Of a stretch of 42,455 nucleotides of DNA, positions 1 through 42,455 are shown in pieces. The notes under the pieces are model-generated. The model searched no databases. It saw only the letters and a program-made list of their open reading frames with translations, and had not been told where the DNA came from. How positions within the stretch are numbered: position 1 is the first letter of the stretch; each line of letters starts with the position of its first letter. The translations under genes and the position numbers were made by a program. This DNA comes from a virus: positions 1 through 42,455 of the IMG/VR virus record IMGVR_UViG_3300021962_006651. The stretch is one strand, 5' to 3'.

Positions 1-31
1 AGTTAGGTGATACAAAATCATACTAAATGAG

Positions 32-901
32 ATGATCAAAAAAGGGGAGAGGGTTGATATGATATTTACTTCCCCACCTTATTTCTCTATGAGAAAAAAC
101 TACAGTGGAAATGATGATGGTGAAATTGGTTCTATACATGTAGACGATTACGCTGATTGGTTTTTAGAATTTACAGAGTTGTTTCTTAAAGTATTAAAAC
201 CCAACGGTAGTTTTTTTCTTAACATCAACGACAAGATAGATAATGGAGTTGTTCACCCAGTATTAGATGAACTTAGATATAAGATGAGAAAGCAAGGGTG
301 GTATATGGTTGCAAAACCTTATATATGGTTTAAGAAAAATGCGGTACCTACTAATTGTAAATATAGAGCAATAGATAGGTATGAATATGTGTTCCATTTT
401 TCTAACTCTAACAAACCTAAATTTAGGGCAGATAATTGTAGGACAGAACACTCTGAGGTAACTAAGAAGAGATTTGAAAAACCTGTGACTACAATTAATT
501 CTAGAGATGGTGTATATGATTCGCAAATGAGAGAGTTAAATGAAAAAGGTTCTTTACCTCATAATGTAGTTATTGCTGCGGCAGAATCTAATCCTAGCAT
601 CCTACATCCTGCACCATTTACTGTTGAATTGGCGGAATGGTTTGTTAAGATAGGTAGTGATGAGGGTGATTTAGTTATGGACCCATTTGCTGGATCATCC
701 ACTACAGGTGTCGCCGCACTTAAAAACAATAGACGTTTTGTTGGTATGGACCTAGTTGAGTTTAATATTAATTTTGGTAGAAAAAGAATGAATCACTATT
801 TAGAGACTGGTGAGACATATATTCCTAAAAATATATTAGACGAAAAAGGTATAGATGTCAATTATTACAAAATTAAAGGTAAACATATTAACAACCCCTG
901 A
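32..901 (+). CDS. DNA methyltransferase, beta class (N4-cytosine or N6-adenine), 5' end frameshifted or cut
   Basis: This enzyme transfers a methyl group from S-adenosylmethionine to an exocyclic amino group of a DNA base. The catalytic motif TSPPY is at residues 13-17 of the open frame and the SAM-binding motif DPFAGSSTTG lies near residue 219. This order (catalytic motif first) defines the beta class. The usual N-terminal 'GD' segment is missing from this frame. It is visible just upstream in another frame at positions 3-23 (LGDTKSY), so the true gene probably starts before the window and is broken by a one-base indel in the A run at 14-17. A phage methyltransferase would protect its DNA from host restriction or mark it for regulation. 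The target base cannot be told from the motifs, since SPPY occurs in both N4C and N6A enzymes. Confidence 0.9.
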   Translation: MIKKGERVDMIFTSPPYFSMRKNYSGNDDGEIGSIHVDDYADWFLEFTELFLKVLKPNGSFFLNINDKIDNGVVHPVLDELRYKMRKQGWYMVAKPYIWFKKNAVPTNCKYRAIDRYEYVFHFSNSNKPKFRADNCRTEHSEVTKKRFEKPVTTINSRDGVYDSQMRELNEKGSLPHNVVIAAAESNPSILHPAPFTVELAEWFVKIGSDEGDLVMDPFAGSSTTGVAALKNNRRFVGMDLVEFNINFGRKRMNHYLETGETYIPKNILDEKGIDVNYYKIKGKHINNP

Positions 902-978
902 CATTTTGTCATAATTTATCTAATGGTACATTGTTTGACTAATTGTGGTTAAATAATAACATCGTAAAAAAAATTAAA

Positions 979-1437
979 ATGAGTAAAAATTTTTTAAATT
1001 TAATTAGAGATTTTGAGAGTATGTTTGGTGAGGAGTCTTTCCCAACGTACAATAATTTAAGGGTTAGGTATAAACCTTTATCTACATTAAAAACTGATTT
1101 AAATAGTAATTTACCTTCCACTAATGTTTTTGAGGATGAGTGGGTGTATAAGTTTGAGATTGTAACACCTGGTTTAACAAAAGATGATTTATCTATCGAC
1201 ATTAATGGTGATACATTGGTTTTTAAAGGTGAGAAAAAAGAAGAAAAGGTAGAGAAGGGTGATTACATCACTAAAGAATACCGTTATAACAAATTTGAGC
1301 GATCGTTTGATATTCCATCTAATGTAGTTAGTGAAGATATTTACGCTAAAACAGAGAATGGGATTACAACTATTTACTTACCAAAAGAAAAACCAACAAA
1401 AACAAAGTCCTATAAAAGAAAGGTAAATATAGATTAG
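979..1437 (+). CDS. Small heat-shock protein, Hsp20/alpha-crystallin family
   Basis: This 152-residue protein is an ATP-independent chaperone that holds unfolding proteins. The alpha-crystallin domain fills the C-terminal two thirds. It contains the 'TPGLTKDDLSIDINGDTLVFKG' type beta-strand region (described here by its key residues PGL, DL and G-LV-KG) and the family signature A-x3-NGI-x4-LPK near the end. The Met at 979 is chosen over an in-frame Met at 943 because MSKNFLNL begins a normal N-terminal arm and is preceded by an A-rich leader; the upstream extension looks like untranslated DNA. Hsp20 proteins are recurrent in T4-like phages. The gene is followed by a good hairpin terminator, so it is probably its own transcription unit or ends the one starting with the methyltransferase. 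Confidence 0.93.
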   Translation: MSKNFLNLIRDFESMFGEESFPTYNNLRVRYKPLSTLKTDLNSNLPSTNVFEDEWVYKFEIVTPGLTKDDLSIDINGDTLVFKGEKKEEKVEKGDYITKEYRYNKFERSFDIPSNVVSEDIYAKTENGITTIYLPKEKPTKTKSYKRKVNID

Positions 1438-1460
1438 TATTAACTACTACCAACAAAAAA

Positions 1461-1493
1461 GATCCATAACTTTACAAGTTGTGGATTTTTTTT
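1461..1493 (+). terminator. Rho-independent terminator after Hsp20 gene
   Basis: A 9-bp stem (1462-1470 pairing with 1478-1486, one G-U pair) with a 7-base loop is followed directly by a run of eight T. It lies 25 bases after the Hsp20 stop codon. Confidence 0.75.
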
Positions 1494-1502
1494 ATATTTA
1501 AT

Positions 1503-1533
1503 TTGATTAAATAAAAAAATATATTTATATTTG
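1503..1533 (+). promoter_or_regulatory. Bacteroidota-type promoter, TTG-N20-TATATTTG
   Basis: TTG at 1503-1505 and TATATTTG at 1526-1533 are separated by 20 bases, matching the known Bacteroidota primary-sigma consensus (TTG at -33, TAnnTTTG at -7). The predicted start of transcription falls on or next to the ATG at 1538, so the message would be leaderless or nearly so. An ATATTTAT box (1521-1528) overlaps it. Confidence 0.55.
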
Positions 1534-1537
1534 TAAT

Positions 1538-1762
1538 ATGATACCAAGTGCACCGACATTTAGAAAAATAGTTTTACTCATTAAAGATGTAGAAGGTAAA
1601 CCTGTAACTAAAATGGAATATGAAGATTCTGCGATGATTATAACAGGTAATTATGTTTTAATAACTGAAGAAAAAAGAGTTTCGATAAGTGAACCATCTG
1701 AAATAAAGGGTGAAGTTTACGAACTAAAAAATATACATTCATATAAACTTTTAAAAGATTAA
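1538..1762 (+). CDS. Hypothetical protein, 74 aa
   Basis: The product is not recognised. It is a short mixed-charge protein with alternating hydrophobic residues that suggest a small beta-rich fold (strands around KIVLLIKD, SAMIITGNYVLITEE and EVYELKNI), with no membrane segment and no signal peptide. It is the first gene after the terminator at 1461-1493 and directly follows a Bacteroidota-like promoter. The next gene starts 2 bases after its stop, so 1538-2249 forms a compact three-gene unit of small proteins. Coding is supported by the tight spacing and by lack of a competing frame. Confidence 0.75.
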   Translation: MIPSAPTFRKIVLLIKDVEGKPVTKMEYEDSAMIITGNYVLITEEKRVSISEPSEIKGEVYELKNIHSYKLLKD

Positions 1763-1764
1763 TT

Positions 1765-2061
1765 ATGGTTTTAATTAAACATGAAGAGAATGGGTCGATA
1801 GAGTGTCTATATGACTCAACAAACATCTTAGGATCTAAGTACATTGTTAATGAAAAAAAATTGGCAATTATTTTTAACTCTGGTAGACAATATATTTATG
1901 AAGGAGTAACACTTACAGATTATAGTAAGTTTGAGGGTGGTGAAAGTCAAGGTAAATTATTACACTCAGTAATTAAAAAATATTCTTATTCACAATCAAA
2001 AGAACTTGTGGATGTAACTCCTTTAGTAGAACAAATAGAAGAAATAAAAAGTACATTATGA
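1765..2061 (+). CDS. KTSC-domain-like small protein
   Basis: The central part resembles the KTSC domain, a roughly 60-residue domain of unknown function found in bacteria and phages. Matching elements in order are a strand ending in LAIIFNSG, the aromatic pattern QYIYEGV, an SxGKLLHS segment and the closing IKKYSYS. The name-giving first residues of the family are replaced here (DSTNILG). A roughly 20-residue tail rich in Glu and Val follows (to residue 98) and may be a helix. The gene overlaps the next by 4 bases (ATGA type), implying coupled translation. Function is not known for the family; domain assignment is by eye. Confidence 0.7.
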   Translation: MVLIKHEENGSIECLYDSTNILGSKYIVNEKKLAIIFNSGRQYIYEGVTLTDYSKFEGGESQGKLLHSVIKKYSYSQSKELVDVTPLVEQIEEIKSTL

Positions 2062-2249
2062 CAAAGACATATCAGATTAAAAAAATTATGATTAAAGGAG
2101 GAAAACCTCAACACGTTATTTTGTTAAACTCACAAGGTGAGGTATATGAAAGTCCATGTATAGGTGAAGTTACTAAAATGTGTGAATTATTAAATACTAA
2201 TTCAGATAGTGGGTGGAGATACGAAATCATTACATTAATAAATAAATAG
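2058..2249 (+). CDS. Hypothetical protein, 63 aa
   Basis: The product is not recognised. It is a small basic/neutral protein with two Cys (SPCIGEVTKMCELL) and a likely beta-beta-helix-beta pattern. The start overlaps the previous stop by 4 bases, which is the main support for it being a real gene. It ends the small-protein unit that begins at 1538. A GC-rich palindromic element (2249-2262) begins at its last base. Confidence 0.7.
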   Translation: MTKTYQIKKIMIKGGKPQHVILLNSQGEVYESPCIGEVTKMCELLNTNSDSGWRYEIITLINK

Positions 2250-2262
2250 AAACGGGCGTTTC
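2249..2262 (+). repeat. Palindrome GAAACGGGCGTTTC, left arm of a 10-bp inverted repeat
   Basis: This 14-base near-perfect palindrome (6-bp arms) can form a small hairpin. Its segment 2250-2259 (AAACGGGCGT) is also the exact reverse complement of 2695-2704, after the next gene. Such G+C content is unusual for this DNA. Confidence 0.6.
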
Positions 2263-2295
2263 AATAATAACAATTTAAAATAAAAACACAAAGTT

Positions 2296-2685
2296 ATGGA
2301 AACATTATCATTCGCTTTGGGTGCGGCTTCTGTTGGGGTACTATTAATTGTAGTTGCTCTGATATGGGTTTTGCTTAGAGTAAAAGAAATAATTAAAGAA
2401 CAAAATAATATGATAGAAAGTCTTTTAAATATAGAAAGATCTCTATCACAAAGAATGGACAATTCCGAACATCATTATTCGGATGAAATAAATAAAGTAC
2501 ACGATACCATACATCATAGACTTGATGAAGTTTATAGAGTCGTTGATAATAATATGGGGAATCAAAGAAGAGTTTTAGATGACTTACACAGAGAGTCTAT
2601 AAGTTATACCGATTCAAGAATAGATAAACTAATTAATAATCCTAAATTTTGTTTAAACAAAGATAAGGAATTATTAACTGATTAA
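2296..2685 (+). CDS. Single-pass membrane protein with coiled coil, 129 aa
   Basis: The product is not recognised by family. Residues 4-27 form a strongly hydrophobic segment (ALGAASVGVLLIVVALIWVLL) typical of an N-terminal membrane anchor. It is followed by a basic residue pair and then a long heptad-like helical region (about residues 28-115) rich in Glu, Asp, Arg and His. The expected topology is a short N-terminus outside or in the periplasm with the coiled coil in the cytoplasm, though orientation is uncertain. Roles such as membrane-associated scaffold, superinfection exclusion or spanin-like function are possible, but nothing in the sequence decides. The gene is bracketed by a GC-rich 10-bp inverted repeat. 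Confidence 0.8.
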   Translation: METLSFALGAASVGVLLIVVALIWVLLRVKEIIKEQNNMIESLLNIERSLSQRMDNSEHHYSDEINKVHDTIHHRLDEVYRVVDNNMGNQRRVLDDLHRESISYTDSRIDKLINNPKFCLNKDKELLTD

Positions 2686-2694
2686 AATAAGATT

Positions 2695-2713
2695 ACGCCC
2701 GTTTTTTATTTTT
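2695..2713 (+). terminator. Candidate terminator: GC-rich arm followed by T tract
   Basis: ACGCCCGTTT (2695-2704) is the exact reverse complement of 2250-2259 and runs into a T-rich tract (TTTTTTATTTTTT). There is no local partner arm, so termination would need the distant arm 440 bases upstream or a protein factor. Terminator function is inferred only from the T tract. Confidence 0.35.
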
Positions 2714-2717
2714 TAAT

Positions 2718-2725
2718 ATATTTAT
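2718..2725 (+). promoter_or_regulatory. ATATTTAT box (candidate late promoter) before 2750 gene
   Basis: One copy lies 24 bases before the start codon; a second copy at 2738-2745 lies 4 bases before it. It belongs to the repeated element found upstream of many genes in this window. Confidence 0.4.
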
Positions 2726-2749
2726 CCATAAAGAAAGATATTTATTATT

Positions 2750-3547
2750 ATGGATATAAAAAGAATCTCAGAACAAGAAGTAAATGATATTATACAAAAA
2801 GAAGATATTGATTTGTCTTCTTTTGAAGTTCAGTCAACATTAAATCCAAAAATATTCGATAAAGAACAACATATGCATGACGATGTAAGAAGAAGACTTC
2901 TTATGATTGCAGATGATTTCTTTGAAACGTTAAATGTAGGGTGGGTAGATATAGATGATATCATATTAACAGGTAGTTTAGCGAACTTTAATTGGTCAAA
3001 ATTTTCTGATGTGGACTTACACATATTAGTCGATTTCGGAGAAGTAGACGAAAACGAAGAATTAGTAAAAGAATACTTCAACTCCAAAAAGAATTTATGG
3101 AATGATAAACACGATATAACAATCAAAGGTTATGACGTGGAATTATATATGCAAGATACTGAAGAACCACACGTTTCTAGTGGTGTATATTCTATATTAT
3201 GGGATGGGTGGGTTGTTCAACCAGACTCAACTAAAAAAGAAATAGATTCTAAAAAGGTAGAACAAAAAGTTAATAATATAATAGATGGTGTATATGACAT
3301 TTATTATATGTATAAACATGAAGAATACGATAAAACAATAAGGATGATTAAAAATCTAAAAGAAAAAATTAAGAAGATGAGACAAACAGGTTTGGATCGT
3401 GAAGGGGAATATTCATTCGAAAATATTGCGTTTAAAGTATTGAGAAGAACTATGTATTTAGATAAATTAAGTGATATCGAAACCAAAGCATATGACAAAT
3501 CACTTACTTTAGATGAATCCAAAATAAGACTTAAAAATATATTATAA
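2750..3547 (+). CDS. Nucleotidyltransferase-fold protein (MNT/pol-beta-like)
   Basis: The core motif of nucleotidyltransferases is present: GS at residues 75-76 followed by DVD at 87-89 (GSLANFNWSKFSDVDLHIL), with a plausible third acidic residue in DVELYM (129-133). Such enzymes transfer a nucleotide from an NTP to protein, RNA or small-molecule acceptors. The C-terminal third (about 180-265) is a predominantly helical, Lys-rich region. At the N-terminus, residues 1-45 resemble the short leaders of nearby virion-type proteins (MDIKRISEQE). All three metal-binding acids appear present, so it may be active. The substrate is unknown. Options include tRNA or protein modification, or an anti-defence role; none is supported directly. 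Confidence 0.75.
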   Translation: MDIKRISEQEVNDIIQKEDIDLSSFEVQSTLNPKIFDKEQHMHDDVRRRLLMIADDFFETLNVGWVDIDDIILTGSLANFNWSKFSDVDLHILVDFGEVDENEELVKEYFNSKKNLWNDKHDITIKGYDVELYMQDTEEPHVSSGVYSILWDGWVVQPDSTKKEIDSKKVEQKVNNIIDGVYDIYYMYKHEEYDKTIRMIKNLKEKIKKMRQTGLDREGEYSFENIAFKVLRRTMYLDKLSDIETKAYDKSLTLDESKIRLKNIL

Positions 3548-3553
3548 TTTAAT

Positions 3554-3578
3554 TTGCGTTTTTTTATAAAAAATGCAA
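3554..3578. terminator. A/T-rich hairpin between genes
   Basis: An 11-bp stem (3554-3564 with 3568-3578, one G-U pair) with a 3-base loop. The arms are mostly A and T with a GC-containing base (TTGCG/TGCAA), followed by TATTTATTT. It could act as a weak terminator for the 2750-3547 gene. Confidence 0.4.
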
Positions 3579-3585
3579 TATTTAT
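3578..3585 (+). promoter_or_regulatory. ATATTTAT box before 3602 gene
   Basis: The box is followed by TTAATAAAA and lies 16 bases before the start codon, fitting the extended consensus seen at other late genes. Confidence 0.45.
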
Positions 3586-3601
3586 TTAATAAAACATAAT
3601 T

Positions 3602-3919
3602 ATGGGAACATATTTAACGGGGACATACTCAGTATTACATACATTAGGCACCGCGGACTTTGACAATTTTGTTTATAGTGCAGTATACTTTAATTCTGGT
3701 GCAACATACACAATTAATGGTGCTAGTGTAACAGGAGTCGCAGGTGAAACACTAGATATTATTGTACAGGAGACAAACACTACTTTAAGTACTGGATATC
3801 TACTATTAGGAAACCCAAAGCCTGCAGGACTATTTAAAACAGGTTTAATTACCGCAACTGGTGGTACTGAACAATATCAATTTGTAAACATAAAAACAGG
3901 TTTACCAACTAACGGATAA
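3602..3919 (+). CDS. Hypothetical small beta-rich protein, 105 aa (virion protein?)
   Basis: The product is not recognised. It is rich in Gly, Thr, Ser, Asn and aromatic residues with very few charges, and has an alternating pattern that suggests beta strands throughout. Its composition is like that of phage decoration, tail or fibre proteins. It starts after a candidate late promoter and lies 20 bases before the large acidic protein gene. Codon use is richer in C-ending codons than most neighbours (for example ACC GCG GAC early), which in this window also marks the highly expressed capsid gene. A structural role is therefore plausible but inferred. Confidence 0.7.
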   Translation: MGTYLTGTYSVLHTLGTADFDNFVYSAVYFNSGATYTINGASVTGVAGETLDIIVQETNTTLSTGYLLLGNPKPAGLFKTGLITATGGTEQYQFVNIKTGLPTNG

Positions 3920-3939
3920 AACGAAATAAATATAAAAAA

Positions 3940-5880
3940 ATGAGAAAAAATATTAATCCAAAAACATTAAAAGGTCAAGATAAATTAAATAGGATGCTAG
4001 ACCTTATGGGTAAAATGAATACATTAAATGAAAGTAAATCATTTTCAGAATTAGAATTTATTAAAAAAGGACCAAACGGAGTTGTGTATGGTATCGTAAG
4101 AGAAAATCACGATTACTTCATTAAAACATCTAGAAAATCTTCAGGTAGATTTTTGGCGGAAGATTTTGAATATGTAGGTGGCTTAAAAAATAAATACGAT
4201 GAGAGATATCGATCTTATGCAGAAGCGTTGAAACATCTGAACATGAAATTTGATATGTTAAATGAATCTTATGGTATTGAAGAATATACTAATCTTTTTG
4301 AATCTGACGGTGTTGCCTTTGGTGGTGGTGTTGGATTTGGGTTTGTTATGGAGGAAGATGAAGATGAAGAAGGTAAAGAACAAATTATTTCTGATTCTGA
4401 TGATGACTTAGAAGAACAAAAGAAAGTTCTTAAAGTTGATGCTCCTAAAGCGGAAACACCTGAAGCCCCAGTAGAAGATGAAGTAGAAGATGAGGTAGAG
4501 ATTGATGATAGTGGTGATGCCGCAGATGTTGATTTTGGTGATGAAGAAGATATGGGTGATGAAGAAGATATGGGTGATGAAGAAGGAGATGATAATACTA
4601 AAAAAATACAAAAGTATACAGGTAAAATCGGGCAGATGTTAAGAGATATGGATGAAGTAGATTCTGACTTAGAAAAGTATGTAATCAACTCAATTATATC
4701 GGCAATGCATTTAGACGAAATGGATGAAGGTGATAAAGAAGATATTATAGCAAAATTAGAAGGTGAAGAGGAAGAAGGTGATGAATTCGATACTGAGGGT
4801 GGAGAAGAAGAAGTGGATGTAGATTTAGACTCAGAAGAAGAAACGCCAGAAGAAGGTACAGAAGAAGATACGGAAGAATTATCTGAAGATGATGATAGAA
4901 TGTCTAAAAAAGAAGTTGTTAACATCACAGAAAAACAAATGGGCATGTTACATGAGAAAGGTATTTGTGAATGTGGTAATAAATGTTTGGTATATAGAGA
5001 ATCAGATGTTAAAGATTCAGTTTTATTAGATAAAATTGCCGAAACTAAAAAAGAATGTGTATTCATTTCTAAAAAACAAATGAATATGTTACATGAAAAA
5101 GGTAAATGTGATTGTGGTGATGTAACACTAAAATACAAAGAAGGGAAAAAGGAAACTAACGAAGGTAGAGTATTTTCCAAAAAACAATTAATGGAGTCTT
5201 TCTTAAGAAGAGAAACTAAAAAATCTTTAAAGAGAGTATTAAAAGAAAGAAGAGAACTTTGTGAAGAATGTGGTGGTAGAATGAATGAAGGAATGTGTAT
5301 GGAATGTGGTATGAATGAACACCATATGGGTTCTAAAGCAACTTATGATAGATATCCACATTACGATAAAGAAGCGTACATTATGGATGAGGAAATGATG
5401 TACGAAAAACTTGTTGGTAATCAAGATAGGATAGATCGTAATAGAAATGGTAAAATTGACGCTGAGGATTTTAGAATGTTACGTAAAGGTAGAAAAGATA
5501 GAAGACGTAATATAGATGAAGAAGAAATGGGGGTTATGGACGCTATCTCAACTGGACAAGGATATTTATCTGCAACTGGTGATTTAGACAGAGATTTCGA
5601 TGGTATTCCTAACAGATTAGACTTAGACAACGATAGTGATGGAGAATTAGATTTTGCGATGAATAATAGAGGTGATGACTTCATCGAATTAGATATTGAT
5701 TTCTTAAGAAATAGTGGTCCAGGTACTAAAGAAAAAGAAAGAACTACTACTACACCTACAACTAGACCAGGTGAAGGTGATAAGTGGAGAACTATTAAAA
5801 GACCTAAAGTAGATCCTAGACCTAAGGCGGATATGGACAAACCAAAACCATCTTATAGAAGAAGAGGTATGTTTAGATAA
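3940..5880 (+). CDS. Large acidic multidomain protein with zinc-ribbon, EF-hand and TSP3-like segments
   Basis: The product is not recognised as a whole (646 aa). Domains in order: residues 1-110, a compact basic domain with the pattern GVVYGIV-x-YFIKTS and a Y-x4-SYAEALKHLN close; 125-330, a very acidic low-complexity stretch with DNA-level repeats; about 325-400, two copies of a KKQM-x-MLHEKG-x-C-x-CG motif; about 410-455, a Lys/Arg-rich helix and a CxxC-x8-CxxC zinc ribbon; about 497-509, a calcium-loop D-x-N-x-N-G-x-I-D-x-x-D; about 548-570, a thrombospondin-3-like D-rich calcium segment; then a Pro/Arg-rich tail. Several LxE|S sites (LNES twice, LFES, LMES) look like prohead protease targets. 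It may be an internal head/core protein. It overlaps the next start by 1 base. Confidence 0.8.
   Translation: MRKNINPKTLKGQDKLNRMLDLMGKMNTLNESKSFSELEFIKKGPNGVVYGIVRENHDYFIKTSRKSSGRFLAEDFEYVGGLKNKYDERYRSYAEALKHLNMKFDMLNESYGIEEYTNLFESDGVAFGGGVGFGFVMEEDEDEEGKEQIISDSDDDLEEQKKVLKVDAPKAETPEAPVEDEVEDEVEIDDSGDAADVDFGDEEDMGDEEDMGDEEGDDNTKKIQKYTGKIGQMLRDMDEVDSDLEKYVINSIISAMHLDEMDEGDKEDIIAKLEGEEEEGDEFDTEGGEEEVDVDLDSEEETPEEGTEEDTEELSEDDDRMSKKEVVNITEKQMGMLHEKGICECGNKCLVYRESDVKDSVLLDKIAETKKECVFISKKQMNMLHEKGKCDCGDVTLKYKEGKKETNEGRVFSKKQLMESFLRRETKKSLKRVLKERRELCEECGGRMNEGMCMECGMNEHHMGSKATYDRYPHYDKEAYIMDEEMMYEKLVGNQDRIDRNRNGKIDAEDFRMLRKGRKDRRRNIDEEEMGVMDAISTGQGYLSATGDLDRDFDGIPNRLDLDNDSDGELDFAMNNRGDDFIELDIDFLRNSGPGTKEKERTTTTPTTRPGEGDKWRTIKRPKVDPRPKADMDKPKPSYRRRGMFR
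4537..4587 (+). repeat. 18-bp tandem repeat encoding GDEEDM
   Basis: Unit GGTGATGAAGAAGATATG occurs twice exactly (4537-4554, 4555-4572) with a third partial copy to 4587. It lies inside the acidic region of the 646-aa protein. Confidence 0.85.
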
Positions 5881-6278
5881 TGAACTTAGTTTATATAAAT
5901 AAAATAGGACAAAACTGGAAGGGGAATTACATTTATGAATTCCTCTTTTCAGATATATTAGAAGATATTGATGGTGAAGGGTGGGATTCGTACCCATCGT
6001 CTGGAAATCCAGAACCACCAGAAGGAAAATTTATAAAGAAGTCGGGCGTATTAAATACTGATATGAAATTAGATTTAGTACAAGAGTCTGATTCATTTGC
6101 AATGTGGGACGCAGTTGACGGAATCGTTGCAATGGCTTGGGAGAATATGGAAGGATATGATGAATATCCTGAAAAAAGATTATATTTTTCATTTGGGGAA
6201 GATATTTCTTCGGTAGAAGATAAACTATATGAAAAAGATATGGTAATAACATATGAAAAACAAACAATTAATACTTAA
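5880..6278 (+). CDS. Hypothetical protein, 132 aa
   Basis: The product is not recognised. It is an acidic soluble protein with many Trp, Tyr and Asp residues (EGWDSYPSSGNPEPPEGKF, FAMWDAVDGIVAMAWENME). The start overlaps the preceding stop by one base (TAATG), and the following gene begins 3 bases after its stop. It is therefore tightly co-translated in the run of acidic proteins from 3940 to 8958. It has no Cys and no membrane segment. The pairing with the 646-aa protein suggests a shared role. Confidence 0.75.
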   Translation: MNLVYINKIGQNWKGNYIYEFLFSDILEDIDGEGWDSYPSSGNPEPPEGKFIKKSGVLNTDMKLDLVQESDSFAMWDAVDGIVAMAWENMEGYDEYPEKRLYFSFGEDISSVEDKLYEKDMVITYEKQTINT

Positions 6279-6281
6279 GTT

Positions 6282-6815
6282 ATGAAAAATAAAATTAGAA
6301 TTTACGAGTCTGAAATTAAAAGGGCAACTAGACGAAAATTAATGGAGTCTTATTTAGAAGAAGAAGACAATCAAGAAATGAGTGGTGCATTTCATAGAAA
6401 AGACTTTACTCCTACACCTAGAGAAAAGGATGTAATGGGAGTATTTGGTGATATGTATGGACAAGATATCCCACCTGTAGTTATTAGATATATGAGAAAG
6501 AATCCTGATCATGTATTGAGAAGATTGGCGAAGTTATATCCAGAAATCTATATGAGACACGCACCTGTACAACCTGATTATAGAGACTATCCAGACCCAA
6601 TAGATGTTAGTGATCAATATGACGAAGAGGATTACTATATTGATGAGGCAGAAGAAATGACTGTTTATGGTAAAGGAGAAACACCTGATCTTTCTAAAGT
6701 AGAACCTAATGGTAGATTTGGTGTAACATTAGATGATAAAGGAACTATTGGTACTTTTACTAGGAACAATGAGTCGACACAAAAACTTTTTAAAAGATTC
6801 TTAAACAGAAAATAG
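6282..6815 (+). CDS. Hypothetical acidic protein with protease-site-like leader, 177 aa
   Basis: The product is not recognised. The N-terminal 25 residues are basic and helical and contain two candidate prohead-protease sites (IYE|S and LME|S). This arrangement is also seen inside the upstream 646-aa protein (KKQLMES-type). The remaining protein is Asp/Glu/Tyr-rich, including a run DQYDEEDYYIDEAEE, and has a short C-terminal basic segment. Stop and next start overlap by one base. The processed leader plus acidic body resembles T4 internal head proteins in style only; sequence homology is not evident. Confidence 0.7.
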   Translation: MKNKIRIYESEIKRATRRKLMESYLEEEDNQEMSGAFHRKDFTPTPREKDVMGVFGDMYGQDIPPVVIRYMRKNPDHVLRRLAKLYPEIYMRHAPVQPDYRDYPDPIDVSDQYDEEDYYIDEAEEMTVYGKGETPDLSKVEPNGRFGVTLDDKGTIGTFTRNNESTQKLFKRFLNRK

Positions 6816-7516
6816 TGAAAAAAAGACAAATAGTAAAAAAAATAATCTCTGAGAAATTCGCATCAAAAGCGCAACAGAGATATTTTTATGCTATGGCAGA
6901 CAATGATACAAATAAAGGTAAAAAGTTTAAGAAATGGGCAAAAGAATTTTCTGATGATACCGATTTTGACAAATTACCTGAAAAAGTTTCTAAAAGAAAA
7001 AAAGAATCCGTTAACCCTAAAATGAAAAAAGGGGACTTAATAGAATATATTAATTCTAAAAAAACAATCAACGAGAATAAAAATATTCACATAGTTAGAG
7101 AGTTTGATAGAAAAGATTTTAGTATTATTGTAGGTTGGTTAGAAAAACTTAGGGAGAGTGGTGTTATTAATATGTTTGGATGTTCTCCTATGTTAAATTG
7201 GACTGCGGATGATTTACATAGATGGTTATATGGACAAAAACAAGATCCTGAGTCTATAGAAGAACAAATAGAGGAGTTAGAATATGATAACGAGGATGGT
7301 GAAAATGATTCTGAGATAGAGAGCATGACACGCCAATTAGAAACTATACAATATTTATTAGAAAAGAAACAAGCGGTTAGGGATGTATTAATTAGGGGTG
7401 CATTAAAAAGGATTGATAATACCAGTGGTGATCATGAATTACGAAACGTTCAAAGGGTATTTGAAAAAATGGCTAAAGAGGCTTTCCTTATGTGGACATC
7501 TGTAGTATATGGATAA
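6815..7516 (+). CDS. Hypothetical protein with SKAQQR...LPEKV segment, 233 aa (GTG start)
   Basis: The start is GTG at 6815, overlapping the upstream stop TAG by one base; no ATG fits as well. Residues 15-62 (SKAQQRYF ... KKWAKEFSDD ... LPEKV) resemble a short domain common in phage and bacterial proteins of unknown function (SKAQQR ... LPEK type). The rest is helical and acidic, with a Glu/Asp-rich stretch at about 145-170 and a conserved-looking TADDLHRWLYGQ helix. The N-terminus MKKRQIVKKIISEKF again has the basic, helical leader seen in neighbours. Possible virion or head-assembly protein; the specific function is unknown. Confidence 0.7.
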   Translation: MKKRQIVKKIISEKFASKAQQRYFYAMADNDTNKGKKFKKWAKEFSDDTDFDKLPEKVSKRKKESVNPKMKKGDLIEYINSKKTINENKNIHIVREFDRKDFSIIVGWLEKLRESGVINMFGCSPMLNWTADDLHRWLYGQKQDPESIEEQIEELEYDNEDGENDSEIESMTRQLETIQYLLEKKQAVRDVLIRGALKRIDNTSGDHELRNVQRVFEKMAKEAFLMWTSVVYG

Positions 7517-7530
7517 TAAAAATAATTATT

Positions 7531-8958
7531 ATGAAAAGAAAAAATATAATAAACGAAGTTACAAAAAGAGTTCTTAATGAAAAATTAAGAATCAATAGAA
7601 TTACTGAAGCTATAGAATATGATCCAGAACATCCTGAGAGAATGCATCCAGGAATAGAAGGTAAATTACGTAGTGGTGAACATGTATTTGGTAAAAGTAA
7701 ATCTTTACCTGTAGGTTCTGACTCTCAAAACTATTCTGAAAAATTGGCAGGTAAGAGATTTAAAGAAATTATCAGTAAGGTTAAAAGATATCATGGAGTA
7801 CAAAACATCAACCCAATGATGATGCAACAAATGTTTCAGATTATGAGTGAGGTTAGTCAAATAGAAACCAGACACAAAGAGGCATTAGAACAATTGGCAA
7901 TTGATATTGTATCTGAAGAGTTTGATATTCCTGATCAAATGTTAGAAGCAACCCTTTCACCTCCAGGTTCTGACTTAGGGTTTGAGGGTGATGAGGAGGA
8001 AGAAGAAGATTATGGGTCCGATTTTGACACACCAAAACCACCAAAAAGTGCGGAAAGAATGGAGGAATTGGAATTAGAGGTTGACAAAAGGAGAATGATA
8101 AACGCATTAATGCAAGGGGCATCCAAAAAGGGACATTATATTTTCCACATGGTTGCAGATGAGTTAGATGCTATTGATCCTAGACTTATGGGACTTTATG
8201 GTAAACTTATGTCATTGGCAGATTTCCAATATTGGGTGATACCTGATTCTACAATGTCTGGGCAAGCAGGTGGTGTAGAAAAAATAGAATGGAGAAAAGC
8301 AGAAGCACCTGAAGATTCTGATGAAGAAGAAGAAATGGAAAAGGTTAATGTTGAGGAGGGTGATGATATTCCTGTGGTTGTTGCAAAGGCATGGATATTT
8401 CCATTATTGGTACATGAACTTATTAAAGGAGCATTAGAATTATCTGCAATAAATTGGGCGGATGGTCACTTAGATTTTGAAGAACAGTCAGAAGTTATTA
8501 AAAGGGCAGATACGGTAGAAGGTGAAATATGGGGAATGAGATTAGGTCCAGGTATGTGGGAAAAATTTTTAGATTGTGTTGGTGCGGAAAACTATGATAT
8601 AAAACAATGGTTATTTCGTGAATTAACTAAATTACCCGCAAAACAATTTCACGAGTTTATGAAAGAAATTTTAAGCGGTAGTCAAAAGTGTAAAGAAGTT
8701 ATTCAAACACTAAAAGACTTACATGAAGAAGATCCTTCACAAAGTTTAGATGATATGTTTGATGATACAGGATATGACGATATGGATGATATCTTAGATA
8801 ATTTAGGTAATGAAGAAGATGATGATATTACGGGGACAACTGAACCACAAGAAATAGATTATTCTCAAATGTCACCTAGAGAAATACAAGGGTTAATAGA
8901 TGACGCATTAGACAATGGTGACTTTGATACTGTTGCGAAACTTCACAAATACTTATAA
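7531..8958 (+). CDS. Hypothetical acidic protein, 475 aa
   Basis: The product is not recognised. The start at 7531 (MKRKNIINEV) is preferred over an in-frame ATG at 7492 because the longer version would overlap the preceding gene and begin with an atypical hydrophobic segment. The N-terminus carries a basic leader with an ITE|A candidate protease site (residues 25-28 or so). The middle contains helical stretches with Met-rich segments (NPMMMQQMFQIM) and an acidic linker at about 145-175. A second helical domain (about 190-400) precedes an Asp/Glu-rich tail and a final short helix (SPREIQGLIDDALDNGD) that resembles a small protein-protein docking motif. It ends the acidic-protein run, and a strong terminator follows. 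Confidence 0.75.
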   Translation: MKRKNIINEVTKRVLNEKLRINRITEAIEYDPEHPERMHPGIEGKLRSGEHVFGKSKSLPVGSDSQNYSEKLAGKRFKEIISKVKRYHGVQNINPMMMQQMFQIMSEVSQIETRHKEALEQLAIDIVSEEFDIPDQMLEATLSPPGSDLGFEGDEEEEEDYGSDFDTPKPPKSAERMEELELEVDKRRMINALMQGASKKGHYIFHMVADELDAIDPRLMGLYGKLMSLADFQYWVIPDSTMSGQAGGVEKIEWRKAEAPEDSDEEEEMEKVNVEEGDDIPVVVAKAWIFPLLVHELIKGALELSAINWADGHLDFEEQSEVIKRADTVEGEIWGMRLGPGMWEKFLDCVGAENYDIKQWLFRELTKLPAKQFHEFMKEILSGSQKCKEVIQTLKDLHEEDPSQSLDDMFDDTGYDDMDDILDNLGNEEDDDITGTTEPQEIDYSQMSPREIQGLIDDALDNGDFDTVAKLHKYL

Positions 8959-8980
8959 TCAATTAAATTAAATTATAATT

Positions 8981-9007
8981 AATCCCATCACATAGGTGGG
9001 ATTTTTT
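8981..9007 (+). terminator. Rho-independent terminator
   Basis: A 9-bp stem (8981-8989 with 8995-9003, one G-U pair) with loop ACATA is followed by TTTTTT. It closes the 3940-8958 run. Confidence 0.8.
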
Positions 9008-9018
9008 ATTTTAAACCA

Positions 9019-9026
9019 ATATTTAT
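9019..9026 (+). promoter_or_regulatory. ATATTTAT box before 9040 gene
   Basis: ATATTTATTAATAAAAAA, 13 bases before the start codon and directly after a terminator. This is one of the best examples of the recurring element. Confidence 0.5.
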
Positions 9027-9039
9027 TAATAAAAAACAA

Positions 9040-10134
9040 ATGTTATTAGATTCAACAGAAATAAAATTATTTAACAAAATATTGCGTAAATTATGGAATA
9101 AACATAAAGACTACGATATTGACATTTATGATTTATCTAAAGAATTAGAAAGTTTATTAGGTAAAGATAGTTTTTCATTTCAAGAAAGGGTGTTTGGTAT
9201 ATGGAATTTTATAACCAATGAAATAGGTGAAGATCCCTTTGACTATACTGAAGCAGAGGACAGATTCTTAATAAATAATTTTTATGGTGACACTATTATT
9301 AAAATATTAAACGATAGTGGTTGGATGGATAAATATTTTACATTAGATACATTTATTATACACCCATCAAAATTTAATACACATACAGAATCTAAATCAG
9401 TTTATGGTGATATTAAGGTAGAGGGTAATAAATTATTTTTAATTTGTGATCATTGGAGCGAATTTTCAATATTGTTTAATAGAGATGATAGAGATTTAGC
9501 CGAAAGGGTGTTAGGTGAAGATTGGGGAGAGTTATATGGTTGGTTTGATGTAGATTTTGAGGATGATGTTTGGAATAATTTAGATGAAAAATCTTTACAA
9601 CATATAAAAGAATATATTATAGAAAATGATTTTATAGGGAAACCGTTAGATTATGATGAAGATCCAGATGATGGTGGATTAAGAGTAGATATGTTAAAAG
9701 ATAATGGTTTATTGGGTCAATTAATTGATAACGAAAGTATGTTTAATGACTTAAAGAGTGAGTTGGAAAATTTTTATAGATGGGCATATGAATCTGCGGC
9801 AGAAGATGAGTTGTTTAGTGATATAAAAAATGAAATAGTTTCACTTATCGGTTCTGACGGTGAATGGGATATGGTAAAATCAAAAAAAGAAGGTGGTTCT
9901 GATAAACATGTTCTTAAATTTGATGTGACAGATAAGTTTATGAGGTATAATATTGATTATTTAGGATGTAAAGGAGAATTTCCACAGTATGAAGAAAGTT
10001 ACTTTTTAGATGTTATTCAAGATTATTTGTATTGTATGGGTGACATGTTAAATACTCCAGATATGGGATATTTCTATCCCGACTCAACAAAGATTGGGGA
10101 ACATTTAAATTATAATGTATTAGGTAATTTATAA
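9040..10134 (+). CDS. Hypothetical protein, 364 aa
   Basis: The product is not recognised. It is an acidic, Trp/Tyr/Phe-rich soluble protein with no Cys cluster and no membrane segment. There is a His/Trp-bearing segment (LICDHWSEFSILF) near residue 135 and many Asp-rich turns (FDVDFEDDVW, YDEDPDDGG). It begins a new transcription unit (terminator at 8981-9007, box at 9019-9026) and the next gene starts 1 base after its stop. Position just before the terminase unit suggests a late, possibly structural or packaging-related function, but this is only context. Confidence 0.75.
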   Translation: MLLDSTEIKLFNKILRKLWNKHKDYDIDIYDLSKELESLLGKDSFSFQERVFGIWNFITNEIGEDPFDYTEAEDRFLINNFYGDTIIKILNDSGWMDKYFTLDTFIIHPSKFNTHTESKSVYGDIKVEGNKLFLICDHWSEFSILFNRDDRDLAERVLGEDWGELYGWFDVDFEDDVWNNLDEKSLQHIKEYIIENDFIGKPLDYDEDPDDGGLRVDMLKDNGLLGQLIDNESMFNDLKSELENFYRWAYESAAEDELFSDIKNEIVSLIGSDGEWDMVKSKKEGGSDKHVLKFDVTDKFMRYNIDYLGCKGEFPQYEESYFLDVIQDYLYCMGDMLNTPDMGYFYPDSTKIGEHLNYNVLGNL

Positions 10135-10135
10135 T

Positions 10136-10987
10136 ATGAAGATTAAACTAACAGAGAGTCAATACGGTAAAATCATAAGTGAAAATCTTAATGATAAAGA
10201 AGAACGTTTTTTAAATATGTTTTTTGATAGGGTTAAAAATTTAGATTATAAAGACGCATTAGATGTTTATTTTAGAGATTTTGGTTTTGATGTACGTATG
10301 ATGGAACATAGTAAAAAAATCTATGACTGGTTTAGATACATAATTCTCCCAAAATTTGTAGGTAATCAATCGAGTTTACACGGCATAAATAAAGGAATAT
10401 ATTCTCTATTTGATTTAGTTATTGAAAGGGAGTTAGACGGAATAGTTAGTAGTGATAGAAACGGTTATCAAAAACTAAACGCAATTATTAATTTAGAAAA
10501 ATTATTTCCTTGGCATTATAGTAGTGATAAAACAAAAACTTTATCAGAAGTGGGCGATGGATTAATATATGACGCAGTAGAGGATTTATTTAAACAATAT
10601 GAACCTAAAGAAGCAATTAGACAAGCTTCTTTATTAAAAGATAAAATGGGTAGTCGTAAGTTTAAGTCTGTAGAGTCTATAGTTAAAGATTTTGCAGAAA
10701 AAAATGGTTTAACATTAATACCAAAACATAGTGGTTACACATTCCAAAGAGGGGAAGAAACTATGATTAGAGATTTAATAAACTATATGAGAGACATACC
10801 ACAAAAAACTAAAAGAGGGTTTTTAAATTATATTGGAAGTGATTATGGTGCTGGTCAATATTCTACTTTTTGGAGTGCAGTCAATAAGGCTGGTATCATA
10901 CAAAAAGTTGGGGGTGGTAATAATGTAACTTATCAGTTAGGCCCAAACTACAAAGCGTGGGAAGAAGGTAAAACAGTTGCATTTTAA
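10136..10987 (+). CDS. Hypothetical protein with C-terminal winged-helix-like domain, 283 aa
   Basis: The first residues MKIKLTESQYGKIISE form the leader style common in this window, with an LTE|S site. The middle (about 15-200) is helical. The last 75 residues (RDLINYMRDIP ... GFLNYIGSDYGAG ... AGIIQKVGGGN-VTYQLG) look like a winged helix-turn-helix: three helices followed by a beta hairpin with a Gly-rich wing. It lies directly before terL, the usual place of a small terminase subunit, and a DNA-binding domain would fit that job. No TerS homology can be shown by eye, so this is a weak guess; a transcription regulator is the alternative. Confidence 0.7.
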   Translation: MKIKLTESQYGKIISENLNDKEERFLNMFFDRVKNLDYKDALDVYFRDFGFDVRMMEHSKKIYDWFRYIILPKFVGNQSSLHGINKGIYSLFDLVIERELDGIVSSDRNGYQKLNAIINLEKLFPWHYSSDKTKTLSEVGDGLIYDAVEDLFKQYEPKEAIRQASLLKDKMGSRKFKSVESIVKDFAEKNGLTLIPKHSGYTFQRGEETMIRDLINYMRDIPQKTKRGFLNYIGSDYGAGQYSTFWSAVNKAGIIQKVGGGNNVTYQLGPNYKAWEEGKTVAF

Positions 10988-10997
10988 CCATTTAATC

Positions 10998-11005
10998 ATA
11001 TTTAT
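10998..11005 (+). promoter_or_regulatory. ATATTTAT box before terL
   Basis: ATATTTATATAAAAAAG, 13 bases before the terL start codon. Confidence 0.5.
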
Positions 11006-11018
11006 ATAAAAAAGAATT

Positions 11019-12824
11019 ATGGATAGAGCGGAACAATTAAAGATATTTGCCCGTTGTTTAGGTGATCCATCGTATGCGATAGAAACGTTTTTAAAGACAT
11101 TTGATTTAACACAAAAGGGAATGGTTCCTTTTAAGTTATTTTACAAACAAAAAGAAATCATTAGATCATATGAAGAACACAATCGTAATTTGGTAACTAA
11201 ACCTCGACAGGCTGGTGTTTCTACAACTACCGCAGCATATATTGCAGTTAAAACTGCATTTGGTGATCCAGATAATCCACATAAAGTATTGATATTGGCT
11301 AACAAACAAACATTAGCACAAGAATTCTTAAAAAAGGTTAAAGACTTTTTAGATCAGATACCATATTGGGTTTGGGGATTAAATGAGGGATCAGATTATT
11401 TAGAGATAAATTCAAAAGGGCACCTTAAATTAAAATCAAATGGGTGTGAGATTAGAGCACTAGCAACATCCAAAGATGCATTAAGGGGTTTTACACCAAC
11501 ATTCTTAGTTATGGACGAGGCAGCCTTCATCGATAATGGGGATGAAGTTTTTGGTGCAGCTTTAGCGTCATTAGGTACAGGTGGTAAGATTGCACTAATA
11601 TCTACGCCTAATGGTATGGATCCATTGTATTACAAAACTTACGACAAATCTAAAACAGGTGATAACAACTTCAATGTAGTAGAGATGAAGTGGTATCACG
11701 ATATCCGTTATAACAGAGGTCTTTATTGGACTAGGGGTGAGGACGAAAAAGAAGAAAAGATAGTGTGTGATACTGTTGGTAGAACTAAATTACGTTGGGA
11801 ATATATGGATAATATATATGAGACAGATGAATCTACTATAGAGTATTATGAAGTTATGGTAAAAGATGGTTGGAAACCATTATCTCCTTGGTATGAGGAG
11901 ATGGCAGCAGATATGGGTGACCCTAAGAAAATCGCACAAGAACTCGATGTTTCATTTATTGGTTCAGGGGGTAATGTAGTAGATGATGAATATATTACAT
12001 ATCACGAAGAAAATTTTGTAAAGGATCCAGAATTTGCGGCTGAGGTAGAAAAAAGTATGTGGATATGGAAAAAACCTGAAGTGGGACATAAATATATAAT
12101 GGGTGTTGATGTTAGTAGGGGTGATGGTAAAGATAGTTCCACTATTGTAATATTGGACTTTGAGAATTTAGAACAAGTTGCGGAATTTAAACATAAATTA
12201 CCTCCAGATATTTTAGCAGAAATAGTATATAAGTATGGTAATATGTATAACGCATATACTGTGGTAGATATTACAGGTGGTATGGGTGTTGCAACTGTGT
12301 TAAAACTTTTAGAAATGGAGTATAAACATCTTCATTACGATGACCCTAAAAGTAGAAAGTTATCTGAGAAATATGCAAAAACAGTATACAAAGAGGGTGA
12401 TAAGGTACCCGGATTTAATGTCGGTAATACTCGTTTACAAATGGTTTCTGAATTAGAAGAACATGTTAGAGAAAATAAAACTATTATACGTTCACAAAGA
12501 ATGATATCTGAACTTAGGACTTTTGTTTATAAAGGTGGTAGGCCAGATCATATGGAAGGGTATCATGATGATATTATTATGGCTTATTCTATGGCAATAT
12601 TCATAATACAAACTTCTTTTAAGAAATTAGAACAGGTTGAGAAACAGACTAAGGCAATGTTAGAGAGTTGGGTAAATGTGTCAAATAAAAATACTAAACC
12701 ATTATTTAGTGAACAACAACATGTAAATCCTTTTTACACAAATACACCCACCTATCACCCAAAACAACCAAATAATGGTAATAACGATAATGGTGAATAT
12801 AATTGGTTATTCGGATTTAAATAG
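11019..12824 (+). CDS. terL: Terminase large subunit (T4 gp17 type)
   Basis: This is the ATP-driven DNA packaging motor and headful nuclease. The ATPase domain has Walker A KPRQAGVST at residues 61-69, Walker B LVMDEAAF at 163-170 with catalytic Glu167, and the coupling motif ISTPNG at 194-199. The C-terminal RNase H-like nuclease carries the three acidic sites: Asp in MGVDVSRGDG near 364, Asp in VVDITGGMG near 414, and the Asp pair in HDDIIMAYS near 516. At 601 residues its length is normal for the family. The last 50 residues are Asn/Pro-rich and probably disordered. It acts at the portal vertex during head filling. Unlike T4, the portal gene follows directly without sheath and tube genes between. 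Confidence 0.97.
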   Translation: MDRAEQLKIFARCLGDPSYAIETFLKTFDLTQKGMVPFKLFYKQKEIIRSYEEHNRNLVTKPRQAGVSTTTAAYIAVKTAFGDPDNPHKVLILANKQTLAQEFLKKVKDFLDQIPYWVWGLNEGSDYLEINSKGHLKLKSNGCEIRALATSKDALRGFTPTFLVMDEAAFIDNGDEVFGAALASLGTGGKIALISTPNGMDPLYYKTYDKSKTGDNNFNVVEMKWYHDIRYNRGLYWTRGEDEKEEKIVCDTVGRTKLRWEYMDNIYETDESTIEYYEVMVKDGWKPLSPWYEEMAADMGDPKKIAQELDVSFIGSGGNVVDDEYITYHEENFVKDPEFAAEVEKSMWIWKKPEVGHKYIMGVDVSRGDGKDSSTIVILDFENLEQVAEFKHKLPPDILAEIVYKYGNMYNAYTVVDITGGMGVATVLKLLEMEYKHLHYDDPKSRKLSEKYAKTVYKEGDKVPGFNVGNTRLQMVSELEEHVRENKTIIRSQRMISELRTFVYKGGRPDHMEGYHDDIIMAYSMAIFIIQTSFKKLEQVEKQTKAMLESWVNVSNKNTKPLFSEQQHVNPFYTNTPTYHPKQPNNGNNDNGEYNWLFGFK

Positions 12825-12840
12825 TATTTAGATTTTTGAT

Positions 12841-12848
12841 ATATTTAT
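12841..12848 (+). promoter_or_regulatory. ATATTTAT box before portal gene
   Basis: ATATTTATTATAATAG, 29 bases before the portal start. A related TATATTTAATAAAA sequence lies immediately before the ATG. Confidence 0.4.
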
Positions 12849-12877
12849 TATAATAGTAACAAAGTATATTTAATAAA

Positions 12878-14800
12878 ATGGCGAGAAAAACGATATTCCA
12901 ACAATTAAATGATTTATTCGGTCCAGAGATAAACAGACCACAAAATAAATCTAGATATTCTATAAACGATAAAGAACTTCTAAAAACTAAGTCTAAAGAA
13001 GAGTATGAGTTTGAGAAACTTAAGAGACAACAAGATGCTTATTTAGCGAATCAATGGCAAAAGGTAGATAATGAAATTTACCAACATTCAATTTATTATG
13101 AAACAACTAGATTGGCGTCTTACGCAGATTTTGAGGGTATGGAATTTTTTCCTGAAATTGCAGCGGCTTTAGATATTATGATGGAAGAGTCTACTACATT
13201 AAATTCAGAAAATAAAGTAATTAATATATTTTCTGAAAGTAGAAGGGTTAGAAGAATATTAGAGGATTTGTTTTTTAATAGATTAGATATACACACATCA
13301 TTACCAATGTGGACTAGAAATGTTTGTAAGTATGGGGACGATTTTCTTTATTTAAATATTGATAGTGAAGATGGTATCACAGGTGTTAAACAATTACCCA
13401 ATATTGAGATTAGTAGGAAGGAGAATGAGGGTTTTGGTGAGAATTCTATGAATAAACAAACAGATAAATTTAATCCAGTTAAGTTTGTTTGGGGTCAAAG
13501 AGATATTGAATTTAATGCTTGGCAAATTGCACATTTTAGATTATTAGGTGATGACAGAAGATTACCTTATGGTACTTCTATGTTAGAAAAAGCAAGAAGG
13601 ATATGGAAGCAATTATTACTTTCTGAAGACGCAATGTTAATATATAGAGTAACAAGAGCACCAGAAAGGAGAATATTTAAAATATTTGTCGGTAATATAG
13701 ACGAAAAAGATGTACCTGCGTATGTTAACCAAATTGCAAATAACTTTAAGAGGAGTCCTGTTATTGATCAGAACACAGGACAAATAGATACTAGATATAA
13801 TCAGATGGCACAGGATCAAGATTACTTCATTCCCGTTAGAGACGCAAACGCACCCTCACCAATAGATACATTAGCGGGTGCGACTAACCTATCTGAGATA
13901 GCAGATATTCAATATCTACAGAAAAAATTATTTACCGCACTTAGAGTACCAAAACCATTTTTAGGTTTTGAAGAAGTTAATGGTGAAGGAAAAAATTTAG
14001 CATTACAAGATATTAGATTTGCTAGGACTATAAATAGAATACAACAGGCAATGTTGCAAGAATTAAATAAAATTGCAATTATTCATTTATATATTTTAGG
14101 GTTAGAGGATGAGTTGGAGAACTTTACCTTAACGCTTAATAATCCTTCTACACAGGCGGAAATGTTAAAGGTGGAGCAAACCCAATTAAAAGTAACACTT
14201 TATAAAGATGCAGTCGCTGATGCAGGAAATGGGTTTGGTGCAATGTCTATGACAAGAGCAAAGAAAGAAATTTTAGGTATGTCAGAAGAAGAAATCAGAA
14301 ATGATTTAGAACAACAAAGATTAGAAAAAGCAGCCGCAGCTGAGATGGAACAAACTGCAACTATAATTAAGAAAACTGGTATCTTTGATAGAGTAGACAA
14401 ACTCTATGGCGACTTCTCCGCTATAGCGGGGGGTGCACCTGCAGAGGGAGATGATACAGGTGGTGGATTAGGTGGTGATACAGGCGGTGGATTAGGTGGC
14501 GATACAGGTGGTGATTTAGGTGGATTTGGAGCGGATACAGGTGGTGGTGAAGAACCTGCTGCGGAACCAGCACCAACAGAAGAATCAATTAAGAAAACAG
14601 AAAATCTTTTATTAGAACAAGAAAAAAGAAAATACGAAGAAAAAGTAAAGAAGTACCAAAACATTTACCTTAATAGGCTTATGGAAAGTTTAGATAAAAA
14701 TGAAAAATTATTTAACTTAGATGATGTAGAAAAAGATACTGAAATACTTAACTCTAAAATTAATGATATAACAAAAGAAATTGATAATTTAACAAAATAG
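12878..14800 (+). CDS. 20: Portal protein (T4 gp20 type)
   Basis: The portal forms the dodecameric ring at one capsid vertex through which DNA enters and to which the neck and tail attach. The protein (640 aa) has the gp20 pattern. An N-terminal segment has YYETTRLASYADFEGMEFF-like features (key residues Y, R, Y, FEGME) and PEIAAALDIMMEES. The core has WTRNVCKYGDDFLYLN, RAPERRIFKI near residue 265 and FEEVNGEGKNLALQDIRFARTI (key residues G, EGK, L, DIRFA) near 370. A low-complexity Gly/Asp linker (about 526-558) precedes a Lys/Glu-rich coiled tail. The linker is an unusual addition; T4 gp20 is shorter (524 aa). Assignment also rests on position between terL and the protease. Confidence 0.95.
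   Translation: MARKTIFQQLNDLFGPEINRPQNKSRYSINDKELLKTKSKEEYEFEKLKRQQDAYLANQWQKVDNEIYQHSIYYETTRLASYADFEGMEFFPEIAAALDIMMEESTTLNSENKVINIFSESRRVRRILEDLFFNRLDIHTSLPMWTRNVCKYGDDFLYLNIDSEDGITGVKQLPNIEISRKENEGFGENSMNKQTDKFNPVKFVWGQRDIEFNAWQIAHFRLLGDDRRLPYGTSMLEKARRIWKQLLLSEDAMLIYRVTRAPERRIFKIFVGNIDEKDVPAYVNQIANNFKRSPVIDQNTGQIDTRYNQMAQDQDYFIPVRDANAPSPIDTLAGATNLSEIADIQYLQKKLFTALRVPKPFLGFEEVNGEGKNLALQDIRFARTINRIQQAMLQELNKIAIIHLYILGLEDELENFTLTLNNPSTQAEMLKVEQTQLKVTLYKDAVADAGNGFGAMSMTRAKKEILGMSEEEIRNDLEQQRLEKAAAAEMEQTATIIKKTGIFDRVDKLYGDFSAIAGGAPAEGDDTGGGLGGDTGGGLGGDTGGDLGGFGADTGGGEEPAAEPAPTEESIKKTENLLLEQEKRKYEEKVKKYQNIYLNRLMESLDKNEKLFNLDDVEKDTEILNSKINDITKEIDNLTK
14455..14540 (+). repeat. Gly-rich repeat in portal C-terminal region
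   Basis: Imperfect 24-base tandem units encode GDTGGGLG three times with decay at the ends. They form a flexible linker before the C-terminal helical tail of the portal protein. Confidence 0.75.
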
Positions 14801-14820
14801 AACTTTTTTATAAATTTAGA

Positions 14821-14828
14821 ATATTTAT
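14821..14828 (+). promoter_or_regulatory. ATATTTAT box before 14843 gene
   Basis: ATATTTATTAATAAAAAAG, 14 bases before the start codon, nearly identical to the copy at 9019. Confidence 0.5.
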
Positions 14829-14842
14829 TAATAAAAAAGAAT

Positions 14843-15610
14843 ATGAACAATTTTGGTAATATTAAAGATACCTTTAAAAATTTAGTTATAGAATCTGTAA
14901 TTAAAAAAAATGATAAGGGTAAAAAACTATTTTCTAAGTTTTTAAAAATAATCAAAGAAAATAAAACTCTTAAGGATCAATACTTAATTTATAGTAATTT
15001 ACAAAATACTAAGTTTGATGACTCCGTTGAGGCGAGAGAATATGTTAAAGAAAACATTTCCCTATTAAAATCATTAAATGAAACTCACATTAAGAGGGGT
15101 AATGAATTCTTTTTAAAATTACTTAAAGGTAATAAAATAGTAAAAGAAAATGATTCTTTCTATAAAGATGTTCTTTATTTAGTAAATACAAAAAAAACTC
15201 CTTCTAATATTAATAAGATAAATGAATCTATTAATAACATTATTAAAGTAATGTTAGAAAAAGAAGATACTGAAGAGGTTGTTACAGAAAGTGTTGATTT
15301 ACCACCTAGCGTATTAACAAAATTGGCGGTTAATAAATTTAATTCAAGATATTCTAACATTTCAGAATCTGAAAAAGAAATCATTAAAACTGTACTTAAC
15401 GGATCTAACAAAGATAAAGAAAACATTTTCAAAAAACTTAAAAGAGAGTGTATTGATACAATAGATAATAAATTAAATGAATCTTCTGATTTAGATTTAA
15501 AAGATAAATTATTAAAAGTTAAAGATAAATTGTTAAATACTAATTATAGTTTAGATACTTTCAGTACAGATATTAGTAAGATTTATGACTTAAACGGATC
15601 TATAAAATAA
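14843..15610 (+). CDS. Putative prohead core protein, 255 aa
   Basis: The product has no clear family match. It is highly charged (Lys, Glu, Asn, Ser), helical, and lies between portal and protease, where T4 has the prohead core genes 67 and 68. Many candidate prohead protease sites occur (INE|S, ISE|S, LNE|S, and near-matches VIE|S and VTE|S), as expected of a core protein degraded to peptides during head maturation. A better-structured segment around residues 152-190 (DLPPSVLTKLAVNKFNSRY) may be a folded helix bundle. Core-protein role is inferred from position, composition and sites, not homology. It is followed by an array of hairpins. Confidence 0.7.
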   Translation: MNNFGNIKDTFKNLVIESVIKKNDKGKKLFSKFLKIIKENKTLKDQYLIYSNLQNTKFDDSVEAREYVKENISLLKSLNETHIKRGNEFFLKLLKGNKIVKENDSFYKDVLYLVNTKKTPSNINKINESINNIIKVMLEKEDTEEVVTESVDLPPSVLTKLAVNKFNSRYSNISESEKEIIKTVLNGSNKDKENIFKKLKRECIDTIDNKLNESSDLDLKDKLLKVKDKLLNTNYSLDTFSTDISKIYDLNGSIK

Positions 15611-15643
15611 AACGGATTAGGACCGTTATTGTCTACGGACAAT
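15611..15643 (+). ncRNA. Two tandem hairpins, one with UACG tetraloop (possible structured RNA or mRNA 3' element)
   Basis: Hairpin 1: AACGG 15611-15615 with CCGTT 15623-15627. Hairpin 2: ATTGTC 15628-15633 with GACAAT 15638-15643, closed C-UACG-G, a very stable UNCG-class tetraloop. They abut each other and lie immediately after the 14843-15610 stop and before a terminator. They could protect the 3' end of the message or be part of a small RNA. Function is unknown. Confidence 0.45.
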
Positions 15644-15649
15644 TTATTA

Positions 15650-15683
15650 CCCACTAAAGTTCGCTACTATAGTGGGTTTTTTT
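15650..15683 (+). terminator. Rho-independent terminator
   Basis: A perfect 7-bp stem (CCCACTA 15650-15656 with TAGTGGG 15670-15676) with a 13-base loop is followed by TTTTTTT. It ends the portal/core unit. Confidence 0.8.
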
Positions 15684-15693
15684 ATTCCCAAAT

Positions 15694-15724
15694 TTGACAT
15701 TTCGCGATTCAATTACTATAATTG
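15694..15724 (+). promoter_or_regulatory. Promoter TTGACA-N17-TATAATTG
   Basis: A perfect -35 hexamer TTGACA (15694-15699) and perfect -10 TATAAT (15717-15722) lie at the optimal 17-base spacing. Read as a Bacteroidota promoter it is TTG-N20-TATAATTG. It sits right after the terminator at 15650-15683 and 44 bases before the start at 15768. Confidence 0.65.
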
Positions 15725-15767
15725 TAATACAAACTTTAAAAATAACATTATATGAAAGAAATTATGA

Positions 15768-16205
15768 ATGAAATTAGGAAAAGAAATCAAGTTAGATTTA
15801 TTAGAAAACTATAAAACTAAAATCGGTACCGTTAATAACAAAGAATCAAAGAGTCTATATATTAATTTATCTGCGTGGGGACAATTAGATAAATTAGATG
15901 AGAATATGAATTATGATTACTTTTTAAGTAACATAAGAAAAAAAATAAAACAAAAACTAAACAATTCTTTAAACGAAGAATTATTCTACGATGATAAATA
16001 TATCGTAGATTTAGATATGAGAACTTCGGGATTATCAGTAGAAAAAAGAAGTTTTATGTCTTGTGAAATAACACTCTACCAAAAGAGACACTTACCTATA
16101 AACAGACCTAGAATAGTAGAGAGTACAAAAAAAATCATTAGTGATATTGTTAACGATTGTTTAGAAAACAATTCCGTTTTTACTTTCCATAAGAGAAAAA
16201 AGTAA
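15768..16205 (+). CDS. Hypothetical protein, 145 aa
   Basis: The product is not recognised. It is a small mixed alpha/beta protein with a basic C-terminus (FTFHKRKK) and a notable segment VDLDMRTSGLSVEKRSFMSCEITLYQK. It has one IVE|S candidate protease site. It is expressed from its own strong-looking promoter, separate from the flanking late units. Upstream ATGs at 15752 and 15764 are in another frame and open only 20 codons, so 15768 is preferred. The position between putative core protein and protease suggests a head-assembly role, but a separate promoter argues for different timing. Confidence 0.72.
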   Translation: MKLGKEIKLDLLENYKTKIGTVNNKESKSLYINLSAWGQLDKLDENMNYDYFLSNIRKKIKQKLNNSLNEELFYDDKYIVDLDMRTSGLSVEKRSFMSCEITLYQKRHLPINRPRIVESTKKIISDIVNDCLENNSVFTFHKRKK

Positions 16206-16222
16206 TTTTTTAACATAGTGGT

Positions 16223-16230
16223 ATATTTAT
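16223..16230 (+). promoter_or_regulatory. ATATTTAT box before prohead protease gene
   Basis: ATATTTATAAATAAAG, 20 bases before the start codon. It also contains TATAAATA, the T4 late promoter core, on the sense strand. Confidence 0.5.
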
Positions 16231-16250
16231 AAATAAAGTATATCATTATT

Positions 16251-16940
16251 ATGGAAATATTAAAAAAGAATGAGATAAAAAAGAAAGGTATCCTTATCGA
16301 ATATGATGCAGGATACATTTCTCCAAAAGATAATCGGCACTTTATTAGTGAAATGTCAAACTTAACCAAAGGTCAACCTATTATAGAGGAACCTTTGGTT
16401 GTTTATGCAGTAATGCAAAAGTATGGGGTGGAAAACAGAAACGAAAGAGTATACCCTGAGGCAATCCTTAGAAGAGAGGCGGAAAATTACCTTAAATTAG
16501 TTAAAGAGAAAAGGGCATTAGGTGAGGCGGATCATCCAGAATCATCTATTGTTGCAGTAAGTAGAATTTCCCATAATGTGGTAGACTTATGGTGGGAAGG
16601 TAATGTACTTATGGGTAAACTAGAAATCATTATGTCACCAGGATTCGTAAATCAGGGAATCATATCTTGTGAAGGTGACAGAGTAGCAAATTATTTAAGA
16701 AAAGGATTAAAGATTGGCGTATCATCTAGGGGTGTAGGTTCTTTGGAAAAAGAAGGTGGTAAGAATATGGTACAAGATGACTTTGAGTTAATTTGTTGGG
16801 ATATTGTTACCTCACCATCTACACCAGGTTCTTGGATTTATAGTGAAGAACCTAGTAGAGAACAACAAATGTCTGAATCAAAATCTAAAGAAGAAACTAT
16901 AAACCTAAAAGACTCACTAAATAATTTTTTACTCGATTAG
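16251..16940 (+). CDS. 21: Prohead core maturation protease (T4 gp21 type)
   Basis: This serine protease sits in the prohead core and cleaves capsid and core proteins after (L/I)-x-E during head maturation. Family marks are GEADHPES with catalytic His95 and the GVSSRGVGS segment with the nucleophile Ser at 158 or 159. The N-terminal residues GVENRNERVYP and the WDIVTSPSTPG segment near 183-193 are also typical. At 229 residues its length matches T4 gp21 (212 aa). It precedes the acidic core/scaffold gene and the capsid gene in the same order as T4 21-22-23. It may also process itself. Many candidate substrates in this window carry matching sites. Confidence 0.95.
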   Translation: MEILKKNEIKKKGILIEYDAGYISPKDNRHFISEMSNLTKGQPIIEEPLVVYAVMQKYGVENRNERVYPEAILRREAENYLKLVKEKRALGEADHPESSIVAVSRISHNVVDLWWEGNVLMGKLEIIMSPGFVNQGIISCEGDRVANYLRKGLKIGVSSRGVGSLEKEGGKNMVQDDFELICWDIVTSPSTPGSWIYSEEPSREQQMSESKSKEETINLKDSLNNFLLD

Positions 16941-16971
16941 TAAAATATTTAACACTTTTAGGAAATATTGC

Positions 16972-17006
16972 ATATTTATTAGAAAATGCACTATTAGTGC
17001 ATAAAT
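16972..17006 (+). promoter_or_regulatory. ATATTTAT box plus 15-bp palindrome before scaffold gene
   Basis: ATATTTAT at 16972-16979 is followed by the perfect palindrome TGCACTATTAGTGCA (16987-17001, 7-bp arms around one base) and then TAAATA, which can pair with the box. It is either an operator for a dimeric regulator or a 5'-leader hairpin that hides or follows the promoter. The scaffold start codon is 41 bases further on. Confidence 0.45.
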
Positions 17007-17041
17007 AATAATTTAATAACAAAATAAAAAACAAAAGTAAA

Positions 17042-18418
17042 ATGGCTGAAAAAAAGAAATCAATCATCGAAGAGGCTTTACTAGAAGCAAAGTCTTTAGA
17101 GGATGCCTTAAAAGCCAATACGAAAGAAATGCTTGCGGCACATATGTCCAAGGAATTTGAAAGTATCGTTAAGTCGTCTTTAAGAGAACAAAAAGAGGAA
17201 GACGAAGAAGAAGAAATCTCTGATGAAGACGAGATGGAAATGGACGATATTGAAGTTGAAGGGTCCGATGATGAAGAAGAAGACGTTGAATTAGATGTCG
17301 ATGATGAAGAAGAATCTGATGAAGAAGAATTGGATTTGGATTCTGAAGAATCTGATGAGGTTGATGACGTTGAACTTGACTTAGACACTGATCTAGATTT
17401 AGATGCTGGTGAAGGTGAAGAAGTTGAGGGAGGTGATGAACTAGAATTTGATTTTGAATTACCTTCTGATACTGGAGGAGAAGAAGTAATGGACTTAACA
17501 GGTGCGTCTGACGCAGAAGTTGTTAAAGTTTTCAAAAAACTCTCTGACGATGATGAAGTAGAAGTAGTTAAAGACGCAGATGGTATTCATTTGACAGATA
17601 ACAAAACGGGAGCAGAGTATTACATTAAGGAATCTATGGATGAAATGTGGGATTCTATGGACGAAGGTGACTGTTACGAATGTGGTGATGGTGCAATGTA
17701 TGAAGATGACGAAATGCAACAAGACTTTTTAGGTGAGGATGAGACGATGTATGAAATCGAATTAGATGATGATTCTGATTTGATGGAAATGATGGGATCT
17801 ATGGAAGATGAGTCTGAAGAAGATGAAATAGAAGAAGGTCTTGCAAGAACTAGAGGTTATGCTAGACAAGGAAATCGTAGACATGGTGCATCACACAATC
17901 CAACACGTAGAGACGGGTCAAGATTTTCTGAATCTAGAAAAGTTCGTAAACCTATCATTACAGAATCTAAGAGAACTGTTAAACCAGTTGTCAATAGAAA
18001 ACCAAAGACATCTACAGTTTCTGAAACTAAGATAATGAAAGAATACAGAGAGTTAAAATCTAAAAACGAAGAGTACAAGAAAGCACTCAATGTATTCAAA
18101 GACAAACTTAATGAAGTTGCTTTGTTCAACACAAACTTAGCGTATGTGAATAGACTATTCACCGAGCATTCGACAACTAAAAAAGAAAAAATGGATATCC
18201 TTAAAAGGTTTGACAATGCAGAGTCGATTAAAGAGTCTAAGAACATTTACAAAACAATTAAGACTGAGTTGGATAACGCGAAACCAATTAACGAGTCTAT
18301 TGAAAGAAAAGTTAATAAGACTATAGAATCTTCAAAGTCGACTAATCTTAATGAGTCTACTGCATATGTAGATCCACAGATTACGGCAATTAAAGATTTA
18401 ATGAGAAGAATCTCATAA
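17042..18418 (+). CDS. Prohead core/scaffold protein (T4 gp22 role)
   Basis: This 458-residue acidic protein lies between the prohead protease and the major capsid protein, the place of T4 gene 22. It is expected to form the internal core on which the capsid assembles and then be cut to peptides. Residues 1-55 are helical (SIIEEALLEAKSLEDAL, KEMLAAHMSKEFESIV). Residues 57-150 are an extreme Asp/Glu tract. Next come a small structured part (about 155-200), a CxxC pair (CYEC), and a basic helical C-terminal half with repeated (I/L)-x-E|S sites (ITES, IKES, INES, LNES). The final AYVDPQITAIKDLMRRI may be the capsid-binding helix. Function is inferred from position, composition and sites; direct gp22 homology is not obvious. 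Confidence 0.85.
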   Translation: MAEKKKSIIEEALLEAKSLEDALKANTKEMLAAHMSKEFESIVKSSLREQKEEDEEEEISDEDEMEMDDIEVEGSDDEEEDVELDVDDEEESDEEELDLDSEESDEVDDVELDLDTDLDLDAGEGEEVEGGDELEFDFELPSDTGGEEVMDLTGASDAEVVKVFKKLSDDDEVEVVKDADGIHLTDNKTGAEYYIKESMDEMWDSMDEGDCYECGDGAMYEDDEMQQDFLGEDETMYEIELDDDSDLMEMMGSMEDESEEDEIEEGLARTRGYARQGNRRHGASHNPTRRDGSRFSESRKVRKPIITESKRTVKPVVNRKPKTSTVSETKIMKEYRELKSKNEEYKKALNVFKDKLNEVALFNTNLAYVNRLFTEHSTTKKEKMDILKRFDNAESIKESKNIYKTIKTELDNAKPINESIERKVNKTIESSKSTNLNESTAYVDPQITAIKDLMRRIS

Positions 18419-18453
18419 TAATAATTAAATAACAAAAACTAAAAAAAATAAAA

Positions 18454-20223
18454 ATGGGACATTTGTTAAATTCAGGTGAAGTCGGAAACATCGGACTTGA
18501 GCACCTAAAGCAAATCAGATCTAAAACTATTTCTAAGTGGAACAAATTAGGTTTCCTAGAAGGGTTGAAAGGTCACGTAAAAGAGAACATCGCACAATTG
18601 TACGAAAACCAAGCGTCTTCTTTACTTAATGAGTCAACTTCGGCTGATTCATCAGGTTCATTCGAGACAGTAGTTTTCCCAATTGTACGTAGAGTATTCT
18701 CTAAATTATTGGCTAACGATATCGTATCGGTACAAGCGATGAACATGCCAATTGGAAAATTATTCTTCTTTGTACCTAAAACATCAACTACACAAGTACC
18801 TTTAAATGGTTCTAACTTAGATGGTAATGGGGCACTTCCTGAGTGTACTATTTCAGCTTGTAATGGTACTACTTTGACTTCGTTTGAAACTAAATCTCTT
18901 TATGATTTATTTTATAACGATGGTTTATATGATAAATCTAAAGGTAGACAAACAGTATTAACTACTAAAGGTTACTATGGTGTTGTTCTTAATTCAGACG
19001 GAACTCAAACCCCAACTGCATTGACTTCGCAGCCATTAGCATCAGATGGTTCACACAGACAAGTTAAAATGTGTGTTACTGGTTTCTCAGATACTAACGC
19101 AGGAAGATTAACTGGACCTGATGGAAATGAAATGGATAGTGAAACTTTCTTAGCTTCATTAACTATTACTACTCCTGATGCTATTTTAGATGCTGACGGA
19201 AACACAATTATCTCAGCTGGTGGTGCTATTCCATTTAGATTGGTAGCTCAAAAATACGGAAGAGGTATTGTAGATTACAATCCAGGTTCAAGTGGAAATG
19301 GGTCAATCTGTACACCTGATGATTGTCTATTGGTTGAGTTAGATTTAACTCACCCAGCATGTATCGATTGTTCATCTGCTAACTTTGATGGATATGTGGG
19401 TGCAGCTTCAGGTTCACCACTTACAGGTTTAACTGTATCTTGGAGACAATATGAGTCATTAGAATTCGCAACTGAAATGGGAGAAGTATCTTTCGAACTT
19501 GATGAAGTTGTGGTTTCTGTAACAGAAAGAAAACTAAGAGCTACTTGGTCACCAGAATTGGCACAAGACGTTAGTGCATTCCATAACATTGATGCAGAAG
19601 CAGAACTTACGGCATTATTGTCTGAGCAAGTTGCGGCGGAAATCGATAGAGAGATCCTAAGAGACTTGAGAGTTGGTTCAGCTTGGCAATTGAGATGGGA
19701 TTACAACGGATGGAAGAGAACTTCAAGTGGAGGTTTCAACGCTTATACTCAAAAAGAGTGGAATCAAACGTTGATTACTAAAATCAACCAAATCTCAGCT
19801 CAAATTCATAAATCAACTCTTAGAGGTGGTGCTAACTTCATCGTAGTTTCGTCTGAAGTTTCTGCTATCTTTGATGATTTGGAGTACTTCCACGTATCAA
19901 ACGCTAATCCTGAGCAAGATCAGTACAATATGGGTATTGAGAAAATTGGTTCATTAGGAGGAAGATATACTGTATATCGTGATCCATATGCACCGGCTAA
20001 CTCAATCATCATTGGACATAAAGGTAAGTCATTGTTGGATACTGGGTACATTTACGCACCTTACGTACCACTACAATTGACTCCTACGTTACAAAATCCA
20101 TTCAACTTCGCACCGACTAAGGGTATCATGACTAGATACGCTAAGAAAATGGTTAACAACCGTTTCTATGGTGTTGTAACAGTTGACGGAGTTCAAACGT
20201 TTGACATTAACGAATTGAGATAA
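18454..20223 (+). CDS. 23: Major capsid protein (T4 gp23 type)
   Basis: This HK97-fold protein builds the head shell. The hallmark gp23 regions are present: SGSFETVVFPIVRRVF at residues 67-82, the N-terminal signal part KGHVKENIAQLYENQ, and a late block around 365-400 with RATWSPELAQD and AELTALLSEQ-x5-IDREIL. Cleavage by the prohead protease is predicted after Glu60 (LLNE|STS), equivalent to the T4 gp23 cut after Glu65. At 589 residues it is longer than T4 gp23 (521). The extra length is probably in a Gly/Asp/Thr-rich insertion around 130-310 that includes four or five Cys. Codon use differs from neighbours (more AAC, TTC, TAC), as expected for very high expression. It is probably transcribed with the scaffold gene, since no box lies between. 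Confidence 0.97.
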   Translation: MGHLLNSGEVGNIGLEHLKQIRSKTISKWNKLGFLEGLKGHVKENIAQLYENQASSLLNESTSADSSGSFETVVFPIVRRVFSKLLANDIVSVQAMNMPIGKLFFFVPKTSTTQVPLNGSNLDGNGALPECTISACNGTTLTSFETKSLYDLFYNDGLYDKSKGRQTVLTTKGYYGVVLNSDGTQTPTALTSQPLASDGSHRQVKMCVTGFSDTNAGRLTGPDGNEMDSETFLASLTITTPDAILDADGNTIISAGGAIPFRLVAQKYGRGIVDYNPGSSGNGSICTPDDCLLVELDLTHPACIDCSSANFDGYVGAASGSPLTGLTVSWRQYESLEFATEMGEVSFELDEVVVSVTERKLRATWSPELAQDVSAFHNIDAEAELTALLSEQVAAEIDREILRDLRVGSAWQLRWDYNGWKRTSSGGFNAYTQKEWNQTLITKINQISAQIHKSTLRGGANFIVVSSEVSAIFDDLEYFHVSNANPEQDQYNMGIEKIGSLGGRYTVYRDPYAPANSIIIGHKGKSLLDTGYIYAPYVPLQLTPTLQNPFNFAPTKGIMTRYAKKMVNNRFYGVVTVDGVQTFDINELR

Positions 20224-20243
20224 TCAATTTTATATATGTTACT

Positions 20244-20274
20244 AAAAGGGTAGATTTTTTCTACCCTTTTTTTG
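20244..20274 (+). terminator. Strong rho-independent terminator after capsid gene
   Basis: A perfect 10-bp stem (20244-20253 with 20261-20270) and loop ATTTTTT are followed by a continued T run to 20273. It separates the capsid unit from the next gene. Confidence 0.88.
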
Positions 20275-20302
20275 TTTTACTACATATTTATTATTATATT
20301 TG
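20272..20302 (+). promoter_or_regulatory. Bacteroidota-type promoter, TTG-N20-TATATTTG
   Basis: TTG at 20272-20274 and TATATTTG at 20295-20302 have the same 20-base spacing as the copies at 1503 and 15694. An ATATTTAT box (20284-20291) lies inside. It overlaps the T tract of the terminator. Start of transcription would fall just before the ATG at 20311. Confidence 0.55.
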
Positions 20303-20310
20303 TATTGTAT

Positions 20311-21150
20311 ATGAGAATCAAAAAGAAACACGTACTATTAGAATCTTTATTAATAGATGTTACCAACGAGTTTACACCAGTAGAAAAGAAAATTTTCAAA
20401 ATGTTAAATAAACATTATGGTGACCCTATGAAAGATGAAGAAGGTAAAAAGAACTTTAATCAATGGGAGGTTGCGGCTTGGTTAATAGAAACATTAAATT
20501 TACCATATGAAGATGCATATGGGTTAAGTAAAACATATTTTTGGAATTATAATAGATTATTCGGTGAAATTAGGACATTAAGAAAAAATTCACCTATACC
20601 TTATCTGTTTTTTGAACACTTTAGTAACTTAATGGAAAATTTAGTTAAAAAATATGACAATGTAGCATATGACAATGTTAGAATAAACATCGATAGGGAT
20701 TCGGGATTTGATGATGACAGAGAAGTAAGGTTATGGAGTGGATATAGAGGTTTTACTTTATACATTCCATTTACTAATGGGGATATTGGTAATCGTTATG
20801 TATACACTTCAGAGGGACGTAAAAGAATGATTATGGTTCGAATTCTTTTCTTCGCAATGGATAAAGAAGGTATAAAAGTAGATAAATATATAAGTGAAGA
20901 ATCTTGGGAAAATGATGTTAATCAAAATAATTTTATGGTGCAAGTTTTTACTGAGTTTGGTGAAGATGAATCTAGAGTAGATGAAGAGTTAATGGTATTT
21001 GAGGCCCCATATCCTAAACCACTAACATATGATAATTTTGAGAAAGTTATTTTAGGTATTGCAGATGACGTTATTGAAAAAATCTCTAAGACTACCTTTA
21101 AATTACCTAGTAATATAGAAAGTATTAATGTAGATAGTCAACTTGATTAA
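20311..21150 (+). CDS. Hypothetical protein with LLE|S leader, 279 aa
   Basis: The product is not recognised. The start at 20311 (MRIKKKHVLLES) is chosen because it follows the promoter; an in-frame upstream ATG at 20272 would lie inside the terminator and add an unlikely hydrophobic peptide. The basic N-terminus with LLE|S matches the leader style of other proteins in the window, for example the one at 10136. The rest is a soluble acidic protein with aromatic-rich segments (NQWEVAAWLIETLNL, SKTYFWNYNRLFGE). It is the last plus-strand gene and its end overlaps the convergent minus-strand gene by 26 bases. Confidence 0.78.
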   Translation: MRIKKKHVLLESLLIDVTNEFTPVEKKIFKMLNKHYGDPMKDEEGKKNFNQWEVAAWLIETLNLPYEDAYGLSKTYFWNYNRLFGEIRTLRKNSPIPYLFFEHFSNLMENLVKKYDNVAYDNVRINIDRDSGFDDDREVRLWSGYRGFTLYIPFTNGDIGNRYVYTSEGRKRMIMVRILFFAMDKEGIKVDKYISEESWENDVNQNNFMVQVFTEFGEDESRVDEELMVFEAPYPKPLTYDNFEKVILGIADDVIEKISKTTFKLPSNIESINVDSQLD

Positions 21151-22531
21151 CTATATTAAATTTCAATGTATTAGTATATGTTTTAACTAACTGATTAGAA
21201 GTTAATTTTATATCTATAAAGTATTCATTAGGAATCATCCAAGAAGTATCTAATATAAAATAATTTTTAAGATAGGTTCTATTAACATCATTCCATTCAA
21301 TAACATTAACTTCAGTTGGGCCTTCTTTAATGTATAATCTGTATTGTAAACCATCTATAACAGAACTTTCATTTACTGAATAAGGTATTCTAGCATTTAC
21401 AAATACTTTTCTATAATCACCCCTTTTAATTTTTTCATCTCTCCTAATACCACTTAAATTAACTGTATATTCAATAGGAACACCCTCATCATCCCCAAAA
21501 TTGTAATATTCGGTATCATCTTTAATTTCAAATTGTAGAGTCACATCTGGACGATTAATCCCATTGATTGTAATATCTGACCAAGTATCTGTAAATATTG
21601 TACAATCTGAAGATGATATAGGTACAAATAGTTCTATATAATAAACACCTTGTGTTTGTTGTACTACGTCATTACTCGTGAACGAAGAAAATATAGCACC
21701 ATTTCCGTCATTAATGGTTACAGATGGTTTAGAATCTAAATTAGTGGGATCTGTACCTAGATTAGTGTAAAAGTATAGTCTATTAACCTTTCCTCTATAA
21801 AAGTTCTTCCTGTCGTCTTTAATTGGGTTGTTATAATTTGTTTCTACAAATGGTTCATAATATGTTTGTGTGTGTCTAGTAAAAAATCCCACATATTGTG
21901 AAGGGACGACTAATTTAGTTTCTAAATCTCTTTCGAATGATAAACCATAACCATAATTTGTTGTACCACCTGTAATTAAACTATTTACTTCATCAGTAAT
22001 ATCCATTTCAATATTTTCATTGCCCTTATCAAAATGTTGTGTCGCTACTGTAATTCCAGAAGGTGAACCTGAATACACACCTGGTTCATCCCAAAAATCT
22101 GTTGTAGTGGCGTTAATCCAATTACTCGCAGATTCTACAAATGTAATATCGTCACTAGGATGAATACTAATAAATTTTTCGTAATCATATCCACACCCCT
22201 CATCCCAAAATTTATTAATTCTAAATAAATTTAAATCGAATGAAGAAGTTCTTTGTTTACCATCTAATAATTTCTGCGCCTGTAAATCTTGATCAAAAAA
22301 TGAAGTATTTGTCATTCTTAAAGTATGGGTTACATTAGATAAATCACCTAACTCACCATTATTATATTTTTCCTGTAAATCTGTAACGTCAAAATATAGT
22401 AGATGTCTTGTATAATCTTCTTGCGTTTCTTTACCACCATAATATAATTGAGCAATAGGATTTCTACCAGTGTTGACTTGTGTTCCAAATATAATTGTGT
22501 TGTTTTTATCTACGTAAGTTCTAGTTACCAT
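21125..22531 (-). CDS. Putative tail/baseplate structural protein, 468 aa
   Basis: No firm family match. The N-terminal half has features of a beta-sandwich (jelly-roll) module: IFGTQVNTGRNPIAQLYYGG, a RHLLYFDVTDL segment near residue 45, and NKFWDEGCGYDY near 110. These resemble DNRLRE-type surface domains in which a short R-x-LL-x-FD motif recurs. The C-terminal half is also beta-rich, with Asn/Thr/Tyr repeats and no membrane segments. It is the last gene of the minus-strand tail group, below a gp5-like baseplate gene, so a baseplate or tail-associated virion role is likely. A good late-promoter box lies 12 bases before its start. Its stop lies inside the convergent gene. Confidence 0.75.
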   Translation of the reverse strand: MVTRTYVDKNNTIIFGTQVNTGRNPIAQLYYGGKETQEDYTRHLLYFDVTDLQEKYNNGELGDLSNVTHTLRMTNTSFFDQDLQAQKLLDGKQRTSSFDLNLFRINKFWDEGCGYDYEKFISIHPSDDITFVESASNWINATTTDFWDEPGVYSGSPSGITVATQHFDKGNENIEMDITDEVNSLITGGTTNYGYGLSFERDLETKLVVPSQYVGFFTRHTQTYYEPFVETNYNNPIKDDRKNFYRGKVNRLYFYTNLGTDPTNLDSKPSVTINDGNGAIFSSFTSNDVVQQTQGVYYIELFVPISSSDCTIFTDTWSDITINGINRPDVTLQFEIKDDTEYYNFGDDEGVPIEYTVNLSGIRRDEKIKRGDYRKVFVNARIPYSVNESSVIDGLQYRLYIKEGPTEVNVIEWNDVNRTYLKNYFILDTSWMIPNEYFIDIKLTSNQLVKTYTNTLKFNIVNQVDYLH

Positions 22532-22543
22532 ATCTTTTTATTA

Positions 22544-22551
22544 ATAAATAT
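22544..22551 (-). promoter_or_regulatory. ATATTTAT box (minus strand) before 21125-22531 gene
   Basis: On the minus strand this reads ATATTTATTAATAAAAAG, 12 bases before the start codon. It is the same extended element as on the plus strand. Confidence 0.5.
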
Positions 22552-22552
22552 C

Positions 22553-23866
22553 TTAATTAGTATTAATGTTCTTATTTAATATAGTATTTAAATCAAAACG
22601 TAAAACATCTGTAGTAATAGTACTAGGATCAGGGGGTAAACCATTGTATGGGTGAACATGAGATGATACAAATTTTTTAATTAACTCTAAAAATTCTACT
22701 AAATTATCACCATAAACAACTGGATGTGCTTTATTATTTATTTTTACTTGTTCTTCATCAGTTATTAAACCTTTAGGGTCGGTTAAATTAAATGTCTGTG
22801 ATTTTGAGTCATGACTTAATAAATTAATTTTATTTGCAACTACATTAATAACACTACTATTTACAGATTCTTTTTTTGTTATTTTTATATCTTTAATTTT
22901 CTTTTTTACTTCTATAGGTTGAGATCTAAAAATCGCAACTCCATCGTTACCACCATATATTTTTATAAAATCTTCTGCGGTAGATTTAATTTTCCATTTT
23001 GGGTTGGATGATGTAAAGGAATCAACAAATTCTTTTGCCTTTGTTAATGCTTGATCTCTAGATTCTACACCAGTAAAAGAATTTAAATCTTGAAATGTAG
23101 TTAAAACATTAGAATTTTCTGCATCGTTAACTGTGACGAATAATTCTGTTCTATTTATATCACCTTGCCTATAACTATCTTTAGGTAGATTACCAGACAA
23201 AATAAATCCAGAATTAGTTATAGTATTAATTTTAACTGTTATTACTACAGTATATGTTTCAGAAACATAATTAACAACTTCTTTTTCTACAATTTCCCTT
23301 TTTAATTTTTCCCCACCGTACTTTAATTGAATGTACCCTAAATTTTTACCGTTGAATTTATTTGGTGATTCGTCTATATATTTACCTACTCTTAACCAAA
23401 TTTGTCTGTCTTTTTGTATTATATCGGTATTGTACCTACCTTGTAAAATAATATCTTCATCTTCACCATATGTACCTATTTCTAAGTTAGGGTCTTTTAA
23501 TTTAGTGTATCCATCAGGTAATATAGATAAAGAAGAATTATAAGGTTCACCCTCAAGTTTTGTAGGTTGGGTAATTAATGGCCCAATCCAAAATCTTTTA
23601 GTTTTAAATGAAGACGTGGGTGAGGAACTATTATTTTCGTATTGGAACACAAAAACAGACTCCCCTACTTTTGGTAGCGTTATTAGGTATTTTGGTAATA
23701 ATGGTACACATTTAATTAGACTTTGATTAGATTCTTTATCATCAATACCTGTTATTCTAACTTGTATTCTACCTGATTTAGTACTATCTATAATAGAAAC
23801 AACCTCACCCATTCTAATAATAGGTATTACGTTAGTATTGGTGCTATCACTATAATAATTGCTCAT
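22553..23866 (-). CDS. Baseplate hub/spike-like protein with gp5-type OB fold, 437 aa
   Basis: Residues 14-120 show an OB-fold of the T4 gp5/VgrG type: MGEVVSIIDSTKSGRIQVRI, a GID turn, then LPKVGESVFVF (key residues GEVV, GRIQVRI, PKVGESVFV). The C-terminal part includes GDNLVEFLELIKKFVSSHVH followed by PYNGLPP, a pattern common at the end of phage baseplate proteins of this kind. No lysozyme domain is visible, unlike T4 gp5. It probably forms part of the central spike or hub of the contractile tail. It overlaps nothing; the next upstream gene ends 3 bases before its start, so the two are co-translated. Confidence 0.8.
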   Translation of the reverse strand: MSNYYSDSTNTNVIPIIRMGEVVSIIDSTKSGRIQVRITGIDDKESNQSLIKCVPLLPKYLITLPKVGESVFVFQYENNSSSPTSSFKTKRFWIGPLITQPTKLEGEPYNSSLSILPDGYTKLKDPNLEIGTYGEDEDIILQGRYNTDIIQKDRQIWLRVGKYIDESPNKFNGKNLGYIQLKYGGEKLKREIVEKEVVNYVSETYTVVITVKINTITNSGFILSGNLPKDSYRQGDINRTELFVTVNDAENSNVLTTFQDLNSFTGVESRDQALTKAKEFVDSFTSSNPKWKIKSTAEDFIKIYGGNDGVAIFRSQPIEVKKKIKDIKITKKESVNSSVINVVANKINLLSHDSKSQTFNLTDPKGLITDEEQVKINNKAHPVVYGDNLVEFLELIKKFVSSHVHPYNGLPPDPSTITTDVLRFDLNTILNKNINTN

Positions 23867-23868
23867 AT

Positions 23869-24057
23869 TTATTCTCCACTATATCTTTTACTTAAAATTT
23901 TATTACCATATAAGTATTCCTTTTCAACAGATTCTAATTTCTCAGATAATTTTATTATCTTATCTTTAATACTTTTCTGTTGATTTAATAATTCTTCTAA
24001 ATGCATTTTTATTGATGCGTTATTCATATTTTCCCAATTTACTGCACTATTTTCCAT
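23869..24057 (-). CDS. Small coiled-coil protein, 62 aa
   Basis: The product is not recognised. Residues 15-50 form a single long amphipathic helix with heptad spacing (MHLEELLNQQKSIKDKIIKL) typical of a short coiled coil. It sits between two tail-group genes with gaps of 2 and 4 bases, so it is certainly part of the same operon. A role as a baseplate or tail-assembly helper is likely from context only. Confidence 0.72.
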   Translation of the reverse strand: MENSAVNWENMNNASIKMHLEELLNQQKSIKDKIIKLSEKLESVEKEYLYGNKILSKRYSGE

Positions 24058-24061
24058 ACAT

Positions 24062-24466
24062 TTATCTAATAATACCCTCCCCTTTACTTATTGATGTCGT
24101 TGTTCCTACAACAACTATTGGGCCCCCAGCATTACCACCAGTTGCCTGTACTAAAGTACCTGGAGGTATGGCAACTTCAATCTTCGCCTTTGTTAATAAA
24201 GCGTTTAATATTTCCTCAACCCTTATAATTTCCATTTGTAGATCTATATTTTCTGCACCACTGGGTAGTGGACCAATTCCGACCCCAATCTCCTTTTTAC
24301 GTTCAATTATTTTAGATGCAATATCAATTGCACTTAATCCTTCTCTAAATTTAGTACCAATAAGAATTTCTTCTTTTGTAATTGGTTGTAATGGTGTTGA
24401 GGGGGTAAATAAGTTTTTAAATATCCCCGCAATTGCTTCTATTGATGTAATTAATCCGTTTGCCAT
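24062..24466 (-). CDS. Hypothetical tail-group protein, 134 aa
   Basis: The product is not recognised. It has a helical middle (residues 25-90, with repeated acidic/basic turns) and a Gly/Val/Thr-rich C-terminus (PPGTLVQATGGNAGGPIVVV) that may be a beta strand or a flexible tail. No Cys or strong membrane segment is present, though residues 1-20 are moderately hydrophobic. It lies between the 62-aa coiled-coil gene and a large 571-aa gene, all closely spaced, in a group with the gp5-like baseplate protein. A virion or baseplate role is inferred from this context. Confidence 0.75.
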   Translation of the reverse strand: MANGLITSIEAIAGIFKNLFTPSTPLQPITKEEILIGTKFREGLSAIDIASKIIERKKEIGVGIGPLPSGAENIDLQMEIIRVEEILNALLTKAKIEVAIPPGTLVQATGGNAGGPIVVVGTTTSISKGEGIIR

Positions 24467-24477
24467 AATTTTATTTT

Positions 24478-26193
24478 TTAATCACAGAATCTACCACCTT
24501 TTTTAGATTGTAGATTAATATTATTTAAAGAGTTTAAATTAACTTTATCAGTAAACCCTCTCACTTTATCTACCACCTTTTCAGATTTACCAAATAAATT
24601 ATTAACATCTTCTATTTTATCGTTAACAAATCCAGGTAATAGACTAAGTTTTGATTTCAAATAGTTTATATTTTTTTCTTTAATTTTTTTTGTGATAACA
24701 CATTTAACTAAATTTTTTAATGCCTTAATAACTAAAGGTAATAAATATTCATAAATTAATTTTCTTAAAAGTTCACTTAATATATCTACTATTATACATT
24801 CAAATTCCTTTAATATCTTTTTTATACTAATTTCAGTAACAGGTTTACCATTTACTAAAAAATAAAAGAGATTTAACATTAGTAGGTTCTTTGGTGATAA
24901 TACTAATTTAGCCAAAGCAATTTGTAATGAGGTAATAAAATTTGATAGAAATTCTCCCGCAGCAGCATCTTTCTCTAAAGATTTTACTTTATCGACAGAT
25001 TCATTAATTAAATCATCTAAAGCTTTATTATATGTATTTATTCTTTGTTGTAATCCCACACTATTTTTAATTTCGTCATTTATTTTTAAAACGGTGTCGA
25101 AGGATATTGAGCTTATATTTTTACCACAACAATTTTTATATTCTTTTATACCTAATTTTTTTTCTTTTACTTTTTGTTTTATATTCGATAGTTGATTACT
25201 ATCAAAAGTATAAAAACTATCATCAAAAGTGAATTCTGTATTACCATTTCCAACACCATTATCTAAATAGTCATTTATGGAAGCTTCCATTTCAACAACT
25301 CTATTTAAACATTCATCTGGCAAATCGATTTTATTTGTAAGTGTACCATACAATAAGTCAATTACGTTTGGTATGACTTTATCTACATCAAAAAGAGGTT
25401 GTTGACTATTAAAATAATCAATTAATACGTTAATTAAGGTTTTATTATAATATGTTTGATTAATTACTCTAAAATTAAAAACTCTAGGTCTAGGTTCTAT
25501 ATTTTGGTATGCTACTGTACCGTCTCTTTGTGTAAACGCGATAGGACTATTTTCGTAATATCGTACCTCTAATATTTGTTTTCCATTTGTCGGGTCACTC
25601 CAAATTAAAGGACTACCATTTAATTGTATCACCTCCCATAAAAATGCATTGATGTCGGTGGTGGAATTACCATCATAAAATAATTTACCTATGTCAGTAT
25701 TTGGATCAGCAGCAAAAATACAAGTTAAGTCTATTTTATTTAACTCAACATTAAATCCAACACCATTTGTCCCACTATTTGGGATAGGTTGGTTATTTTG
25801 ATCATAAACAATGGTAGACGGTTGTATCTGATATAACCATTCAGGTATTTTAGGGTTTATTTTGCATGCATAACAACTTTTAATTGAATTTATGAAATTT
25901 ATAGATAGGTCTTCTGATAATGGTTGTAATTGTTCAACTAACCAACTAATTAGTTGTAAACGCATTTCTTCAAAGTTAATTCCTGAAATTAGTGCTAAAA
26001 TATCAGCCAAAAAGTCCATAACTTTTTGACTTGGGTTTAAATCTGGAACCTCAGGTATTAAATTTGGGACACTTAAGTCAGGTAAATTATTACATATTGT
26101 TTGGTTAAGGGATATTAATTCTAATATCTGCCTCTTAGTGTCTGTGATTAAATCTCCAGGTTTACATACAACATTCCTAAACTTATCGCTCAT
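24478..26193 (-). CDS. Hypothetical large tail/baseplate protein, 571 aa
   Basis: The product is not recognised. It starts with MSDKFRNVVCKPGDLITDTKR and has an N-terminal helical region with repeated LIPEVPDLNPS-type Pro turns. A middle part (about 120-290) is Asn/Ile-rich and beta-like. The C-terminal helical part includes a moderately hydrophobic stretch (about 415-500, AKLVLSPKNLLMLNLFYFLV and LLRKLIYEYLLPLVIKALKNLV). Six or more Cys are present, which is unusual here. The gene sits in the tail group, and its stop is 11 bases before the next gene. A structural virion role, perhaps baseplate wedge or tape-related, is possible, but no family evidence supports a specific choice. Confidence 0.77.
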   Translation of the reverse strand: MSDKFRNVVCKPGDLITDTKRQILELISLNQTICNNLPDLSVPNLIPEVPDLNPSQKVMDFLADILALISGINFEEMRLQLISWLVEQLQPLSEDLSINFINSIKSCYACKINPKIPEWLYQIQPSTIVYDQNNQPIPNSGTNGVGFNVELNKIDLTCIFAADPNTDIGKLFYDGNSTTDINAFLWEVIQLNGSPLIWSDPTNGKQILEVRYYENSPIAFTQRDGTVAYQNIEPRPRVFNFRVINQTYYNKTLINVLIDYFNSQQPLFDVDKVIPNVIDLLYGTLTNKIDLPDECLNRVVEMEASINDYLDNGVGNGNTEFTFDDSFYTFDSNQLSNIKQKVKEKKLGIKEYKNCCGKNISSISFDTVLKINDEIKNSVGLQQRINTYNKALDDLINESVDKVKSLEKDAAAGEFLSNFITSLQIALAKLVLSPKNLLMLNLFYFLVNGKPVTEISIKKILKEFECIIVDILSELLRKLIYEYLLPLVIKALKNLVKCVITKKIKEKNINYLKSKLSLLPGFVNDKIEDVNNLFGKSEKVVDKVRGFTDKVNLNSLNNINLQSKKGGRFCD

Positions 26194-26199
26194 AATTAA

Positions 26200-26580
26200 T
26201 TATTCTATGTCGTATTCTGTATTTTTGTTTTCAGATTTTTCTTTAAATAATTCTCTAAGAATACTTTTATCTTCTTCAGTAATACTGTTATCTGAAGTTT
26301 TATTTGTGTCGTCAGATTTACTACCTAATATCTGACTTTGTAATTTTGCTAGTGCAATTTTTTTGTCGACAGTACTCTCAATAATTTTTATAGTTTCATT
26401 ATTGACTTTACCTATTTGGTATTCATCATTATTGTCTTCAATCTCTGCTCTACTTTTTCTTTCATTTAGTTCTCTACGAGCACTATTCATAATGTTATTA
26501 CAATCATTATAAATTTCCTGCATTAATTCTTGTAAACTATCTTTATCTAAATTAATTTTAGTTTTTTTAGGCCTTGACAT
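26200..26580 (-). CDS. Hypothetical helical protein, 126 aa
   Basis: The product is not recognised. It has a basic N-terminus (MSRPKKTKIN), then helices rich in Asn, Glu and Arg (LQELMQEIYNDCNNIMNSAR), and a Ser/Thr/Asp-rich acidic tail. The pattern is that of a small assembly chaperone or a coiled-coil structural protein. A candidate late-promoter box lies 15 bases before its start, and the 571-aa gene follows 6 bases after its stop. It therefore likely opens the tail-protein transcription unit just after the late sigma gene. Confidence 0.72.
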   Translation of the reverse strand: MSRPKKTKINLDKDSLQELMQEIYNDCNNIMNSARRELNERKSRAEIEDNNDEYQIGKVNNETIKIIESTVDKKIALAKLQSQILGSKSDDTNKTSDNSITEEDKSILRELFKEKSENKNTEYDIE

Positions 26581-26595
26581 AACATTTGTTTTATT

Positions 26596-26603
26596 ATAAA
26601 TAT
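26596..26603 (-). promoter_or_regulatory. ATATTTAT box (minus strand) before tail unit
   Basis: On the minus strand this reads ATATTTATAATAAAAC, 15 bases before the start of the 126-aa gene. Confidence 0.48.
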
Positions 26604-26618
26604 CTTTCCTTTATTTTT

Positions 26619-27356
26619 TTATAACAAATCGTCATCTATTTTGTCATTTTTGATGAGTACGTACATCTTTTTAAATCTCCTCATACCAACTCTTATGTCT
26701 TTTGTCGATAAATCGGTTATTTCTCTGACGTAAGAAAGTATTAAATTTTTATTGTACTTATTACCACTTTCTATTTGCTCAAATATTGTTTCCCAATTAT
26801 CTAAAATTTTAATTAATGCATCACCAACCTTATATTCTGTTTCAGAAACTTTAGTATGTTGTATTTCCGCCTTTATGCTTGCAGATATTTCTTTAATAAA
26901 GTCATCTAATTGCATTTTTTGATCATCAATACTATACATTTGTTCATCCATTGCCTCTACTGTGTTATATACATCTTCATAAGAAACATCAGATTTTATC
27001 TTTTTATCATCCTTAATAAGTTGACCTAAAAGATAATGTTTACAGATTGTACCAAAATAAGAATAAGCTTTTTTATTCTTAGTAGGTTTAAAATTATGCA
27101 TTTTAGTAATTAAAAAAGAAAGTGTGTCTGCGTGTACGTCTTCGTATTCGTATTCTTTTCTATATAACTTATACCTTCGTATGATGGACTCAACCATCTT
27201 GTTTATTGGGTCTTTTAGAAATTCATTGTAAATTTTATTTCTTTCACTATATGACTCACTTGTTAAAAACTTAACTACTGCTTCCTCCTGATCAGGTCCA
27301 AAATATAAATTCGATGTTCTCTTCCGACCCCTTTTTTTGGGTTCTTCCGACATCAT
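26619..27356 (-). CDS. 55: Late RNA polymerase sigma factor, T4 gp55-like
   Basis: This divergent sigma factor is expected to direct host RNA polymerase to phage late promoters. Residues 40-120 resemble sigma region 2: NKMVESIIRRYKLYRKEYEY, a DVHADTLSFLITKM helix, NFKP and KKAYSYFGTICKHYLL, the last being the aromatic-rich -10 recognition helix with the conserved YFGTI-K pattern of gp55 proteins. No full region 4 is visible, again as in gp55, which relies on a clamp-bound coactivator. The N-terminus is basic (KKRGRKR). At 245 residues it is a little longer than T4 gp55 (185). It lies just before the tail unit. Its likely target is the ATATTTAT box repeated in the window. Start could be either of two adjacent Met codons. 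Confidence 0.87.
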   Translation of the reverse strand: MMSEEPKKRGRKRTSNLYFGPDQEEAVVKFLTSESYSERNKIYNEFLKDPINKMVESIIRRYKLYRKEYEYEDVHADTLSFLITKMHNFKPTKNKKAYSYFGTICKHYLLGQLIKDDKKIKSDVSYEDVYNTVEAMDEQMYSIDDQKMQLDDFIKEISASIKAEIQHTKVSETEYKVGDALIKILDNWETIFEQIESGNKYNKNLILSYVREITDLSTKDIRVGMRRFKKMYVLIKNDKIDDDLL

Positions 27357-27364
27357 AATTTTTA

Positions 27365-28141
27365 TTATACCTCATATGTTATTTCTCTGTCTTCAGTGAA
27401 AAAATATTCTTTCTTTGCTTTGTTTACCCAAAATTTACTTTCTAAAACATCGATAGTAGTCTTATATTCTACGAATAAAGAACCTTCTCTATTGTTAGTA
27501 TGTTTGTAACCCAATTTAGGGATAACCATAATAGGGATAGAAAGATAAGACATTCTTAATAAGAATTCGTAGGTGAATGTAAGTTTCATATTAGATTTTA
27601 GTCCACCATTTTCTAAGAATGTTTCTCGTTTAACAATCATCCCATCGAAGTTAAAATTTTGTACTCTTTGTAATGTATTATTATCTAGATAACCAATTTG
27701 TTCAGAAAAGTCTTTAGCCCAAACACTTTCGTTAGTAAATGAAATAAATCTACCATTTTCATCAGTTTCATATACTATTGGTAAAAATACCCCCACTTCA
27801 GGATATGATTTAATATAATCTAACCCATTTTTAATCCAAATAGGAGACACTTCATCATCATATTCTACAAAAGTAAAATAATCTCCAGTACTTTTTTCAA
27901 CACCATAATTAATTTGTGATTGGAAATCATAATTACCTGTCTCGTTTTCAATTACTTTAGTTACGTCTTTTAAATCTCCAAAGTCGTAATTATTTAAATA
28001 GTTTTTTATTGCCTCATCGTTTGATGTAACAAACAAAACTTCTGAAGGTTTAACCCTTTGTCCTTTAATACTCTCAATACATCCTACAATATAACTTTCT
28101 TCTAATTTGTGTACTGGTACTATTACTGTAATATTCGCCAT
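27365..28141 (-). CDS. Glycosyltransferase, GT2 (GT-A fold) type
   Basis: The N-terminus ITVIVPVHKLEESYIVGCIESI is the usual first strand and helix of a GT-A enzyme (key residues VPV and the C/SIxSI helix). A metal-binding acidic motif (EYDDE, in FTFVEYDDEVSPIW) lies near residue 90, and a later FDGMIVKRETFLENGG segment near 170 fits the acceptor-side region. The enzyme would move a sugar from a nucleotide-sugar donor to an unknown acceptor, probably a glycan or virion protein. It is soluble with no membrane anchor. The sigma-factor gene starts 8 bases after its stop. It forms a sugar-related pair with the GT-B enzyme upstream. Confidence 0.88.
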   Translation of the reverse strand: MANITVIVPVHKLEESYIVGCIESIKGQRVKPSEVLFVTSNDEAIKNYLNNYDFGDLKDVTKVIENETGNYDFQSQINYGVEKSTGDYFTFVEYDDEVSPIWIKNGLDYIKSYPEVGVFLPIVYETDENGRFISFTNESVWAKDFSEQIGYLDNNTLQRVQNFNFDGMIVKRETFLENGGLKSNMKLTFTYEFLLRMSYLSIPIMVIPKLGYKHTNNREGSLFVEYKTTIDVLESKFWVNKAKKEYFFTEDREITYEV

Positions 28142-28163
28142 TTTATATTTTATTTTTTAATTG

Positions 28164-28298
28164 TTATCTACCTTGTCCTCTATATTTTTTTTTATAAAGT
28201 TTACTAGTTTTTAATTTACTTCGTTTTGTTTTTGAGTGTACTCCTTTTCTTTTCCTTCTTGGGTTAGGTGAGTACGAATTAACTTGTCCTTTAGCCAT
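28164..28298 (-). CDS. Very basic 44-residue protein
   Basis: Reads MAKGQVNSYSPNPRRKRKGV and continues to a C-terminal YRGQGR. There are 17 Lys/Arg and no acidic residue, giving an extreme positive charge. The composition is that of a nucleic-acid-binding or ribosomal-type peptide, without any fold that can be named. The start overlaps the end of the upstream glycosyltransferase by 8 bases (ATGGCTAA), a geometry used at other junctions here, which supports it as real. It could condense DNA in the head, bind RNA polymerase or ribosomes; all of this is inference. I recall similar short 'KGQV...SPNPKRKRKGVH' proteins in other phages but cannot confirm a family name. Confidence 0.85.
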   Translation of the reverse strand: MAKGQVNSYSPNPRRKRKGVHSKTKRSKLKTSKLYKKKYRGQGR

Positions 28299-29430
28299 TT
28301 GTTTCGTTATTTTCAGTTGTTACTTCCTCTTTTTCTTTAAGTTGGGTATATGTGGTTTCTAATTCAACTACCCTCCTTTTAAAAATACCATCATAAACTT
28401 CAGAAAGAACTTTATCAGAATCTTCTACACTATATTTATCACCCCATTCTTTCATACCATTCATCACATTTTCAGGAAGAGCGTCTTCTAAGTACAACCC
28501 AACCATAGTTGCGATAATATCAGGAATTGCGTTCATATTAGGAGTCCAAATACCATTATCAACAAGATTTAAATTACCATTCTCATCAATATTACCCATC
28601 CATTCTGGTACCATTCTAGGAATTTTACCAATTACAGGTGTGTTAGATTTCATACATTCTAATGGGAATGTACCAAAACTAGAAAGTTCATCAACCCAAA
28701 CACCTAAGAAAGATTGACCCAATTCTTTTGCGAACGTTTCTCTAGGTAATCCTGACATATCTCTAAATGTTACAAATCTGTAGTGTGGATACTTTTGATA
28801 GAATACTTTCACAATTTTAAGTAATTCTCTTTTATCTCTCGCAACCATCGCCACTGTAGGGATTTTAGGTTTATCACTATCTTTAAAGAAAGATGGGATT
28901 CCCACAGGTACGATATCAGTTCTCATACCTCTAAAAACTGAATTAACATAATTACTAAGGTTTTGATTCGTAGTAATCACATCTCTAATACCAAATTGTT
29001 CCCAACCTTCACCGATCTCCAACATTTCAAATATGTATTCATATGATTGTACAAATACAATTCTTTTACAAGGGAAGTTTGCGGTTTGTTTAATAATACT
29101 TGCAAATGCTTCAGGTACTACAACAAAGTCAGAAGGACCAACTTGTAATTTTTGTGATTCGATAGAAACGTGTGGTAGGTTTGCATATTCTTCACCTAAC
29201 CATTCTGCGATACCCATACCTTCTTCATCTTCTCTAAGTTTATAATCATTCTTATCATGAAGAATTTGAGCGTTGTACCCTAAATCTCTTAATTTTTTTA
29301 CGTGTTCGTAAATTCTCGCAACACCTGCGGTTGGGTTACCTTTGGTGTCGATAGTAAAGAAATAAATACCAAAATCTTTGTTGTTAATTTTTTCGATACT
29401 ATTCTTAATTCTGTCTAATTGTTCACTCAT
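28291..29430 (-). CDS. Glycosyltransferase, GT-B fold (GT4-like)
   Basis: The protein (379 aa) has two Rossmann-like halves. The first contains GNPTAGVARIYEHVKKLRDLG, a typical acceptor-domain opening (key residues G-x-ARI, H-x-x-LRDLG). The second begins near PTVAMVARDKRELLKIVKVF and includes the donor-binding region VDELSSFGTFPLECMKSNTP with the E-x7-E arrangement (Glu in DEL and in LEC). Such enzymes take a nucleotide-sugar donor and retain the anomeric configuration. It is cytoplasmic with no membrane segment. It precedes the 44-aa basic protein with an 8-base overlap. Its acceptor is unknown; virion glycosylation is a possibility. Confidence 0.87.
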   Translation of the reverse strand: MSEQLDRIKNSIEKINNKDFGIYFFTIDTKGNPTAGVARIYEHVKKLRDLGYNAQILHDKNDYKLREDEEGMGIAEWLGEEYANLPHVSIESQKLQVGPSDFVVVPEAFASIIKQTANFPCKRIVFVQSYEYIFEMLEIGEGWEQFGIRDVITTNQNLSNYVNSVFRGMRTDIVPVGIPSFFKDSDKPKIPTVAMVARDKRELLKIVKVFYQKYPHYRFVTFRDMSGLPRETFAKELGQSFLGVWVDELSSFGTFPLECMKSNTPVIGKIPRMVPEWMGNIDENGNLNLVDNGIWTPNMNAIPDIIATMVGLYLEDALPENVMNGMKEWGDKYSVEDSDKVLSEVYDGIFKRRVVELETTYTQLKEKEEVTTENNETNG

Positions 29431-29450
29431 AACATTATTACTTTTTATTA

Positions 29451-29780
29451 TTATAATTCTTTAAGAATTCCTTTCATCAACAGAGTGTTAAAGGCAATCT
29501 TAAAAGGTATAGTTGCGTTGTTAAGTGCAACAACACCCATTTTATTATCTACTTCTTCGTTGTACATCATTATACCACCTATCAGTTCCCTATACATCTC
29601 GTATTTAGTTACGTCAATATGTAACCCACCTGTATCGGTAATAGGTTCTTCATCATCACCATCTTTTCCTTCATTTACTTTTATTGGAAGTGGTTCTTGT
29701 TCTATTCGAACTATTTCTGACAATCTGTCGATGTCGAGGTATAATTCTTTACCTCCAATTTCTAATAGTAAATTATCCAT
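29451..29780 (-). CDS. Hypothetical protein, 109 aa
   Basis: The product is not recognised. N-terminal residues (NLLLEIGGKELYLDIDRLSEIV) look like a small beta-hairpin and helix; an acidic linker (GKDGDDEEP) at about 38-47 divides it from a C-terminal helical half (YEMYRELIGGIMMYNEEVDNKM, LNNATIPFKIAFNTLLMKGIL). There are no Cys and no membrane segment. It lies between the HAD-like gene and the glycosyltransferase gene, 20 bases before the latter. Function cannot be guessed; it is kept because of its operon position and a clean open frame. Confidence 0.75.
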   Translation of the reverse strand: MDNLLLEIGGKELYLDIDRLSEIVRIEQEPLPIKVNEGKDGDDEEPITDTGGLHIDVTKYEMYRELIGGIMMYNEEVDNKMGVVALNNATIPFKIAFNTLLMKGILKEL

Positions 29781-29825
29781 ATGATTTTTTTATTAATTTA
29801 ACTTTATTTTTGTAATAAGTAAATA

Positions 29826-30443
29826 TTAAACGTCCTCGAACTCTATAGTTTCTGTACCTAATATTTTACCTAACAATTTTTTATCGTCTAATAATTCTTT
29901 TAAATCCACAATAGTATAATCAGAATTACACATTTTATTGTAAGTATTAATTACTTTTATAGAAACTTTATCTAATGGTTTAGAAACTAAAGTATCTGGT
30001 GACGCAGTAATTAAAACATCCACATGATCCCATTTATCTGAGTAATTTCTAACAAACTTTATTGTATTAACTTTACAAGATAACTTAGATAAAAAGAATA
30101 GAGTAGATGGTTTACTATTATTAAGTTCTTTACTGATAATAATAGGTTCATGACCTAAATCTTCAATTAAATTATGTAATTGATTTAAATGTTCTACTGA
30201 ATTAATTTTGGTTTCTCCAGCGTGTCCAAAAATCTCTAAAGATGAATCTACATACATAAATCTATTAAGTTCTTCAGTACCACCAGTAAATTTAAACCAC
30301 TTTAAAAGATCTAAATCTTTAATGTCTCTTTTAGGGGATTCTTCACCTTCTTCTAATTCTACTGGATAATACTTATCATAAACAGACTCAAATTTAGTAA
30401 TAAAGTCTCTGACTACACCGTCAACGGTTATCCCTATTCTCAT
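29826..30443 (-). CDS. HAD-like 5'(3')-nucleotidase homologue, catalytically degenerate
   Basis: The overall pattern is that of small HAD phosphatases of the deoxyribonucleotidase type. The first strand IGITVDGVVRDF matches the family's I-D-x-D-G-V but has Thr6 where the nucleophile Asp should be. The Ser/Thr and Lys motifs fit IIISKE (102-106) and SKPSTLFFLSK (110-120). The metal-binding DD motif is replaced by TA in DVLITASPDTL (142-152). So both acidic pairs are damaged, and hydrolysis by the usual mechanism is unlikely; a binding or regulatory role is more probable. The start overlaps the preceding 57-aa gene by 23 bases. Assignment is by pattern only. Confidence 0.7.
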   Translation of the reverse strand: MRIGITVDGVVRDFITKFESVYDKYYPVELEEGEESPKRDIKDLDLLKWFKFTGGTEELNRFMYVDSSLEIFGHAGETKINSVEHLNQLHNLIEDLGHEPIIISKELNNSKPSTLFFLSKLSCKVNTIKFVRNYSDKWDHVDVLITASPDTLVSKPLDKVSIKVINTYNKMCNSDYTIVDLKELLDDKKLLGKILGTETIEFEDV

Positions 30444-30594
30444 CTTTTTCTATTGTATAAATTTCTAATAATTGTCTTTTGTCTAATTTTTTTATAAGAC
30501 TAAAATATTCTAATGCAAATTCATAAGAATAACATTCTACAGAATTAATACATTCATTATCTTTTGTTTTTAAAGTATATTTTTTATCACTCAT
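30421..30594 (-). CDS. Hypothetical protein, 57 aa
   Basis: The product is not recognised. It reads MSDKKYTLKTKDNECINSVE and ends with DENRDNR; the middle is an amphipathic helix (YEFALEYFSLIKKL). It fills the space between the PhoH gene (start codon 3 bases after the PhoH stop) and the HAD-like gene, which it overlaps by 23 bases at its end. The otherwise empty gap and tight spacing support it as a real gene. Confidence 0.72.
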   Translation of the reverse strand: MSDKKYTLKTKDNECINSVECYSYEFALEYFSLIKKLDKRQLLEIYTIEKDENRDNR

Positions 30595-30597
30595 TTT

Positions 30598-31350
30598 TTA
30601 TTGGGGTTCTAAAGTTTCAAAAATTTCTTCGATTGTTTTAATTATTGGGTTTCTTACAACATCTTCAGGGTTTCTAAGTTCTACACAACCGAAACCTTCG
30701 ATATCCTTAAATTTTTCAATAACTACTTCTAATGAACTTTCTTTTTTATTTCTTAAGTCTTTTTGTTTGACATCACCCATAATAACCATTTTAGAATTAT
30801 CACCAATTCTCGTCATAAGGGTTCTAATATTTTCTAATGTGATATTTTGTGCCTCATCAATTAATATAATTGAGTTGTCAATACTTCTACCTCTGGCAAA
30901 TGCAATGGGAACTATTTCTATTACACCTAACTCTATTAGTTTTTCCATTCTACTTTTACCGATTAATTTTCTAATATTATCAGTAAAGGATTCCATAATA
31001 GGTGCCATCTTTTCTTTTAAATCACCAGGTAAGTGTCCAATTTCTTCATTTTTAAGTGGGGTAATAGATTTAACTAAAACAATTCTTTTATACCTTTCTT
31101 TAGTAGTCACTAACTTTATTGCCTCCGCACAAGATAAAAATGTCTTTCCTGATCCCGGTAATCCACTACATATTGTTATTTCATTATTTCTAATAGAGTC
31201 TATTAATTTTTTTTGGTTTTCTGTTTTACATTTTACGTTAATGGATATTGTTTTAAATAACTTCTCCTCTTCTACGTTTCTCCTGTTAAGGAATTCCTGC
31301 ATTTCGATAATATCTTCTTCAGGAATTTGTTTATTTCTTCTTCTACTCAT
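30598..31350 (-). CDS. phoH: PhoH-like ATPase
   Basis: The P-loop GLPGSGKT is at residues 63-70, Walker B IILIDEAQN at 161-169, and a sensor region MGDVKQKDL near 196. The KSITPLKNEEIGHLPGD segment after strand 2 is typical of the PhoH family (T-x-P-G-x-LPGD type). PhoH proteins are RNA-helicase or phosphate-stress-linked ATPases, very common in T4-like phages, with unclear function in phage growth. The N-terminus has a basic start (MSRRRNKQIPEE). At 250 residues it is of usual size. It precedes the 57-aa gene by 3 bases. No clear promoter was found upstream. Confidence 0.95.
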   Translation of the reverse strand: MSRRRNKQIPEEDIIEMQEFLNRRNVEEEKLFKTISINVKCKTENQKKLIDSIRNNEITICSGLPGSGKTFLSCAEAIKLVTTKERYKRIVLVKSITPLKNEEIGHLPGDLKEKMAPIMESFTDNIRKLIGKSRMEKLIELGVIEIVPIAFARGRSIDNSIILIDEAQNITLENIRTLMTRIGDNSKMVIMGDVKQKDLRNKKESSLEVVIEKFKDIEGFGCVELRNPEDVVRNPIIKTIEEIFETLEPQ

Positions 31351-31386
31351 ATAATAAATTTATTATATAATTATAATAATTAAAGT

Positions 31387-32361
31387 TTATTTACTATAAT
31401 ATTTTAACCAATATTCTATCATTTCGTCTAGCATAGTCTCAAAACTATATTTAGGCACCCACCCTAATTCACTCCTTAATTTAGTGGAATCACCTTTTAA
31501 ATCGTTTAGTTCCTCAGGTCTCATATGTTTACCAGAAATAACAATGTAATCTTTGTATTTTAAATTTAATTTAGTGAAGACATATTCACAAAGTTCTCTC
31601 ACAGAATGTGATACACCTGTTGCACAAACATAATCGTTAGGTTCATCTGTTTGTAACATCATCCACATCGCTTCAACATAATCTTTAGCGTGACCCCAAT
31701 CTCTTGTTGCGTCTAAATTACCTAAGTGTAAATTACCTTGTAAACCTAATTTAATTTTAACCGCAGCTTTAACAACTTTATTTGTTACAAAATTAGTACC
31801 CCTACGAGGAGATTCGTGGTTAAATAATATACCATTCCATATTTTCATCCCATATGAATTTCTATAATTTCTTGTAATATTATATGAAAAAACTTTCGCA
31901 CAACCATACGGTGATACAGGATTCATTGGTGTGGTTTCTCTTTGGAATCCATCTTTATCGGTATTATTACCAAACATTTCAGACGATGAAGCTTGATAAA
32001 TTTTAGAATTCGGTGAAACCATTCTAACTGCCTCCAATAAATTAAGTGTTCCCAATCCTGTGGCGTTTGCGGTATATAGTGGTTGATCAAAACTTACCCT
32101 AACATGAGATTGTGCAGCTAAATTATATATTTCATCTGGTTGTACTTTTTGTAAGACACTAACTAAAGATGCCATATCAGTTAAATCTGCATACTCTAAA
32201 TTTAATTTCTCAAAAATATGGTCAATTCTAACAGATTGTGTTTCTGACACAGAGTTTCTTTTAACTACACCCCAAACCTCATATCCCTTTTCTAATAAAA
32301 ACTCTGCAAGATAAGAACCATCTTGCCCGTTAATACCTGTTATTAGTGCTTTTTTACTCAT
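31387..32361 (-). CDS. gmd: GDP-mannose 4,6-dehydratase
   Basis: This short-chain dehydrogenase/reductase family enzyme turns GDP-D-mannose into GDP-4-keto-6-deoxy-D-mannose using bound NADP(H). The cofactor loop TGINGQDGSYLAE (GxxGxxG at 9-15), the RNS/NADP region VVKRNS, the catalytic SSSEMFG (125-131) and YGCAK (Tyr152, Lys156) are all present, as are NHESPRRG and NLDATRDWGHAKDYVEAMW near 190-235, which are strongly diagnostic of GMD. At 324 residues it is slightly shorter than bacterial GMD. Its start overlaps the ColD-like gene stop by 8 bases, so the two are co-translated. It supplies the first step of the sugar-nucleotide route encoded next to it. Confidence 0.96.
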   Translation of the reverse strand: MSKKALITGINGQDGSYLAEFLLEKGYEVWGVVKRNSVSETQSVRIDHIFEKLNLEYADLTDMASLVSVLQKVQPDEIYNLAAQSHVRVSFDQPLYTANATGLGTLNLLEAVRMVSPNSKIYQASSSEMFGNNTDKDGFQRETTPMNPVSPYGCAKVFSYNITRNYRNSYGMKIWNGILFNHESPRRGTNFVTNKVVKAAVKIKLGLQGNLHLGNLDATRDWGHAKDYVEAMWMMLQTDEPNDYVCATGVSHSVRELCEYVFTKLNLKYKDYIVISGKHMRPEELNDLKGDSTKLRSELGWVPKYSFETMLDEMIEYWLKYYSK

Positions 32362-33502
32362 ATTTGTTAATTATATTTATTATTTTATCCATATCTTTTT
32401 TTGATAAGTCTTGATGATTTGGTATATAAAAACCTTTTTTATCTAATAATTCGCAATTTTCTAAATTTTCTTTACTACCTTTCCACATTGGTTTGTTTGC
32501 CATATTACCAGCAATTAGGGGTCTTACTTCTATATCGTTATCCATTAAATCTCTAACAATATAATCTCTCATTTTATTTACGATTGGTATCGCAAAACTA
32601 GAAACGTAATCATTTTCTTTTTCTTTTAAATTTAATATGTTACTTTTTAAATTATCTATGTAGTATTTAAAATTTTCTCTTCTTTTTGATGAATAGTCGT
32701 CTAATTTATCTATAGCCCTTAAACCAATAAATGCTTGTAAATCAGTGGAACGAACATTCATACCTGGTAAATAAAAATTATATAATCCCTCAAAATCAGA
32801 ACAACCATAAGATTCTCTAATTTCTTTTTGTACTTTTTCAGGTAAATCTCTATCCCACCCATGACTTCTCATCATTAATAACTGGTGATAAAACCCTTCG
32901 TCATCAGTATTAATGAATCCACCCTCAATAGTAGATAAGTGGTGCCCAAAATACATTGAATAAAAAGAAGCAAAACCAAAAGATCCTAAATATTTACCTT
33001 GATATTTAGAACCCATACTCTCACAAACATCCTCTAACAATATTACTTCGTATTTTTCACACAAATCAATAACTTTTTCCATATTAGGGACTAAACCTAA
33101 AGGGGAAACTAAGATAAAAACTGATGGATTTTCTTTTATGAATAAATCTTCTAACTTTTTTAAATCACAAGATAAATCCTCTAAATTACAATCACACATA
33201 AAAGTGTCATAACCTAATAACATTGGTGAACTGACGTCAGTTGCCCAACTTAATGAAGGTACAACTATTTTAAGATTTTTTAATCTATTTGTTTCTTTAA
33301 GTGTAGCTAATGTTAATAAAATAGATGATGAACCAGAATTTACAAAAACTGAATATTTAGTTCCTATTTTTTTTGCCCATTTTTTTTCTAATTCCCAAGT
33401 TAACTCACCTTTAGTCAATCTAGGTATTTCATCTTGAGATAACCATTCTATTAGCGAATTTATATCCTCTCTGTCTATTGTATCACTTACTAATTTTATC
33501 AT
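32354..33502 (-). CDS. colD: GDP-4-keto-6-deoxymannose 3-dehydratase, ColD-like (PLP, His in place of Lys)
   Basis: This is a fold-type I PLP protein of the DegT/ArnB aminotransferase family. The residue that is normally the PLP-binding Lys is His here: residues 181-194 read YSMYFGHHLSTIEG, with His188. In ColD, a His at this position is the known hallmark that changes the reaction from transamination to C3 deoxygenation, giving GDP-4-keto-3,6-dideoxymannose. Other matches to E. coli ColD as I recall it are LLEDVCESMGSKYQGKYLGSFG, MRSHGWDRDLP, PGMNVRSTDLQAFIG and the C-terminal RPLIAGN and NHQ pieces. It lies between gmd and a GDP-fucose-synthase-like gene, so the context is right for a GDP-colitose-type sugar. 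ColD uses glutamate/PMP as amine source. Confidence 0.88.
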   Translation of the reverse strand: MIKLVSDTIDREDINSLIEWLSQDEIPRLTKGELTWELEKKWAKKIGTKYSVFVNSGSSSILLTLATLKETNRLKNLKIVVPSLSWATDVSSPMLLGYDTFMCDCNLEDLSCDLKKLEDLFIKENPSVFILVSPLGLVPNMEKVIDLCEKYEVILLEDVCESMGSKYQGKYLGSFGFASFYSMYFGHHLSTIEGGFINTDDEGFYHQLLMMRSHGWDRDLPEKVQKEIRESYGCSDFEGLYNFYLPGMNVRSTDLQAFIGLRAIDKLDDYSSKRRENFKYYIDNLKSNILNLKEKENDYVSSFAIPIVNKMRDYIVRDLMDNDIEVRPLIAGNMANKPMWKGSKENLENCELLDKKGFYIPNHQDLSKKDMDKIINIINKYE

Positions 33503-33514
33503 GTTTTTTTATTA

Positions 33515-33543
33515 ATTATAATATATTGCTTACCAAATGTAAA
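33515..33543 (-). promoter_or_regulatory. Promoter-like TTTACA-N17-TATAAT before colD
   Basis: On the minus strand TTTACA (33538-33543) and a perfect TATAAT (33515-33520) are 17 bases apart, the ideal sigma-70 type spacing, in the 44-base gap between colC-like and colD genes. Transcription would start just before the colD ATG at 33502. Confidence 0.5.
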
Positions 33544-33546
33544 TAA

Positions 33547-34455
33547 TTATTTTGATATTTTATTATATGTATTTTTAATACCTTCTTCTAATGTAGTGAA
33601 ACAGAAGTTAGGTAATAGAGATAATAATTTATTAGATGATACATCTTTTCTAAACTGTCCATCAGGTTTTTCTTTATCAAAATTAAATCTTTTAACATTT
33701 TTGGGGTTTATCGTTTTAAAAACAATATCTGCAATTTCTTTTATAGATAAATTTTCATTAGTTGCTACGTTAAAACTTTCATATATTTCATTATCAATAC
33801 ATAACTTTATAATTTTCGCCAAATCATTAGAATACATAAATTGTCTTAATGGTTTGCCAGTACCAAAAAGATTAACTATTTCTTCTCCATTTTTATCCGC
33901 AATAATTATTTTTTTTAATAAAGCTGCAACAAAATGACTGTTGTCCCCCCATTTGTCATACTCACCATATAAATTACATGGAATTAGATATTGGTATTTT
34001 GTCCCGTATTGTTTATTGTATGCATCTATCTGAACTGCAAGACTTCTTTTTGCATATCCATAACTAAAGTTTGTGGGTGTAGGTGGACCTAAATGTAACA
34101 CATCTTCAGTCATAGGATATTCATCTACTTTGTCAGGATAAATACATGTAGATAATATACCTATAAATCTTTTAACATTATATTTATATGACAACCGTAA
34201 TAAATTAGTATTCATTAATACATTATCATCAAAATATTCGGCAGGTTTATTAATATTATCCATTATACCACCTACTTTTGCGGCTAAATGAATAATAACA
34301 TCAGGTTTATGTTTTTTAATTAACAATTCTGTTTCTAATGGATTGGTTAAATCACAATCTTTAGACGATAGATATATTGCATTGGACATAATATCTTTTA
34401 AAGACCTACCTACCATACCACTTCCACCAGTGACTAATATTTTTTTATCATACAT
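33547..34455 (-). CDS. GDP-L-colitose/GDP-L-fucose synthase-type epimerase-reductase
   Basis: This NADPH-dependent SDR-family enzyme is like GDP-L-fucose synthase (Fcl) and GDP-L-colitose synthase (ColC), which both epimerise C5 (and C3 in Fcl) and reduce C4. The cofactor loop TGGSGMVGRSL is at 9-19. HLAAKVGGIMDN (56-67), the catalytic STCIYP (102-107), TNFSYGYAKRS (128-138) with Tyr132 and Lys136, and CNLYGEYDKW follow the Fcl pattern closely. Sequence alone does not separate Fcl from ColC. The adjacent ColD homologue favours ColC (GDP-colitose), while the GT10 and GT11 fucosyltransferases would also suit GDP-fucose. Both products could be made from the same gmd output. The upstream sulfotransferase gene ends 5 bases before it. 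Confidence 0.88.
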   Translation of the reverse strand: MYDKKILVTGGSGMVGRSLKDIMSNAIYLSSKDCDLTNPLETELLIKKHKPDVIIHLAAKVGGIMDNINKPAEYFDDNVLMNTNLLRLSYKYNVKRFIGILSTCIYPDKVDEYPMTEDVLHLGPPTPTNFSYGYAKRSLAVQIDAYNKQYGTKYQYLIPCNLYGEYDKWGDNSHFVAALLKKIIIADKNGEEIVNLFGTGKPLRQFMYSNDLAKIIKLCIDNEIYESFNVATNENLSIKEIADIVFKTINPKNVKRFNFDKEKPDGQFRKDVSSNKLLSLLPNFCFTTLEEGIKNTYNKISK

Positions 34456-34460
34456 AATTT

Positions 34461-35075
34461 TTAAAATTTATATTTACAATAATCTATAATTCCTTTTTCG
34501 TGCTGATATATTTTATCTTTTGTTTTTTCTGAAAAAAAATAATCTCTATATGACTTATGTGTTGACGTGTTTATTTTTATAATGTCAACGTCATTAATTT
34601 TATAAATGTTTAAATAACTATTAACCTCATTATTTATATCTTCTAACTTTAAAACGTCTACAACAATATTATCTAATTCATCAATTAAATATTTTATTTG
34701 TGGTCTAAAAAAATCCCTTGTATCATTTGTATATATATCCACAAAATCATCAAAAGTTAAAGAATGTTCATTAATTTTTTTGTGTATGTCAGGTGCTCCA
34801 CAACCTGGGTTTTGTTGTATATAACTATAAAAAGATACTGCTCTATCCCAAGGATTTCTAGATACTGCGAAATACTTTCTATCCAACTCTTTTTCGAATA
34901 GTCTATACGTTTCTAAATATGTATGGTGGTATATAAATCTTTCATTTGGTCTTTTTGTATTATTTTTTATATATGGGTTGTATCCCCTAAAAGATTCTGA
35001 TATAGAAGTACCTCCGTTTTTAGGTATGTGGATAAAAACAACTTCGTTACCTTTAAAATTAAAAACAAAACTCAT
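34461..35075 (-). CDS. Sulfotransferase
   Basis: This enzyme moves sulfate from PAPS to a hydroxyl, probably on a glycan. The 5'-phosphosulfate loop FIHIPKNGGTSISESF is at residues 14-29 (key residues PK-GGTS) and the 3'-phosphate-binding SRNPWDRAVSFY at 72-83, both as in the Sulfotransfer_2 family. At 204 residues it is compact, with no membrane anchor. It sits inside the sugar gene run, next to an FkbM methyltransferase, so sulfated and methylated sugars are expected products. The host must supply PAPS. Confidence 0.92.
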   Translation of the reverse strand: MSFVFNFKGNEVVFIHIPKNGGTSISESFRGYNPYIKNNTKRPNERFIYHHTYLETYRLFEKELDRKYFAVSRNPWDRAVSFYSYIQQNPGCGAPDIHKKINEHSLTFDDFVDIYTNDTRDFFRPQIKYLIDELDNIVVDVLKLEDINNEVNSYLNIYKINDVDIIKINTSTHKSYRDYFFSEKTKDKIYQHEKGIIDYCKYKF

Positions 35076-35081
35076 ATTTTT

Positions 35082-35768
35082 TTATTTTTCATATCTAAAT
35101 AAACAATCTGCGGGTGTTTTTTCTACTATTTTATACCCTAAATTAATCATTAAATTTATTAAGTCTTCAGGATTATGTGAATTTTCTCCATAATATTTTT
35201 TACCTAAATAAGTTTCCATCCATATTAGTTTAGGTCTTATTTCACCCAATCCTTTAATTGCTTTATATTCAACACCCTCAACATCCATATGTAAAAAATC
35301 TATTTCTTTAATATTATTTTTTTCGCAAAAACTTTTTAAAGTTATACATTCTATTTCTATTGGGGATTGTTCTTCTATATGTTTAAAAGTATTTTTATAT
35401 AAATCAGTTCTTTTATTTATCGAACCAGAACTACCGTATTTTTTTTCATCGTCTAATACGTTAGGATCTTTTACTTGATAAAAAATTGTTTGACCATCAT
35501 AATCACTTATGGCATAATTAAAAGTTTTAATTTTAAAAGACTCACCATTATTTTTAACAATTTTATACCTTTCAGGACATGCCTCAATAGAATATACTGA
35601 ACAATTAGGGTATGCCTGTTTATAATAAACACCATCACCACAATCATAAGAACCAAACTCAATCAATGTTTTTGGTTCGTGACCTAAATACTTGTTTATC
35701 CAACCCACATTAAATTCACTTTTATACATTTTTATACCATTTACAGTATAATTTCTAAAATCACCCAT
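35082..35768 (-). CDS. FkbM-family SAM-dependent methyltransferase
   Basis: The SAM-binding segment IEFGSYDCGDGVYYKQ (residues 36-51 or so) and the acidic VYSIEACPERYKIVKNN that follows match the class I methyltransferase core. ISDYDGQTIFY and IDFLHMDVEGVEYKAIKGL (key residues D-E-G-E-A-KG) are typical of the FkbM family, which O-methylates sugars and other small molecules. It is 228 residues, soluble. Its start overlaps the GT10 stop by 8 bases (ATGGGTGA), giving translational coupling. It is probably an O-methyltransferase for the glycan made here. Confidence 0.93.
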   Translation of the reverse strand: MGDFRNYTVNGIKMYKSEFNVGWINKYLGHEPKTLIEFGSYDCGDGVYYKQAYPNCSVYSIEACPERYKIVKNNGESFKIKTFNYAISDYDGQTIFYQVKDPNVLDDEKKYGSSGSINKRTDLYKNTFKHIEEQSPIEIECITLKSFCEKNNIKEIDFLHMDVEGVEYKAIKGLGEIRPKLIWMETYLGKKYYGENSHNPEDLINLMINLGYKIVEKTPADCLFRYEK

Positions 35769-36570
35769 TTTTAATTTTTTCTTTTATAATTTTTATTAAT
35801 CTTTCCTCTAAAGAAGAATAACCCATAGATTTTAAATAATTTTCTTCCACATATGGTAACATTTTTTCGTAAGTTTCAGATGTTAAACTATTACAAACAT
35901 TTATTACTTCTGATTCATTATTACAAATAAACATACCATCTATATTGAACCAATCATTTATATTAGGACAACCCAAATAAATGGGTATAGTTTTAGTCTG
36001 TAAAGAATCAATTAATTTTTCTGTGAACCAATTACGTCTAAAAGTATTTTCAATTATAATACTAAATTGAGAATTAAATAGTGGGTCCTTTTTTTGTCCT
36101 AGAACAGGGTTATTGTTACGATTATGTAAACCACCCTTAAAATTACCACTTATGTAGAAATTCGTTTTTATGTTCTTTATTTCATTTTGTCTATCCCATA
36201 ATTTTTGTCTCACAATATGACCATGTGCCATCCTTTTACCACCTACTAAAGTAGACACAGAAAATTCTTTTTCAGGAAAATTATAATCTTTTATCCATGT
36301 AGAAGCTAATGGAAAATTTACTGAGTTTTTACAATTATCTAATAACTCTTGATTATGTGTTAGTAAGTAATTATAAAATCCTGCATTATATGATTGCAAT
36401 GATCTTTGACTTAAGTTAATTATCTCAGGTGGTTCTAAAAGAAATAAAAATCTTAAAGTATTCGGTGGTACTGGATTATTAGGTATGTGGTCAACATATA
36501 ATTCTATTTGTTTTTCACTAAAAAAATCAAACTTAAGACCCCAACCGCAAAATATTTTTATGTTTTTCAT
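35761..36570 (-). CDS. Fucosyltransferase, GT10 family
   Basis: Residues 169-208 hold the alpha-1,3/4-fucosyltransferase signature: FSIIIENTFRRNWFTEKLID (key residues F-x-ENT, TEKL) then IPIYLGCPNINDWFN, equivalent to the 'ENS...YVTEK...VPVYxG' motif of GT10. It transfers fucose from GDP-fucose, and closely related enzymes can accept GDP-colitose-type donors. The 269-residue length is short but complete for bacterial members. The gene overlaps its upstream neighbour by 4 bases and its downstream neighbour by 8. With the GT11 gene nearby and the GDP-sugar route downstream in the same run, it is a likely consumer of the phage-encoded donor. Confidence 0.9.
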   Translation of the reverse strand: MKNIKIFCGWGLKFDFFSEKQIELYVDHIPNNPVPPNTLRFLFLLEPPEIINLSQRSLQSYNAGFYNYLLTHNQELLDNCKNSVNFPLASTWIKDYNFPEKEFSVSTLVGGKRMAHGHIVRQKLWDRQNEIKNIKTNFYISGNFKGGLHNRNNNPVLGQKKDPLFNSQFSIIIENTFRRNWFTEKLIDSLQTKTIPIYLGCPNINDWFNIDGMFICNNESEVINVCNSLTSETYEKMLPYVEENYLKSMGYSSLEERLIKIIKEKIKNG

Positions 36571-37421
36571 TTAATAAATTTTTTAGTCAATTCATATTCG
36601 TCATTATTAAAAGGAATATCAATATCTTTATCATAAAAAAGTTTTAAATAAAGACTATACCTATTTTTAGCCCATTCTACATATGTTTTAGGTACATTAC
36701 CCGATCCGTTTATATGGAAATTCATACCTGAACCTATACCCGCAAAATGAATTATTTTTTTTCCATAATCATATAAAGTATTCATTTCCAAAAACCCATT
36801 ATCAAAGTTATTATTTTCGTCACAAGAACCATAGTCAGTAAAAGATAAATACTTTATTTTACCCCCATTGTACAATATATCAAAAGATACAGGGTCAAAG
36901 AAATCTATTATTTTATGGTTGTAAGGATTAAAAGTCCCTTGACACATCCTCCACACATTATTAAATTCCCTATTAGTTATTTTATTTAGATTGACACCAA
37001 TAAAAAATGTAGACACTACATCTTTTAAATTTGGTATTGTTTTATATGATCTCCTCGCACCTATTAAATCATAACCTTCATTAAAAGATGTAAATATATC
37101 ATTTAGACATTCATTTAAAAAAATGACATCACTATCTATTTGTATGATTTTACTGTAATTACCATATTTTTTAGTAACTACATTCGCCCATATATATGAA
37201 GTACCTAAATGTCCATTTTTATATGATGATGTTAGTACTTCATCGTCAGACAAATCGATGAACACGTTATTTTTGTGATTATCAATGTTACTAAAGTCAG
37301 ATTTTTTACCAAATATATGTATCGGATGGTTGTGATATTTATGATAACTTTCTAAACATTTATTCGCAATTAAACCACAATTGTAACATATTAAAAATAT
37401 AAATGTATCATGATTTTCCAT
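36567..37421 (-). CDS. Glycosyltransferase, GT-A fold with DSD motif
   Basis: This 284-residue soluble protein has the DxD motif IQIDSDVIFLNEC near residue 95 and a two-Cys, aromatic-rich C-terminal half. The N-terminus (DTFIFLICYNCGLIANKCLESYH) is a Rossmann-like start. The later GSCDENNNFDNGF and IIHFAGIGSGMNFH residues fit the acceptor and metal His sites of GT8-type or related enzymes. Precise family is not sure. It overlaps the next gene (GT10) by 4 bases and the previous gene by 14, so it is part of the sugar operon and is likely to add one sugar of the glycan. Confidence 0.82.
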   Translation of the reverse strand: MENHDTFIFLICYNCGLIANKCLESYHKYHNHPIHIFGKKSDFSNIDNHKNNVFIDLSDDEVLTSSYKNGHLGTSYIWANVVTKKYGNYSKIIQIDSDVIFLNECLNDIFTSFNEGYDLIGARRSYKTIPNLKDVVSTFFIGVNLNKITNREFNNVWRMCQGTFNPYNHKIIDFFDPVSFDILYNGGKIKYLSFTDYGSCDENNNFDNGFLEMNTLYDYGKKIIHFAGIGSGMNFHINGSGNVPKTYVEWAKNRYSLYLKLFYDKDIDIPFNNDEYELTKKFIK

Positions 37422-38295
37422 ATAAGTTTTTTTTGTATTGTAAGAATTCTATTTTTTTATTATTAACCAAACCTTTATATTTATTATGTATACTAGACAT
37501 ATAACTAAAGTTAGGGTTAGAATGATGTAAAATAGGATGGTTCATATGATATAATTCATTATGTGGATTTTCACATATTTTTATGTTTGTTAGAGTACTT
37601 AATTTTTCCCAAAAAAAGGCATCTTCAGGAGCATAAGAGTGAAAAAATTCAGGATCATATCCACCAACCTCAAAGAAAATTTCAGATTCTACAGATATTG
37701 ACCCACCAGGTGCACCAAAATATTGTGGTAGGGAAACTCCCTCACTATTTTCTTTTAAATCATTAACATCTAATTCTTCTCTTATTATTAAGTCAGTTAA
37801 AAAATCATTTAAATATAAAACTCTTCTTTTATGAAATGTTTGTATAGCTTTAGTATTTTCAGTAGTATTTTCTAATAAATTTTTAAAAAAATCTTTTTGT
37901 ACCAAGCAATCTAAATCGTGAAATACGTACCACTTAGATGGTTTGGTATTTATTACAGATAAATTGTATGACAAACACTTATTAAATACACCACCTTTAG
38001 AATTAAAATATAAATAATTAATACCTAAATCGTCACAATTTTTTTCATGTTCTTTTAAATTAGAATGTTCTAATAGTGTAAGTTGTATTTTTTTATCTAC
38101 TTCTTTTGTGGCTTTTATTACTGAACTGAAGAGTGGTTTAGAAAAATTTTGTCTTCCCCTAGCAGTAATAATAAAATTGTAATCGTAAATTTCCTCTTTG
38201 TAAACAATTTTCTTATATAATTTATCAGACAAATCATTATAATCGATTGGGTTATTTTTACAAATATCTTTTAATTGTTCTAAATTACTAACCAT
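37408..38295 (-). CDS. Glycosyltransferase, GT2-like with galactosyltransferase-type C-terminal domain
   Basis: The N-terminal GT-A part begins after a ~40-residue extension with YDYNFIITARGRQNFS, and the metal-binding motif is VFHDLDCLV near residue 142-150. The C-terminal segment GAPGGSISVESEIFFEVGGY followed by DPEFF and a PEDAFFWEKL ending matches the Glyco_transf_7C type domain (conserved GG...F...GGYDxxF...ED) that binds donor or acceptor. It overlaps its neighbours by 14 and 16 bases. It is one of at least four sugar transferases in the run and acts on an unknown acceptor. Confidence 0.86.
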   Translation of the reverse strand: MVSNLEQLKDICKNNPIDYNDLSDKLYKKIVYKEEIYDYNFIITARGRQNFSKPLFSSVIKATKEVDKKIQLTLLEHSNLKEHEKNCDDLGINYLYFNSKGGVFNKCLSYNLSVINTKPSKWYVFHDLDCLVQKDFFKNLLENTTENTKAIQTFHKRRVLYLNDFLTDLIIREELDVNDLKENSEGVSLPQYFGAPGGSISVESEIFFEVGGYDPEFFHSYAPEDAFFWEKLSTLTNIKICENPHNELYHMNHPILHHSNPNFSYMSSIHNKYKGLVNNKKIEFLQYKKNLYGKS

Positions 38296-39050
38296 TTTTC
38301 TGAGTATATATCTTTAGTTATTATATTACCTTTAGCTGGGCCAAACCATTTTTTAGGGGCAATTACTTTTTTATTAATATTCTGATTTAACCAAGCCCCC
38401 CACCAACTAAATGAAGAGTTTGCAATTATATTGTTATCACACATCGACATTAAATACATTTCAATATAATCATTTTCATTTTCAACATAATAAGAATTTT
38501 TTATATGTAAATTTTCTTTACACCAATTTATATCATCAGAAAATATTATATATGTAGTATCGTTATTAAAATTTTTGATTGCCTCTTCATAATATGTTTT
38601 TTCACATAAAGGGTGATGGTTTTGTACTTTTAAATAATCACCTCTTCTTACATGAATTGAGCAATTATTGTTTTTTAATATATTTCCATATTTTTTTTCT
38701 ATATAATCTAAATCATTTTTAGTCGGTTGGAATAATTTAATTATCTCGTCTCTATTATGTGAGAAATATTTTTCGCTTTGGAAGTACCCAACTAAAAGGG
38801 TATCACCATCCACATTAATTTTATTATACCCAAAAGAAGGTTCATTATATATGTTTAAAAAATTATGGTGACTTATAAAAGATACATTTTTAAAAATATT
38901 TTGTTTATAGTCATTAATACTTTTATGCACTTTAACTGCATTGTCACTTATAAAAGAACATTTAAAATTAAAGTCTAATGAGAGTGAATATGCAACAGAT
39001 ATCTGAAACATATAATTACCCAATCCACCTTGTAAAAAAGTACTAATCAT
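38280..39050 (-). CDS. Alpha-1,2-fucosyltransferase, GT11 family
   Basis: Motif I HVRRGDY is at residues 133-139 of the 256-aa form, and SSFSWWGAW at 212-220 is the second family signature. N-terminal FLQGGLGNYMFQ (residues 5-16) binds the donor. GT11 enzymes transfer fucose from GDP-fucose to a galactose 2-OH, and some members of this family use GDP-colitose. The start at 39050 (ATGATTAG overlap of 8 bases with the upstream stop) is chosen over an upstream in-frame Met because GT11 proteins begin near the QGGLGNQ-type loop. The gene is in the same run as the phage's own GDP-sugar genes. Confidence 0.93.
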   Translation of the reverse strand: MISTFLQGGLGNYMFQISVAYSLSLDFNFKCSFISDNAVKVHKSINDYKQNIFKNVSFISHHNFLNIYNEPSFGYNKINVDGDTLLVGYFQSEKYFSHNRDEIIKLFQPTKNDLDYIEKKYGNILKNNNCSIHVRRGDYLKVQNHHPLCEKTYYEEAIKNFNNDTTYIIFSDDINWCKENLHIKNSYYVENENDYIEMYLMSMCDNNIIANSSFSWWGAWLNQNINKKVIAPKKWFGPAKGNIITKDIYSEKWLVI

Positions 39051-39774
39051 TTTTATTAATTCTTTCTCTTGGAGTTTTATTTTTTGTATATTGTACCATT
39101 TTATTAATTTTAGGCATATATTGTTTGTGTTCATTAAATGGGTTAGTGTCATTATAAATATAATTTATTTCAGTCATAAATTTATAATGTTCTAAACCAG
39201 ACATTTCGAACATGTCGTACATAAAAATTAAATCACAAGCCGCTGACCACCAATTACCATTTTCATCTCTTAAATCTGATTCTTTAATATTTCTCCATAA
39301 AAATATCTTCCAAGTTCTTAAATGTGATGCAGTATATGGCCCATGTCTTAATTTACTAATATCAGTAACTGGTTGTGAAAACCCCATTCTACCATCGGAG
39401 TATTTAAAACAACCATTTGCAATCCATATATCCCCACTATTATAATGATCAATAACCCTCTCAAATACTTTATTATCAGGTAACCAATCATCTCCGTCTA
39501 CTTCTACAAATATATCTTCATCATCAATACCTTCAGTATCCCTACAAATCAAATCATAATTACCACCTTGATATCTTTTTTCTTTATTTCTAATTAAAAT
39601 AAATCTATCATCACCTTTTATAAAATTCTCCACAACGTCCGCAGAATTATCGGTAGAAATATCATCAGTGATATAACATACAAAATTTTTATATGACTGA
39701 GACATTATAGACGCTAATGTTTTTTCTACAACATCTGCACTATTATATAAAGTTACACCTACTACTATTTTCAT
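39043..39774 (-). CDS. Glycosyltransferase, GT2 family
   Basis: A clear GT2 enzyme: KIVVGVTLYNSADVVEKTLASI (VTLYN, L-SI), ITDDISTDNSADVVENF (the DD-ST-D nucleotide-binding part), and VEVDGDDWLPDN with the DGDD metal motif near residues 92-95. The acceptor domain includes GNWWSAACDLIFMYDMFE, as in family 2 transferases with a 'W..D' catalytic region. At 243 residues it is complete. It overlaps the preceding gene by 4 bases and GT11 by 8. Substrates are unknown. Confidence 0.93.
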   Translation of the reverse strand: MKIVVGVTLYNSADVVEKTLASIMSQSYKNFVCYITDDISTDNSADVVENFIKGDDRFILIRNKEKRYQGGNYDLICRDTEGIDDEDIFVEVDGDDWLPDNKVFERVIDHYNSGDIWIANGCFKYSDGRMGFSQPVTDISKLRHGPYTASHLRTWKIFLWRNIKESDLRDENGNWWSAACDLIFMYDMFEMSGLEHYKFMTEINYIYNDTNPFNEHKQYMPKINKMVQYTKNKTPRERINKND

Positions 39775-41414
39775 ATCACACTATTATATTCTTCTATTAT
39801 TTCAGAAACTATGTTTTCTGATTTATATTTTTCTACATCAGAAGGAACATCATTCAATTCCTTACTTAATATATTTCCTTGTTCATCTATCTGATATATC
39901 CATCCAGATTTACCACATAACCACCCTTCTATTGTAGTTCTACCCATAAGTATACTCGCAGTTTCCTCACATTCTTTTACATAACGCTCAACATCCCAAG
40001 TAGACTCATAGTATTTTACATTATCATTAGTTAATAAGTCATTTAAATAATCTGATTTATTTGTACCAACTAACCAAAGTTGTTTACCATTTTCTTTTGT
40101 ATATTCTACTAAATCGTAAATTGTATTTTTTCTTAGATAATCTATAGTCCCAACAAATAGAACAAAAGGTTTTGTTTTAACATTTTCATAAACTTTAAAT
40201 CTATCACTATCTATAGGATTATGTATCACACTAATTTTATCTTCTGATATATCCCATCCATTTTTAACAAAATCTTTAATACTTTCTCTAATAGTAATAT
40301 ATTTTTTTACTTTGTCATCTACAACAGGTTCTTCTAAATTAGGTATAACTTCAGAATGTATTGTATTAATGAAAGTTAAATTAGGGTATAGTTTTATTAA
40401 ATGTTCACCTATAGGTTTGTGATTAATATGTACTACATCATATTTCACATCACTCACTTTATATAACTTACCTTGTTCCGATAATACAGGTCCATTATTT
40501 GTGTTTAAAACCCATTTACCATCACCTAATTTAAATCCTGGTGGTTCTTGTATTGGATAACAATTGACACCATACTTTTTAATTCTTTGCACCATTTTAG
40601 GTCCAATATTAGAAACGATATCTACCTCACAATTTTGTTTGGTTAATTCTTTCGCCAATTCATAAACATGTAATTCCGATCCTGTGTAATCATTAAATAA
40701 TAAACACCCTATAAGGACTTTCATTTTATTATTTTTACCAAAATACTTTTTAGATTTAACGGGTAAAACATCTTTAAATTTTTCAGAAAATTCTTTTCTA
40801 TTATTTTCCCATTGTTCATTAGTCTGCCCTATAGATAAATGAGTCACGTCAATATCAGATGAAACACCAACTTTAACGCCTTCTAAATAATTTCTAAAAC
40901 AAAAGTCAACTTCATAAAAATGAAAACCTTTAACCTCTTCGTCAAAATTAACTTTTATTTTATTTTTATCTACTGCGAAAAATAAACCGTCTACTATCAC
41001 GACATTATCTAAAAAATTAGGTTTCTTTGGTGAATATTTAGACAACCACCTATTACCATTGTGTTTGTGAAATACTTGTCCATACATATGTAATGGATTT
41101 TCCCACCACATACCAGATTTAGGTATCTCTCTAGATCCTGCAATACCTATAATCCCGTATTCTTCGTTATTGTTAAAAGATTTTAACAATTTTTTACCCC
41201 AATTATTAGTCTCAAAGATAATATCATCATGACAAAAAACCACAATATCGTTAGTAGTTTCTTTTAACGCTTTGTTATAAAGTTCTGTAAGGGAATATTC
41301 ACCATTGTTTATATACTGAATAACCTCTAGTCCTTTATGGATTCCAGAGGTTTTCTTAATATGTTCTATATGTTTTTGATTATCTACCCTAGTAGAAAAT
41401 ACAACACTAATCAT
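39771..41414 (-). CDS. Two-domain glycosyltransferase (GT-A plus GT-B, 547 aa)
   Basis: The N-terminal half (about 1-225) is a GT2-like domain. ISVVFSTRV starts a first strand, NDIVVFCHDDIIFETNNWGK carries the DD metal motif near 56-67, and SIGQTNEQWENNRKEFSEKF ends it. The C-terminal half (about 235-547) is a GT4-like GT-B enzyme beginning MKVLIGCLLFNDYTGSELHVYELAKEL (key residues L-F-DYTG, LHVYELAKEL) with VLFVGTIDYLRKNTIYDLVEYTKE (V-G-LRKN), and TASILMGRTTIEGWLCGKSG as the donor site. Such fusions make two linked sugars in one polypeptide. It overlaps both neighbours by 4 and 8 bases and is the first large gene of the sugar run. Confidence 0.9.
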   Translation of the reverse strand: MISVVFSTRVDNQKHIEHIKKTSGIHKGLEVIQYINNGEYSLTELYNKALKETTNDIVVFCHDDIIFETNNWGKKLLKSFNNNEEYGIIGIAGSREIPKSGMWWENPLHMYGQVFHKHNGNRWLSKYSPKKPNFLDNVVIVDGLFFAVDKNKIKVNFDEEVKGFHFYEVDFCFRNYLEGVKVGVSSDIDVTHLSIGQTNEQWENNRKEFSEKFKDVLPVKSKKYFGKNNKMKVLIGCLLFNDYTGSELHVYELAKELTKQNCEVDIVSNIGPKMVQRIKKYGVNCYPIQEPPGFKLGDGKWVLNTNNGPVLSEQGKLYKVSDVKYDVVHINHKPIGEHLIKLYPNLTFINTIHSEVIPNLEEPVVDDKVKKYITIRESIKDFVKNGWDISEDKISVIHNPIDSDRFKVYENVKTKPFVLFVGTIDYLRKNTIYDLVEYTKENGKQLWLVGTNKSDYLNDLLTNDNVKYYESTWDVERYVKECEETASILMGRTTIEGWLCGKSGWIYQIDEQGNILSKELNDVPSDVEKYKSENIVSEIIEEYNSVI

Positions 41415-41610
41415 CCTTTAAACTATTATAATATTTTCTTATTTGTTTACCCAAATCTTGATCATTAGGGTATTCTTTAATCAAATCAACAACATATTGA
41501 GGATCAAAATTTACTTTTCTATAATATTCGTTAACCAATTTACTTTTCGGTGGTGTATATACACTATCCTTTACTTGCCTTAATTCGTCTAATGTCCTTT
41601 CTTTCGCCAT
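41407..41610 (-). CDS. Hypothetical protein, 67 aa
   Basis: The product is not recognised. It is a small basic, mostly helical protein (KERTLDELRQVKDSV, VVDLIKEYPNDQDLGKQIRKYY) with no Cys and no membrane segment. Its stop overlaps the start of the two-domain glycosyltransferase gene by 8 bases (ATGATTAG), the same geometry as at other joints in this run, which supports it. It is 10 bases after the dUTPase stop, so it belongs to the same transcript as dUTPase and the sugar genes. Confidence 0.78.
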   Translation of the reverse strand: MAKERTLDELRQVKDSVYTPPKSKLVNEYYRKVNFDPQYVVDLIKEYPNDQDLGKQIRKYYNSLKDD

Positions 41611-41620
41611 ATTATATTAT

Positions 41621-42199
41621 TTATTGTTTACCAGTTGATCCAAATCCACCTTCACCTCTTTCGGTTTCAGATAGATTATTAACCCTAACCAATTTACTTA
41701 TACCTTGTCCTACAACATTCATAATCACCCCTTGTGCAATTCTTTCACCTGGTTGTATTGTATAATCTTCATTACTTAGATTTACCGCTATTACACCAAC
41801 TTCACCTCTATATCCTTCATCCACAGTTCCAGGTGTGTTTAAAACAGAAATACCATACTTTAACGCCATACCACTTCTTGGTCTAACTTGTAATTCTGTA
41901 TTCGTTGACAACTCAAACTTTAATCCTGTTGGTATTAGTTTTCTTTCTAATGGTTTTAGAGTTACAGGTTCAGAGATAAACGCTCTTAAATCAAAACCAC
42001 TATCACCTACCTTTGCGTATTCTGGATCAGGATTATTAGAATTATTAGTGAACTTAGTCTCTATTTTAAAATCATCAAAATTAAAGGAAGTGTCAAAATC
42101 TGAAGTGTTAAAATTTTCATTAGAACTTAATGACTCTAACTGATTCATTAGATTTTTTAACTCATTTAATTCATTCATCTGTTGATCTAAATTGTCCAT
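41621..42199 (-). CDS. dut: dUTP diphosphatase (trimeric dUTPase)
   Basis: All five dUTPase motifs are in order: DSGFDLRA (66-73), RPRSGMALKYGI (106-117), NTPGTVDEGYRGEVGVI (121-137), PGERIAQGVI (150-159) and RGEGGFGSTG (181-190). It hydrolyses dUTP to dUMP and PPi, keeping uracil out of phage DNA and supplying dUMP for dTMP. A ~45-residue Asn/Glu-rich N-terminal extension (residues 1-45, with coiled-coil pattern DQQMNELNELKNLMNQLESL) is not part of the usual enzyme (about 150 aa). Its role is unknown; it may link to another protein or modify trimer contact. It starts 2 bases before the CDGSH gene ends, on the same strand. Confidence 0.97.
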   Translation of the reverse strand: MDNLDQQMNELNELKNLMNQLESLSSNENFNTSDFDTSFNFDDFKIETKFTNNSNNPDPEYAKVGDSGFDLRAFISEPVTLKPLERKLIPTGLKFELSTNTELQVRPRSGMALKYGISVLNTPGTVDEGYRGEVGVIAVNLSNEDYTIQPGERIAQGVIMNVVGQGISKLVRVNNLSETERGEGGFGSTGKQ

Positions 42200-42200
42200 A

Positions 42201-42302
42201 TTATTTTTTATCTCCTTGTGTTAAAGTTGTGTGTGTCCCATCACAATATCCGTTTGGATCAGATGTTTGTCCACATCCACATTTTGGTCTTTCGTTTTCC
42301 AT
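42201..42302 (-). CDS. 33-residue CDGSH-type iron-sulfur protein
   Basis: The whole protein is a single CDGSH motif: CGCGQTSDPNGYCDGTH (residues 8-24), with three Cys and one His as in proteins that hold a 2Fe-2S cluster (C-x-C ... C-D-G-S/T-H). The spacing between the second and third Cys is 9, one residue more than in the usual consensus. The 9-residue N-terminus and 9-residue C-terminus are short. Small CDGSH proteins dimerise around the cluster, so even a 33-mer could fold. It starts 3 bases upstream of the next gene's start region (stop TAA at 42201-42203, dUTPase ATG at 42199), so it is co-expressed with dUTPase. It may be a redox sensor; family assignment is by motif only. Confidence 0.82.
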   Translation of the reverse strand: MENERPKCGCGQTSDPNGYCDGTHTTLTQGDKK

Positions 42303-42304
42303 TT

Positions 42305-42455
42305 TTAATTGTTTTTACATTCTATTATTGCGAGTTCATTCGCCATTCTCAAAATGGTTGATAGGGTACTCCCATACCACTTTGATTGTTTATCATCGTC
42401 AGTCTTGTCATAATTAATTATTGACTGATATTCTTCTTCGGTTAAACCAACACCG
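42305..42455 (-). CDS. Partial gene, C-terminal 49 residues, cut by window edge
   Basis: Only the end is in view. It reads GVGLTEEEYQSIINYDKTDD, then DKQSKWYGSTLSTILRMANE and a final LAIIECKNN. It is helical, with conserved-looking Trp and Tyr. No family can be named. It ends 3 bases before the CDGSH gene starts, so it is likely the upstream member of the same operon. Confidence 0.75.
   Translation of the reverse strand, partial: GVGLTEEEYQSIINYDKTDDDKQSKWYGSTLSTILRMANELAIIECKNN

Follow-up and report, generated by a model that had tools for sequence, protein, structure and literature searches.

The presence of many glycosyltransferases in phages raises an open question: why are these enzymes there, and which targets do they decorate? 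We addressed this question for one uncultured, T4-like phage from water, represented by a stretch of 42,455 nucleotides (IMG/VR record IMGVR_UViG_3300021962_006651; hereinafter the window). The minus strand of the window carries eight intact, tightly packed genes at positions 34461-41414, a run that passes directly into a GDP-sugar module (31387-34455). When the right-hand 24 kb (18000-42455) were searched at the nucleotide level, no isolate phage matched.

A packed run of transferase and tailoring genes

The run consists of genes for a sulfotransferase, an FkbM methyltransferase, a GT10-like enzyme, three GT-A/GT2-type enzymes, a GT11 and a fused GT2_5/GT4. These genes, the adjoining module, the borders of the island and two core transferases are as follows.

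27365-28141, minus: core GT2 glycosyltransferase, outside the island (PF00535, E=9e-16)
28291-29430, minus: GT-B glycosyltransferase of the core, not part of the island (AmGGT, 8xsg, by profile, E=2e-21)
30598-31350, minus: PhoH, conserved right border of the island in relatives (PF02562, E=3e-62)
31387-32361, minus: GDP-mannose 4,6-dehydratase (GMD), right end of the island (PF16363, E=3e-123)
32354-33502, minus: ColD-type GDP-4-keto-6-deoxymannose 3-dehydratase (2gms, E=1e-58; His for the PLP lysine)
33547-34455, minus: SDR 4-keto reductase/epimerase (PF01370; nearest solved enzyme GDP-L-fucose synthase)
34461-35075, minus: sulfotransferase (PF03567, E=1.8e-6, above cut-off)
35082-35768, minus: FkbM-type O-methyltransferase (PF05050, E=7e-18)
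35761-36570, minus: GT10-like, alpha-1,3/4-fucosyltransferase family (PF00852, 21.2 bits, cut-off 23.9)
36567-37421, minus: divergent GT-A with a DSDV motif (motif and homolog match)
37408-38295, minus: GT2/galactosyltransferase-like GT-A (weak PF13641/PF02709; phrog_1721)
38280-39050, minus: GT11, alpha-1,2-fucosyltransferase family (PF01531, E=3e-26, 92.7 bits, cut-off 23.9)
39043-39774, minus: GT2 glycosyltransferase (PF00535, E=1.6e-17)
39771-41414, minus: fused GT2_5 + GT4 glycosyltransferase, first large island gene (PF13712, 1e-30; PF13439, 2e-12)
41621-42199, minus: dUTPase, conserved left border of the island (PF00692, E=5e-25)

All eight open reading frames of the run that an earlier note on this DNA had listed are present where it placed them, and their assignments are backed by Pfam and homolog matches. 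The same note described the genes as all overlapping, which holds for nearly all junctions (4-16 nt), the sole exception being a 6-nt gap between the sulfotransferase and methyltransferase genes. For GT11, the gene and the family stand and the start does not: the PF01531 match begins at residue 23 of the long ORF, most viral homologs align only from about residue 30-35, and the true start is probably 39050 rather than 39152.

Several assignments draw on homologs. The product of 35761 falls just under the PF00852 cut-off and is filed as GT10-like from its sequence: the FucT donor-binding motif region (residues 135-214) aligns with solved alpha-1,3-FucTs (E=1e-5), homologs elsewhere in phages are up to ~60% identical, and a phage profile is matched with E=5e-84, but the window protein is itself a member of that profile. 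The 37408 product on its own is weakly GT2/galactosyltransferase-like (PHROG galactosyl transferase, 4e-4), and its homolog in L206 exceeds the PF10111 cut-off. The 36567 sequence has no Pfam match of its own; it carries an IQIDSDV (DxD) motif, DSDVIF is invariant in four homologs, and one homolog matches PF00535 (E=9e-5). An AlphaFold (AF2) model of this protein was too poor for use (pLDDT 45.6). For the sulfotransferase, an iterated search gives a phage family of 20 ORFs. In the fused transferase, the N-terminal ~220 aa are conserved and the C-terminal half is replaced in many relatives: the matches in G007, G015, G020, G017, G025 and G026 cover 40% of the protein, the N-domain only, whereas G032, L188, L192 and L218 encode full-length counterparts; no counterpart was found in a search of isolate phages.

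The donor module and its exchange between dUTPase and PhoH

The GMD gene overlaps the adjoining gene for a DegT protein, which, of the solved DegT-fold enzymes, matches ColD best (202 bits, against 96 for perosamine synthase). The HH motif of this protein aligns with that of 2gms, with a histidine replacing the PLP-binding lysine; an identity as perosamine synthase was rejected because the DegT protein has the wrong active-site residue for it. The histidine occupies this position in every ColD-group phage protein checked, whereas two more distant DegT proteins have lysine. The SDR falls in a clade found together with ColD and distinct from the one in islands with GMD only; by sequence, it is probably the GDP-colitose synthase, in the role of ColC. 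Thus, the dideoxy-sugar donor genes that had been proposed beside the run are corroborated by the ColD match and the His-for-Lys replacement. The activated sugar made by the module is probably GDP-colitose, and we consider a donor of the colitose type likely. The bacterial GDP-colitose pathway, for example, that of E. coli O55/O111, involves the same three enzyme types, GMD, ColD and ColC, encoded by adjacent genes that are part of O-antigen loci with flippase and polymerase. Unlike its bacterial counterparts, the phage ColD forms a clade of its own; our literature search found no report of colitose in phages.

Comparison with viral contigs, which are viral records and possibly incomplete, shows that the glycan cassette of this uncultured T4-like clade always lies between dUTPase, which relatives encode at the corresponding place with 45-80% identity, and PhoH. 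The flanking genes, conserved glycosyltransferases among them, are constant while the cassette differs, and different cassettes occupy the same site in relatives with PhoH 62-91% identical. The donor module at this site is GMD with ColD and SDR (colitose type), GMD with the other SDR clade (fucose type), or none. In a sister contig (G001), ~10 differences over 31 kb are followed by ~55 within ~1 kb of GMD and the ColD end, the divergence setting in at GMD; in G025, GMD and ColD are 87-88% identical to those of the window and the flanking genes only 33-67%. That this is a glycan cassette at an exchange site is, in our view, nearly certain, and, as far as sequence comparison can tell, the donor, transferase and tailoring genes are one packed unit, exchanged whole or partly between related phages.

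Among the relatives, GT10 and GT11 enzymes occur only in islands with a GMD-based donor module, GT10 in 7 of the 7 complete islands with such a module and in none of the 4 distinct islands without. This linkage agrees with the proposal that donor and transferases are encoded together; the search for the same gene set in related phages, suggested as a check, recovered the shared site and the donor-transferase link, whereas the contents vary and donor types replace one another. The fixed exchange site, the switch between fucose and colitose donors and the phage-specific ColD clade are the best-supported new points. As a test of donor specificity, the GT11 phylogeny was set aside: colitose labels cluster more than shuffled ones, the window GT11 neighbors both colitose- and fucose-type enzymes, and the tree tracks donor type only loosely.

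The high turnover of cassettes, with as many as roughly 20 genes swapped in an island and many genes without homologs among relatives, could also reflect non-adaptive hitchhiking, the site being a hotspot of captured bacterial O-antigen genes without a common function. We regard this as extremely improbable: every ORF is intact and tightly packed, GT10 and GT11 co-occur with the donor module, the SDR clade tracks the presence of ColD, and the closest bacterial proteins from a pattern-limited scan share just 37-42% identity with the phage ColD clade, which thus looks like long-maintained phage equipment.

Acceptor of the glycan

In the reading that we favor, the run supplies the variable portion of a phage glycan assembly system at the fixed dUTPase-[island]-PhoH site, with virion proteins as the most likely acceptor. 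GMD would convert host GDP-mannose to GDP-4-keto-6-deoxymannose, the ColD-type enzyme would remove the 3-hydroxyl, and epimerization and reduction by the SDR would yield GDP-L-colitose. The GT2/GT4 enzymes would build a chain to which GT10 and GT11 would add colitose, followed by O-methylation and sulfation. A constant inner part may be made by the 28291 and 27365 enzymes, the N-domain of 39771 and a further, 418-aa glycosyltransferase encoded upstream of dUTPase in relatives; the island genes would make the variable outer part, attached in the cytoplasm, most likely to virion proteins.

The core enzymes are widely kept. The 27365 gene stays beside a sigma factor gene in relatives, and 28291 is present, at 27-91% identity, in all relatives covering its position; no isolate phage with a counterpart was found in our search. 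The 28291 product has no Pfam match, and its model (pLDDT 88.8; Foldseek top match 8xsg, E=2e-14) resembles the Agt/GGT family of Actinobacillus, in which some enzymes elongate glucose already attached to protein, although AmGGT, the solved homolog, acts on free oligosaccharides, not glycopeptides (PMC12159676).

The earlier note took the lack of a polymerase or flippase as an argument for direct glycosylation of virion proteins. The 42-kb fragment alone is too short to judge, and the observation holds more broadly: the islands of 29 loci encode no proteins with many TM segments (bacterial ColD loci, run through the same script, do yield proteins with 7-11 segments), and six larger relatives (88-254 kb) have no match to a Wzx-type flippase (PF01943) or a lipid-carrier initiating transferase (PF02397), which favors soluble acceptors such as virion proteins. 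Host lipid-linked units, too, are put together in the cytoplasm, and the host flippase could serve them, so that this absence is compatible with their decoration as well; virion glycosylation is better supported but unproven. Of Actinobacillus-type cytoplasmic N-glycosylation, the six relatives have no canonical NGT of the GT41/HMW1C type (PF13844) and only an Agt/GGT-like GT-B, and neither an initiating enzyme for a protein-linked glycan nor an acceptor protein was identified. On balance, virion proteins appear somewhat more probable than not as the acceptor.

The serious rival is modification of the host surface, with O-antigen/LPS units or capsule precursors altered in the cytoplasm, exported by a host flippase and blocking superinfection by other phages. 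The island genes resemble those for O-antigen synthesis, colitose being an O-antigen sugar, and lipid-linked units are made on the cytoplasmic face, making a phage flippase unnecessary. A late-promoter-like ATATTTAT motif precedes structural genes and no island gene, which also fits this possibility; the canonical T4 late promoter TATAAATA occurs no more often than expected (12 times, against 14.6). A surface role is preferred by the authors of the pelagimyophage study (PMC7029224) and the cyanophage study (PMC9602691). We nevertheless consider it unlikely: flippase, Wzy and initiating PGT are absent from the islands and larger relatives alike; several core transferases are kept across divergent phages, suggesting a phage-encoded rather than host-specific acceptor; and a full donor pathway would gain a lytic phage little in a short infection, except possibly through superinfection exclusion.

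Hypermodification of DNA, with sugars placed on hydroxymethylated bases in the T-even style, has precedents in T4-like phages that glycosylate DNA by glycosyltransferases, including arabinosylation in RB69 (PMC6024577) and other DNA glycans (Pyle 2024, as cited in PMC12619734). It is very improbable here. The only PF00303 matches in relatives, in 4 of 18 possibly incomplete records, score as thymidylate synthases do (up to 330 bits), none of these records has an additional copy resembling a hydroxymethylase, and the sulfotransferase, the FkbM methyltransferase and the many swapped genes are unlike known DNA-glycosylation sets.

With virion proteins as the preferred acceptor, cassette exchange would change the surface 'serotype' of the particle; the system looks like serotype switching, whether of the virus particle or of the infected cell. 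We tentatively propose that this clade may cover its virions with a methylated and sulfated glycan of the phage's own making, capped with colitose or fucose, the coat being switched by cassette recombination, donor included, at dUTPase-PhoH. If the coat is on the virion, exchange would be a route to new phage surface chemistry independent of tail fibers. Closely related cores with fucose-type, colitose-type or no donor module form a natural comparison set, making the predicted single-sugar difference testable on virions, host LPS and DNA.

Related clusters in known phages

Comparable glycan clusters are already known in cyanophages and pelagimyophages. The host recognition cluster (HRC) of pelagimyophages and cyanomyophages is likewise a hypervariable, glycosyltransferase-rich island of T4-like marine phages with deoxysugar genes in the same genomes, but it lies between VrlC and gp14, with tail fibers (PMC7029224), whereas the window island has dUTPase-PhoH borders, a linked complete GDP-6-deoxysugar donor module and no tail-fiber family recognized in family searches. 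Cyanophage S-SCSM1 shares phage-encoded GMD, fucose synthase and alpha-1,2-fucosyltransferase, interpreted as cell-wall modification; unlike for the window clade, neither ColD nor donor exchange is described in the available part of that report (PMC9602691). Mycobacteriophage glycosyltransferases are likewise thought to act on virion proteins, with glycans on capsid and tail tube observed on virions, rather than inferred as here (Freeman et al. 2023, as cited in PMC12619734). The moraphages are described as a jumbo lineage of their own, reaching 307 kb, with no glycan exchange island mentioned in the available part of that source; like the window phage, they are large, uncultured phages of aquatic origin that have PhoH and several core glycosyltransferases, and their predicted hosts are Bacteroidota.

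In cyanophage ACG-2014f_Syn7803C8 (NC_047713, 155.9-165.9 kb), a sugar cluster encodes two epimerases, a ColD-like protein, glycosyltransferases, a methyltransferase, an epimerase and a galactose-3-O-sulfotransferase in one run; this is also the region matched by the window GT11 in other records of ACG-2014f. The gene order differs, and the neighbors are photosynthesis-related genes and a tail fiber instead of dUTPase and PhoH. The ColD-like protein is only ~32% identical to that of the window and is annotated as an aminotransferase, yet has the same histidine, suggesting that some phage DegT 'aminotransferases' are 3-dehydratases.

Gene content and borders of the glycan island

The eight genes that the earlier note had listed for the glycan run are all present and intact, packed end to end. 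Pfam backs the sulfotransferase, the FkbM methyltransferase, GT11 (with a probable start at 39050), one GT2 and the GT2_5+GT4 fusion, and the support for GT10 and the genes starting at 37408 and 36567 comes from motifs and better-scoring homologues. The run passes without a border into the donor module, so that the functional unit is 31387-41414.

Donor module genes contiguous with the eight-gene run
33547-34455, minus strand: SDR (4-keto reductase/epimerase), no border with the run
32354-33502, minus strand: ColD-type 3-dehydratase, Lys replaced by His; among solved structures closest to ColD (2gms)
31387-32361, minus strand: GDP-mannose 4,6-dehydratase (GMD), no border with the run

Among the relatives, retrieved via terminase, PhoH, dUTPase or ColD, one side keeps a glycosyltransferase of about 418 aa, a phosphohydrolase-like protein and dUTPase; the other keeps PhoH, two small proteins, the GT-B 28291, the GT2 27365 and a sigma factor. 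The cassette between these borders varies in content (about 6-21 kb, border genes included), and in four relatives (G007, G015, G006 and G032) the neighbors are 56-91% identical to those of the window while most island genes lack a window counterpart. The fused glycosyltransferase at the left end (39771) keeps its N-terminal domain, with the C-terminal half swapped in many relatives. Together, these comparisons identify the cassette as an exchange island. PhoH is apparently split into two overlapping ORFs, possibly by a frameshift, in L190:10001-10668. In relatives, a further conserved glycosyltransferase (phrog_7162; L162:3504-4760 and orthologs) lies two genes upstream of dUTPase, past the right end of the window.

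The sister contig G001 (L175) is nearly identical to the window over 31 kb, with 8 differing positions in 21.8 kb (1019-22821), and diverges at GMD (31387-32458), where the contig also ends; about 55 of the 57 mismatches across 20601-32458 fall in the last ~1 kb, within GMD and at the end of ColD, a pile-up left by recent recombination at the island edge. In the phage G025, GMD and ColD are 87-88% identical to those of the window and the adjacent genes only 33-67%, indicating that this module is exchanged between phages that are only distantly related.

Donor type and fucosyltransferases

The SDR proteins fall into three groups. The window type is found directly upstream of ColD and GMD; in L060, a seeming exception, a fragment of ColD is left at the contig end, and further cases are L061, near a contig end, and L042, with ColD about 10 kb off. 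The second type likewise accompanies ColD, whereas the third clade has GMD but lacks ColD in 11 of the 12 cases from phages. We read these groups as putative colitose-type and fucose-type donor modules. ColD was the reason for fetching many of these loci, which biases the sample, but the pattern was repeated in loci retrieved via GT11 and PhoH.

Across 11 distinct complete islands (including L208, its completeness taken from a separate comparison of relatives), GT10 is present in 7/7 with a GMD-based donor and GT11 in 6/7, compared to 0/4 without such a donor for each family (for GT10, a hand-calculated exact p = 1/330, about 0.003). When islands fetched by ColD or GT11 are excluded, the GT10 counts are 4/4 versus 0/4 (p = 1/70, about 0.014). 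Hence GT10/GT11 are carried along with the GDP-6-deoxysugar donor.

Acceptor and expression

We lean towards virion proteins as the acceptor, and the host surface is the less likely alternative. Several transferases are kept across divergent relatives whatever the cassette, which counts for a phage-encoded acceptor. The best modeled of the conserved transferases, the core GT-B at 28291-29430 (pLDDT 88.8), has no Pfam hit and is closest to AmGGT of Actinobacillus minor by profile and by the fold of the predicted model. ApAgt, a homolog of AmGGT, works in the cytoplasm, where it lengthens Asn-linked glucose on adhesins, although AmGGT itself needs free oligosaccharides (PMC12159676); a family search of six relatives found no initiating GT41 enzyme.

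A complete lipid-linked export system is opposed by a hydropathy scan that detected no highly membrane-spanning protein in the islands of 29 loci, whereas the same script found proteins of 7-11 segments in bacterial ColD loci; it is also opposed by family searches with positive controls, which found neither a Wzx-type flippase nor an initiating phosphoglycosyltransferase in six relatives (88-254 kb). In G025 and G020 the counts peaked at six segments, reached by a MarC-family protein and by a large protein with no assignment. Genes for a MarC-family membrane protein and for an intramembrane protease of the PrsW family lie in the relative G020 (L272:1593-2171 and 4190-4939). Against DNA as the acceptor of the sugars, the relatives gave only hits of thymidylate-synthase strength.

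One observation speaks against late, virion-linked expression of the island: the motif ATATTTAT, located 12-70 nt (mostly 20-37) upstream of several structural genes, precedes no island gene.

Candidate late promoter motif
2718-26603, both strands: ATATTTAT-type motif upstream of structural genes, e.g. 9019, 10998, 14821, 16223 (plus); 22551, 26603 (minus)

Of the 29 occurrences of the motif, 11 are upstream of structural genes (p about 2e-9, the motif having been picked after inspection). It recurs in relatives before orthologs and other genes, and may serve as a late promoter for the gp55-like sigma factor whose gene lies at 26619-27356. In some relatives, it stands ahead of a gene for a 593-692-aa protein, and transcripts begun there could extend in the direction of the island.

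Phage identity and relation to known systems

The terminase large subunit, portal, protease and major head protein of this 42,455-base record match T4-type families, identifying the phage as T4-like by its gene content. The closest isolates by terminase, Microcystis phage Mel-JY01 and Flavobacterium phage immuto, are distant (about 27-29%); the head protein also matches Rhodothermus phage RM378, and only 4/39 window genes have a Shine-Dalgarno-like leader. Taken together, these observations make a Bacteroidota host a reasonable guess and no more.

The island is not a new category because hypervariable glycosyltransferase islands are known in T4-like marine phages (PMC7029224), phage GMD, fucose-synthase and fucosyltransferase genes have been described (PMC9602691), and the isolate cyanophage ACG-2014f carries an analogous cluster with a sulfotransferase and a ColD-like protein annotated as an aminotransferase. 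What appears new is the dUTPase-PhoH exchange site, the swap of donor type together with GT10/GT11, a phage-specific ColD clade (37-42% identical to the closest bacterial matches found in a pattern-limited scan), and the core transferase set, of which the two members tested, 28291 and 39771, matched nothing among 50,697 isolate phage records. The ColD-like cyanophage protein annotated as an aminotransferase (L274:7968-9161, NC_047713) shares the His typical of ColD (GHHMTTIEGG) and probably acts as a sugar 3-dehydratase. In a 642-kb uncultured phage (L275, LR756502), a fucose-synthase-like SDR adjoins a ColD-type protein; the phage also encodes GT11 homologs and one more DegT protein of the His type.
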